The notes under the pieces are model-generated. The model was given only the letters and a program-made list of their open reading frames with translations. It ran no database searches and was not told the origin of the DNA. A DNA stretch of 44,005 bases from a virus. Below, in pieces: positions 1-44,005 of the stretch. A program made the translations under genes and the position numbers. The number at the start of each line of letters is the position of its first letter. The stretch's first letter is position 1. Location of the stretch: IMG/VR virus record IMGVR_UViG_3300025769_000233, positions 1-44,005 of that record, one strand, 5' to 3'.

Positions 1-1
1 C

Positions 2-136
2 GCTGTGTTTAGCATCGACTTTGATTGCACTAGCAACTTGCCTGAAGACGGGGACGCGTTCTTTATTACGTTTACTAGCCAAGACTCTACATCAGCTATT
101 GCGTTTAAGTTTAATTTGACCTTTGAGTGCACCTAA
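2..136 (+). CDS. C-terminal end of an unrecognised (probably virion) protein, partial
   Basis: An open frame enters from the left edge and stops at TAA 134-136, giving 44 residues rich in Phe, Thr, Ser and Asp with alternating hydrophobic residues, as in a beta-sheet domain. It lies on the same strand as, and just ahead of, the holin and head-tail genes, so a head or tail surface protein is a reasonable inference. The visible piece is too short to name a family, and its start lies outside the window. Confidence 0.6.
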   Translation, partial: AVFSIDFDCTSNLPEDGDAFFITFTSQDSTSAIAFKFNLTFECT

Positions 137-150
137 CGTATATTTACAAG

Positions 151-306
151 ATGCGTATTATCAATACTTGGGGTAATCCTAACAAACAAAACGACAAGTA
201 TCAGTTCAAGCTTCGCCTTGGCAAGCTGACTGTGCTTGATTTCTACATGGACCGTGGAGACAATAAGTGGGCCTTCACTATCCTGAACTACACCTTTAAG
301 CCGTGA
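151..306 (+). CDS. small conserved-looking protein of unknown function (51 aa)
   Basis: ATG at 151 opens a 51-residue frame ending at TGA 304-306, and the next gene starts inside that stop (GTGA overlap). The protein is basic and aromatic, with short beta-like segments (K-Y-Q-F-K-L-R-L, W-A-F-T-I-L-N-Y) and no membrane segment or cysteine. Its 14-base gap from the previous stop and its overlap with the holin gene place it in the virion/lysis operon. I do not recognise a family. Support comes from the clean operon fit rather than from homology. Confidence 0.6.
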   Translation: MRIINTWGNPNKQNDKYQFKLRLGKLTVLDFYMDRGDNKWAFTILNYTFKP

Positions 307-752
307 GTGACGGTAAGAAAAAGTTCAAAGACACTAAGGTGGGGAAGTTCCTGAACGGGGCTGCTCCTCACATCCTTGGTGACGTTGCCGACGAGGTGCC
401 GGGCGTGGGTCTGATTAAGACCATCGCTAAGGTAGTCGCGGGCGACCCCGGGATGACTGCGGACCAGAAGATGGAGTTTGCTCGTCTTGCCGCTGAGGAA
501 GAGCAGAACGCGCAGGAGCAGGTTACCCGCCGTTGGGAGGCTGATGCTAAGGCGGATGTTAAGCTGGCAAAGTTTATCCGCCCGGTTATGCTGATTGCAC
601 TAACGGCGTTCTACATGACCTTGACTATTTGGGACGGCGCCAGCCCACGGTTTATGCCGCCTGAAAACTACATTGACCTCCTCGAGGTTCTCATGCTGAC
701 TGCGTTCGGTGCATACTTTGCGGGACGTACTGTCGAAAAGATTCGTAAGTAA
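303..752 (+). CDS. holin-like small membrane protein (3TM holin type)
   Basis: This 149-aa protein has a polar N-terminus with Gly/Ala-rich amphipathic stretches (residues about 15-48), a charged helix (about 55-90) and two clear hydrophobic segments (about 94-110 and 125-141) followed by a basic tail ending K-I-R-K. A Trp-x-Ala-Asp helix leading into F-I-R-P-V-M is typical of the phage and gene-transfer-agent '3TM holin' family, which permeabilises the inner membrane for lysis. The start is GTG at 303, overlapping the previous stop; the first in-frame ATG would remove the N-terminal third. No endolysin was seen in the window. The holin role is inferred from topology and family resemblance. 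Confidence 0.6.
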   Translation: MSDGKKKFKDTKVGKFLNGAAPHILGDVADEVPGVGLIKTIAKVVAGDPGMTADQKMEFARLAAEEEQNAQEQVTRRWEADAKADVKLAKFIRPVMLIALTAFYMTLTIWDGASPRFMPPENYIDLLEVLMLTAFGAYFAGRTVEKIRK

Positions 753-1387
753 TGGCTTCTCTCAATCAAATTGTCTACAACATCGCAGAGGCTGCGGGTG
801 ATTCTACTAACACGGTGCTCCTCGAGCGCTTGAAGTTTATGGTCGAATATTACCGTGCTCTGTTTGTACGCCGTGACAGCGCACAGAACTTTAACTTGCC
901 TGACCGCCTTGCTCAGAACTTGACGTTTGAGATGGAGTGGGTCAATGCTGTCGAGGCTTGCGGGGTGTCTCTCCCCTGCCAAATCCTTTGCACTAAGGAG
1001 CTGGTACCTACACCGCTAAACACTAAGAATGCGAGTGGGTTCCTGTACGTTGGTGCGGTTGACGGACAAGAGAGCTATCAGTACATTACGCCGGAACAAG
1101 TGCCTTACGCAATCACCGGCAAGTTTACAGGCAACCAGCCTAAGTACTTCTACAAGAACGGACGCATCTGTATCATCAACTCTAGTGCCATGTGCATTGA
1201 TGTTAAGATGGTTGCGGAGTCGCCAGCTACGGGCGGACCCCAAGGCGGTGGCGGTGTTACTTGTATTGACCCTGACGCGGAGTACCCCATTACTATGGAT
1301 ATGGTGCAGCGCATTACTCAGGCAATCATGGGTGCTGAGCTGCGTATGCACAGACCCGATGACGATGAGCAAATCGAACTTAAGTGA
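752..1387 (+). CDS. head-tail ring/connector-type virion protein (211 aa)
   Basis: The start ATG at 752 overlaps the holin stop by one base (TAATG). The N-terminal 60 residues are helical (L-N-Q-I-V-Y-N-I-A-E, then L-E-R-L-K-F-M-V-E-Y-Y-R-A-L-F-V-R-R-D). A beta-rich middle follows, then a Gly-rich linker (about residues 162-168) and a C-terminal helix. The N-terminal pattern and the place just ahead of the large tail gene resemble the small 'ring' or tail-stabilisation proteins of crAss-like phages that stack between portal and tail. That family match is from memory and gene order, so the precise role is uncertain. Confidence 0.55.
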   Translation: MASLNQIVYNIAEAAGDSTNTVLLERLKFMVEYYRALFVRRDSAQNFNLPDRLAQNLTFEMEWVNAVEACGVSLPCQILCTKELVPTPLNTKNASGFLYVGAVDGQESYQYITPEQVPYAITGKFTGNQPKYFYKNGRICIINSSAMCIDVKMVAESPATGGPQGGGGVTCIDPDAEYPITMDMVQRITQAIMGAELRMHRPDDDEQIELK

Positions 1388-1826
1388 AGAAAGGTTTGGG
1401 GCTAAGGACATGTACTCTGCGTACAAGAAAGCGAATCCAAACACTGACGTCACATACCAATACTACCGAGCAGTCCTTGAGTCTTTCTCAAAGCTGCTAG
1501 CAGAAGAGTTGCTCAACGGGGCAATCTTTAACATGGGGCAACGCCTTGGCACACTACGCATTAAGAAGATTAAGCGTAGCCCTAACGCTCGTACTATTGA
1601 CTGGAACGAGACGTTGAAGCTGTGGGAGGAGCAGGGGAAGAAGGAAGGGTTTGTCTATTGGACAGACGACACCTACTACCGCTGGGCGTGGGACAAACGT
1701 AAGGCCCTCGTAAAGAACAAGTCTGCATATCGCTTTGACCCTACTGGTGGGAAAAAGGGACTGCGGAAGAAACTAACTGACCGTCTGCGCAACGACCCGT
1801 TTGCCGGCATGAACTACTCAGAATGA
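1365..1826 (+). CDS. small virion protein, head-tail region (153 aa)
   Basis: The frame ends at TGA 1824-1826. The chosen start, ATG 1365, overlaps the preceding gene by 23 bases. ATG 1359 (two codons earlier) and ATG 1410 (no overlap) are alternatives; the longer frame further upstream is only a shadow of the previous gene. The protein is basic and largely helical, with a Y-Y-R-A-V-L-E-S-F helix, a segment L-G-T-L-R-I-K-K-I-K-R and a Lys/Arg-rich C-terminus. It lies between two ring-type proteins, and its last bases overlap the next start (ATGA). I read it as a head-tail or DNA-contacting structural protein; no catalytic motif is visible. Confidence 0.5.
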   Translation: MSKSNLSEERFGAKDMYSAYKKANPNTDVTYQYYRAVLESFSKLLAEELLNGAIFNMGQRLGTLRIKKIKRSPNARTIDWNETLKLWEEQGKKEGFVYWTDDTYYRWAWDKRKALVKNKSAYRFDPTGGKKGLRKKLTDRLRNDPFAGMNYSE

Positions 1827-2605
1827 ACTACAAGTTTATCTCTTCTAAAGAAGTCATCGGCAAAGTGTTCCGTGACTTGAAGCCCAAGGATTCTTCTTGG
1901 ACTATGGATGCTGTCGAATGGATTGGCGAGGCCCTTGATTTTATTGGGTACCACGGTGCCTTTGAAAAGAAGGTAGACACGGTTACGGTTGACAGCCACC
2001 GAGCTGCAATTCCTTGTGACTTGTACCAACTGATTCAAGTAGAGTACAACGGGCAGGCGCTTGTGTTCGGTACGGACACTGCAGGCTACGACCCCAACCG
2101 CACTACAGCAGCACAGCCTAACACCACAGGCACTGTCTACACTTCTGCAGTCTACAACACCAACCCTAACGACGACCAGAGCCAGCCTAACTTTGGCACG
2201 CAGACTGCTGCTAGCGCCAACTTTGGCACGGACTACTACCTGCTGAATGCAGGCTACATTGTTACGTCTTTTGAGTCGGGCGACATCAAGCTGCACTACA
2301 CGGCATACCCGGTAGACGGCGACGGGTTCCCTATGGTTCCTGACAACATCTACGTCAAGCAAGCGCTTGAGTGGTACATCATCCGCCAGATGATGATGGG
2401 AGGCTACGTGCACCCCGTGTTTAACTGGCAGGTGGCAGACCAGAAGTGGGGACACTACTGCGTGGCTGCAGGCAACGACCTTGCCTACCCAAGCATTGAC
2501 AAGATGGAATCTTTGAAGAACATGTTCGTGCGCCTTGCGCCTAACATGAACGCACACGCGGACTTCTTCCAAGGTCAGGAAACCCAAGGACGACTCGGAC
2601 GATGA
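1823..2605 (+). CDS. tail adaptor/ring protein (260 aa)
   Basis: ATG 1823 sits in a four-base ATGA overlap with the previous stop. The N-terminus has a helix typical of tail adaptors (I-S-S-K-E-V-I-G-K-V-F-R-D-L, then A-V-E-W-I-G-E-A-L-D-F-I-G). A beta segment follows, V-D-S-H-R-A-A-I-P-C-D-L-Y-Q-L, the kind of 'exposed loop then Pro-Cys-Asp' stretch seen in Bacteroidota phage ring proteins. Residues about 85-145 form a Thr/Asn/Gln-rich low-complexity insert, and the C-terminal third is helical. The gene lies directly before, and overlaps by four bases, the giant tail gene. A gatekeeper or ring role at the portal-tail junction is inferred from this order. Confidence 0.55.
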   Translation: MNYKFISSKEVIGKVFRDLKPKDSSWTMDAVEWIGEALDFIGYHGAFEKKVDTVTVDSHRAAIPCDLYQLIQVEYNGQALVFGTDTAGYDPNRTTAAQPNTTGTVYTSAVYNTNPNDDQSQPNFGTQTAASANFGTDYYLLNAGYIVTSFESGDIKLHYTAYPVDGDGFPMVPDNIYVKQALEWYIIRQMMMGGYVHPVFNWQVADQKWGHYCVAAGNDLAYPSIDKMESLKNMFVRLAPNMNAHADFFQGQETQGRLGR

Positions 2606-5600
2606 AACCGCTGAAAGGACTTAACAGAGACGTTGCGCATGTAGACCAGCTCGCCGGTACTTACCGCCGGGCACGCAACATGATTCTCGACGACCTCGCT
2701 GGCGCAATGGCCAACGAGCGCGCACCTGAGCTGCTCCCTGCGCTTGACGGCACAGACGAGCGGTTTGCGAGTATGCAAATCTGTGGACAGTTTAAGGTGC
2801 CGGGTGACCGCGTTATTTTTGCAGTCCACTTCCGCTACTCTACAGAGTACAGCGTGTACGATGCTAACAAAGCAGAGCAGGTCCTTGAGATGCTGCCTGA
2901 CGGCACGTTTACAGAGATTGCCCTTGGCCCGCAGGGTACGTTTGGCTTTGATGCGGGTGACCCGTTCCAAGGCGTAGGCTACGTCAACGGTGCAGGAAAC
3001 CTTGTGCTCGTGTACACTGATGGGTTTAACAAGCCTAGGTACATTCAGTACACTGGCACGCCATCTACTGAGCCATTCCTCGTATTCCCAGAGGCTAAGT
3101 TTCCTATGGCGCGCCCTGTGAAAGAAGGCGCAAACGATACTACCGGTAACATCCTTGCAGGCAACTACACCTTTATGATTGCCTATGAGGTGCAGGACGG
3201 CTCTGATAACCTGACGCAGTACGGACCTAGTATGGGCTCGTACCAGATTGGCGCAGGCAATACAGACGAGAACTTGCGGTTCCGTGGTTCGGCTAAGATG
3301 AAGTTCTACGGACTGGACACAAGCTACAACTACGCCCGTGTCTACGCTATTCGTGATTGGCAAGGCACCGAGACTGTTATCTACGCCGACCGCTTTGCTA
3401 TTACTGACGAGGACCAAGAGTGGACGTTTACTGGGCAGGAGGTTACTAACACTGCTAGCCTTACCACTGACGCCTTGTTGATTCCTAGGCTTAGCTACAC
3501 GTCTGCACAGACCGTGGCTGTTAGCGACGACCGCATGTTCTTGGCTAACCTGTCTACTGACGACATTTCGTACGAGGAAGGACAGGCTGTTGCTAACAAC
3601 ATTAGCGTACACTGGACTACAGACGAGGAGGGGTTGTATTCTTTCCGCTGGGACCTTTCTCAGCTTGACAGCCCTGACCCCTTTTCGCAAGTTATCCTTA
3701 ACAGTTACGACCTGCGCATTACGGACTACACGTCTCTTGATTGGTCCCCGTCTGCCTCTAATAGGAACGGTGCTGACAACGAGCTTAACACCGTTGGCGG
3801 GCAGAACCAACCTGACGACTTTCAAGGAATGCTTGGCGGCTTTATGCCCGGTGAGGTGTACGCGCTGTACATTGCTTTCCTTAAGAAAGACGGCACGTGG
3901 ACGCAGGCGTTTCACATTCCCGGTGGTGGAGACGACGGAGACTATAGCAGTGCTGCTCGTTTGAATACAGCTACTGTTGCTATTGAGAATGTAGACATCA
4001 ATCAAGGCTCTGGCACTTGGAACATGCACGTATCCGGACGTCCGGGTTACACTGTTAACACGGCTGACGAGTACAGCAGTGCGCAGGTGTGGGTAGACGA
4101 GGGACTTGATAACACAGGCGTGCGTCACCACCTAATGCCAACGGCTAAGCAGCTGTGGCAATCTGTTAACGACGGCTACGGCGGCGAGTCTGACATGAAC
4201 GTTAGCCCGTACAGCCACGAGTGGTGCAACCAGACACTAGGTTTGTACTTTGACAACGTTGTTATTCCGGCGTCTATTGCAAATAAGGTGCAGGGCTACA
4301 AGATGTTTTACGCTAAGCCGCAGTCTGCAGTAGAGCGTCGCATCAAAGCATACGTTCCGACATGGCGTCACGACGATGACCGCCTGCGTATCTACGACCC
4401 GTACTTGTTGTTTACTAAGCCTCAAGTATCTGACTGGGATATTGAAGAGGTGTACAAGCGTATGTCTTATCTTGAGCAGGGCGGTCATACAATGCAATCT
4501 GCTAGTATTGAGGACTACGCGTACCTGCCTAACAACGTTATCTACGGAGACTTTGACAATGAGTTCCGTGAGTCAGTGCTGGGCATTGCGGTGTCGGGCG
4601 GTACCCCGTTTGACGTTGACCCGTCTACTGTGTGGGACGCAGGCTATCCGGGATTCACAGCAGGTACGCACCAAGAGAAGCTGGGAGTAATTAGCGTCAC
4701 AGCCCGTGCTGGAGGCGGATGGCACGTGCAGTCTTCTTTTGACCAAAAGATTACACCGCCCGAAGACTCAAATGGTTTGTCTGTCGTTAATGACAACTTT
4801 GCGTCTGCGCTTGGGGGCTTCCACAATACTGTCGGTACTGCTCAACAGTGGGGCTACGACCACATGCCTAGTAAAAACAGCGTTAGTTACGGAGCTGTTT
4901 ACGAGCATGGTGACCAGCCCGGTAATTCTGGGTCGACGTATTACCGAGCAGACGCTATTGATGCAGGCACTGCTAGTGGAGACCTTCCTGATACCGCGTA
5001 CCTTGGTTGGGGCGGTATGATGGGCTCTATGTCTGTCTTGTACCGCGACGAAGACAGCTACCACGTTGACTATGCTAACCGCCCGCTTGCAGCTACGCAC
5101 GATTTGGTGCGAGTTGATGGGGCTGGTACGTACAAGTCTAACCAACCCGTGCGCGGTGGTGACACGTGGATTGCACCGGTAGTTGTAGAGTTTATGCACG
5201 GCGGTGATACTGCAAACACTGCCAATGTTGACGCTAACCCGACAACCGGGTTTGATACTATTGGTAAGTGTAGCTACTTTACGTGGACGCACATCTTGCC
5301 TAGCAAGAACGACCTTGATGGTTACCTTGACACGCAAGACTTGGCAGACTCGTGGGGTGTTGCTTCTGGTAAGACGTTCTACAATGGAGAGACGCTGAAC
5401 AACTTTAACTTTGGTCAGCACTGGTCTTTGCTTAACGAGAAAAAGTCTGCGTACCCTGCAATAGAAGGGGCGCTTGAGTCTAATAACTACCCTAATCGTA
5501 TTATCCGTAGTAACAAGCAAAACTACGAATCTACTAAGGTGGCGTGGACACAGTTTGCAGCAGCGGACTACTACGACAATGCTCTCGGCAAAGGCCCCAT

Positions 5601-6732
5601 CCAAAACATTGAGGACTACCAAGGTGACATTATCATCCATCACGAGGATGCTATCTTTAAGACGCGCAGCAAGTTTAACTTTGACGCGTCTGGAATGAGT
5701 GTGTTTGTGGGTACGGGTGACATCTTCCAAGCCCCACCGCAGGAATTGTTTGTGGATGCCGCTGGCTATGCAGGAATCTCGCACTGGAGCCACGCGCTGT
5801 TGTCTCGCGCTGGGTACACGTGGGTAGACTTGCGTGCTGGACGTATCTTTAACTTGACTAACGGCCTTGAAGAGCTGTCTGCTAATGGCTTGCGTAACTT
5901 TATGCGCGAAGAGTTTGTTACAGCAGAGGGCTTGATGAACAATAACAGTAACATCTTTGAGAGTCAGGGCGGTGGGTTTACTATTGGCTTTGACCCAGAG
6001 AACGACCGCTTATTGTTTAGTAAACGATACACTAACTCTGTAGCCGCAGCTGGCGGAGCTTTGTCCTACGCTACTGAAGGCCAAACTCTTAGCTACAGCC
6101 TGCGTAATAAATGCTGGGTTAGTAACCACACATACTGGCCTTTCCAATACTTCCAGACATATAACAACTTGTTTATGTGGAACGAGGTAGACAACGGAGG
6201 GTACAGTTTGTCGTCTTCTACTAATGACCGAGGCGGTGTGTTTAAGATTAACGCAGCTGTTCCGGGCACGAACTACAATGCAGACGGTACAGTTAACGAT
6301 ACACCAGACACAAGCTTTGTAGACTGCGTGTTTAACATGGGCGGCGCTGCTAGCAAGGTCTGGCAGAACTTTAACTGGGTTACTCGTAACGGCGAGGATG
6401 AAAGCAACCGCGACCGCACTGTTACATTTGACAGAGCTCGGGTGTACAACGACGACCAGTGCTCGTTTGAGAATAGCAACTTCCGCCTGACGGACAACCG
6501 TTGGCAGTGGAACGAGTTCCGAGACGACAGCCTTGCTGGAGCTACGGGTTGGTTTACTAATCTTGAAAACTTCCGGGACAACAATGCTATTATGGATGAT
6601 ACCAAGCAGTGGTACGAGCGCCAGCGGTTTGTAAGTGAGTTCCTTGTTATTCGTCTTGAAACTTTGAATACTGATGGCAATCGCCTATATTTGTTGGATG
6701 TCGGGGCTACTGCACGTAAGGCTCGCCGCTAA
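2602..6732 (+). CDS. large tail protein (tubular/'muzzle'-type, 1376 aa)
   Basis: The N-terminus has the pattern seen in large tail-tube-end proteins of Bacteroidota podophages: G-L-N-R-D-V-A-H-V-D-Q, then T-Y-R-R-A-R-N-M-I-L-D and A-N-E-R-A. The rest is beta-rich, full of Gly, Asn, Asp, Thr, Tyr and Trp, with no signal peptide or membrane segment. Such proteins form the distal tail structure of crAss-like phages and are comparable in position to P22 gp10-like hubs. Its length and its place after the ring proteins and before the cargo genes support this. It may also help recognise the host, since no separate receptor-binding gene is seen nearby. The function is by analogy; only the general class is firm. 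Confidence 0.6.
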   Translation: MKPLKGLNRDVAHVDQLAGTYRRARNMILDDLAGAMANERAPELLPALDGTDERFASMQICGQFKVPGDRVIFAVHFRYSTEYSVYDANKAEQVLEMLPDGTFTEIALGPQGTFGFDAGDPFQGVGYVNGAGNLVLVYTDGFNKPRYIQYTGTPSTEPFLVFPEAKFPMARPVKEGANDTTGNILAGNYTFMIAYEVQDGSDNLTQYGPSMGSYQIGAGNTDENLRFRGSAKMKFYGLDTSYNYARVYAIRDWQGTETVIYADRFAITDEDQEWTFTGQEVTNTASLTTDALLIPRLSYTSAQTVAVSDDRMFLANLSTDDISYEEGQAVANNISVHWTTDEEGLYSFRWDLSQLDSPDPFSQVILNSYDLRITDYTSLDWSPSASNRNGADNELNTVGGQNQPDDFQGMLGGFMPGEVYALYIAFLKKDGTWTQAFHIPGGGDDGDYSSAARLNTATVAIENVDINQGSGTWNMHVSGRPGYTVNTADEYSSAQVWVDEGLDNTGVRHHLMPTAKQLWQSVNDGYGGESDMNVSPYSHEWCNQTLGLYFDNVVIPASIANKVQGYKMFYAKPQSAVERRIKAYVPTWRHDDDRLRIYDPYLLFTKPQVSDWDIEEVYKRMSYLEQGGHTMQSASIEDYAYLPNNVIYGDFDNEFRESVLGIAVSGGTPFDVDPSTVWDAGYPGFTAGTHQEKLGVISVTARAGGGWHVQSSFDQKITPPEDSNGLSVVNDNFASALGGFHNTVGTAQQWGYDHMPSKNSVSYGAVYEHGDQPGNSGSTYYRADAIDAGTASGDLPDTAYLGWGGMMGSMSVLYRDEDSYHVDYANRPLAATHDLVRVDGAGTYKSNQPVRGGDTWIAPVVVEFMHGGDTANTANVDANPTTGFDTIGKCSYFTWTHILPSKNDLDGYLDTQDLADSWGVASGKTFYNGETLNNFNFGQHWSLLNEKKSAYPAIEGALESNNYPNRIIRSNKQNYESTKVAWTQFAAADYYDNALGKGPIQNIEDYQGDIIIHHEDAIFKTRSKFNFDASGMSVFVGTGDIFQAPPQELFVDAAGYAGISHWSHALLSRAGYTWVDLRAGRIFNLTNGLEELSANGLRNFMREEFVTAEGLMNNNSNIFESQGGGFTIGFDPENDRLLFSKRYTNSVAAAGGALSYATEGQTLSYSLRNKCWVSNHTYWPFQYFQTYNNLFMWNEVDNGGYSLSSSTNDRGGVFKINAAVPGTNYNADGTVNDTPDTSFVDCVFNMGGAASKVWQNFNWVTRNGEDESNRDRTVTFDRARVYNDDQCSFENSNFRLTDNRWQWNEFRDDSLAGATGWFTNLENFRDNNAIMDDTKQWYERQRFVSEFLVIRLETLNTDGNRLYLLDVGATARKARR

Positions 6733-6749
6733 TAATATACATTACTACT

Positions 6750-7733
6750 ATGGAGCGTAAGCGACTTAAGAAATATTCAGGCGGTGCTCAAACTAAGCCG
6801 ACGGGAGCGTTTACTCAAGGAGCTGGGTTTACTGGTACTGCACTGGGCCAAGGCCTTGGAATGTTCGGCGGTATGGCTGGTTCTGCTATTGCACAGGCCG
6901 ACCAAGCTGACGGTCACATGTCAACTGGTGGTGCACTGGGTAGCGGCGCTCTTAAGGGAGCATCTATGGGTATGGCCCTTGGTCCTGCTGGCGCTCTCAT
7001 TGGTGCAGGCATTGGCGCAATTGGCGGTCTGATGCAGCGTAACAAGTTTAACGAAGAGTCACGTCGGCAGGAAGAGGCAGAGCAGGAAGCAGAGCGCCGT
7101 CGCAATGCTATGGAAGAGCAGATGAAGCTGCAGCAAATGAATGCTGCGCTTGACGCATTTCCTGTCAAGGGTTCTAGCACTCCTCGTTTTAACATGGGTG
7201 GACTTACAGACCCGCCCGGGGGTGAGCGTTACTTTGCTATGCCTAACTACGGCAACAGCATGGACCCTAACGCTAAGCCGTCTATGGATTTCTACATGGA
7301 CGGACAGCTCATGCCTTCTACGGACTTTGCAAAGCAGTTGCCCGCTGGCATAAACATTAACGACATTGCAGCTTACGGTTACCAGAAGGCAAAACCTACA
7401 TACAGCCCTAAGTCTGGCTGGAGCTACTCTGGTCAGAATGACTACATGGAAGACTTTGCTCGCATGCAGGCTGGTGAGTACAAGCTGGGTGGTATGACGC
7501 TTGGCCCGCAGTACGAGGCAGAAGGCGGTGAGATGATTCAGTACCAGAAGGGCGACACGCCTAAGGTATTTGGTAAGGGCGGCATCTCTGAGGTGAGCTC
7601 GCAGGAATACGAAATCAAAGGACCTAGCCACAAGCAGGGAGGCGTAGATATGTCCGACGACAAAGGTGCGCGCATCTACAGCAACAAGCTGACGGTAGAC
7701 GCTGCACTTATGGAAAAGCTAAGTAAGCTCTGA
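6750..7733 (+). CDS. Gly/Ala-rich virion (cargo/ejection) protein, 327 aa
   Basis: Residues about 20-45 and 55-95 are Gly/Ala/Met-rich hydrophobic stretches (for example G-A-G-I-G-A-I-G-G-L-M). They are followed by a highly charged helix (about 98-125, Glu/Gln/Arg) that looks coiled-coil. The C-terminal part carries E-G-G-E-M-I-Q-Y and S-H-K-Q-G-G-V followed by I-Y-S, a pattern I associate with internal virion proteins of Bacteroidota phages. The gene has an AT-rich leader without Shine-Dalgarno, and its stop overlaps the next ATG by one base. Membrane-active segments plus position suggest a protein stored in the virion and ejected with the DNA. This is inference. Confidence 0.5.
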   Translation: MERKRLKKYSGGAQTKPTGAFTQGAGFTGTALGQGLGMFGGMAGSAIAQADQADGHMSTGGALGSGALKGASMGMALGPAGALIGAGIGAIGGLMQRNKFNEESRRQEEAEQEAERRRNAMEEQMKLQQMNAALDAFPVKGSSTPRFNMGGLTDPPGGERYFAMPNYGNSMDPNAKPSMDFYMDGQLMPSTDFAKQLPAGININDIAAYGYQKAKPTYSPKSGWSYSGQNDYMEDFARMQAGEYKLGGMTLGPQYEAEGGEMIQYQKGDTPKVFGKGGISEVSSQEYEIKGPSHKQGGVDMSDDKGARIYSNKLTVDAALMEKLSKL

Positions 7734-9649
7734 TGGCTAAGAAGAATACATACGCTGCTATGATGAAGCAGCTCTCTGGTAAGAAAGCCAAGTACGAAAA
7801 AGGACTGGCAGAGGCAAACCGCACGGGAAACCGTAGCGGTATTGCTGATTATAGCCGCAGGCTGCAACAGCTGACTGCTGGCATGGACGAGCTGTTTGAC
7901 GCTCAGGAAGCTGGCAAGCAGAAGAAGATGTACGGCGGTAAGACCAAGTACAACGATGGCGGCTTTACTGCCAAGCAGTATCAAGACTACCTTGACCATA
8001 AGCGTTACAACCGCAAGCAGGGGTATGGAGAGATTGTAACTAACCCGCACCTCAAGGCGATGGTTCCTTTGTTTGAGGCTGCTATGGCTGCAGGCATCGA
8101 CCCGCTCCAAGGCTGGGACGGCACGTCTACTGGTACCTTTGGTACTAAATATGAGCAAGAGACTATTGATAACCCCAACCTTGTTGTAGAGGATGCAGGG
8201 TTTACAGCTAGTGACTACACTCGCTACAAGAACTTTGAGAAGGCTCGTAAGACTAGCAGGGGAATCTTTAAGCCAGAGGAGCTCACTGCAATGAGCGCTT
8301 TGGGTCAGAAGATTTATGCCGCACAGCAGATGGGCATTGACCCGTCTAAAGGCTTTGATGGCATCCCGCGTGACGTTCGTACTGACGAGCAGCGCCTTGC
8401 TGACCAACGGCAGGGAGAAGCTGACAAAGTTATTAAGTCTACCCAAGGTAAGGACAACCCTTACTCAGACATCACTAACAGTGACCGAGTTACGGCAGTT
8501 CCTTACGACGGCACTCCCGGTGCGTATGTGCGCGACGGCAAGATGTTTGTCAATTCTGTTCGTGCTGGTGGAGCCAACATTCTGACAGAGCCTCAGCTTA
8601 AGGACTGGAAAAATAACGGCCTTAACACGTATCTTGAGAACCTCAATCAGGGCGTGTATGGCGCCCGTAGGCAGTCTAACGTAAACCCGAATCAGGGTGT
8701 TATGACTGGCGGAGTACAAACAAGCGGAGACAATACTCCGGGTGCACCGGGTGTTGATGCCAACGGCAACCAAGTACTTGACACTGTAACAATTACCCCG
8801 GGGCCTACACCTGCTCCAGCACCTGCACCTGCACCGCAAACTGGTGGTACGGCTGCAGCTCCACAGCGTCCTGAGTTTACGCCTATCGAGCCTCTTGATA
8901 TGCTTGGACCTGAGCGTATCCTTAACACTGCTAAGGGTGACGCGTACTACCCCGGCGGTGTTCAACGTAACATCCTCGGTGGTCCTCAAGACTTGTCTAC
9001 TGACCCCGCTATTCCTACAAAGACTACGCGCATGCGTGAGTTTCGGGATAAGATTGGTGACGGTATCAAAGCTAATCCGCAGGCTCTTGGTATGCTGGCC
9101 GGTGGCCTTGCACAGATGTTGCCTACGATGGCTAGCATGAAGCAGATGAAGAACCTTGAGGGTCCTGTGGATATGCCGATGCAGCGTGTGCAGGCTATGA
9201 ACACCGACATTCAGGTGGGCAAGCAGATGCAGCAGATTAAAGATGCAGAGGCACGTAGTGCTGCTGCTATCGCGGCTAACGTATCTAACCCTGTGGTTGC
9301 AGCTGCTATGCGGCGTGCAGGTCAGCAGGCTACACAGAGGTCTATGGCTAACCTGCTTGGCAACGAGGCTACGCAAGAAGCACAGATGCGCAATCAGAAC
9401 CTGCGCATGATGAACGACACTATCAACCAGAACGCAATGATTCAAGCACAGAATCAGCAGCGTGGCGTTGACTTTGAGAATGACCGTATTGCGTCTTTGA
9501 ACCGTATGCGCCAAAGCATGGGACAGACGTTGGGCGGTATGTACACGGACTTCCAGCGTGCAGCTCTTGACCGTGAGAAACTAAAGTACATGCGTGAGGC
9601 GTACGACCCGTACAACCTTGGCGCAACTGATGAAGAACGCAACCAGTAA
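7733..9649 (+). CDS. virion cargo/ejection-type protein with internal repeat (638 aa)
   Basis: The N-terminus is basic. Two copies of a module of about 56 residues follow (residues 78-134 and 157-213), each beginning F-T-A-x-x-Y and ending G-I-D-P-x-x-G-x-D-G. A Pro/Ala linker (P-A-P-A-P-A-P) lies near residue 360. The last 170 residues are a long Met/Gln/Ala/Asn-rich helix likely to form coiled coils. There is no enzyme motif and no signal peptide. It is translationally coupled to its neighbours (TGATG before, TAATG after). By order and composition it belongs with the internal 'cargo' proteins that crAss-like phages store in capsid or tail and inject; the exact role is unknown. Confidence 0.5.
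   Translation: MAKKNTYAAMMKQLSGKKAKYEKGLAEANRTGNRSGIADYSRRLQQLTAGMDELFDAQEAGKQKKMYGGKTKYNDGGFTAKQYQDYLDHKRYNRKQGYGEIVTNPHLKAMVPLFEAAMAAGIDPLQGWDGTSTGTFGTKYEQETIDNPNLVVEDAGFTASDYTRYKNFEKARKTSRGIFKPEELTAMSALGQKIYAAQQMGIDPSKGFDGIPRDVRTDEQRLADQRQGEADKVIKSTQGKDNPYSDITNSDRVTAVPYDGTPGAYVRDGKMFVNSVRAGGANILTEPQLKDWKNNGLNTYLENLNQGVYGARRQSNVNPNQGVMTGGVQTSGDNTPGAPGVDANGNQVLDTVTITPGPTPAPAPAPAPQTGGTAAAPQRPEFTPIEPLDMLGPERILNTAKGDAYYPGGVQRNILGGPQDLSTDPAIPTKTTRMREFRDKIGDGIKANPQALGMLAGGLAQMLPTMASMKQMKNLEGPVDMPMQRVQAMNTDIQVGKQMQQIKDAEARSAAAIAANVSNPVVAAAMRRAGQQATQRSMANLLGNEATQEAQMRNQNLRMMNDTINQNAMIQAQNQQRGVDFENDRIASLNRMRQSMGQTLGGMYTDFQRAALDREKLKYMREAYDPYNLGATDEERNQ
7964..8371 (+). repeat. two degenerate copies of a protein module of about 56 aa
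   Basis: Within the 638-aa cargo-type gene, a unit starting at about 7964 and another at about 8201 encode aligned modules. Each has F-T-A-x-x-Y-x-x-Y at the start, A-M followed by a Leu/Ala helix in the middle, and A-A-x-x-x-G-I-D-P-x-x-G-x-D-G at the end. The units start 79 codons apart. The DNA copies have diverged, so the duplication is old and is kept at protein level. Confidence 0.6.
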
Positions 9650-11565
9650 TGTCTGTATTTGACAAGTTCCGGGCTAACCCCTACGTTAGCACCTACATTG
9701 GCGCACCCGTCAACGAAATGGCTCAAGCTATGGCAGCTCGCACACAGCGGGCTGACCAGTTCTATGCGCAAGAGGATGCACTGGAGGATGCCTTCCGGCA
9801 AGACTCGCACCTCAAGCAGGACGACACAATGTTTAACGAGGCGCAGAAAGAAATCCGCGCACAGATTGAGGAGCTCTCTAAGAACCCTCACCAGAGCCAA
9901 CGGCAGATTAAAGCACTGTCTCGTCAGTATGCTAACAACGACAACCTGAAGGTTGCTCGTAGTAACTACAGGGCGTACCAAGACTGGCAGACTAAGTTTG
10001 ACGAGGACCCCACTAAGTTTGGAGGCGACGTCGTTGCCGGTATTGCCGCTAGTAAACTTGCTAATTATGGTGGTGCTGCTGCTGGAGACAAGCTAAAGTT
10101 TGATTCTCTGTACGAGCACAAGGACATTAACAAGACGCTGACTGACGCTGCTAAGACTATCAAGCAGCAGCAGGACGTTATCCAGACTATTGACGGTCGC
10201 TTCCTTAACACGAAGACTAAGAAGTACATTACGCCCGAGCAAGCATCGCAGGTGCTTATGGGTACGTTGATGAACGACCCGACGATTGTTAAGCAAATCC
10301 AAGAGGCAGCTGGCTTCTACGGCATGGACCCGCAAGCATACGCGTTGCAGTTGATTCAGCCGCAGGTGTCTGCTATTACTAACCCGCAGTACGACATTAA
10401 AAGCCAAGCTCTTCCTAAGGAAGGCAAGGGCAGCGGTAGCGGTGGTAGCGGCTTCGGTACTGGCGTTGGTGCTACGCACGCAGGCCCGTCTATGGTTGAC
10501 GAGACGCACGGCGCGTTCCGTGGCATGAATGCAAAAGACATCATTAACAAACTGCGTACCGACGAGGGCGCCGAGAACGATGTAGTGAAGCAGGAGTTTG
10601 TTGAGTTCTACACCAACCAGCTCGGACAAGAGGCTGCTAGCGTGCAAGACAAGCACCTTGTTGAGTACATTGAACAGAATGGCATGGACGCTATCCATGA
10701 GATGGAGATGGGTAACACGACTAACTACAAGCAGTGGCACCTTGAAAAGTATGGAGAAGTTGGCAATATTAGCAGCACGCTTGAGCGTAAGCTGAGCAGC
10801 GCTGGCGTAAACGACTGGTTTGGTGACGCTTACGGCGACGGTGCAGGTAATGCTTTTGCAGATAAGTACACCAACACGACTACCAATATGGTTATCGAGG
10901 ACGCGCACATTGCTCTGCAGGACATGGGCTACAGCGCTGGTGATGTTACTAAGCTTCGTCAGAACGCCTTTACTCAGCTTCTTGGTCAGGCACAGATTGA
11001 GATGCTTGACCCTGAGACTGGTAGGCCTGTCAAGAAGGGACAAGAAGACTTTGCTGAAGCAGGGTACACTGACGGCGAGCTTATTGGCTTTGGACAATCT
11101 TCAGATTACGCAGAATTTAAGGTCAAGAATGCTGAAGGTGTCGAAGAAATTGTGTATATTAAGATGCCGGCAGACCGCTTTGGTCTTACCGCTCAGCGCT
11201 TCAATCAAGGTATTGCAAAGGGCTACGGTGACGGCAAGAACGTTAACTACGCACAACTCGGTAAGTCAGCTATGGGACTCAACCCGCAACTTGGAGCAGA
11301 GGCACGTACAGCAACGTCACGCGCATTTAATGGTGACACTGATGTAACTATCCCGTTGTCTCGTTTCTCTAACCGCATGGATGGCATGGCCACCTTGGTG
11401 CGAGATGCTGACGGTGACTACACCGTAAACGTTAACGGCAAGAACATGTTGGCTAGCAACCCAGCGGCTGCTGCTACTCTTACAAACGCTATCAATTCAC
11501 AAGACGCCAGTACACTTGCTGGTATCTTGTCTGGCATTGGTGTCGAGCTGAATAAAACACAGTGA
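9649..11565 (+). CDS. virion cargo/ejection-type protein (638 aa)
   Basis: The N-terminal 120 residues are helical and rich in Gln, Ala, Asp and Arg (M-A-A-R-T-Q-R-A-D-Q-F-Y). A helical middle follows, then a Gly/Ser linker around residue 260-275 (G-S-G-S-G-G-S-G), a mixed domain and a C-terminus ending in T-L-A-G-I-L-S-G-I-G. No catalytic motif or membrane segment is obvious. It happens to equal its upstream neighbour in length, but I see no sequence similarity. Its start overlaps the previous stop by one base, and it is the last gene before the giant polymerase gene. A packaged structural or ejection role is inferred from the neighbourhood. Confidence 0.5.
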   Translation: MSVFDKFRANPYVSTYIGAPVNEMAQAMAARTQRADQFYAQEDALEDAFRQDSHLKQDDTMFNEAQKEIRAQIEELSKNPHQSQRQIKALSRQYANNDNLKVARSNYRAYQDWQTKFDEDPTKFGGDVVAGIAASKLANYGGAAAGDKLKFDSLYEHKDINKTLTDAAKTIKQQQDVIQTIDGRFLNTKTKKYITPEQASQVLMGTLMNDPTIVKQIQEAAGFYGMDPQAYALQLIQPQVSAITNPQYDIKSQALPKEGKGSGSGGSGFGTGVGATHAGPSMVDETHGAFRGMNAKDIINKLRTDEGAENDVVKQEFVEFYTNQLGQEAASVQDKHLVEYIEQNGMDAIHEMEMGNTTNYKQWHLEKYGEVGNISSTLERKLSSAGVNDWFGDAYGDGAGNAFADKYTNTTTNMVIEDAHIALQDMGYSAGDVTKLRQNAFTQLLGQAQIEMLDPETGRPVKKGQEDFAEAGYTDGELIGFGQSSDYAEFKVKNAEGVEEIVYIKMPADRFGLTAQRFNQGIAKGYGDGKNVNYAQLGKSAMGLNPQLGAEARTATSRAFNGDTDVTIPLSRFSNRMDGMATLVRDADGDYTVNVNGKNMLASNPAAAATLTNAINSQDASTLAGILSGIGVELNKTQ

Positions 11566-11597
11566 CGGCACACCCAACCTACACAGCACACTAAGTA

Positions 11598-14500
11598 ATG
11601 TCTGAGGAGAACACCACGGATGGGGGAACTAATACCCCGAACCAAGAAACATCAGGAAATTCTATATCGAATACCCCTGAGTACGGTCTGAACTTTAACA
11701 ACCTTTCCTTTAGCCAAGGGCCTACCGAGCAGGTACGGAGCTTTGACGAGACCAAGGAGTTCATGGACGACACGACACAGTTCGGTCGCTATGATAACTT
11801 TGAGTCTGCGGCTCTGAACCAGTCTGGCTGGGAGGCACTGGGCCGTGGAGCTATGAACGCTGTGGGCGAAGTCGTCGGCGGTGGTATGGAAGGTATCGGT
11901 GCGCTGTTCAACTGGAACACGCTGACCGACCCTAAGAACACGGAGCGCAACTTCCTTGAGATGCTCGGCCAAGAGGTGCGGGGTAGCTTTGAGGATGGCA
12001 ACGAAATCTACGACCTGCGGGCTGGAGAGACTATGGACGTGATGAACGTCAAGTGGTGGGCTAAGAACCTGCCGTCTCTTGCGTCTACTGCTTCTATGTT
12101 TGTGCCCGGTATGGGTGCTGGCTTTGTTGCTGCTAAGGTTCTGTCAAAGGCAGGACGCACGCTGAACAAGATTAACAAGATTGGTAAGACTTTGGACAAG
12201 GCTGAGGAGCTGGCTAGTGTTGCCAAGGCTGGTAACATTGGTTCTGCTGTCGGTCGTCAGTTTGGTGGTGCTGTGGCCATGCGTCACGCAGAGAACATGC
12301 GTTCTGCGCACGACGTGTACGAGCAGGCTTACGCTGACATTGCTAATTCTGACGGAGGCGTCGAGCAGTTCAAGGGCACTACTGCATGGCGTGCTGCTGT
12401 TGAAGAGTTGGGACACCAACCTACTAAGGAAGAGCTTGCTGAGTACGTGGCAGGACAAGCCTCGTTGCAGTCCTACAAGGTAAACAGCCTGAACATTGGC
12501 TTTGACCTCCTGCACATGGGTGCACTCTCAAAGGCCCTCAAGGGTACGCGGGGTGTGCGGCGTGGGCTCAAAGGCGCTAAGCAAAAGGCAGCAGCTGCTG
12601 GTAAAGAGCTGACGCGTAAGCAGCGTAACATCGCACGGGCTAAGGGTCTGAGCGCTACGTTGTTTGAAGCTGGTACCGAGGGTATTGAGGAAGCTGTTAA
12701 CTTTATTGGTGAGAACGAAGGTCGTTACCTTGGCCGTCAGATTTCTGGAGGCGAGCAAACTAAGTTTGGTGACCGTTTCAATGAGTACGTTGCTGATGAC
12801 CACTTGTGGGAGTCTGCATTCCTTGGCGCTCTCGGTGGAGGCGTGATGGCAGGTGGCGGCTCTCTTGTTGGCCGTGGCAAGGCTACGCGTAACCATGAGA
12901 AAATCATGGAGCAGATTGAGACGCGTAAGAAAGCCCTTGCTGAGATTGGTAAAAAGGTTGATGCCGCTAGTAAGACTGGTGACGTTCGTGCGCAGCGTGA
13001 GGCTGTGCGTGAGGCCGTTACTGCAGAGGCTTTTGGAATGGGAGCCGAGTCTGCGTACAGCGGAACGGCTGACCTGCTGGAGATTCAGTTGGCTCAGTTT
13101 GAGGAGGCACTGCGCGAAGAGGGTCACAGCCCTCGCATGATTGAGCAGACGCTTAACGACATTGCTAACCAGTTTAACACTGCTGAGCAGTCTGTTGAGA
13201 AGGGACAGCTTGTGGTGCAAGAGCTCGGCCTCGATGAGGACACGGGCATGGAGGTAATGAACCAACTCCTGCAACACGACTTTGTCGCTAACAAGATTGC
13301 AAACAAGCGCCAAGCTAACACTCGTAAGCTGCAGGGTCTGCCCAAGAGCGAAGAGCGTAAGCGGGAGATTATGTGGCACTACCTCAACGAATACCTGAAT
13401 AAGGAAGAGGAGCAGGATGCCAAGGTAATCGAGCGGCTTGAGGAAGCTATGGGCGGCCGAGAAGCTGTGCAGGCTATGACCGAGCGCATTGTTGGTAAGG
13501 TTGAGCAGAACACTACGGTTGACACAGCCGCTGTTGCTGCAGCAAACGAAAAGCTTGACCTTGCTATGGCTAAGGTCGAGAGCCTTAAGGCTGCAGTTGC
13601 TAACCAGTCAGACAACGAGGCTGCTAAGCGTCAACTGGCTGATGAGTTGATTGAAGCTAACGCTGCGGTAGAGGCTGCAAAGGCTGGTGTCGAGACTGCT
13701 AAGGCAGGTACTACAGAAGACATTGTTACCGAGGGCACGCCTATCCAAGAGGTTGGTGAGAACAAAGCAGACGATGTTTTGCAGAGCGAGATTGAGCTGG
13801 ACTTCCAAGAAGCTGAGCTTGCTAAGCAGCGTGCTGCATTCTTGAGTGACGAGAACATCGACAAGCTGGTCGAGAAGTCTGAGGAGCGCAGGGCTGCTAA
13901 AGATAAAGAGCGCACTAAGCGGCGTAAGGAAGCTAAGGAAGAAGCTAAGACAAAGGAGGAGCTCGAGGCGCTGAAGAAGACTGCCGAGACTGTTGAGGAA
14001 GAGCAAGAGATTGACGATGCCTTGACGGACATGGTCAACCAAGCTAAGAACAACGAGACCCAGAAGGAACAAGAGCGTAGCAAGGATGTACAAGTTCCGA
14101 CTGAGGTACAGAAGGATATTGATACGCTGCTTGAAAACAGCAAGTATGTACAGCTAAACGAGGATGGCTCGGCTTACGTTGATAGCCGTACAGGTCAGCG
14201 GTACGTCCGCACGACTACGTGGATGAAGGGACCGAACGCTGCAGAGGAGTCTTTCTCTGACACGTTTGGTATTCCGTCCTCTAACATTGGTAACTCTGTT
14301 GACGAGTTTGTCCGTGACTTTATGGACGGCAATGTGCGCGCACCAGAGGCATACCCCCACTTGCCCGTTGAGCATCAAGAGAAGCTGGCACTGCAACTCA
14401 TGGAGTTGGAGGCACAGTTTGTTGCTAACGGTGAGAAGGTTATTGCTAAAGACGTCGTGCTGTTTAACGACATGGATGTCAGCAACTTAGACCCTAGTGC

Positions 14501-17500
14501 GTCTGGTGTTGCTGGTACGGTTGACCTGTTGACTGTAGACGCCGAAGGTAATTTCCGTGTCTATGACATGAAGACCATCCGTAATGCTGCGTCTAAGAAG
14601 AAGGTTGTGCCTTTCGAGACCGACGGTATTAATCGTCGTACCGGCAAGGCTAAGTACGGCACTGGAGATAAAAGCTACAAAGGCTCTCCTACGCTGCAAC
14701 AGAAGCACCAGAAGCAGTTGTCTGCTTACCGCCTGATGCTGATGAACCAACTTGGACGTCCTGTTCCTGAGATTGGCATTATCCCTGTTGACGTTAGCTA
14801 CGACACGAACGACAGCCTGAGCACGGAAGAGCTGAATGCTATCGTGACTGGCCGCGCCGACTACTTGGGCATGATTGCTCACACCCCGTTGGCTAAGCTT
14901 AACGGGTTGACTGAGCCTGAAGTTAACAACGCAGAGCCTGACCCGGACGACGCACCGGACCCGGGCAAAGACGATACTAAGGACGAGGACCCTCAGGATA
15001 ACCAGCCTGTTACGACGGTAGAGTTGGAACCGGGTACTGTTACCATCGAGACCCCTGACCTGATTCAGTTCTTTACGGAGAAGCTGTCGGTTGACTACGA
15101 CCGTCACCGTGGCGAACCCTACCTTGTGCACACCGCCAACGGCCCTATCGTTATGGACGAGAGCCTGACGAAGGACCAGATGCTGCTGTTGCAAGAGGTT
15201 ATCTCTGGCGCTAACACGGAGCCTATTACTATCCGTGTTGTAGGCGACACTACGCCTATTCCAAGCGTTGAGGTTTTTGACGCTCTTAAGGATACGCACG
15301 CTGCTGATAGCTTGCTTACTGAGAAGAACAAGAAAGGCCGCCGTCAGTACCGTCCTAGCGGTAAAGGCGACACCTTGGCACTGGACATTTTTGTAGGAGA
15401 CCAGCGACTTGGCACATTGCCAAACACGAGTGCGCTTATGATGGCTGCACACAGACGTGGTATGGCTGAGAGCACTAGTGTCATTAAAGGCGGCAAGAAC
15501 AAAGGCTTGATGTTCCGTCAGAAATCTGAGGACGGATTTGGCGTTGGTTCACGTGTGGGCGAGGTACGTAAGCACGAGAACCGCATGATGACTGGGCCTA
15601 CGCAGGCTGAGCACTTTGAGCGGGCTGCACAGATGCACGCTCTGCGCCAGCAGTTGTGGGAGCTGCACACGGCTAACGGAAAGAACATCGCTGACGGCGT
15701 ATCGTTCCGTGTTAACATTAACTTTGGCGAGACTAGCTTTGGCAACAAGGCACAGGGTAGTCTCATCATGGACAGCAGCATGGAAGTGCGGGCTGAGCAG
15801 TATGGTGTGGGTGCATCTATCCGCCGTCACGGTATTGCGTTGATGATGCCTAACACGGGTAACAAGGAAATGTCCTTGAAGCGTAGTGGTGAGCGTGCTG
15901 CTCCGATTACACCTTACGGGTACAATGAGACGCGCCATCAGCAGGACGGGTTTAACCTTAGCCGCCACGAGTCTGGTGCATTGTTTGTGCCGATTGAAAG
16001 TGCAGGCGAGGTCATCTGGGTTAAGATGCCGGGCCAGACTGTAAGCATGCTAAACAACGGCGAGCGCATTGCCCGTGACATTATTACGGAGCTTGCGAAT
16101 CCTACGGCTAACAGCATTGCGCGTGCACAGAACCTTATTGGTAGCAACATTGTCCAAGAGATTGAGCCCGGTGTGTTTGCTATCTTTGCAGACAATCGTA
16201 ACATTAAGGTACCTGAAAGCCCAGAGAACTTAGCGGTGTCTATCTACCGCGACGGTCAATGGAGCACTCCGCTTGAGGAGATTGTGCCTAACATGAACGT
16301 TGACATTGCAGTCAAGATTGCACAAGGCGACTCTGCATTTAACACCGACGAGTCCTTTACCGTTGGTGGTACTAAGTTCGACGGCATCTCTGACTTCGTG
16401 GCTTCCGAGATGAAGCTAGGTCACTCACCTGTAGTGGACGGGGACGGCAACGTTATCAGCTGGACGCACCCACTTGCACCGGCATACCCTTATAACGAAG
16501 GCGACAAGGACAAGAGCTTCTCTAACGAGAACACCATGAAGACGCAGTTGACTATGACTGCTACCGTGTTGACGGGTGGTGAGGTTAAGCCTGTTACTAC
16601 CTTGAGTGGTAAGGACTTGCTTGACGGTCTTATGGACAAGGACTCTACTGTCCCAGAAGGTGAAAAGGCGTTTGACGTAGAAGGCGACTTAGACTTCAGC
16701 TTCCTTACGATTGCTGCTGCTGAGTCCTCTAACAACGCAGACCGAGCTACCAAGATTGACATGAAGGAGGCCGAAGAGTGGTGGGCCAAGAACATGAGCT
16801 CTGTCCCGTTCAAGCGAGTCAAGGGCATCATCGAGCGTAATGGTCTCCTCGGATACGGTATCTTTGAGAAAGGTGCCGTTGAGGTGAGCGACCGCGCTGT
16901 AAAAGGTACGGAGTACCACGAGGCATTCCACGCCGTGTTCCAGATGTTCTTGTCTGATGACCGTCAGGCTAAGGTCATGGCAGACGCTAAGCGTTTGTAC
17001 GGAGCTAAGAGCGAAGAAGCTTTGGAAGAAGATTTGGCTGAGGACTTCCGTGAGTATATGATGACTAGCGGCAAGAGCATGAACGAAAAGTCTGTGGTTC
17101 GCCGCTTCTTTTCTGAGCTTATGGAGCTTATCAATGCTCTTACTAAGGAAGGCTTTTCCGGCTACCGTAAGGCTAAGTTGTTTCAGCAAATCAACCGTGG
17201 TAAGTTTAACAACGCTAGCCCCCGCGTGCGGGAGTACGCTACGCGTAACATGTTGATTGCAGAGAACCTGCCTGACTACAACGAGAACGTACAAAAGGAG
17301 CTAGTGCAGAATGTGCAGTCAGCTGCCTTTACCGCTATCCGTGCTGCACAACGCGGCAAGGCTCCTGCGTCAATCATGAACTTGTACAACGACCTTAAGC
17401 AGCTCAACGCTATGAGCCGTAAGGAGTACAACGCTATGGCTAAAGCGCAGGACATGGACGGCATCCAACAGGAGGACCTGATTAACCAGAAGATGGTTCA

Positions 17501-20500
17501 GCTCGGTATGCAGGCTATGGTTCACCAAGCTAACATGGTCTTGAAGACTGCGCCTAATCGTGCAGAGCTTGCTGCTCGCTACAAAAAGCTGTTTAAACAA
17601 GACGTTGAGCCTATTAGCAAGTTCTTGTCTGAGCACCCCACCGTGCGCGCCTTTACCAAAAGCGCACTTGATACTGAGTTCACTGCCGGTACTAACCAGC
17701 ACCAGCAGAACAACGACTCGTTTGAGAAGATGAACCCGAAGGACAGCCTGTCGGCTAACGTCCGCAACCTCATCAACACTACGCCCGAGGTCAGCATTGA
17801 GCTGTCACAGAACTCTCCGCAGATTGAGTTCCACATGGCTGCTGCTCGTTTGGCAGGACAGGAGGGTGACTTTGCTAAGGCACAGGAGCACATCGCTGAG
17901 GTGCAGAACCTTGTTAACTCTAACGCTACTGAGACACACTTTGGCCTGCCGCAGATGATGCAAGTAGACCGAGTGTTTGCGTTCATGAGCGAGCGCCTTG
18001 CTAACAAGGCTACGCCTGAGGCTATGATTGACGAGCTCTTCCGCATGGGTGACTCGTACCCGCAGTTTAAGTTGCTGGGTCTGCGCCTTATGAAAGAGAC
18101 GCCGGACGTGCGCGCTCAGTTCTTTGCAGGCTTCCGCCGTGGTGACACGACTGAGTTGGTGGTGAACAACCGCAAGTTTATTGAGGTCAGGGGCCCATTC
18201 GGTGGTACCTTGGCTAACCACAACCGTGTGCCGATTCAGTTGCGCATGGAAGAAATTGCCGCTGCCAAAGGCAAGGACCTTGTGCAGACTGCACGTGACG
18301 CACAAGCTGCTGCACAACGGGCACTTAAGGAAGTGCCTAACATGACGAATGAGCAGTTTGAAAAGACTGCTAACAAGTGGCTTGACGTTATTGGCTTCCA
18401 GACTATGGACCCGCAGGCACGTAGTGTTGTCTTGGCTAAGATTACACAAGACCCAGATGCACGCGCTAAGCTGTTCTCTAATATTGCTAACGTGCTGGGC
18501 GCGTACTCTGGCGTAGCTAACGCCAAAGACGTTACAGACTTGACATCTGACAAGCTGTTTAACAAGCACTTGATGAAGCTTGCTGAGCAGTTCCAAGCTG
18601 CAGACATGGGTGCTATTAGCACTACGTTTAACAACGTGGCTGGCAGCCGTCAGTTCTCTAAGCAAGTGCCGTCGTTTATTACGGAGTGGTTCGACCAGTT
18701 CCAGAACTTCCCAGAAGGTACGGACATCGAAGCCAAGCTGCGGGAGACTGTCTTCCGTGACCCGCGCATGTACGCCACTACCTACGGCAAGTTGTTGTTC
18801 CCTAACGGAGCAAGCAAGCCGATGGACATGGCAGGCATGGCTGCTATCCGCACGTATCGTCTTGGTGGTAACGAAAGCTCACAAGCTAAGTACACGGAGA
18901 TGACCGAAGAGGAGTGGATGGGTATGCTGATTTCTGCAGTGTCTAATCCGGTTGAGGTTGCGCACAACAGCAAGTACCATTTCCTGCCCATCACTACGCC
19001 GTCTGACGCTACGAACACTATGATGGTGCCGGCGTTTATCTACGACATGCGCTCTGACGCAGGCAAGAAAGCAGCGCGTATGCAGCTGCGCAAGACTATT
19101 AAGTCTGAGTTCTACGAGCTGCAGCGCGTGCCGGGCCGCTTTACTATTGGTGCGGTGCACGAGTACTTGAGCAAAGAGCTGAACAGGAAGAACGAAGACG
19201 GGGAAGGCAACTTCCAGATTGACATGGCTACGCTGCCAGAGGAGTTGCTTAATGAGGCAGTGGACAAGGCCGTGGGTTCCTTTGCTAAGGAGGCGCAAGC
19301 TCTTGTTGCTGACGAGAACTTCCAGCGCGCTAAGCAAAAGTCTAACCGCAAGGAGTCCAATAACATGGAGCTCGCACTGACGATGGTTGTGTCGGGCTAC
19401 ATGAGCAACTGGTCTACTGGTGTGTCTCTTGCAGGTACGCCGAACGAGTTCAGCTCTAAGCTGAAGAAGAACACGGTTGACATGCAGAAGCGCCACAAGC
19501 ACATCCTGTCCCCGGGTGTTGCTAACGCAGGCGTTACTGCTCGCTCCCACTTCCGCAGCGTGACGATGGTTGAGTCCGTCGAGAATCTGCAGAAGCTTTG
19601 GGAAGGACTTGACCAGACGTTTGCTCTTGACGACAACTACAAGAAGGTTGAGATTGCAGACGCTCAGTCCTACGTGAGCCTTGAGTTCTACGAGGACATC
19701 CTGATGGAGCACGGTGACTGGACCCCTGAGATTGGTGCTGCTATTGCAAAGGCCAAGAAGGGTGAGAAGCTGGACGCTAGCGACGTGAAGTTGCTGCGCC
19801 CGTACAAGCCGTTCTATTACACGCGTCAGTTTGATGCGGACCTCGGCATGTCCCGCTCGTACCAGATTAAGAACTCCATCATCCCTGTGGTGGGTGCGCT
19901 TAGCCCCGAGTTTAAGAAGTTTGAGGACTGGATGCGCGCGTCTGGTGTTGACCAAGTGCAGATGGGCACGGCCCACAAGGTGGGTCAGCACAAGAACAAC
20001 ATCCCACTGCGTAACGCAGAGGGTGAGTTCACTGGCGTTGCTCCTACTACTAACGAAGAAAAAGCCTCGTTTGACGAGGAGTTCGTGTACGAGCTGCCGA
20101 TGACAGGATACCGCAAGCAGGTTAACGTCACCGACCACTGGCACTCTGACTCCGAGAACAAGCTTGCTAGTCAGCTCGAGAAGATTGTGACTGCCGCCGC
20201 TGTCCGTAACATGGGCGAGGAGGGTGCTCGTATTTCTAACGAGTTCGTCCAGACTATGGATGAGATTTACAAGGAGCAGTACGACAAGTTCTTTGGTCAG
20301 TTCGAGACTAGCAACGGAGAGATTAACCCCAAGAAGTTTGCTGAGTGGCTGCTTAGCGAAATGGCTGCAGATGAAATTACGGACTCTAGCCGTAAGCTAA
20401 TTCAAGCTGGCATGTTCACCGCGCCTAGTGTGATTGGTGCAGTGCGTGGCCGTATCTTCTCTGCTGTGCAGAAGGAGGTGAACACCATTCAAGTGAACGG

Positions 20501-23500
20501 TGGTACGCAAGTGCAGGTGGCCAGCCAGTTCTTCCGGACTAACAAGAACCGCTTGCTGCCTATGCGCAAGGAGGGGGACAAGATTCTCCCGGCACAGATT
20601 GCTGCGTCTAAGGACAGCTTGCCTAAGGAGTACCGGGACATGACCATCGAAGAGATTCGTGCCAAGGCTCCGGAGGTGTTGCAGTCTATTACGCTGCGTA
20701 TCCCGTCCGAGTCTATTAACTCTGGCGCGCTTGTCGAGATTGTCGAGTTCTTGCCTGACGGCATGGACGGCGTGATTGTGCCGGACGAGTTCGTGACTCA
20801 GATGGGTTCTGACTTTGACGTGGACAAGCTGTTCTTCCAGTTCCGTGCTAACGACAATAGCAAGCAGGATAAGCTGTTTGATTTGATGAAAGAGGTGTTC
20901 GAAGATGAGCGCAACCTTAAGTACATCATGGCACCGCAAGGATTCGACACGTTCTCCGCGAAGGCGAAGAGCCGTCCTATCCGTACGCAGGAGGCTGAGC
21001 AGCAGATTGTACACAACCCGCTCTCGCTTACCACGCACATCAGCATGCGTAGCGATAACATGGCAGGTGTTGCACTGAAGGGTAAGGCTGCTAACCGCAA
21101 CATTATCTTTGAGGACCTCATCCGTAACGGTTTTGTCTACGGCGCTCCCCTTACCATCAACGGCAACAGAGCAGGCTTTGACTACCGCACGGTGTCCGAC
21201 ACCAACAAGAACATCCACTCCGAGGCTGTGGCTGCTGCAATGGACGGCGCTAAGGACCCGGTGTACGGTAAGCTCGGTATTACCGACGACAACTTTAGTA
21301 TGTTCATGGAGCTCGTCATGCTTAGTGACGGAGACCTTGACGCGGCTATCGACCTTGTACAGTCTGACGCAATGCGCATGGAGGCTGCAGGCCACATTCG
21401 TATTATGGACGCATCCAACGACACTGTTGTTGTGATGGCTCAGACGGAAAGGGGTGAACAGTTCTTGCAGATGGCTGCTAACAACAGCAAAGAAAACTCT
21501 GCTAAGTATTACCCAGAGAAGTTCCAATTCACTGTACGCGGCAGTAGTAACTTGAACACCACGACCAATGACATGGGTACGCTCATGGCAGGCATTGGTA
21601 CGTGGCGTGAGCAGGTTAGCGGTCCGATGCGTCACATCAATAAGGTGATTCGCTTGGATAAGAAGAACGTTAAGAACGACATCGAGGGAGTCATGCTGAC
21701 TGGCTCGGGCAACGAGGACTTGGTGCACGGTTCGTTCTTTACCCCGGGTAGGCCGCACACTTCTGCGACTGAAACCAAGGGTGAGTTCTCAGCTGCTTTG
21801 CCGATTAAGAACCGCATGAAGTCTATGTTCAACGAGACGTCTAAGCTCTTGAACGATTTGGGTGACGGTTACTTGACATACTTGACTATGCACTCAGAGG
21901 ACCGCTTGTCTCGCGGACTGAAGATGGCGCAGTGGGATGCGTTCAAGCGTAACCAAGCGGCTGCTATCCACACCGACAAGGTGACGTACACCGCGATGGG
22001 TGAGCGTAAGAACATGTCCCCGGGCCTGCTGCCTGAGAACAAGGAGGACTGGAGTCTCGAGAACTGGCTGCGCTATTTGCGCACTAGCGACGAAGTTAAG
22101 GGCGACAGCACACCGTTGGGCCGTGTCATCAGCAAGTTGCTGGTGCAGCCCAAGCCATACGAAGTGCGGGGCATCTTCTTCGACAACATTACGCTTGTCG
22201 GTATTAGCGATGAGGTTGAGGCGCGCCAGCTTGCCGAAGACGTGCAAGAGCTGTACGACTCGGATAACGACGACTTCGTGTCATTCGTTGAGGCTATCGA
22301 CGCGTACGAAGCGCAGCGTTCTGGTTACGGTATGAGCCAGTCTCGTTTGACCGGTATCTTGCCGGGTGATATTACTATGGCTATTGCCCGCGCTACGGGT
22401 GCACATGGTAAGACGGACGAGGCCATGCGTGCTGAGCCTAACGCTATCATACAGGAGGACATCTGGAATCCTAATGTCCCACGTATCAACAAGCCCTTGT
22501 CTGCAGCTGTGATGCAGGTGGCTGACTCTGGTATGGTGGGTGTGTTCCGCACTAACGACGGACACGTCATCTTCCCGACGCACGAGCAGAACGGTGAGAT
22601 TGAATGGGGTTCCGCTAAGTCTCCGAACGAAGGTCAGAAGTTTAACGGTAAGCGTATGCTGGAGGGTTTCCAGATTCACCAGACTTCTAAGAAGAACGAG
22701 AACTGGTACTCCAAGCTGGAGTACGGACCCGAGGTGTCTCGTGATGATAAGATTGAGCACCTCAAGGGCCGGTTCCGTAAGGCTGGTATCCACGTGCAGG
22801 TTGAGTTCGATAGCTCGTTGCCGGAGAACGGCCGCGTGGTTATTGACAAGGGAGCTGCTAAGATTACCCTGCACCCCGACACGCTGCAAGGCGACACTAT
22901 CGCACACGAGTTTGGCCACATCTTGGTCGAGGGCTTGGGCTATAGCAACCCGCTGGTGCAGCAAGGTATCGAGGAGCTGCGTGACTCTGAGCTGTGGGCA
23001 CAGGTCGAGGAGGCCTACCCTGAGCTGAACGACCGCGACCTCGGTATGGAGGTGCTCGTTACTGCCATTGGCCGTAAGGGTAGTGAGCTGTTTGAGAACC
23101 AGAAGAACCAGTCTAAGTTTAAGACTATCTACAACCGCATCATGCGGGCTATCGGTAAGCTGTTCGGCATCACGCCAAAGGCTACGGAGCAGCTCGCCGA
23201 AAAGCTCATGTCCGGTGACATCAGCGACATCAGCCTCAACAACATTGTTACCGAGCAGTACCAGCGTCGTACTAATACGCTGCAGACTGCAATCGAGGAC
23301 TCTCGTCGTGAGGTAGCTGAGCACTTGCAGAACATGCGCCGTCGTGGTGGCACGTCTGAAGAGGCACAGGATGCACTGAACCGTGCATGGGATTTGGAGA
23401 AGCGACTGAAGAGCAAGGCTACCAACGGCGTGAAGATGGCTGCGGTTAAGAACGCAGCGCAGGACGCGACGAACATTAGCTTTACTGTGGTCGAGTCTCT

Positions 23501-26500
23501 CGAAGACTACATGACTAATGCGGATAGCAACATCTCTCGTCCGGGCATTCGCCCTGAAGAGCAGGTGCTGCTTGACCAAGCATACACCCTGCGTGAGGAG
23601 ATGAACCGTCTCAAGCTTGCCATCGCTTCGTTCGACGGCATCGAGACTGTGGGTCCTGCGCAGAAGAAGTTGTTGGGTGAGCTCATGCAAGCTCGCAACG
23701 AGATGGAGCGGGCGTATGACCAGCTTGACCAGTTTGCACGCGAGGCTATCAGCAAGAAGCTGTTGGCTCAGTCTACAGACAAGACGCTGACCGAGGCTGA
23801 CCTTGACGGTATCAACGTGTTTGATTTGTTCGACTACGCTAAAACCCAGCAGTTGGCTAAGGACTCTAGTGCCACGGGCAGTGCAACACTTGGTGGTGCA
23901 GAGCTCAAGAACGCTGTCATGCAGCTGTCGCACAAGTTGGCCTCCGGCATCATGGACGCATCTAACTTTGAGTCCAAGCAGGACGCCGCTAAGGTGAACC
24001 AGTTGTTGGACAGCGTTAGTGTGCCGTTGGATAAGTTGATGACTGCGGACGGTAAGTATCTCATTACTGAGTTTAGTCGCGAGTACTACGAGGGACGGGA
24101 GAAGGCACGCCGCCAAGGTCCTGTTGCTCTTGCTAAGTTCGACGCGGCCAACACGGAGATGGAGCAGACGCAGCAGTACATGAACGAGTTCGGCATCGAG
24201 CACACCATGAACATTGAGTCTCGTGTCTTTGAACTTAAGAACCGCCTGCGTAACCCGCAGCTGAACAACGCACTGATTCGTAAGCAGTCACGTGAGCTGG
24301 CCACTGAGTTGGAGCACATGGCTTTGGACTTCCCGAAGTACCACAACATTGAGGTGGCCGACGGATTCCAAGTTGCATACGAAGAAGCCAAGCGTACACA
24401 AGAGGAGGAGATTGCACGTATCGACGCAGCACGCGAGGCTGGCGAAGATTACGAGAAGGATTACGATGCAGTCAATGCACTGAACTCGTTCGTTGCAGAG
24501 AACGCAGTTGCCGAGATTAACGGCAAGGCTACTCCGATGACTGGCAAGTACGCCAAGCACACGGTGAAAGAGGAGTTCCAGAACAAGAACTTCGACGGCA
24601 AGGCTAAGCCTAAGTCACAGCACGTCAATGCTGAGTGGACTGCAGCTAGCGATGAGGTCAAGGGTGCACTGAACGAGTTGAAGGACGTCTTCGCTCGGGC
24701 TACTGGTAGCCACGGTGCACGTATGATTGAGCGTGGTTACGTCCCGACTTACAAGAGTCACAAGGGCGAGACCACGACTGAGGGTCTCAAGCGTAAGGCC
24801 GACAAGCTCCGCGAGAAGATTGACTTGCTCAAGGATAAGGGTGAACGCGACAAGCTCATTAGCGAGCTCAAGGACATTGAGCACATGATTGGTAACGAGC
24901 AAGGCGTTGACTCACAGGGTAACCCCATCTACACCACAAACAATGGTGCGTGGACGTTTGCTCACAAGAACAAGGAGTTCGACGGGTTTGCTGACGACGA
25001 TGCGTTCAAGAACAACATCCGTCAGTTCGTCATCGACAGCCACAAGCAAACAGGTCGTCGGTCTCTCGAGGCCATGGCATACCTGACGCGCGGCTATCTC
25101 GCTGATAGTAAGGTGGTTGATAGCAAGCACACCTTCGGTAAGAAGGGGGCAGCTTGGAAAGCTGGAGGTAACTCCAACATCATCAAGACGTTTGATGCGT
25201 TCTTCGAGGGTACCATTGCGGACAACTGGCGCGACAAGAGTTCGCTTGACTCGTTTGCTGACGGCGTGCAGACGTACACCTCTTTGATGGGTGTTGGTTT
25301 GAACCCTTCTGCGTGGGTCAACAACTACGGATACGGTGTTGTGCAGAACCGCTTGTCTAACCTTGGCGAGGGTGCTTACTCTAAGGATTCTTTGAAGAAG
25401 GCCAACAAGTTGCTGCAGTCTAGGTCTAGCAAGCTGTTGTCTGATGTCTGGACTGGCAAGCGTTCGTTGGAAGACAAGGCTATGGCCGTCATCCACAGCT
25501 TCGACATTGCAGAGGACCAGCGCGAGCTGCCGTTCAACATGCGTGAGAGCGGGACTAGCAAGGCTATGAGCAAGGCGTTTATCGGTCAGACTTACGGCGA
25601 GCTTATGCTGCAGAACAGTGTGATGTTTGCCATGATGATGGACACCGAAGTTGTTCTCGCCGACGGTGAGGTGACAAACCTCTACGATGCTCTCGAGCAT
25701 GACCCGAAGACTGGTGCTATCTCGTTCCCCGAGGGTGCACAGATGAAGTCCGGTGCGCGCCACGTGCCGCTTGACTCTAACTCTATGGGTGCGTTTACTA
25801 ACAAGGTGCGCCACCAGAACCAGTACGTGCACGGTGCATACAACAAGCAGGACGCAGGTCTCTTGCAACGGCAATGGTATGGCCGCTTGGCTATGCAGTT
25901 CCGCCGTTGGTTGCCGATGGGTATGAAGACCCGCTTTACTGCTCGCCACTACAACGAGGCGCGTGAGCGTGAGGAGATTGGTACGTACCGCGCACTGCGG
26001 GAGGTGCTGGCTGCTACGCTGCAAGATGTGCAGGAAGCTCGCAAGTTGTTTGCGAAGTTGGATACGTTGTCTCCGGAGGACCAGTTCATGCAGCGGCATG
26101 CTCGCCGCGCAATCATCGAGGTGATGGGTGGTGCAGCCCTGCTTGCAGGTACGGCACTGGCAGTCTCTCTCCTTGGTGGAGGTGATGACGAGAACTGGCT
26201 GACTGCATTTGCCTTGTCTCGTACCGAGCGTTTGGGTATGGAGCTTATCACATACACGCCGATTGGCTTGATGAACCTGACCAATCAGATTGGTAAGGAC
26301 CCAATGGCCGGTGGTGCTCGCATTGAGAACCTGATTAAGATTGGTACTTTGGGTGTCGTCGACATGGCACGCCTTGCTACTGGACAAGGGTTCGCAGTCT
26401 ACGAGGGTGGTCTGAATCGCGGTAAGAGCAAGCTTGCTGTTAAGACAGGTAAGGCTATTCCGCTGTACGACCACGCTAAACGTTTGATTGACATTCCGTC

Positions 26501-26543
26501 AAACTACATGGCTTACTCCGAGGTTAAGAACCTCATTGGTTGA
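11598..26543 (+). CDS. giant virion RNA polymerase/polyvalent protein with nuclease and two zincin domains (4981 aa)
   Basis: One open frame of 4981 codons encodes a protein of roughly 550 kDa. Visible in order: hydrophobic Gly/Ala stretches at about 157-193 and 403-428; a charged coiled-coil-like region (about 430-880); a PD-(D/E)XK nuclease set (D976, D990-x-K992, Q1040-x-x-x-Y1044); zincin motif H1774-E-A-F-H1778 with a candidate third ligand E1815; RNA polymerase motif D3072-F-D-V-D3076-K preceded by a R-I-P-S-E-S barrel strand; a second zincin H3770-E-F-G-H3774 with candidate E3818; and a hydrophobic segment near 4843-4861. In crAss-like phages related polymerases are packaged and transcribe early genes after injection; phi14:2 gp66 is the characterised example. 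The zincins may cleave the chain or host targets. Domain calls are motif-based; the delivery role is inferred. Confidence 0.85.
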   Translation: MSEENTTDGGTNTPNQETSGNSISNTPEYGLNFNNLSFSQGPTEQVRSFDETKEFMDDTTQFGRYDNFESAALNQSGWEALGRGAMNAVGEVVGGGMEGIGALFNWNTLTDPKNTERNFLEMLGQEVRGSFEDGNEIYDLRAGETMDVMNVKWWAKNLPSLASTASMFVPGMGAGFVAAKVLSKAGRTLNKINKIGKTLDKAEELASVAKAGNIGSAVGRQFGGAVAMRHAENMRSAHDVYEQAYADIANSDGGVEQFKGTTAWRAAVEELGHQPTKEELAEYVAGQASLQSYKVNSLNIGFDLLHMGALSKALKGTRGVRRGLKGAKQKAAAAGKELTRKQRNIARAKGLSATLFEAGTEGIEEAVNFIGENEGRYLGRQISGGEQTKFGDRFNEYVADDHLWESAFLGALGGGVMAGGGSLVGRGKATRNHEKIMEQIETRKKALAEIGKKVDAASKTGDVRAQREAVREAVTAEAFGMGAESAYSGTADLLEIQLAQFEEALREEGHSPRMIEQTLNDIANQFNTAEQSVEKGQLVVQELGLDEDTGMEVMNQLLQHDFVANKIANKRQANTRKLQGLPKSEERKREIMWHYLNEYLNKEEEQDAKVIERLEEAMGGREAVQAMTERIVGKVEQNTTVDTAAVAAANEKLDLAMAKVESLKAAVANQSDNEAAKRQLADELIEANAAVEAAKAGVETAKAGTTEDIVTEGTPIQEVGENKADDVLQSEIELDFQEAELAKQRAAFLSDENIDKLVEKSEERRAAKDKERTKRRKEAKEEAKTKEELEALKKTAETVEEEQEIDDALTDMVNQAKNNETQKEQERSKDVQVPTEVQKDIDTLLENSKYVQLNEDGSAYVDSRTGQRYVRTTTWMKGPNAAEESFSDTFGIPSSNIGNSVDEFVRDFMDGNVRAPEAYPHLPVEHQEKLALQLMELEAQFVANGEKVIAKDVVLFNDMDVSNLDPSASGVAGTVDLLTVDAEGNFRVYDMKTIRNAASKKKVVPFETDGINRRTGKAKYGTGDKSYKGSPTLQQKHQKQLSAYRLMLMNQLGRPVPEIGIIPVDVSYDTNDSLSTEELNAIVTGRADYLGMIAHTPLAKLNGLTEPEVNNAEPDPDDAPDPGKDDTKDEDPQDNQPVTTVELEPGTVTIETPDLIQFFTEKLSVDYDRHRGEPYLVHTANGPIVMDESLTKDQMLLLQEVISGANTEPITIRVVGDTTPIPSVEVFDALKDTHAADSLLTEKNKKGRRQYRPSGKGDTLALDIFVGDQRLGTLPNTSALMMAAHRRGMAESTSVIKGGKNKGLMFRQKSEDGFGVGSRVGEVRKHENRMMTGPTQAEHFERAAQMHALRQQLWELHTANGKNIADGVSFRVNINFGETSFGNKAQGSLIMDSSMEVRAEQYGVGASIRRHGIALMMPNTGNKEMSLKRSGERAAPITPYGYNETRHQQDGFNLSRHESGALFVPIESAGEVIWVKMPGQTVSMLNNGERIARDIITELANPTANSIARAQNLIGSNIVQEIEPGVFAIFADNRNIKVPESPENLAVSIYRDGQWSTPLEEIVPNMNVDIAVKIAQGDSAFNTDESFTVGGTKFDGISDFVASEMKLGHSPVVDGDGNVISWTHPLAPAYPYNEGDKDKSFSNENTMKTQLTMTATVLTGGEVKPVTTLSGKDLLDGLMDKDSTVPEGEKAFDVEGDLDFSFLTIAAAESSNNADRATKIDMKEAEEWWAKNMSSVPFKRVKGIIERNGLLGYGIFEKGAVEVSDRAVKGTEYHEAFHAVFQMFLSDDRQAKVMADAKRLYGAKSEEALEEDLAEDFREYMMTSGKSMNEKSVVRRFFSELMELINALTKEGFSGYRKAKLFQQINRGKFNNASPRVREYATRNMLIAENLPDYNENVQKELVQNVQSAAFTAIRAAQRGKAPASIMNLYNDLKQLNAMSRKEYNAMAKAQDMDGIQQEDLINQKMVQLGMQAMVHQANMVLKTAPNRAELAARYKKLFKQDVEPISKFLSEHPTVRAFTKSALDTEFTAGTNQHQQNNDSFEKMNPKDSLSANVRNLINTTPEVSIELSQNSPQIEFHMAAARLAGQEGDFAKAQEHIAEVQNLVNSNATETHFGLPQMMQVDRVFAFMSERLANKATPEAMIDELFRMGDSYPQFKLLGLRLMKETPDVRAQFFAGFRRGDTTELVVNNRKFIEVRGPFGGTLANHNRVPIQLRMEEIAAAKGKDLVQTARDAQAAAQRALKEVPNMTNEQFEKTANKWLDVIGFQTMDPQARSVVLAKITQDPDARAKLFSNIANVLGAYSGVANAKDVTDLTSDKLFNKHLMKLAEQFQAADMGAISTTFNNVAGSRQFSKQVPSFITEWFDQFQNFPEGTDIEAKLRETVFRDPRMYATTYGKLLFPNGASKPMDMAGMAAIRTYRLGGNESSQAKYTEMTEEEWMGMLISAVSNPVEVAHNSKYHFLPITTPSDATNTMMVPAFIYDMRSDAGKKAARMQLRKTIKSEFYELQRVPGRFTIGAVHEYLSKELNRKNEDGEGNFQIDMATLPEELLNEAVDKAVGSFAKEAQALVADENFQRAKQKSNRKESNNMELALTMVVSGYMSNWSTGVSLAGTPNEFSSKLKKNTVDMQKRHKHILSPGVANAGVTARSHFRSVTMVESVENLQKLWEGLDQTFALDDNYKKVEIADAQSYVSLEFYEDILMEHGDWTPEIGAAIAKAKKGEKLDASDVKLLRPYKPFYYTRQFDADLGMSRSYQIKNSIIPVVGALSPEFKKFEDWMRASGVDQVQMGTAHKVGQHKNNIPLRNAEGEFTGVAPTTNEEKASFDEEFVYELPMTGYRKQVNVTDHWHSDSENKLASQLEKIVTAAAVRNMGEEGARISNEFVQTMDEIYKEQYDKFFGQFETSNGEINPKKFAEWLLSEMAADEITDSSRKLIQAGMFTAPSVIGAVRGRIFSAVQKEVNTIQVNGGTQVQVASQFFRTNKNRLLPMRKEGDKILPAQIAASKDSLPKEYRDMTIEEIRAKAPEVLQSITLRIPSESINSGALVEIVEFLPDGMDGVIVPDEFVTQMGSDFDVDKLFFQFRANDNSKQDKLFDLMKEVFEDERNLKYIMAPQGFDTFSAKAKSRPIRTQEAEQQIVHNPLSLTTHISMRSDNMAGVALKGKAANRNIIFEDLIRNGFVYGAPLTINGNRAGFDYRTVSDTNKNIHSEAVAAAMDGAKDPVYGKLGITDDNFSMFMELVMLSDGDLDAAIDLVQSDAMRMEAAGHIRIMDASNDTVVVMAQTERGEQFLQMAANNSKENSAKYYPEKFQFTVRGSSNLNTTTNDMGTLMAGIGTWREQVSGPMRHINKVIRLDKKNVKNDIEGVMLTGSGNEDLVHGSFFTPGRPHTSATETKGEFSAALPIKNRMKSMFNETSKLLNDLGDGYLTYLTMHSEDRLSRGLKMAQWDAFKRNQAAAIHTDKVTYTAMGERKNMSPGLLPENKEDWSLENWLRYLRTSDEVKGDSTPLGRVISKLLVQPKPYEVRGIFFDNITLVGISDEVEARQLAEDVQELYDSDNDDFVSFVEAIDAYEAQRSGYGMSQSRLTGILPGDITMAIARATGAHGKTDEAMRAEPNAIIQEDIWNPNVPRINKPLSAAVMQVADSGMVGVFRTNDGHVIFPTHEQNGEIEWGSAKSPNEGQKFNGKRMLEGFQIHQTSKKNENWYSKLEYGPEVSRDDKIEHLKGRFRKAGIHVQVEFDSSLPENGRVVIDKGAAKITLHPDTLQGDTIAHEFGHILVEGLGYSNPLVQQGIEELRDSELWAQVEEAYPELNDRDLGMEVLVTAIGRKGSELFENQKNQSKFKTIYNRIMRAIGKLFGITPKATEQLAEKLMSGDISDISLNNIVTEQYQRRTNTLQTAIEDSRREVAEHLQNMRRRGGTSEEAQDALNRAWDLEKRLKSKATNGVKMAAVKNAAQDATNISFTVVESLEDYMTNADSNISRPGIRPEEQVLLDQAYTLREEMNRLKLAIASFDGIETVGPAQKKLLGELMQARNEMERAYDQLDQFAREAISKKLLAQSTDKTLTEADLDGINVFDLFDYAKTQQLAKDSSATGSATLGGAELKNAVMQLSHKLASGIMDASNFESKQDAAKVNQLLDSVSVPLDKLMTADGKYLITEFSREYYEGREKARRQGPVALAKFDAANTEMEQTQQYMNEFGIEHTMNIESRVFELKNRLRNPQLNNALIRKQSRELATELEHMALDFPKYHNIEVADGFQVAYEEAKRTQEEEIARIDAAREAGEDYEKDYDAVNALNSFVAENAVAEINGKATPMTGKYAKHTVKEEFQNKNFDGKAKPKSQHVNAEWTAASDEVKGALNELKDVFARATGSHGARMIERGYVPTYKSHKGETTTEGLKRKADKLREKIDLLKDKGERDKLISELKDIEHMIGNEQGVDSQGNPIYTTNNGAWTFAHKNKEFDGFADDDAFKNNIRQFVIDSHKQTGRRSLEAMAYLTRGYLADSKVVDSKHTFGKKGAAWKAGGNSNIIKTFDAFFEGTIADNWRDKSSLDSFADGVQTYTSLMGVGLNPSAWVNNYGYGVVQNRLSNLGEGAYSKDSLKKANKLLQSRSSKLLSDVWTGKRSLEDKAMAVIHSFDIAEDQRELPFNMRESGTSKAMSKAFIGQTYGELMLQNSVMFAMMMDTEVVLADGEVTNLYDALEHDPKTGAISFPEGAQMKSGARHVPLDSNSMGAFTNKVRHQNQYVHGAYNKQDAGLLQRQWYGRLAMQFRRWLPMGMKTRFTARHYNEAREREEIGTYRALREVLAATLQDVQEARKLFAKLDTLSPEDQFMQRHARRAIIEVMGGAALLAGTALAVSLLGGGDDENWLTAFALSRTERLGMELITYTPIGLMNLTNQIGKDPMAGGARIENLIKIGTLGVVDMARLATGQGFAVYEGGLNRGKSKLAVKTGKAIPLYDHAKRLIDIPSNYMAYSEVKNLIG
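14340..14800 (+). other. PD-(D/E)XK nuclease-like segment within the giant protein
   Basis: Residues about 915-1068 carry the Cas4/RecB-type order: A-G-T-V-D976-L-L, then a beta strand ending V-Y-D990-M-K992-T, then Q1040-L-S-A-Y1044 on a helix. D976, D990 and K992 are the expected metal and catalytic residues, and Q-x-x-x-Y is the accessory motif of RecB-like nucleases. Its substrate cannot be told from sequence; incoming host DNA or processing of phage ends are both possible. Confidence 0.65.
16860..17070 (+). other. zincin metalloprotease-like segment 1 within the giant protein
   Basis: Y-H1774-E-A-F-H1778 is an HExxH zinc-binding motif on a helix, preceded by K-G-T-E and followed about 37 residues later by E-E-D-L-A-E1815-D-F, a plausible third ligand. 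The H-E-A-F-H form with a downstream acidic helix is common in phage polyvalent and crAss-like giant proteins. It lies ahead of the polymerase core. Confidence 0.6.
20460..20850 (+). other. RNA polymerase catalytic double-psi barrel segment within the giant protein
   Basis: The stretch L-R-I-P-S-E-S (near residue 3033), then a strand, V-I-V-P-D-E-F and M-G-S-D3072-F-D3074-V-D3076-K parallels the second barrel of cellular beta-prime (the R-P then N-A-D-F-D-G-D pattern). The three Asp residues would hold the catalytic magnesium. Val stands where Gly is usual in cellular enzymes, as expected for the D-x-D-x-D form of crAss-like and related phage polymerases. Confidence 0.75.
22860..23080 (+). 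other. zincin metalloprotease-like segment 2 within the giant protein
   Basis: I-A-H3770-E-F-G-H3774 is a second HExxH motif, and G-M-E3818-V-L is a candidate third ligand 44 residues on. It lies about 700 residues after the polymerase motif and differs from the first zincin in the residues around the histidines, so the two are not a recent duplication. Confidence 0.6.
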
Positions 26544-26552
26544 TACGAAGAA

Positions 26553-26580
26553 GGGGGCCGGTCTCTTACCTCCGGCCCCC
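26553..26580. terminator. GC-rich hairpin between convergent blocks
   Basis: A perfect 9-bp stem, GGGGGCCGG (26553-26561) with CCGGCCCCC (26572-26580), has a 10-base loop and starts 9 bases after the giant gene's stop. Read on the + strand it is followed by a moderately U-rich TGACTTCTCTCTC; on the - strand by CTTCTTCG. It can serve as a bidirectional terminator between the converging operons, though neither side has a long U run. Confidence 0.6.
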
Positions 26581-26601
26581 TGACTTCTCTCTCAACACAA
26601 T

Positions 26602-26614
26602 GGAGTAAAACTCC
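26602..26614. other. small hairpin in the convergent junction
   Basis: GGAGT-AAA-ACTCC forms a 5-bp stem with a 3-base loop. It lies between the strong GC hairpin and the T-arm-like stem. It is too small to assign a role; a 5-bp stem with 3-base loop is the size class of N4-type hairpin promoters, but there is no other support for that here. Confidence 0.3.
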
Positions 26615-26615
26615 G

Positions 26616-26659
26616 AACTGTGAGGGGGAATCGAACCCCCTCTTGTTCCAAACACAGTT
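26616..26659 (-). other. two-part stem resembling a tRNA acceptor plus T-arm
   Basis: On the - strand an outer stem, AACTGT (26659-26654) with ACAGTT (26621-26616), encloses 11 unpaired bases and a perfect 7-bp stem GAGGGGG/CCCCCTC. The loop is TTCGATT, which fits the tRNA T-loop consensus T-T-C-R-A-N-N. No convincing D-arm or anticodon arm lies between, and the 5' side overlaps the stop of the small Cys-rich gene. It could be a tRNA relic, a tRNA-like element or simply a terminator. Confidence 0.4.
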
Positions 26660-26801
26660 ACGCCCCGCAAGCCTCGCAGTCTCCTGCTTCGCTTGAGAGG
26701 TCACAGACTTTGACGTCTGCCATCTTCTCCTCGCTTGCCTTAGCAAGTTCAGAGTTCATCTTGATACACGTGCAGTTTCCTGCTTCACAAAATTCACACA
26801 T
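26658..26801 (-). CDS. 47-aa cysteine-rich protein downstream of thyX
   Basis: The ATG at 26801 lies 3 bases beyond the thyX stop, and the frame ends at TAA (26660-26658). The 47 residues include seven Cys (2, 5, 10, 12, 33, 42, 45), in two related halves, C-E-A-G-N-C-T-C and S-E-A-G-D-C-E-A-C, separated by a charged helix with Met, Lys and Glu. CxxC and CxC pairs suggest zinc or another metal, with each half contributing ligands. It is the last gene of the - strand operon. I recognise no family; a small metal-binding or redox partner is possible but unproven. Close operon spacing and the internal repeat argue it is real. Confidence 0.65.
   Translation of the reverse strand: MCEFCEAGNCTCIKMNSELAKASEEKMADVKVCDLSSEAGDCEACGA
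26676..26786. repeat. 15-bp imperfect direct repeat inside the Cys-rich gene
   Basis: GCAGTCTCCTGCTTC (26676-26690) and GCAGTTTCCTGCTTC (26772-26786) differ at one base. They lie 96 bases (32 codons) apart in the same reading frame, encoding the E-A-G-D-C and E-A-G-N-C parts of the small Cys-rich protein. This points to an in-frame duplication that made the two Cys clusters. Confidence 0.7.
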
Positions 26802-26804
26802 AGA

Positions 26805-27443
26805 TTACCAGTTAAGAGCTTCCGCAACAGTGGGAAGCAGGGTTTTAAGATAGCTCTTAATCTCCTTTGCCACAAGCTGGATTTCTTTCTGGGCATGTTC
26901 GTCATCGCGCAGCTCAAGGAAGTGAATCCAAGAACGCACGTTGCCGGTCATGTGAATCTTTGTGCTAGTGCACAGTGGCAAGATGAAACGTGCCTGCTCG
27001 CGTGCTACCCCTGCCTTGATGAGCTCATCGTAAGCATGGCTAGTAGCGTTAAGCACGTGGTCAATCAACTCAGAAGCAGGAAACCCGGGACGAATGTCAG
27101 GGTTAAACACCTCAGTGCTAGACTGTCGATTGTCATCGCACTGCTTACGCAGCTCGATAGGTTCGAACATGTTGCCGAGTTGATTGACGTCTTGATACCG
27201 TTGACTAAACTCTTGGAATGAGAACGAGCGGTGGCGAATCAGCTGGATGCCGATTGCCTTGCTCGTCTCAATCTCAAACGTAAACGTTGCGTGCTCAAAC
27301 GGAGACCAGTGCGCGTGCTTAGCTAAGTATTTAACTAGGCCTGCATAGTTACTGGTCTTGTCTGTGCGTTTGCTGGATACCCGTGCAACTTCTACAATCG
27401 TCCTCTCTGGGTCCGGCGTGTGTGCAATCAGCTTTACGTTCAT
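26805..27443 (-). CDS. thyX: flavin-dependent thymidylate synthase ThyX (212 aa)
   Basis: ThyX makes dTMP from dUMP using methylene-tetrahydrofolate, FAD and NADPH. The family signature R-H-R-x7-S is present at residues 70-80 (R-H-R-S-F-S-F-Q-E-F-S) and runs into Q-R-Y. Further family features are an S-P-F-E-H segment (about 47-51) and R-S-W-I-H-F-L-E-L-R near the C-terminus. At 212 aa it is normal for a phage ThyX. Its start overlaps the DUF3310 gene by four bases (ATGA). Together with dUTPase upstream in the operon it would keep dUMP flowing into dTMP for phage DNA synthesis. Confidence 0.95.
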   Translation of the reverse strand: MNVKLIAHTPDPERTIVEVARVSSKRTDKTSNYAGLVKYLAKHAHWSPFEHATFTFEIETSKAIGIQLIRHRSFSFQEFSQRYQDVNQLGNMFEPIELRKQCDDNRQSSTEVFNPDIRPGFPASELIDHVLNATSHAYDELIKAGVAREQARFILPLCTSTKIHMTGNVRSWIHFLELRDDEHAQKEIQLVAKEIKSYLKTLLPTVAEALNW

Positions 27444-27748
27444 ACTGGGTCAATGGTTGGGTCAAATTGGTCGAGCTCCTCGAGGAACTCTTCTACTTTA
27501 GGGTCTTGAAACATCTCTGGCATCTTACTGGTTTCCAGTTCGATAAGCCGGTCGATGTACCACTTGGCTTTCTGTAGGTCCTGCAGTCCGTTCTTGTTAC
27601 GCCAGCGGCTAACATACTTGACGACGTTACCCTCGTGATAACCAAGCGCGTTCGTTTCAATGAACTGGATAGGCTCAATACTCAGACTAGAGTAGTGGTC
27701 GCCGCCGACTTGCGTCGCTGGCTTTGGTGGTTGTTTGTAGCTACTCAT
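27440..27748 (-). CDS. DUF3310 family protein (102 aa)
   Basis: The sequence H-Y-S-S-L-S-I-E-P-I-Q-F-I, then G-N-V-V-K-Y-V-S-R-W-R-N-K-N-G and D-L-Q-K-A-K-W-Y-I is the hallmark of the DUF3310 family. It is common in phages and sometimes annotated, without firm evidence, as a nucleotide kinase. The family resembles all-alpha NTP pyrophosphohydrolase-type folds in general pattern, but no function is established here. The C-terminal 30 residues are acidic. It overlaps both neighbours by four bases and sits directly before thyX, which suggests a nucleotide-pool role. Confidence 0.85.
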   Translation of the reverse strand: MSSYKQPPKPATQVGGDHYSSLSIEPIQFIETNALGYHEGNVVKYVSRWRNKNGLQDLQKAKWYIDRLIELETSKMPEMFQDPKVEEFLEELDQFDPTIDPV

Positions 27749-28224
27749 TGAAAAGAAACTTTGTTAAGTGAAACGCGGATACGCTTCCTGTAATTCATGT
27801 GTGCATCGATAGCACGCTCCACTCGGTCTTGAGACGAGCACGTAAACACGGCACCCCCATACCCCACTTGGGAGCAGGCGGGCCGGTTTGAGTGCACCTT
27901 CTTCACGTAGTCAAGAGACGCCAGCTCTGTCCCTCTAACTTTGGACAGGTGCGGGTACTTCTCAATACGTATAAACTGAATGTCTGCTCCGATGGAATCG
28001 AGACGTTCTTCTTTGGCCAAGATGCGGAGCTTGTTAAACAAGCGCCCACCGTCGGTGTCCTTGTCAACTGTCACGCAGTCAAGGGGTTGCATGGTAGCAT
28101 CAGCTACGAATGCCTTGAGCTTTTGAAACTCTTCGTCTCGGAACGGATTAGACCAGTCCACATTTTCATTGATGTGGGCTAGCAGCCAATCCACTACTTC
28201 GATATCAGATGTAATAGGCTCCAT
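27745..28224 (-). CDS. unknown protein (159 aa)
   Basis: The start is taken as ATG 28224, which overlaps the nuclease gene upstream by 20 bases; the longer frame beyond it only mirrors the nuclease gene. The N-terminus is acidic and helical (S-D-I-E-V-V-D-W-L-L-A-H-I). A middle segment, V-D-K-D-T-D-G-G-R-L-F, is followed by a mixed alpha/beta part with G-Y-G-G-A-V-F-T-C and a basic end. I recognise no family. The gene is locked between nuclease and DUF3310 genes by overlaps, so it is surely translated with them. Confidence 0.6.
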   Translation of the reverse strand: MEPITSDIEVVDWLLAHINENVDWSNPFRDEEFQKLKAFVADATMQPLDCVTVDKDTDGGRLFNKLRILAKEERLDSIGADIQFIRIEKYPHLSKVRGTELASLDYVKKVHSNRPACSQVGYGGAVFTCSSQDRVERAIDAHMNYRKRIRVSLNKVSFQ

Positions 28225-29224
28225 CTTTTGCGTATTCGTAATCGTTAACCCAGTCACCAGTTTCAAAGTGGTGCTGGAGTCGGTCGAGTAATGACAAGTA
28301 TTCTTCACGGCCAGCGTCGATGGTGCGACGTTTGATGATAAACTTGGCGGCACGGAACTCACCCTTTGTCTCAACGGCAAGGATGACATGCCGGTGGCTA
28401 GGCTTGAATGCCAAGTCAGGGTACTTCTGCGAAAGCCACTTGGCTGCAGCAATCTCGTACGCTGCCATTTGACGGGCGTAGTGGTAGGTCTCAAAGGACT
28501 CGGAGAACTGCGCAAGGTTCTTGGCAGTAGTCTTCAAGTCAATGATAGTATACTCACCAGTTGCAAAGTCAACACGCAGCCGGTCAATCTTACCCTTCAA
28601 CGGGAAGCTGTACTTCTCATCTTCCCACGTAACCTCCTGCTCGTTGAAGTACTTGACTTGTCCTTCAGCCTCTTCCTTTACCATGTAGATGAGCTTGCGT
28701 CCGCACTTGTCATTGTTCAAGCCAGCCAAGCAGCGGTCCATCCGCTCTTCTTGTGACTTGGTAATAACGAAGCCGTCTTCTTCTGCTGTCTTAGTCAGCA
28801 GTGTAAAGTAAGCGCCACCGTTCTCGAGCACCTTGTTGATGCGCGTCTCGTCCTTCCACGTCTTGCCGTAGTTGTGCTCGTCGCACGCACTCATGATGGC
28901 AGGGTAGTAGTTCTCGAACGGCTTGTACTCAGAGTTCTCAAGGTCGAACGGGTCCACCTTGACATTCTTGAACACCGTGCTTACGATGTCACGAATCTTA
29001 TCAGGGGTGTTAGTCTTGTCGACTTGGTAGTTCAACAGGTGTGGCTCGAGCACAGCAAGGTGCACAAGGTTGCCGAACTCAAGGCTAGCCGTGGCCAGCT
29101 TGGGTCCGTTGCCATCCCAGTGCTGTTTGAAGAGAGCGGGTGAACCGCCCTCCTCAGGATTGATATGACGCAGCGAGCTGTTAGATACAGCCTTGATGTC
29201 ATAGTATGGGTCGTATACTAACAT
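28205..29224 (-). CDS. PD-(D/E)XK exonuclease, RecB/Cas4-like (DUF3799-type), 339 aa
   Basis: Residues in order: G-N-L-V-H55 (the His of RecB-like nucleases), a long helical middle, G-K-I-D214-R-L, then I-I-D229-L-K231-T and Q252-M-A-A-Y256 on the following helix. These are the metal-binding and catalytic residues and the Q-x-x-x-Y motif of Cas4/RecB-type nucleases. The DUF3799 group includes the RecE (exonuclease VIII)-like phage exonucleases. It probably resects DNA ends for the phage's own recombination, working with the Sak4-like ATPase and SSB of the same operon. Its ATG overlaps the stop of the DnaA-like gene by one base. Confidence 0.85.
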   Translation of the reverse strand: MLVYDPYYDIKAVSNSSLRHINPEEGGSPALFKQHWDGNGPKLATASLEFGNLVHLAVLEPHLLNYQVDKTNTPDKIRDIVSTVFKNVKVDPFDLENSEYKPFENYYPAIMSACDEHNYGKTWKDETRINKVLENGGAYFTLLTKTAEEDGFVITKSQEERMDRCLAGLNNDKCGRKLIYMVKEEAEGQVKYFNEQEVTWEDEKYSFPLKGKIDRLRVDFATGEYTIIDLKTTAKNLAQFSESFETYHYARQMAAYEIAAAKWLSQKYPDLAFKPSHRHVILAVETKGEFRAAKFIIKRRTIDAGREEYLSLLDRLQHHFETGDWVNDYEYAKDGAYYI

Positions 29225-29928
29225 TAGTACTCGTTGTATTTGTTAATTGTCTTCTCCTCAAACTTCTGAGGGTCAGCAGTCTTTGCATACTCGGCAAGCG
29301 AGTCATGCTTGTGGATGTACATCTTGCGGCGGCGCAGCTCTTTCATAGAGCCCACAGTCTCGACAGCACGCAACACAAACGTGCCCTCACGGACAATCTT
29401 GTTTGTCTTGGCTTGGTCAATACGACCATCGGCATGCGTGACCTTCGTAATCTCAGCAAGGGCATCGGCTGCATCAAGCTTGATAATCTTGGTATAGGTC
29501 TCGGGGTCCTTGAGCTGGTCATGCACCCACGCGTAGTACCAGTCGTTGCCGCTGGATGACAGGTCGACGAGCTCCAACCGTTCCAGAATACTGTACATGT
29601 TGTCACGCTCCTCGCGGTATACTTCCATCTCTTTCTCCAACACACGCACGTGGTGCATCATGTTAGTACGGTCTCGTTGGATAACCTTTGCAAGCTTAAC
29701 GAAGGACCACCCACAGAAGTGGAAGAGAATGTGGCCAGCGAAGCGGCGTGCACGTACAATCTTCTTGTACCTGCGGTCTGAAAAGAACTCTTCCTCAGTC
29801 ACGTCGAACTGTTGAAGAACTTCATCTATCACTCGCGTCGGCGACGGCAAGTGCTCTGTTGTTGACGTTTGCAGCATTGACTTTTGTACAGCCATGCCGG
29901 GGTACGCCCAGTAACTTACGTTTTCCAT
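29224..29928 (-). CDS. DnaA domain IV-like DNA-binding protein (234 aa)
   Basis: Residues about 33-100 match the helix-turn-helix pattern of DnaA domain IV: V-I-D-E-V-L-Q-Q-F-D-V, R-R-Y-K-K-I-V-R-A-R-R-F-A-G, then the signature-like R-D-R-T-N-M-M-H-H-V (85-94), where DnaA has R-D-H-S-T-V-L-H-A. The AAA+ ATPase domain of DnaA is absent. The C-terminal 130 residues are charged and helical and do not match anything I know. It could bind DnaA boxes in phage or host DNA to start or block replication. It is the first gene after a hairpin and has its own short leader, so it may head a sub-operon. Confidence 0.75.
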   Translation of the reverse strand: MENVSYWAYPGMAVQKSMLQTSTTEHLPSPTRVIDEVLQQFDVTEEEFFSDRRYKKIVRARRFAGHILFHFCGWSFVKLAKVIQRDRTNMMHHVRVLEKEMEVYREERDNMYSILERLELVDLSSSGNDWYYAWVHDQLKDPETYTKIIKLDAADALAEITKVTHADGRIDQAKTNKIVREGTFVLRAVETVGSMKELRRRKMYIHKHDSLAEYAKTADPQKFEEKTINKYNEY

Positions 29929-29941
29929 TGTGTTAAGAGTT

Positions 29942-29977
29942 ATAGTAGGGGGAGAGCCGTCTACCCTCCCCCACTAT
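29942..29977 (-). other. G-rich stem-loop ahead of the DnaA-like gene
   Basis: On the - strand ATAGT plus GGGGG-type arms pair over 12 bp with one bulged base, around an 11-base loop. It begins one base after the TAA of the 84-aa gene and ends 13 bases before the next ATG. It could be a terminator, but the bases after it (AACTCTTAACACA) hold no U run. Confidence 0.5.
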
Positions 29978-29978
29978 G

Positions 29979-30233
29979 TTACATGACGTCTGACTGAATC
30001 AGTCGGAAGTCATCGTCGCCAGAAGACACCTCGATTACTAGGTAACCGGGGTAATCTTCATGGCTTTTATCGAAGAGCTTAAAGTCTCTCAGCTCTCCGG
30101 GAAATATGAATTCAAGCCTACCTTGCAGCAGCCGAGTGTCCTTGGTGTTGGGCAATCGGCATACTGCGTAGGTAGGATGCTCGGTGTCCTTTACCAATTT
30201 CTTGATAGTCCACCGAGTATAGAGCTCACGCAT
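29979..30233 (-). CDS. unknown protein (84 aa)
   Basis: The start is ATG 30233, overlapping the rIIB-like gene's stop by 8 bases; the longer frame upstream is a shadow of that gene. The protein is compact and probably alpha/beta: W-T-I-K-K-L-V-K-D then Y-A-V-C-R-L, F-I-F-P-G-E-L-R-D and Y-L-V-I-E-V. It ends in an acidic stretch. No known family or motif is recognised. It closes the rIIA-rIIB cluster just before a strong stem-loop. Confidence 0.6.
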   Translation of the reverse strand: MRELYTRWTIKKLVKDTEHPTYAVCRLPNTKDTRLLQGRLEFIFPGELRDFKLFDKSHEDYPGYLVIEVSSGDDDFRLIQSDVM

Positions 30234-31362
30234 ACACGCGACGCTCGCTAATGATAGCACGCTGAGCCTCAGCCACTTCGCCGTCTGCGATAGTAGCCTC
30301 GTACTCTTTGAGCTGCTCGTCGAGCTGGCGCTCTTCGTACGTCTTGTAGTCAACCTCGAAGTACGGAGTGCGAATCTCCATGTCGTTGTTCAGGTCAACA
30401 ATACCATACGCGTAGTACTCACACACGCGCATCTTCTGATACGTGTAGTCAGCAGGAATAGCGCAGATGTTCATCGGGTTTACGAGGCACGCGATGTATT
30501 CGCTTCCGCTTCCTCCGAATCCTTTGACGTACCCCGGAGCACCAATATGCAAACCACTACTACAAGTATTGGCAGGGTCACAGTCAACAGTAGAGCGGTC
30601 CATAGAAACCGTGCCACCAATACGAACGGAAGTAGAACCAGAGAAATGGTCTGTATACTCCGGTGCATCAGTGACGCCGGTGACTTGGTTTTGGAACATC
30701 TCCTCGAGGTTGCCGAGGGTGTTTGCGGGGTCGATGAAGTTGCCATGATTGTCGGTAATAACGTCGGTCTTGACAGCAACGAACTCACCGCCGTCGGGGT
30801 CGGTCATTGCAGTGTAGTTGGCCGGGTTCTCACCAGTGGCCTTGAGCTCTACGTACTTCTGCGGCACCCAACCGGTGACAGCATCGTACGTCTTGTCGGT
30901 GCGCTTCACAGAACGGTAGCCGATAAAGTAACCGGAGTCCGTGATAGGGAAGTCGTACTGCGACATGAACTTGAACGCATCGTTGCGTGCTTGCGGGTCG
31001 GGGTTCAGGAGCAACAGCTTCCAGAAGTTGACCAGAGGTTGCACGCTGATGTTGTCCTCGACGTGCTGTTGGATACGCAGGACAAGCTCCTCGGGCATTG
31101 CAACAGTCTCATAACCAGTCAGGTAGAAGTTACCGTTCTTGATGCTGAAGATGTTGTCGGCGATGAGCTTGCGTCCCGGCATGCACTCGTTGAGCAAGAG
31201 CTCTACGTTGGTGCTGTTCGGATTGCTTCGTGCAGACAGAGCTTGGTTGTACAGAGCTACTGCCTCGTCGGTGTTCTTGAACTCCCGGCGGTACATGTCG
31301 AGGCCCACGATGACGTGGACTTGGTTGCCATGACGAATGGCATGGATGTTGATGTTTTCCAT
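30226..31362 (-). CDS. rIIB: rIIB-like protein (378 aa)
   Basis: The C-terminal half carries the rIIB-type pattern C-S-S-G-L-H-I-G, then Y-I-A-C-L-V-N-P-M-N-I-C-A-I-P and K-M-R-V-C-E-Y. It follows a rIIA-like gene in the transcription direction, as in T4 and many other phages. In T4 the rIIA/rIIB pair is membrane-associated and counters exclusion by the lambda rex system; the biochemical role is still unclear. The start is ATG 31362, 15 bases after a GC hairpin, with a C-T-C-A-A-C-A leader; the open frame beyond it would run through the hairpin and into rIIA. The N-terminal 130 residues are less recognisable. Confidence 0.75.
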   Translation of the reverse strand: MENINIHAIRHGNQVHVIVGLDMYRREFKNTDEAVALYNQALSARSNPNSTNVELLLNECMPGRKLIADNIFSIKNGNFYLTGYETVAMPEELVLRIQQHVEDNISVQPLVNFWKLLLLNPDPQARNDAFKFMSQYDFPITDSGYFIGYRSVKRTDKTYDAVTGWVPQKYVELKATGENPANYTAMTDPDGGEFVAVKTDVITDNHGNFIDPANTLGNLEEMFQNQVTGVTDAPEYTDHFSGSTSVRIGGTVSMDRSTVDCDPANTCSSGLHIGAPGYVKGFGGSGSEYIACLVNPMNICAIPADYTYQKMRVCEYYAYGIVDLNNDMEIRTPYFEVDYKTYEERQLDEQLKEYEATIADGEVAEAQRAIISERRVYA

Positions 31363-31377
31363 AATTGTTGAGATGGT

Positions 31378-31403
31378 GGGGGCCGCCAGTATTGACGACC
31401 CCC
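31378..31403 (-). other. GC-rich stem-loop between rIIA and rIIB
   Basis: On the - strand GGGGGTCG pairs with CGGCCCCC (8 bp, one G-U) around a 10-base loop. It starts 8 bases after the rIIA stop and ends 15 bases before the rIIB ATG. The following bases, ACCATCTCAACA, have no U run, so a simple intrinsic terminator is not certain. Confidence 0.5.
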
Positions 31404-31411
31404 GGTTTTGA

Positions 31412-33709
31412 TTACGCACGGTTGGGGTACACGTACGTGAGTGCTTCGGCACACATGGCATTGAACTTGGTATTCCAAGTCCGCATGCCAGCGATTGCGT
31501 CAGCGAGAAACGGTTGTTTCTCTTGCATGTCAAGGTAGGTCTTGACCATCTTGCCAAGCGGAGCTAGGCTGACGGACATCTGACCAATCTTGAACACGTC
31601 TTGAGTGATAGACTCACCGGTGTTGGTAGCACCCATCCGCTTGTGTGCAATCACTTCGGCCTTGCGGACCTGTTGCATGTAACGGTTGAATGCCTTATCA
31701 CCGGCGCAGTGCAAGTCAAGGAAGGCATCGAAGCCTGCAATCTGACGCATCTGCCAGAAGCGAGTGAAGAAGCGAGTTGCGTCGTTGGTGACCTTGCGGG
31801 CCTCACGCTTAGCTTGGAGGTTAGCGAATGACTCGAAGACCTCCATCTTCGCAAACTCCTTGGCAGTCTTGGCGGACACGGCGAACAAACGAACATCGTT
31901 CATCTCGTAGTTCTCGTGTACCCAAGCATCAAAGTCTTGCCAACGGCAATCACCATTAGCGTGTTCTTCTTTGAGTGCTTGTACTTCCAAGGTGGTCAAG
32001 TAAATAACGCCCTTCCCGATATTCTTCTGCAAATCTTTCAGGGGGCAGTCTACCACACCAAACCGACCAATTCCACGCAAACGAAATGCATCGTTGGCAC
32101 GAACCTTCTTGTCAGTCTTGTTCTGCTTACGCAGCTCAGCCATACGCAGCTTGCGTGCTTCTCGCCATTGCTCGGTAGCAAGGACACTGTCAGCGTGCAC
32201 ACTGTGTTCTTTGAGCTCGACCAAGAACTGCTTACCAAAGCGCTCATAGAGAACCTCGGCATTCGTCTTGCCGTGTGGCAGTGAGCCAGACTGTGCAATC
32301 AAGGTGTGGAACCCAGTGATAGCCATCAGGTTCGGGTCAGCCTTGCGGGACACAAACAGCAGCGGCTTCTCAGAGAACACTTCTGCAATGTACTCCTTGT
32401 CGGCAGCAGTAATCTTGATGCCTTGAGGACTACGCACAATCTCAGCCTCTTTCTTCCAGTAGGTACCAGCGGTCACGTTACCGAGCAACACAGCGATAGG
32501 GCGGTAGTCAGCGTTCTGCTTAGACCAGCGGAACTTCTTGCCCATACCACGGTTGTTCTCCTGCCACTCGTTCTCCATCTCCAACAGCATGCTGCAGTAG
32601 GAAGCGACTTCTCCGAGCGGAGCCTTGGGGAACTTGGTGTAGGTCAAGCCCTTCATGTTAACAAGGTCCTCGGACACACGACGTTGACGAGACATAGCCC
32701 AGTCCATGTCGAACTTGGTACCGTCAGGCAGTTCCAATGCGTGCGACTTGCGACCCTTCATAGCTTCGATAAGGCTGTCCGTTTCGGTAGCCTGACTGTC
32801 AGCCATGCTTTGCATCTCACCTACGACCTCTGCAAACCGCTCGTTGATGTACGTCTTGGCGTCATCCGTAAGCTGCAAAGACTCGCGGCTCATGGTCGGC
32901 ATGACCTTACCAATCTCAAGCTTCGGAATAACAGGCACACCACGGTATGTCCTGTAGATGTCTATAGCTTCGAAGTGGTCGTACACTACATTACCAAGTG
33001 CAACCTTGTTAGTAACAGGGTCACCGTGGCGGTCAAGCGCAATGTAGAACGTGTCAAACTCATAGACCGTAGCAGGCGTGTACTCCGCGTTGTCGGTCAA
33101 GGTCACTGCGATAGGACGCATGAGCAGAGTCTGCTCGTTGACAGCCTTGACAAACTTCTCGTAGTCGAACCGGCTAGCGATGGGGATACGGATAACCGTA
33201 CCGCAACCCACCTCAGGTGTTTCGCTGAGCAGGGTGCAGGTACGGTCTTGTCCGCGCTTCTCCAACAGGTAGGTGCGCTTGACATTGCTAGACCACGTCT
33301 CCACACGGAACACGTCAGTGTAAGCGAACGGGGACTTTGCACCGATACCGAAGCCACCAATCATCTCGTTATCATCGCGCTTGGTAGACGCAAAGTACAA
33401 GGTAAAGATGTCATCGATACGTTCAGGATTGATGCCGATACCACAGTCAGTAAATGCAATCTCGCCTTGATTGGAGAAACTGTTTGGTGCTGTGAGGTCA
33501 ATACGTACGGGCTGGTTGGCCTTACCTGACTCGACGTTGGCGTCGATGGCATTCGAGGTAAGTTCACGTACGATACTGCCGTACTTGTCGGAGTACAGAC
33601 CGTCGGACATCATGTCCATCAGGAAGCTTTCTGCTTCGGGGGCAAAGCCCATCTTCTTGCCAGAGTTAACAGTTGACTGATACTCAGCGGCGGTGTTCTT
33701 AAACTTCAT
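31412..33709 (-). CDS. rIIA: rIIA-like GHKL ATPase (765 aa)
   Basis: The N-terminal domain shows the GHKL (gyrase/Hsp90/histidine kinase/MutL) ATP-binding motifs: R-E49-L-T-S-N53-A-I-D56-A (N box), T-D88-C-G-I-G92 (G1) and G-G-F-G-I-G-A-K-S (about 118-126, G2). The rest is helical and Lys/Glu-rich and unique to rIIA-like proteins. With the following rIIB gene this forms the classic phage pair linked in T4 to host-exclusion resistance and membrane function. Its leader holds a C-T-C-A-A-C-A sequence before ATG 33709. At 765 aa it is about the usual length (T4 rIIA is 725 aa). Confidence 0.85.
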   Translation of the reverse strand: MKFKNTAAEYQSTVNSGKKMGFAPEAESFLMDMMSDGLYSDKYGSIVRELTSNAIDANVESGKANQPVRIDLTAPNSFSNQGEIAFTDCGIGINPERIDDIFTLYFASTKRDDNEMIGGFGIGAKSPFAYTDVFRVETWSSNVKRTYLLEKRGQDRTCTLLSETPEVGCGTVIRIPIASRFDYEKFVKAVNEQTLLMRPIAVTLTDNAEYTPATVYEFDTFYIALDRHGDPVTNKVALGNVVYDHFEAIDIYRTYRGVPVIPKLEIGKVMPTMSRESLQLTDDAKTYINERFAEVVGEMQSMADSQATETDSLIEAMKGRKSHALELPDGTKFDMDWAMSRQRRVSEDLVNMKGLTYTKFPKAPLGEVASYCSMLLEMENEWQENNRGMGKKFRWSKQNADYRPIAVLLGNVTAGTYWKKEAEIVRSPQGIKITAADKEYIAEVFSEKPLLFVSRKADPNLMAITGFHTLIAQSGSLPHGKTNAEVLYERFGKQFLVELKEHSVHADSVLATEQWREARKLRMAELRKQNKTDKKVRANDAFRLRGIGRFGVVDCPLKDLQKNIGKGVIYLTTLEVQALKEEHANGDCRWQDFDAWVHENYEMNDVRLFAVSAKTAKEFAKMEVFESFANLQAKREARKVTNDATRFFTRFWQMRQIAGFDAFLDLHCAGDKAFNRYMQQVRKAEVIAHKRMGATNTGESITQDVFKIGQMSVSLAPLGKMVKTYLDMQEKQPFLADAIAGMRTWNTKFNAMCAEALTYVYPNRA

Positions 33710-33757
33710 GTTCTGTGTGTTGAGGTGCTCTCGTGCAATAGCGCAGTCTATGAGCGG

Positions 33758-34396
33758 TTAGAAGCTCAGACTTTCGTCTGATTCGGTTTCGGTGTGGTAG
33801 GACACGTATGCCCCGTGTTCCAGTATCTCCGGCCTGTCCTCAGGGACAAGTCGGTATACCAGTTTGCGGTCTTCCGTGTGGTCAACAGGGAAGTAACGGA
33901 AGCCGGGTGCTTGTGTGACAAACATAACGTTGTCATCAGGCAGCACGCCGTTCTTCACGAGAGAGTCAAGGAAACATTTGTGGTAAATCCACTGGTTGTC
34001 CAAGTCCCAGTTCTTTGCTTGCAGCGGTGCGTACAAGTCCGCTTCGATACGGACAGGTATGCCAACTGGCTCAAGCTTAGAGGTATAGGGTTGGAAGAAT
34101 TCCTTGATAAGGTTCACAACCTTCGAGCGCATCATGGGGTTCATGTTGCCGCTGTAGAGTTGCTGGCCGTTAATCTTTAGAAGTCGAGGCTTGCTAACCA
34201 CAGCAGCATTAGCCACAATAGGAAGCCCGTCAGCCCCAAGCAGACGACCACGTAAATCATATTTCTTAAACTTCGCATACTTCTTGGGAATCTTCTGACC
34301 CTTGCGGTAGTACTTAGGCTTACGACTTTTGCTGAGCTCCACGTGAGTAATGTACTCAGGAATCTCAATCGTTAACCCAGACTTCGAAGCAATCAA
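33758..34396 (-). CDS. RusA-like Holliday junction resolvase (about 212 aa; start uncertain)
   Basis: The core W-D-L-D-N-Q-W-I-Y-H-K-C-F-L-D, then G-V-L-P-D-D-N-V-M-F-V is the RusA signature (D-x-D-N, K, D and D-D, the acidic residues that hold the metal). RusA-type enzymes cut four-way junctions before packaging or during recombination. The N-terminus carries a basic, Lys/Tyr-rich extension before the catalytic domain. I chose TTG 34396; GTG 34408 and GTG 34342 are alternatives. A much longer version from ATG 34600 would add a Ser/Lys/Arg-rich tail read in another frame of the 80-aa gene. A C-terminal acidic end (E-S-D-E-S) is visible. Confidence 0.7.
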   Translation of the reverse strand: MIASKSGLTIEIPEYITHVELSKSRKPKYYRKGQKIPKKYAKFKKYDLRGRLLGADGLPIVANAAVVSKPRLLKINGQQLYSGNMNPMMRSKVVNLIKEFFQPYTSKLEPVGIPVRIEADLYAPLQAKNWDLDNQWIYHKCFLDSLVKNGVLPDDNVMFVTQAPGFRYFPVDHTEDRKLVYRLVPEDRPEILEHGAYVSYHTETESDESLSF

Positions 34397-34607
34397 TTTG
34401 GATAACACGGTCGTCGAGCGTTGCGTTGATGGCGAAACCGTCTTCGCTTGCTTTCTCGTACGTCCATTCGCCTTGGTCTGCGAGCTGCTCCTTGATGTCT
34501 TTGATGCACTCAGCTGCCCCTTGTTGTGAGCGGAAGCCTTGCGCTTGGACGGTGCCCTCTTGGGAGTCGAAGACTTGGACGAGCCAGATTTGTTCTGCAT
34601 CAGCCAT
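34365..34607 (-). CDS. unknown small acidic protein (80 aa)
   Basis: ATG 34607 overlaps the primase stop by 8 bases. The 80 residues are balanced and fold-like (I-W-L-V-Q-V-F-D, G-A-A-E-C-I-K-D-I-K-E-Q-L, V-I-Q-I-D-C-F-E-V-W-V), as in a small alpha/beta protein, with acidic net charge. I know no family for it. The same DNA is also open in the frame of the downstream RusA-like gene, giving a Ser/Lys/Arg-rich sequence. I prefer the 80-aa frame because its sequence looks globular and its start is coupled to the primase stop. Confidence 0.55.
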   Translation of the reverse strand: MADAEQIWLVQVFDSQEGTVQAQGFRSQQGAAECIKDIKEQLADQGEWTYEKASEDGFAINATLDDRVIQIDCFEVWVND

Positions 34608-35568
34608 TCATTAGCTTGTTAACCCATTGCTGGGCGTGATAGGGAGACGACACCTGTAGGTCTGATATGTCCTTGGCACCTTCGACGAAGGCGTAGTTGA
34701 TATCAAACTGTCGGCGCATCTTGTTCGTGTTCTTGACACCCGTGTAGTCGTAGTCATAGACTAGTGTAATCTTGCTAAAGCGTTGCTTCAGTTCGTCTAC
34801 GTAGTCGTATGTCAACGGGTGCACCTCGGACTGCGGAGCAATCGCAGGCACACCATACTCAGCAAACACCATCACGTCCTTGAGAGACTTGGTAATGATG
34901 AGGTGCTTACCACCCTTGGGTAGCTGCGAATCGCCTTGCACCACGTCTGTGTTGCATAGGAAGCGCACCTTGTCCTTGAGTGGGAAGTACAGTTTGTAGT
35001 CGTTACCACCAAACCAGTAGGCAAAGCCCGGGCTTGTTGCAACGTACCTGTAGATAGGTTTCTCGTTGCACCACGCTTGGTTCAACTGGAAGACCTTGTA
35101 CTTCTTGAGTGTACTAGGTGTGACGCCGTATTTATGCCAGAACTTCTGGCCAGCATCGTCCATATCCCATGAGCCGTTGAGGGTGTAGGGCTCGATAGTT
35201 ATGGATGTAGGGTCATTGGCTAGCTTCTTGGCTAGCTCCAACGTTTCGTCAACTACAGGCGTGCGTTCTACACGCAGCAAGTTGAACTCGTCGGTCAGTC
35301 TTTTCAAGACCTCGGTGAAGTCACAGCGCAACACAGTGCACGCTACCTCAAAGGCATCCATGGGACGCCCCTTGCCGAAGTCACGAAATAGTAACTTGCC
35401 CTGCTTGTTGTAATAGTATACACAAGACGGGCTGTTGTCCTCGCGGAACGGGGAATGAAACTTGGCGTTGATTACAATTGGATGGCCGGTGTACCGGACC
35501 ATGATTTCTTCTTGCGATACACGCTCAAGTATCCATTCCTTGTTAATAGTAGGTAAGATACTATACAT
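34600..35568 (-). CDS. DnaG-type primase with TOPRIM domain (322 aa)
   Basis: The N-terminus follows the DnaG zinc-domain pattern (S-P-F-R-E-D-N-S-P-S, then F-R-D-F-G and D-A-F), but the zinc-binding Cys/His are replaced, so the fold is probably metal-free. The TOPRIM domain follows: L-I-I-T-K-S-L-K-D-V (about 223-232), the position that usually holds the E-G pair, and Y-D272-Y-D274-Y-T-G, the D-x-D motif, with G-A-K-D-I-S-D near the end. It would make RNA primers and work with the DnaB-like helicase encoded upstream. Its ATG lies 8 bases after a hairpin with a U run, so it may depend on readthrough or on its own promoter. Confidence 0.85.
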   Translation of the reverse strand: MYSILPTINKEWILERVSQEEIMVRYTGHPIVINAKFHSPFREDNSPSCVYYYNKQGKLLFRDFGKGRPMDAFEVACTVLRCDFTEVLKRLTDEFNLLRVERTPVVDETLELAKKLANDPTSITIEPYTLNGSWDMDDAGQKFWHKYGVTPSTLKKYKVFQLNQAWCNEKPIYRYVATSPGFAYWFGGNDYKLYFPLKDKVRFLCNTDVVQGDSQLPKGGKHLIITKSLKDVMVFAEYGVPAIAPQSEVHPLTYDYVDELKQRFSKITLVYDYDYTGVKNTNKMRRQFDINYAFVEGAKDISDLQVSSPYHAQQWVNKLMNG

Positions 35569-35576
35569 GAATAAAA

Positions 35577-35598
35577 GGGGACGCCCGAAGACGCCCCC
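35577..35598 (-). terminator. intrinsic terminator-like hairpin with UUCG loop
   Basis: On the - strand a 9-bp stem (two G-U pairs) closes a TTCG tetraloop, and the right arm is followed by TTTTATT. This is the best classical terminator in the window. It lies after the small membrane-protein gene and directly before primase. Confidence 0.75.
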
Positions 35599-35605
35599 TA
35601 TTATA

Positions 35606-35740
35606 TCAGTTCAATAGCTTGTACAAGCAGAAGATGAGCATAGCCCATCCAGCACTAATCATAAACATCGTAGCCCAATCTGTGTGACCGGGCAGGCGGT
35701 GTCGGATGTACCACCGCTTCAACAAACTCAACCTAGCCAT
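35606..35740 (-). CDS. small single-pass membrane protein (44 aa)
   Basis: ATG 35740 overlaps the SSB-like gene's stop by one base (TAATG), and the frame ends at TGA 35608-35606. The first 20 residues are basic (K-R-W-Y-I-R-H-R), followed by one hydrophobic helix (about 22-40, W-A-T-M-F-M-I-S-A-G-W-A-M-L-I-F) and a short tail. The positive N-terminus predicts that end stays in the cytoplasm. No family is recognised. Strict coupling to the SSB-like gene and the terminator 8 bases downstream support a real gene. Confidence 0.65.
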   Translation of the reverse strand: MARLSLLKRWYIRHRLPGHTDWATMFMISAGWAMLIFCLYKLLN

Positions 35741-36486
35741 TAGAATACGAGGTCCTCGTCATTGTTGTTAGACACAGGCTGTCCCAAAGGTGGGTTGGCT
35801 GCAATCTCGTCCCACGGAGCAGGCTCGTTTACCGGAGTGCTCACGTTAGCTGCAGCAATAGCAGCATCGAGGTCACCGGTAACAGGCCCTGCAGGGGTCG
35901 GGTCGTCGAGCAGTGCGTCCAGTCCGCTGGCACTAGTGCCGGCTGCAGACTTAGGAACAACGCGCTCGTACTTCTCCTCAATGGCCAACGTGTCAGGCGT
36001 ATCCATGCGCTGGATGAAGGGGCGGAAAGCCTGCTTCGGGAACATGGTGTAGTCCTTGTTGTTGAGGATGAGCTTGACGCGAACGTCAACACCCTTGAAG
36101 GCGTCACCCAACAGAGACACGACGTTGCCGCCGAACTCGTCCCACGTGTTGCCAGTGATGACAACCTTATCCTTTGGGATAAAGCAAGACAGGATGTGCT
36201 TGACACGTCCGCTCAGACCCATCAGTGCATTACGCACCTGCTTGTCTGGGTCCTTGCCCCACTGTTGAGCCATTTGCTTCTGGCGCTCTACGTCCACCTC
36301 GAACTCGGTGTGACGGAACTTACGTCCGGACTCGTCCTCAAAGTTAAACTTGAGCACGTTGCCACCCGTACCATCTTGACGCAGTGCTTCAAAGAAGACA
36401 CCGAGGAGACGGACATTCTGGTTGATACCAGCGGGCATCGGAGCGTTGGACTTGGGGGACTCGACAGAGTTATCAATATTGTACAT
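35740..36486 (-). CDS. single-stranded DNA-binding protein (248 aa)
   Basis: The N-terminal two thirds are beta-rich with aromatic and basic residues, consistent with an OB fold. The last 60 residues are Pro/Ala/Asn-rich and end in N-N-D-E-D-L-V-F, the acidic-plus-aromatic tip that phage and bacterial SSBs use to recruit partners. It lies directly after the Sak4-like gene with a one-base overlap; Sak4-type annealases depend on SSB and are often encoded beside it. The OB fold itself is inferred, as no short motif proves it. It would coat single strands during replication and recombination. Confidence 0.7.
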   Translation of the reverse strand: MYNIDNSVESPKSNAPMPAGINQNVRLLGVFFEALRQDGTGGNVLKFNFEDESGRKFRHTEFEVDVERQKQMAQQWGKDPDKQVRNALMGLSGRVKHILSCFIPKDKVVITGNTWDEFGGNVVSLLGDAFKGVDVRVKLILNNKDYTMFPKQAFRPFIQRMDTPDTLAIEEKYERVVPKSAAGTSASGLDALLDDPTPAGPVTGDLDAAIAAANVSTPVNEPAPWDEIAANPPLGQPVSNNNDEDLVF

Positions 36487-37154
36487 CAGTCAATGTAGAT
36501 TTGGGACATGGTGAAGTCGAGCACTTGGCCTCGCAAGTGTTCGCAACGAGCGCCGGCTTCGGTCTCGTCGTCGGCCATAAAGCTGACCTTGAGTACGCCT
36601 TCCGAATCACGGAACACATAACCAATGGCGTCGCTGTCGGCCATGATGAAGTTCTTGAGCTTACCGCTCAGGTCAAGGCTGCTGGTGTTAACCTTGATGT
36701 CCGTATCATTGGCAATCAAAGTCTTCTTGCGATGACCGATGAGGATGACACCCTTAGCAGCCAGAGGCTTGAGCTGAGAGATAATCTTCATCACGTTATC
36801 ACGCACCATAGCGTAACCCTTACCGAACTCGAGGTCACCGATGGTCTTGACACCTTCGGACTTGCAGACAAACTCCTCCATCCAGTGCACGATGTTGTCA
36901 ATCGTGTCAATGGCGATGTAGTCATACTGCGTCTCACGTTCGCGCAATGCCTTGAGTGTAGCCATCACTTCTTGCAAAGTGTTGCACTGCACCTTCATGG
37001 CATCAATCATGTCGGTACCTTGCTCGGTATCAACGATGAGACAGTTGTCAAGTTGTGCAAGGGTTGTGGTTTTACCCACCTTGCTCTGACCAAACAAGGT
37101 CAGCAGTCGTGGCGATTTACGGCTCGCCTGGGTCCGTTCAGTTGGTAGTTGCAT
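36486..37154 (-). CDS. Sak4-like RecA-fold ATPase (single-strand annealing recombinase), 222 aa
   Basis: Walker A G-Q-S-K-V-G-K28-T-T (22-30) and Walker B Y-I-A-I-D-T-I-D-N-I, followed by L-I-G-H-R-K-K-T, place it in the AAA_24/Sak4 group of short RecA-core ATPases. Sak4 proteins of phages pair single strands with the help of SSB. Here the SSB-like gene follows directly, and a RecB-like exonuclease and a RusA-like resolvase are in the same operon, so a full recombination set is present. Length (222 aa) is typical. The start at 37154 lies three bases after the DnaB-like gene's stop. Confidence 0.85.
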   Translation of the reverse strand: MQLPTERTQASRKSPRLLTLFGQSKVGKTTTLAQLDNCLIVDTEQGTDMIDAMKVQCNTLQEVMATLKALRERETQYDYIAIDTIDNIVHWMEEFVCKSEGVKTIGDLEFGKGYAMVRDNVMKIISQLKPLAAKGVILIGHRKKTLIANDTDIKVNTSSLDLSGKLKNFIMADSDAIGYVFRDSEGVLKVSFMADDETEAGARCEHLRGQVLDFTMSQIYID

Positions 37155-37157
37155 GCG

Positions 37158-38189
37158 TTACTGAATTGAAAATAATGGTCCGTCCAAGGGCACGTCTGCC
37201 TTGTAGTTGTCGGACCACGGGTCTATCCTACCGTTCTCTAGGTTGGCAATCATACGGGTATAACCTTGTGTGCCATGACGATTCTTGAGGACGTGCAAAC
37301 TAATTAAGTTCTTACCGTCTTCAGTCATAGTCGGGACACGGTCCGGCCCGTAGACTTCCAACCCGAGTAGGGCAGGTTGGTGCATCACGAGGCAAACGTC
37401 AGCTGCATGGTACAACTGTTTGCTACCGTGAATGTCGGTCTTAGTGGGAAAGTGAAGCGAAGGTACGCTTGGGTCACGTCGAGACGAAGACTCAATCTTG
37501 TCGTTGAGCTGTGACAGCAGGATGTTGAGTGTACCGAACTCCTTACGGATGTCGATGAACATCTTGCCGAGCTCAGCCAACGTCTGAATCTCGTTCTCTC
37601 CGGGCATTGATTGCGCAAGCAGCGTGTGGTCCAAGGTGACAACAAGGTTATCATCTGGGAACTTTTGCTTCATGCGGTCAATAGTATTACGAATCTGCTG
37701 GCGGTTGCCCGGTGTCTCTACAAAGTAGATGGGCTCGTCCTTCAGTCGTTCTGCAGCAGACGCCACAATCCCGTGCTCTTCCGCGTTCAGCGGCCTGTCA
37801 GCAGACATGAGCTTACGATAGCTGATGCCTGTGAGGGTAGAGATGCGACGTGTCATTTCCGCAGCAGCTGACATCTCGAATGAGAAGTGCAGGATGCGGG
37901 TCTTGCTTACGTCTTTCTGCAAGGTCGGGTTAGTGAAGTCTCGCAGTAGCATGTTGAGCATGTAGGACTTACCGTGACCGGAAGCCCCGCACAACATATA
38001 CGTTTGGCCAAACTGGAAACCGCCAAGCAACATGTAGTTGAGCTTGTCCCACCGGCTGGCCATGACTAGTCGGTTACCAGACCTAGCTTCGGATATCTCG
38101 TTGGCTGCGTTAACAGCAGCGAGCTTGCTGGTCTGGATGTCCAACTTAGAGGAGCCTTGCTCCGGGTAGTTTCTGTCCTGTGGTGTCAT
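37158..38189 (-). CDS. DnaB-type replicative helicase (343 aa)
   Basis: The RecA-like core has Walker A G-A-S-G-H-G-K74-S (68-75), the F-S-F-E-M-S segment of DnaB motif H1a, Walker B-like V-V-T-L-D-H-T, and L-N-I-L-L-S-Q-L-N-D followed by a H-A-A-D-V stretch. The N-terminal DnaG-binding domain of bacterial DnaB is missing, as in many short phage helicases. It unwinds DNA at the fork with the phage primase. The start used is the first ATG, which overlaps the upstream gene by 44 bases; a later start (ATG at residue 43) would remove the overlap but shorten the linker. Confidence 0.85.
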   Translation of the reverse strand: MTPQDRNYPEQGSSKLDIQTSKLAAVNAANEISEARSGNRLVMASRWDKLNYMLLGGFQFGQTYMLCGASGHGKSYMLNMLLRDFTNPTLQKDVSKTRILHFSFEMSAAAEMTRRISTLTGISYRKLMSADRPLNAEEHGIVASAAERLKDEPIYFVETPGNRQQIRNTIDRMKQKFPDDNLVVTLDHTLLAQSMPGENEIQTLAELGKMFIDIRKEFGTLNILLSQLNDKIESSSRRDPSVPSLHFPTKTDIHGSKQLYHAADVCLVMHQPALLGLEVYGPDRVPTMTEDGKNLISLHVLKNRHGTQGYTRMIANLENGRIDPWSDNYKADVPLDGPLFSIQ

Positions 38190-38475
38190 TCATAATCTCT
38201 TCTACGGCTACCCACTGGCGGGATGCAAACCATTTCTGGATGCCCATGTGAATCTCGTGGTTGTTGGCAGCCCATGTCAGGGCTTTCATAACGCGGTCGT
38301 GCATCTTGCGCTTGACCACCTTCTCGATGTACCGTTCTTCCAGTTCATCCATGTCGGCGTTCAAAGCAGGTACACGCTTACCTTCAATCCACAGGAACTT
38401 CGGGTAGGCATCCACGAACTCCTCGAACTTGTCCATCGCTTCGTGCTTCTTAGCTAGTTCTTCTTCGTAAGTCAT
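38146..38475 (-). CDS. unknown helical protein (109 aa)
   Basis: ATG 38475 overlaps the helicase stop by four bases (ATGA); the longer frame upstream is a shadow. The protein is charged and helical throughout (Y-E-E-E-L-A-K-K-H-E, L-E-E-R-Y-I-E-K-V-V-K-R-K), with W-F-A-S-R-Q-W near the C-terminus. There is no membrane segment and no cysteine. It lies between two helicase genes, so a helicase loader or fork accessory role is possible, but nothing in the sequence proves this. Confidence 0.55.
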   Translation of the reverse strand: MTYEEELAKKHEAMDKFEEFVDAYPKFLWIEGKRVPALNADMDELEERYIEKVVKRKMHDRVMKALTWAANNHEIHMGIQKWFASRQWVAVEEIMNDTTGQKLPGARLL

Positions 38476-39683
38476 AGGCTTGTGGTTATGCCACCGATTA
38501 TCTCGATGGCTTGGTCTAAGGATTGCACGTGTTGGATGTTGGTAGAGTTCTTCTGGCGCTTGCGCATCCACTTCTCATCCTGCGTGTCGGGCATGTATAG
38601 ATTGATAATGTAGCCAACCTTTCCTTCGACGAATCGAATAGCACGTCCCGTGCGTTGCACGTCTTGTCTAGGTGAACTGCTACCACTTGAGATGATAGCA
38701 AGCTCGACACCCGGTACGTCGAACCCCTCGTCCAATGCGCGCGCCGTGTTAATGATGCGTGCCTTGCCGGTGTTGAACTGCTCGAGTGCGTTGCGCCGTT
38801 TCTTGGCTGGCATTTTACTAGAGTACGCGACAGACTCGAACGGTAGTCGCCCGGTTATCTCGTTAGCAAAGTCCACCGATTCGCTAAATGTGATGGTCCT
38901 CAGCTCCCCCAGCTTGGTGCACAAACGGTACACGCCATCGAGTTTAGACTCGTTAAGGTAGAGCATCTTCTTCCTTTTCGCCATATTGCGGTTGAAGTTG
39001 ATTGCCCATACCTTGACCTTGTCTGCATCGGCAGCAGACCTGCGAGCGAAGTTCACGCAGGCTTGGTCTGACTTGAGGCAGTTCATTGCTTGCCCAAAGT
39101 CGTTGCCGAATTTAGAGAAGTAGTAGCTGAAGTTTCTGGATAGCTCCAGATAGTTCTCGCGGTCTGTGTCATTCAAGTAAACCGGTACGTTCAATACCCT
39201 GAACGGGCTGACGTACCCTTCACGCAGCGCTTCTTCGAGCTTGACAGTCGCCACAATGGGCGCCTTCTGCCGAAGAAGATAGTCGTTCCCGTCTTGTCGG
39301 GCGACAGTCGCTGTCAGACCAAGTACCTTTCTGTATGTCACCTGCTGAAAGATGGTGCCAAAGGTGCTTGTTGCGTAGTTGTGAATCTCGTCAAGGATGA
39401 GAAGGTTCACGTTCCACGTTTGCTTGACCGCAGAGTTTACTACCATTACCGTTACGTTGCTGAGCTCAGACACTTGGTCTTCCCACTGCTTCTTAAGGTG
39501 TATGGTAGGTACTACGACGAGTGTAGACTCGCCGGGTTGTTGCGCGTTCAGCGCTTGGATTGCAAGGATGGCAGTGTATGTCTTACCAAACCCTGTGCAA
39601 GCCTCAAGAGTACCTCTGCAACCGGCGCTAGACCAGTCACGGAGGATACTCTTTTGGCGTGCTAGACGTTTCTCGTCAATCAT
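38472..39683 (-). CDS. SF2 DNA helicase, UvsW/XPB-like (403 aa)
   Basis: Motifs in order: E-A-C-T-G-F-G-K34-T (I), V-V-P-T (Ia), L-D98-E-I-H101 (II, DEIH form), L-T124-A-T126 (III), and Q343-R-T-G-R347-A-I-R350 (VI). This is the layout of UvsW/RecG-like and XPB-like translocases, which remodel forks and recombination intermediates. The length suits a stand-alone two-lobe helicase with no added nuclease. It overlaps its neighbours by 8 and 4 bases. In this operon it probably drives branch migration or origin-independent replication. Confidence 0.85.
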   Translation of the reverse strand: MIDEKRLARQKSILRDWSSAGCRGTLEACTGFGKTYTAILAIQALNAQQPGESTLVVVPTIHLKKQWEDQVSELSNVTVMVVNSAVKQTWNVNLLILDEIHNYATSTFGTIFQQVTYRKVLGLTATVARQDGNDYLLRQKAPIVATVKLEEALREGYVSPFRVLNVPVYLNDTDRENYLELSRNFSYYFSKFGNDFGQAMNCLKSDQACVNFARRSAADADKVKVWAINFNRNMAKRKKMLYLNESKLDGVYRLCTKLGELRTITFSESVDFANEITGRLPFESVAYSSKMPAKKRRNALEQFNTGKARIINTARALDEGFDVPGVELAIISSGSSSPRQDVQRTGRAIRFVEGKVGYIINLYMPDTQDEKWMRKRQKNSTNIQHVQSLDQAIEIIGGITTSL

Positions 39684-39909
39684 CCAAGCTGCTGATGGGG
39701 TCGTAGCAACCCTCCTCTTCTACAATCGTCTCCTCAAGCGTGTCATCGGTACAGTTACTCGCAATCTCTGCTTTCATGTTCTCGAAGATAGCCCGTGCTT
39801 CCTCGTCACTGGCGGCGTTTACACGCACGTCAATGGAGTAGACTTTTGTTACTACGGCGGACATGGTGAACTCGCGTTCTTCCATTTCCCATCGGTCACG
39901 TTGTGTCAT
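39676..39909 (-). CDS. unknown small acidic protein (77 aa)
   Basis: The start ATG 39909 overlaps the previous stop (TCATGA). The N-terminus is charged, followed by a strand-helix pattern (V-V-T-K-V-Y-S-I-D-V-R-V, then D-E-E-A-R-A-I-F-E-N-M-K). The second half is very acidic, with two cysteines and E-E-T-I-V-E-E-E. No family is recognised. Acidic small proteins in phage early operons are often DNA mimics or host inhibitors, but that is speculation here. Confidence 0.55.
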   Translation of the reverse strand: MTQRDRWEMEEREFTMSAVVTKVYSIDVRVNAASDEEARAIFENMKAEIASNCTDDTLEETIVEEEGCYDPISSLDD

Positions 39910-40058
39910 GATAAGTCGTCTTTGTGAAACAAGTTCTTTACGTCCTCATTGAGTATGTAAAGCTCACTCATGGTAACAGACAAATGCTGTTTACGTCCTG
40001 CGTTGCGGTCCATAATTGCTGTGAATCGCTTCACAATAGCCATTGCGTCATTCTCCAT
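39906..40058 (-). CDS. unknown small protein (50 aa)
   Basis: The frame opens at ATG 40058, overlaps the upstream stop by 11 bases and ends in a four-base overlap with the next ATG. It reads M-E-N-D-A-M-A-I-V-K-R-F at the start, with a helix S-E-L-Y-I-L-N-E-D-V-K-N-L. It is all helical and near neutral. It fills the only apparent gap in the operon, which supports it. No family is recognised. Confidence 0.6.
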   Translation of the reverse strand: MENDAMAIVKRFTAIMDRNAGRKQHLSVTMSELYILNEDVKNLFHKDDLS

Positions 40059-40425
40059 TGAGATTTGTTTCTGATAAAATCATGTCGTCCTCTGTGAGTC
40101 CGTCCATGACAAAGAACTCGCCCCACGAGACTGTACCTTTACCGACAGTTTTAGGCATTTCGCCGTGTACGTCAGTAATAGATACGCCCCAGAAGCGGTG
40201 TTCTCCGTTGTCTTCCTCGGTCAACGTGTCAATCTCCACATACTTAGGCGTAAGCCTGATGTGAAAGTTGTGCTCGTCGCCGCTTACGTTCCATCCGGCC
40301 TCAAGGTCAGCTCGGTACAAGTTCTTTGGAATGTCCAAATTGTAGAACTTGTTTTCACCGTACTGCCATGTCAGCATAAATGGACGCGTGTCGTTGATTC
40401 CTTGCATCTCGAAAGCTACAATCAT
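40048..40425 (-). CDS. unknown protein (125 aa)
   Basis: A beta-rich, acidic protein with many aromatic residues (F-M-L-T-W-Q-Y-G-E-N-K-F-Y-N-L, F-H-I-R-L-T-P-K-Y-V-E-I). No catalytic motif, cysteine or membrane segment is visible. Its ATG overlaps the dUTPase stop by four bases. It could be a small binding protein of the nucleotide or replication set, but I cannot place it in a family. Confidence 0.6.
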   Translation of the reverse strand: MIVAFEMQGINDTRPFMLTWQYGENKFYNLDIPKNLYRADLEAGWNVSGDEHNFHIRLTPKYVEIDTLTEEDNGEHRFWGVSITDVHGEMPKTVGKGTVSWGEFFVMDGLTEDDMILSETNLNGE

Positions 40426-40856
40426 TCTCCACTGGAACCATGTCCACCTTTGCCACGCTCGGTCTCTTCGAACTGGTCAAATACCTCGTCATCAACTGGC
40501 ATAAATGCAACGCTGACGAAGGGCAGTACCACAAGCTGTGCGATACGCATGCCGGGTGTAACTACAAAGTCTTCCTTGCCCGTGTTGAGCAAGTTGACCA
40601 TGATTTCACCACGGTATCCACTGTCGATGATGCCCGGCGCGTTAGCCACGATGAGCCCGTTCTTGTGTGCAAGTCCGCTACGCGAGCAGACCATGGCAAC
40701 AACGTCATCAGACAGAGCAAGACGGAGTCCAGTACGGACAAGCTGACGCTCGCCGTACCGGATTGTTACCGTCTCGTTTGCCGTGATGTCAGCACCTGCG
40801 TCACCCTGATGGGCATACGTAGGCGCGTTACCATTGCAAAATACTCCCTTAAGCAT
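40422..40856 (-). CDS. dut: dUTPase (144 aa)
   Basis: dUTPase splits dUTP to dUMP and pyrophosphate, keeping uracil out of DNA and feeding ThyX. All five trimeric dUTPase motifs are seen: D-A-G-A-D-I (1), S-R-S-G-L-A (2), G-I-I-D-S-G-Y-R-G-E (3), R-I-A-Q-L-V (4) and R-G-K-G-G-H-G-S-S-G (5), where His replaces the usual stacking Phe in motif 5. The start ATG 40856 overlaps the previous gene by 8 bases; the in-frame codons further upstream mirror that gene. Length 144 aa is normal for the family. Confidence 0.93.
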   Translation of the reverse strand: MLKGVFCNGNAPTYAHQGDAGADITANETVTIRYGERQLVRTGLRLALSDDVVAMVCSRSGLAHKNGLIVANAPGIIDSGYRGEIMVNLLNTGKEDFVVTPGMRIAQLVVLPFVSVAFMPVDDEVFDQFEETERGKGGHGSSGE

Positions 40857-41094
40857 CCTTCTCGGATTCTTGTGTAGCCTCTGCTTCTTGTGCAGCTGCT
40901 GCAGCTTTGGCAGCAACGTTCAGTCCACCAAGAATCTCGAGTGAAGTACCAGCAAGCACGAGGCATTGGGTCATACGAGCACGCAAAACTTGGTCGTCTG
41001 TCTTTTCGGTAGCCGCTTGCGCGAACTGGTCGAGTTGATTCGTAGCGGCACGGAGGTCTTCAATAACTCCGTCAAGTGTGATTTCTTTGCTCAT
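40849..41094 (-). CDS. unknown Ala/Glu-rich helical protein (81 aa)
   Basis: ATG 41094 forms an ATGA overlap with the polymerase stop; a start five codons earlier (41106) is also possible. The protein is predicted all-helical with I-E-D-L-R-A-A-T-N-Q-L-D-Q-F and an Ala-rich tail (A-A-K-A-A-A-A-A-Q-E). It may form a coiled coil. No family is recognised. Coupling to the polymerase gene suggests a replication accessory role, but nothing more can be said. Confidence 0.55.
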   Translation of the reverse strand: MSKEITLDGVIEDLRAATNQLDQFAQAATEKTDDQVLRARMTQCLVLAGTSLEILGGLNVAAKAAAAAQEAEATQESEKDA

Positions 41095-42986
41095 TTTTCC
41101 CAGCATTTAGAGGATGTAGTATCGGACTTGAGCAGTCCGGAGGTCACGATAGTCTTACCCGCGAGCTCCATTTGTTCTGTAATGATAGGCTTGTACTTCT
41201 CCAGCAAGTCATCGCGAACGACGAAGTCAAGCTGGTCATGTACGGCCATAACCATCTGAATCTCATCACGCTTGTCGTGAATGATTTGACGGATACGGCA
41301 CATAGCCTCTTTGGTCATGTCCCCCGCAGCACCCTGAATAGGAGTGTTACGTGACATGCGGTCGATTGCACCGAGGTCTTTCATCTCAGTGGCAGGGCCG
41401 GCCCACAATGGAAACTTGCGGATGCGGCCGTAGGGCTCCATCGTGCGGATGTAACCGTGCTTCTTGCCAAAGCGTCCATTCTTGTCAAGGAACTTCTTGA
41501 TAGACGGGAACACTTTGAAGTACTTGTCGATGAGCTCTTGTGCTTGCTCGACAGGTATGTCAAGTGTATCGGACAGTTTGTGCGGGCCCATACCATAGGC
41601 CAATCCAAAGTTGATACCCTTGACTGCATTACGCAGGCTCTTATGTCCTTTGCAATCGCACTTGGACTTGTGAGCCATGTAAACACAGTCGTCATCAGCT
41701 GCGTCTACCCACTCTTGTCCGTAGACAAGGTCGGCGCAGACTGAGTGGAGGTCTTCTCCGTTCTCGAGGGAAGTGAGCCACACAGGGTCTTGTGAACCAT
41801 GCGCGATAATACACAACTCTTGGGATGAGAAGTCGGATGAGACGTACGACCAACCTTTAGGAGCAATAAAGCAGTTTCTGTAATCATTGTCGGCTGGTAT
41901 TTGCTGCATATTGGGGCGGGACGAACTTACTCGACCTGTCCTAATAATCTGCGTGAAACTAGTGTGAACTTTTCCATCAGAATCGATGTACTTATCACAC
42001 CACTCGGGACCAAACGCCGTAGCCTTCTTGTACTTCTCCTTGAACTGCACGAAAGCAGGGATAAGGGGGTGTACACTCATGTGCTTGGCTACCAGTATCT
42101 TAGTGTCGGAAGACTCCAATTTAGGTAGTAGCTTTTGAAGGATAGGGGTGGTCTGATGAGGTGATGACCAGTTGATGCTTACCGAAGAAACGCGTGCCAC
42201 GTCCTCGGACGCGAAAAGGTCCGTCTGAAACGCGGACGGCTTGAATTCTGAAAACGTATCGTCATTAAGAATAAATTCGTTCAGCTGGCGCTCTAGTCCT
42301 TGCGCCTCTGCGAGTTTGTCGGCAGCTAGGTTTAGCCACCTGTCTCTGTCCACGAGCATACCGTTGTACTCGATGTCCGAAAACGCGAGCACTGCAGCAT
42401 TCTCCAAAGAAACACAGCTCTCGAGCTTCTGCTTAGTAGCGTCCGCCGTTTGTAAGTCACGCACCTGTTGCAGGTACTGGACGTCCTTGGCAGCATAGAT
42501 AATCTGTGCTTTGGTGAACTCACCTTCGTGTCCGATGAAACTAGTCTGCTCTTCCTTGGACATATAGATACCGAGGTACCTGTCCAGCAAGGCAGCGAGT
42601 CCATAGAAGCCACGCACAGTGTCCTTACCATTGGTAAGTACCTTCTCAATCACCATCGTGTCGTGCACGTTGGCGAGTGTCATGCCGTAAGCCTTAAGAA
42701 ACTTGTAGTCAAAGCTGACGTTGTGCAGAATCTTCTTGCTGGCACGCGACTCAAGGAGCAGTTTGACTAGCGGAAGTTCCGGTTTGTGCCGGACATCGAA
42801 TACAAACTGGTGCTCACTGGTACCGAGTTGAATCGTGAGAAGCGTGTCGTCCACAAAGGAGAGGCCTGTGGTCTCCGTGTCGACTTGGAATGACCGCCAT
42901 TTCTTGAGGTAGTCGTATGCATTCTGCTCGGTGCAGGTCTTGATGTCATCGAAGTTAGAAGTCTGGGGGGAGATGTAATAGACCAT
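41091..42986 (-). CDS. family A DNA polymerase with 3'-5' exonuclease (631 aa)
   Basis: The N-terminal DnaQ-like exonuclease has all its acidic residues: D36-T-E38, N89-x-x-x-D93 and Y164-x-x-x-D168. The polymerase part shows motif A S-D385-F-S-S-Q-E390, motif B R452-x3-K456-x3-F460-x3-Y464-G and motif C H583-D584-Q585. Motif C normally reads H-D-E, so Gln replaces the usual acidic residue. A Cys/His-rich insert (C434, C443, C445, H448) lies just before motif B. F460 equals F762 of E. coli Pol I. No 5'-3' exonuclease domain is present. This is the phage replicase. It overlaps both neighbours by 1-4 bases. Confidence 0.95.
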   Translation of the reverse strand: MVYYISPQTSNFDDIKTCTEQNAYDYLKKWRSFQVDTETTGLSFVDDTLLTIQLGTSEHQFVFDVRHKPELPLVKLLLESRASKKILHNVSFDYKFLKAYGMTLANVHDTMVIEKVLTNGKDTVRGFYGLAALLDRYLGIYMSKEEQTSFIGHEGEFTKAQIIYAAKDVQYLQQVRDLQTADATKQKLESCVSLENAAVLAFSDIEYNGMLVDRDRWLNLAADKLAEAQGLERQLNEFILNDDTFSEFKPSAFQTDLFASEDVARVSSVSINWSSPHQTTPILQKLLPKLESSDTKILVAKHMSVHPLIPAFVQFKEKYKKATAFGPEWCDKYIDSDGKVHTSFTQIIRTGRVSSSRPNMQQIPADNDYRNCFIAPKGWSYVSSDFSSQELCIIAHGSQDPVWLTSLENGEDLHSVCADLVYGQEWVDAADDDCVYMAHKSKCDCKGHKSLRNAVKGINFGLAYGMGPHKLSDTLDIPVEQAQELIDKYFKVFPSIKKFLDKNGRFGKKHGYIRTMEPYGRIRKFPLWAGPATEMKDLGAIDRMSRNTPIQGAAGDMTKEAMCRIRQIIHDKRDEIQMVMAVHDQLDFVVRDDLLEKYKPIITEQMELAGKTIVTSGLLKSDTTSSKCWEK

Positions 42987-43252
42987 TAGAGAAAAGTGAT
43001 GTAGCCCAGCAGTTTGTACACGAAGTTCAAGCGCCCAGCTGCAGTCATGGCTTTCTCTTGATAGCGCTGATACATTGGGTAGTTAGTAGTCTGGGAAAAC
43101 CTGTCCATCATGCGATGGTTTACCTCGACAACGTGTTCGTAATAGGCCTGAATACTGAGCAGGATACATGCGATGGCAAGCCATACACCGAACAGGATAA
43201 CAGCGACGGCTGCTGATACAGCAAGCACATCGAAAAACCAAAGGATAGTCAT
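42986..43252 (-). CDS. small membrane protein (88 aa)
   Basis: The chosen ATG 43252 overlaps the upstream stop by one base (TAATG), and the gene's own stop overlaps the polymerase start in the same way. Residues 1-45 hold one long or two short hydrophobic helices (L-A-V-S-A-A-V-A-V-I-L-F-G-V-W-L-A-I-A-C-I-L-L). A charged region with Tyr, Arg and Gln follows, then a short hydrophobic end (L-L-G-Y-I-T-F-L). There is no signal-peptidase site. No family is recognised. It might anchor replication at the membrane, but that is only a guess. Confidence 0.6.
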   Translation of the reverse strand: MTILWFFDVLAVSAAVAVILFGVWLAIACILLSIQAYYEHVVEVNHRMMDRFSQTTNYPMYQRYQEKAMTAAGRLNFVYKLLGYITFL

Positions 43253-44005
43253 TAGAATATGTATCTGATTGTGTTCCAAGGTATTACACGGTCGTGTATC
43301 TCAGTGAAACGGTTAATAGCTTGACGCTTTAAGTCACGTCGGTAACGTACATTCTTGCCACCGTACTGGCTGGTCTTGGGTTCCTGTATTGCAGGGTTCC
43401 ACAAGAGGTGCTCAGCGGGTAGCTTGTCTTCGAGGTTGCGCATGTGCTTCTTCTCCTCGTGTGTGAGGAAGATGCACTCGGCCAGCACAATGTCCTTGTT
43501 GCAGTGTGCGATACCATCGTTGAGCTGCCAAAACAAGTCCTCGTAGTCATCTTCCCAACCATTGTATAATATGATTGGGCTAAAGTTTACATGGATGTCG
43601 TAGCCTGCATCGATGAATTCGTCGATAGCTGCGATGCGGTCTGCAATAGATGCAGTGTTTGGTTCTACCATGTCAGCGATACGCTGGGGCATGAGCGAGA
43701 AGCGAATCCGTACCTTGCCCTCGGGGTTGAAGTCGAGGAACTGGCGTGGGATTGTCTTGGTAGCCATGCTTGCCATAGCAAGGTCGTGGTCACGGAAGAA
43801 CGAGAATATCTTCTCCCAATCGTGGAACTTCGCGTGTAGCGCAAAGTCCTCGTTGCAAGAGATATCGTAAGATATGAAATGGTGGTGCGTCTGGTTCGGC
43901 TTCTCTACATCTGAGTAGAAGTGAACGTGACGGTCAATGGCCTGCAGGATGGTGTCAGCATTGCCTGCTACTGTTAGGCCGTTGGGCATGTGTCGTTTCA
44001 TGTAG
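43252..44005 (-). CDS. spore photoproduct lyase-like radical SAM protein, partial at window edge
   Basis: The visible 250 codons match the SplB family after its iron-sulfur motif. C49 of the visible part (codon 43857-43855, I-S-C-N-E-D-F) aligns with the hydrogen-donor Cys (C141 in B. subtilis). V-R-I-R-F-S-L, E-P-N-T-A-S-I-x-x-R-I-A-A-I and G-Y-D-I-H-V-N-F-S-P-I-I followed by G-W-E-D-D-Y match the barrel core, and the end W-N-T-I-R-Y-I-F matches the family end. The Tyr codon 44004-44002 would follow the C-x3-C-x2-C motif, which lies just outside. SplB reverses thymine photodimers of UV-damaged spore DNA. The frame is open to the edge, so the start is unseen. Confidence 0.85.
   Translation of the reverse strand, partial: YMKRHMPNGLTVAGNADTILQAIDRHVHFYSDVEKPNQTHHHFISYDISCNEDFALHAKFHDWEKIFSFFRDHDLAMASMATKTIPRQFLDFNPEGKVRIRFSLMPQRIADMVEPNTASIADRIAAIDEFIDAGYDIHVNFSPIILYNGWEDDYEDLFWQLNDGIAHCNKDIVLAECIFLTHEEKKHMRNLEDKLPAEHLLWNPAIQEPKTSQYGGKNVRYRRDLKRQAINRFTEIHDRVIPWNTIRYIF

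Follow-up and report, generated by a model that had tools for sequence, protein, structure and literature searches.

Hairpins directly in front of phage genes are known from phage N4, whose T7-like virion RNA polymerase (vRNAP) uses promoters with a template-strand hairpin of 5-7 bp and a 3-nt loop centred at -11 (PMC4496689). In phiX174, the terminators TJ, TF, TG and TH are hairpins that separate co-transcribed genes; they are 'not stringent' and, in addition, stabilise the mRNA upstream of them (PMC3335065). For hairpin terminators that lack a U-tract it is disputed whether they terminate (PMC5335608).

CrAss-like phages are very abundant gut phages with a packaged polymerase of unusual descent. 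This virion polymerase is marked by a DxDxD motif (PMC7886860). According to the work on phi14:2, as far as it is summarised in PMC10136315, it reads the early and probably also the middle genes; the authors of the crAss001 study suggest host polymerase for the middle genes (PMC8375218). None of the papers that our search found maps termination signals in these phages.

The window, i.e. the whole stretch of 44,005 nucleotides analysed here, derives from a marine crAss-like phage and covers 44 kb of its genome. It carries four G-rich hairpins (A-D) at gene junctions, which we interpret, with a probability of about 0.7, as terminator-type 3'-end elements that act at the RNA level and belong to the gene upstream of each.

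Results

A crAss-like replication block and a giant virion RNA polymerase

The primase of the window matches crAss-like phages with ~33% identity, and the replication block has the expected order of RIIA, RIIB, ThyX, DnaB-type helicase and DNA polymerase genes. Non-coding sequence amounts to ~455 of the 44,005 bases (~1%). The genes next to hairpins A, B and C lie on the minus strand and comprise a DnaG-type primase (34600..35568; PHROG primase, 4e-43), a RIIA-like (31412..33709) and a RIIB-like gene (30226..31362), both with matches to the RIIA/RIIB family, and a gene with a DnaA C-terminal domain (29224..29928; Bac_DnaA_C, PF08299, 4e-9). The start of the RIIB-like gene is backed by the relative G005, where the gene also begins after the hairpin. 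Two short minus-strand ORFs complete the set, one of 44 aa (35606..35740), by eye a short membrane protein, and one of 84 aa (29979..30233) with no match in the relatives. As a side observation, this crAss-like phage encodes a spore-photoproduct-lyase-like protein (43252-44001, minus strand; PF20903, 8e-21).

On the plus strand, a gene of 4981 aa spans positions 11598..26543. A tblastn search matched it to crAss proteins annotated as 'RNA-polymerase subunit' with E values down to 6e-16, and the DxDxD motif is present as DFDVD near residue 3080. The motif reads MGSDFDVDK in the window and in G005, DFDVDK in G015, and DYDIDK in G009 and G007. The C-terminal part of the protein, used as query against IMG/VR, retrieved no relatives. 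The conserved motif together with the crAss polymerase matches supports the original prediction that the phage has a virion polymerase. Judged by sequence, the gene is a vRNAP of the crAss two-barrel type and not of the T7-like N4 type.

Four hairpins directly behind stop codons

Four G-rich hairpins had been predicted, three of them just before the ATGs of primase, rIIB-like and DnaA-like genes, and all four are present. Hairpin A (core 35576-35599, extended 35572..35603, minus strand) lies between the 44-aa ORF and the primase gene and has the tail TTTTATTC. Its arms oppose GGGGG and CCCC, i.e. five G against four C, its loop is C(UUCG)G, and its flanks consist of A/U and pair with each other; including this AU flank it ends 3 nt before the primase ATG. 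Hairpin B (31378..31403, minus strand) starts 8 nt past the stop of the RIIA-like gene, and hairpin C (29942..29977, core 29948-29972, minus strand) 1 nt past the stop of the 84-aa ORF. The sense-strand 3' ends are 7 nt (A, 35576 to 35568), 15 nt (B, 31378 to 31362) and 13 nt (C, 29942 to 29928) away from the ATGs of the primase, RIIB-like and DnaA-like genes, whose predicted identities hold. Hairpin D (26552..26581, assigned to both strands) occupies a convergent junction, 8 nt past the vRNAP stop and facing the end of the opposing replication operon; its 10 bp are all Watson-Crick pairs and no gene follows it on either strand. A plus-strand gene start proposed at 26600 had to be rejected, as the frame reads ATG GAG TAA and contains two codons only.

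All four hairpins thus have a GC-rich stem that starts 1-8 nt past a stop codon, a feature missed by the original prediction, as was the 44-aa ORF just before hairpin A. The stems comprise 10-11 bp and the loops 4-10 nt. The U-tract that follows the stem of a canonical terminator is missing from B and C, as predicted; A has TTTTATT and D has merely pyrimidine-rich tails (GACTTCTCTC / TCTTCG). A scan with a terminator consensus yielded hits at chance frequency (17 found vs 17.7 expected) and detected only A among the four, and an Rfam search gave nothing above threshold.

Next to hairpin D, between it and the last gene of the replication operon, we observed a 45-nt tRNA-like mini-structure (26615-26659, minus strand; L020 12961-13005, plus strand). 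An acceptor-like stem of 6 bp stacks on a T-arm of 7 bp, whose loop reads TTCGATT; there is an 11-nt TGG-containing bulge and no anticodon arm. The T-stem covaries between the window and G005, and weak sub-threshold Rfam matches point to mascRNA-menRNA (window and G005) and to the tmRNA T-arm. In G009 and its relatives a full tRNA with a CAU anticodon is located near the same junction. The element may be a shrunken tRNA that has been kept as an RNA-processing signal. Between it and ThyX lies a 47-aa Cys-rich ORF (26658-26801, minus strand), which is 83% identical in G005 and for which a family search returned no family.

Hairpin and upstream gene are present or absent together

We compared the junctions with those of relatives that share the gene order (G001-G006, G016 and G017). 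Hairpin A, conserved in six phages, is present in G001, G002, G003/G004, G006 and G017, each time right after a small ORF; the sequence behind the stem is not conserved. G005 and G016 have neither such an ORF nor the hairpin, and their primase gene directly follows its neighbour. In most of the more distant relatives the hairpin is lacking as well, and the primase ATG either shares bases with the upstream stop (TAATG) or comes immediately after it. Likewise, G005 has lost hairpin C and the gene before the DnaA-like gene together and has kept the DnaA-like gene. Hairpin B occupies the same position in G001, G002 and G005 with a changed stem in the latter two, and at the place of D, G005 has a stem of different sequence that is again entirely Watson-Crick paired. 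The presence of a hairpin thus tracks the upstream rather than the downstream gene. Consistent with this, intergenic stems of the close group lie at a median distance of 8 nt from the upstream stop vs 35.5 nt from the next start, with genes called by simple ORF rules.

A further conserved hairpin junction was noticed upstream of the window's right edge (L014 2220-2245 / L017 2161-2190 / L015 14329-14358). It occurs in G001, G003/G004 and G002, and the G003 copy has the loop C(UACG)G and the tail TTTCTTTTCTCC.

Wobble pairs place the stems in the sense RNA

A G.U pair in the sense RNA corresponds to an A.C mismatch on the opposite strand, so that wobble pairs reveal the strand on which a stem forms. 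Every copy of A, B and C contains two G.U and zero A.C, and both copies of D contain neither. In codirectional intergenic stems the ratio G.U:A.C was 36:6 as compared to 125:84 in coding stems (Fisher p = 0.0013, with homologues that are not independent of each other); with one hand-picked representative stem per unrelated hairpin it was 27:1 (p = 1e-5). Accordingly, the RNA hairpins are more stable in sense than in antisense orientation, with -18.2 vs -9.0 kcal/mol for A, -20.6 vs -11.6 kcal/mol for B and -18.7 vs -12.6 kcal/mol for C, whereas D is nearly equally stable on both strands (-22.3 and -21.8 kcal/mol). On the sense strand the loops of hairpin A read C(UUCG)G, C(UUUG)G or C(CUCG)G, the first of which is a tetraloop of exceptional stability in RNA and is frequent in terminators.

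Relatives have canonical terminators at matching sites

At the end of the vRNAP gene, where the window has hairpin D, G009 and G007 contain AAAAAAGAGAGC..GCTCTCTTTTTT and G015 contains AAAAAAGGGCTAC..GTAGCCCTTTTTT, both textbook bidirectional A/U-tract terminators. In the AT-rich G015, another canonical terminator with A/U-tracts occupies the place of hairpin A, 17 nt upstream of the start called for primase. Canonical terminators at matching sites in relatives are the strongest link between structure and function. Together with the position behind stop codons, the co-loss with the upstream ORF, the covariation of the stems (see below) and the wobbles on the sense strand only, the terminators at the D site argue for hairpins that act as RNA and mark the 3' end of the upstream gene, in line with the terminator alternative of the original prediction. 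That they actually terminate or stabilise transcripts, how leaky they are and to which polymerase they respond, we infer.

The consensus scan, which picks up only A and no more hits than expected, speaks against the terminator reading, and so do two further points. With only TTTTATT at A and no U-tract at either B or C, classical intrinsic termination should be weak, and the downstream replication genes have no space for a promoter of their own after the hairpin: with only 7-15 nt between hairpin and start, the next gene has to be reached by read-through. A, B and C could hence be purely post-transcriptional elements that do not terminate and instead block 3'-5' exonucleases after cleavage, thereby conferring segmental mRNA stability, or insulate the translation of adjacent genes. 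Both points fit such a role, as do the extension of hairpin A with its AU flank close to the primase ATG and the fact that the phiX174 terminator hairpins, too, stabilise upstream mRNA (PMC3335065). D and its counterparts in relatives, in contrast, are terminators by position and sequence, and a translation switch is contradicted by the hairpin A-to-ATG distance, which is not conserved (7-14 nt). We therefore regard an exclusively post-transcriptional function as unlikely. A stable sense-RNA hairpin without U-tract between genes that are, by gene order, co-transcribed is also what a U-less or leaky terminator looks like.

A possible vRNAP-related signal in a relative

The terminator reading can be narrowed to the phage's own enzyme, with A-D being termination signals that are specific to the crAss-like two-barrel vRNAP and do not need a U-tract. 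Two G.U pairs on the sense side would keep the RNA stem strong and weaken a DNA cruciform, and a motif found in G002 at a distance of 5-6 nt from hairpins would be part of the signal or an early promoter. We consider this more specific proposal doubtful.

The motif, TAGAGGTRAG-NNTCCAA-CTCRTTTAT, occurs in seven copies on the minus strand of the G002 early region (L016, G002 19001-24471), at positions 19398, 21147, 21584, 22670, 23553, 24130 and 24402. Five of the seven TAGAGNTRA sites are preceded by a strong stem of variable sequence (-17.7 to -22.9 kcal/mol) that ends 5-6 nt upstream, as compared to a stem of -13 or better at 8% of random positions. Read by eye, the wobbles of these stems are G.U on the sense strand only. 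The motif did not stand out in unbiased k-mer counts, so that the element rests on the hairpin spacing test. A search for the motif in viral contigs gave eight matches, in which only G002 pairs motif and hairpin and the rest look like chance. The combination could be a terminator plus an early promoter or one compound signal; present in one contig only and outside the window, it is the best candidate here for a vRNAP-related signal.

The hairpins differ from N4-type promoters

As an alternative to terminators, the original prediction had offered hairpins in the DNA that serve the phage's vRNAP as promoters, as in N4, and the giant vRNAP gene and the three gene starts directly after hairpins would suit such promoters. 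The hairpins agree with none of three features of the N4 system, i.e. stem and loop size, a hairpin on the template strand and a T7-like vRNAP. Their stems and loops misfit, and under N4 geometry the +1 position would come to lie inside the stem. The template strands of A, B and C contain two A.C mismatches each, and with DNA parameters the template-strand stems are weaker than those of the sense strand (-4.5 vs -7.4, -5.4 vs -8.8 and -6.0 vs -7.6 kcal/mol for A, B and C, respectively). D has no gene to serve, and the downstream genes persist where a hairpin is lost. Moreover, the vRNAP of P23-45, a two-barrel enzyme of broadly the same class, recognises linear promoters with an AT-rich motif (PMC10770324). 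On the basis of strand polarity, geometry, the convergent location of D and the polymerase family we reject the hairpin-promoter reading, which we consider highly improbable.

Covariation and enrichment

In an alignment of the six copies of hairpin A, 96.4% of the cells are paired and five pairs show two-sided changes. The covariation score was reached by 0/500 shuffles, and sliding the partner by 1-3 columns lowers the pairing to 46-70%. The pattern G5-N4..20-C5 occurs four times in the window, a count that includes a T-arm-like element at 26624-26640 and leaves out hairpin A, whereas 200 dinucleotide shuffles average 0.13 and never exceed 3. Non-coding gaps hold four of the five best minus-strand stems in 26400-44005. 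An origin as mobile REP-like repeats or as GC-rich inverted repeats arisen by chance, which the G-runs common to the stems might suggest, deserves hardly any credence, as the hairpins are enriched over shuffles and confined to ~1% of the sequence, change in a compensatory manner across relatives, which already contradicts this origin, and differ in stem sequence from junction to junction and thus are not copies of one repeat.

Discussion

On the reading we prefer, D would be a full, factor-independent, bidirectional terminator that separates the vRNAP gene from the replication operon running towards it. The other three, A, B and C, would be intercistronic hairpins within that operon. Acting as leaky terminators and/or as barriers to 3' decay, they would set the dosage of the genes on either side in expression steps along the operon.

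If the hairpins stop a two-barrel vRNAP without a U-tract, they would provide a simple in vitro test of how such a polymerase terminates. The G.U polarity test, in addition, is a cheap way to tell RNA from DNA hairpins in any phage.

D resembles canonical bidirectional intrinsic terminators in that it has a perfect stem between convergent genes, at a site that is flanked by A6/U6 in G009, G007 and G015. It differs from them in its tails, which are merely pyrimidine-rich.

A-C are most like the phiX174 terminators TJ, TF, TG and TH (PMC3335065), which are also hairpins between co-transcribed phage genes, located downstream of genes and subject to read-through. Unlike there, B and C have no U-tract, termination is predicted, and the polymerase may be the phage's own. 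The poly-U-less rho-independent terminators of phiC31 (Ingham 1995, as cited in PMC5335608) and 'I-shaped' terminators share with the hairpins described here a strong GC hairpin without a U-tract in a phage gene block. As far as that citation goes, the objection that a missing U run argues against terminators is half right: such terminators have been reported, while their class is disputed. In contrast to the crAss-like phage with its two-barrel vRNAP, phiC31 has an actinobacterial host.

P23-45 also has a two-barrel polymerase, and the terminators of its vRNAP (PMC10770324) are comparable in that the hairpins, too, may be 3'-end signals specific to the vRNAP. There, the signal is a 26-nt sequence motif, whereas here structure is conserved and sequence varies. 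With the N4 vRNAP promoters (PMC4496689), finally, the hairpins have in common that an inverted repeat directly precedes genes and that the phage packages a polymerase. Stem length, loop, strand and position set them apart, as does the polymerase family.
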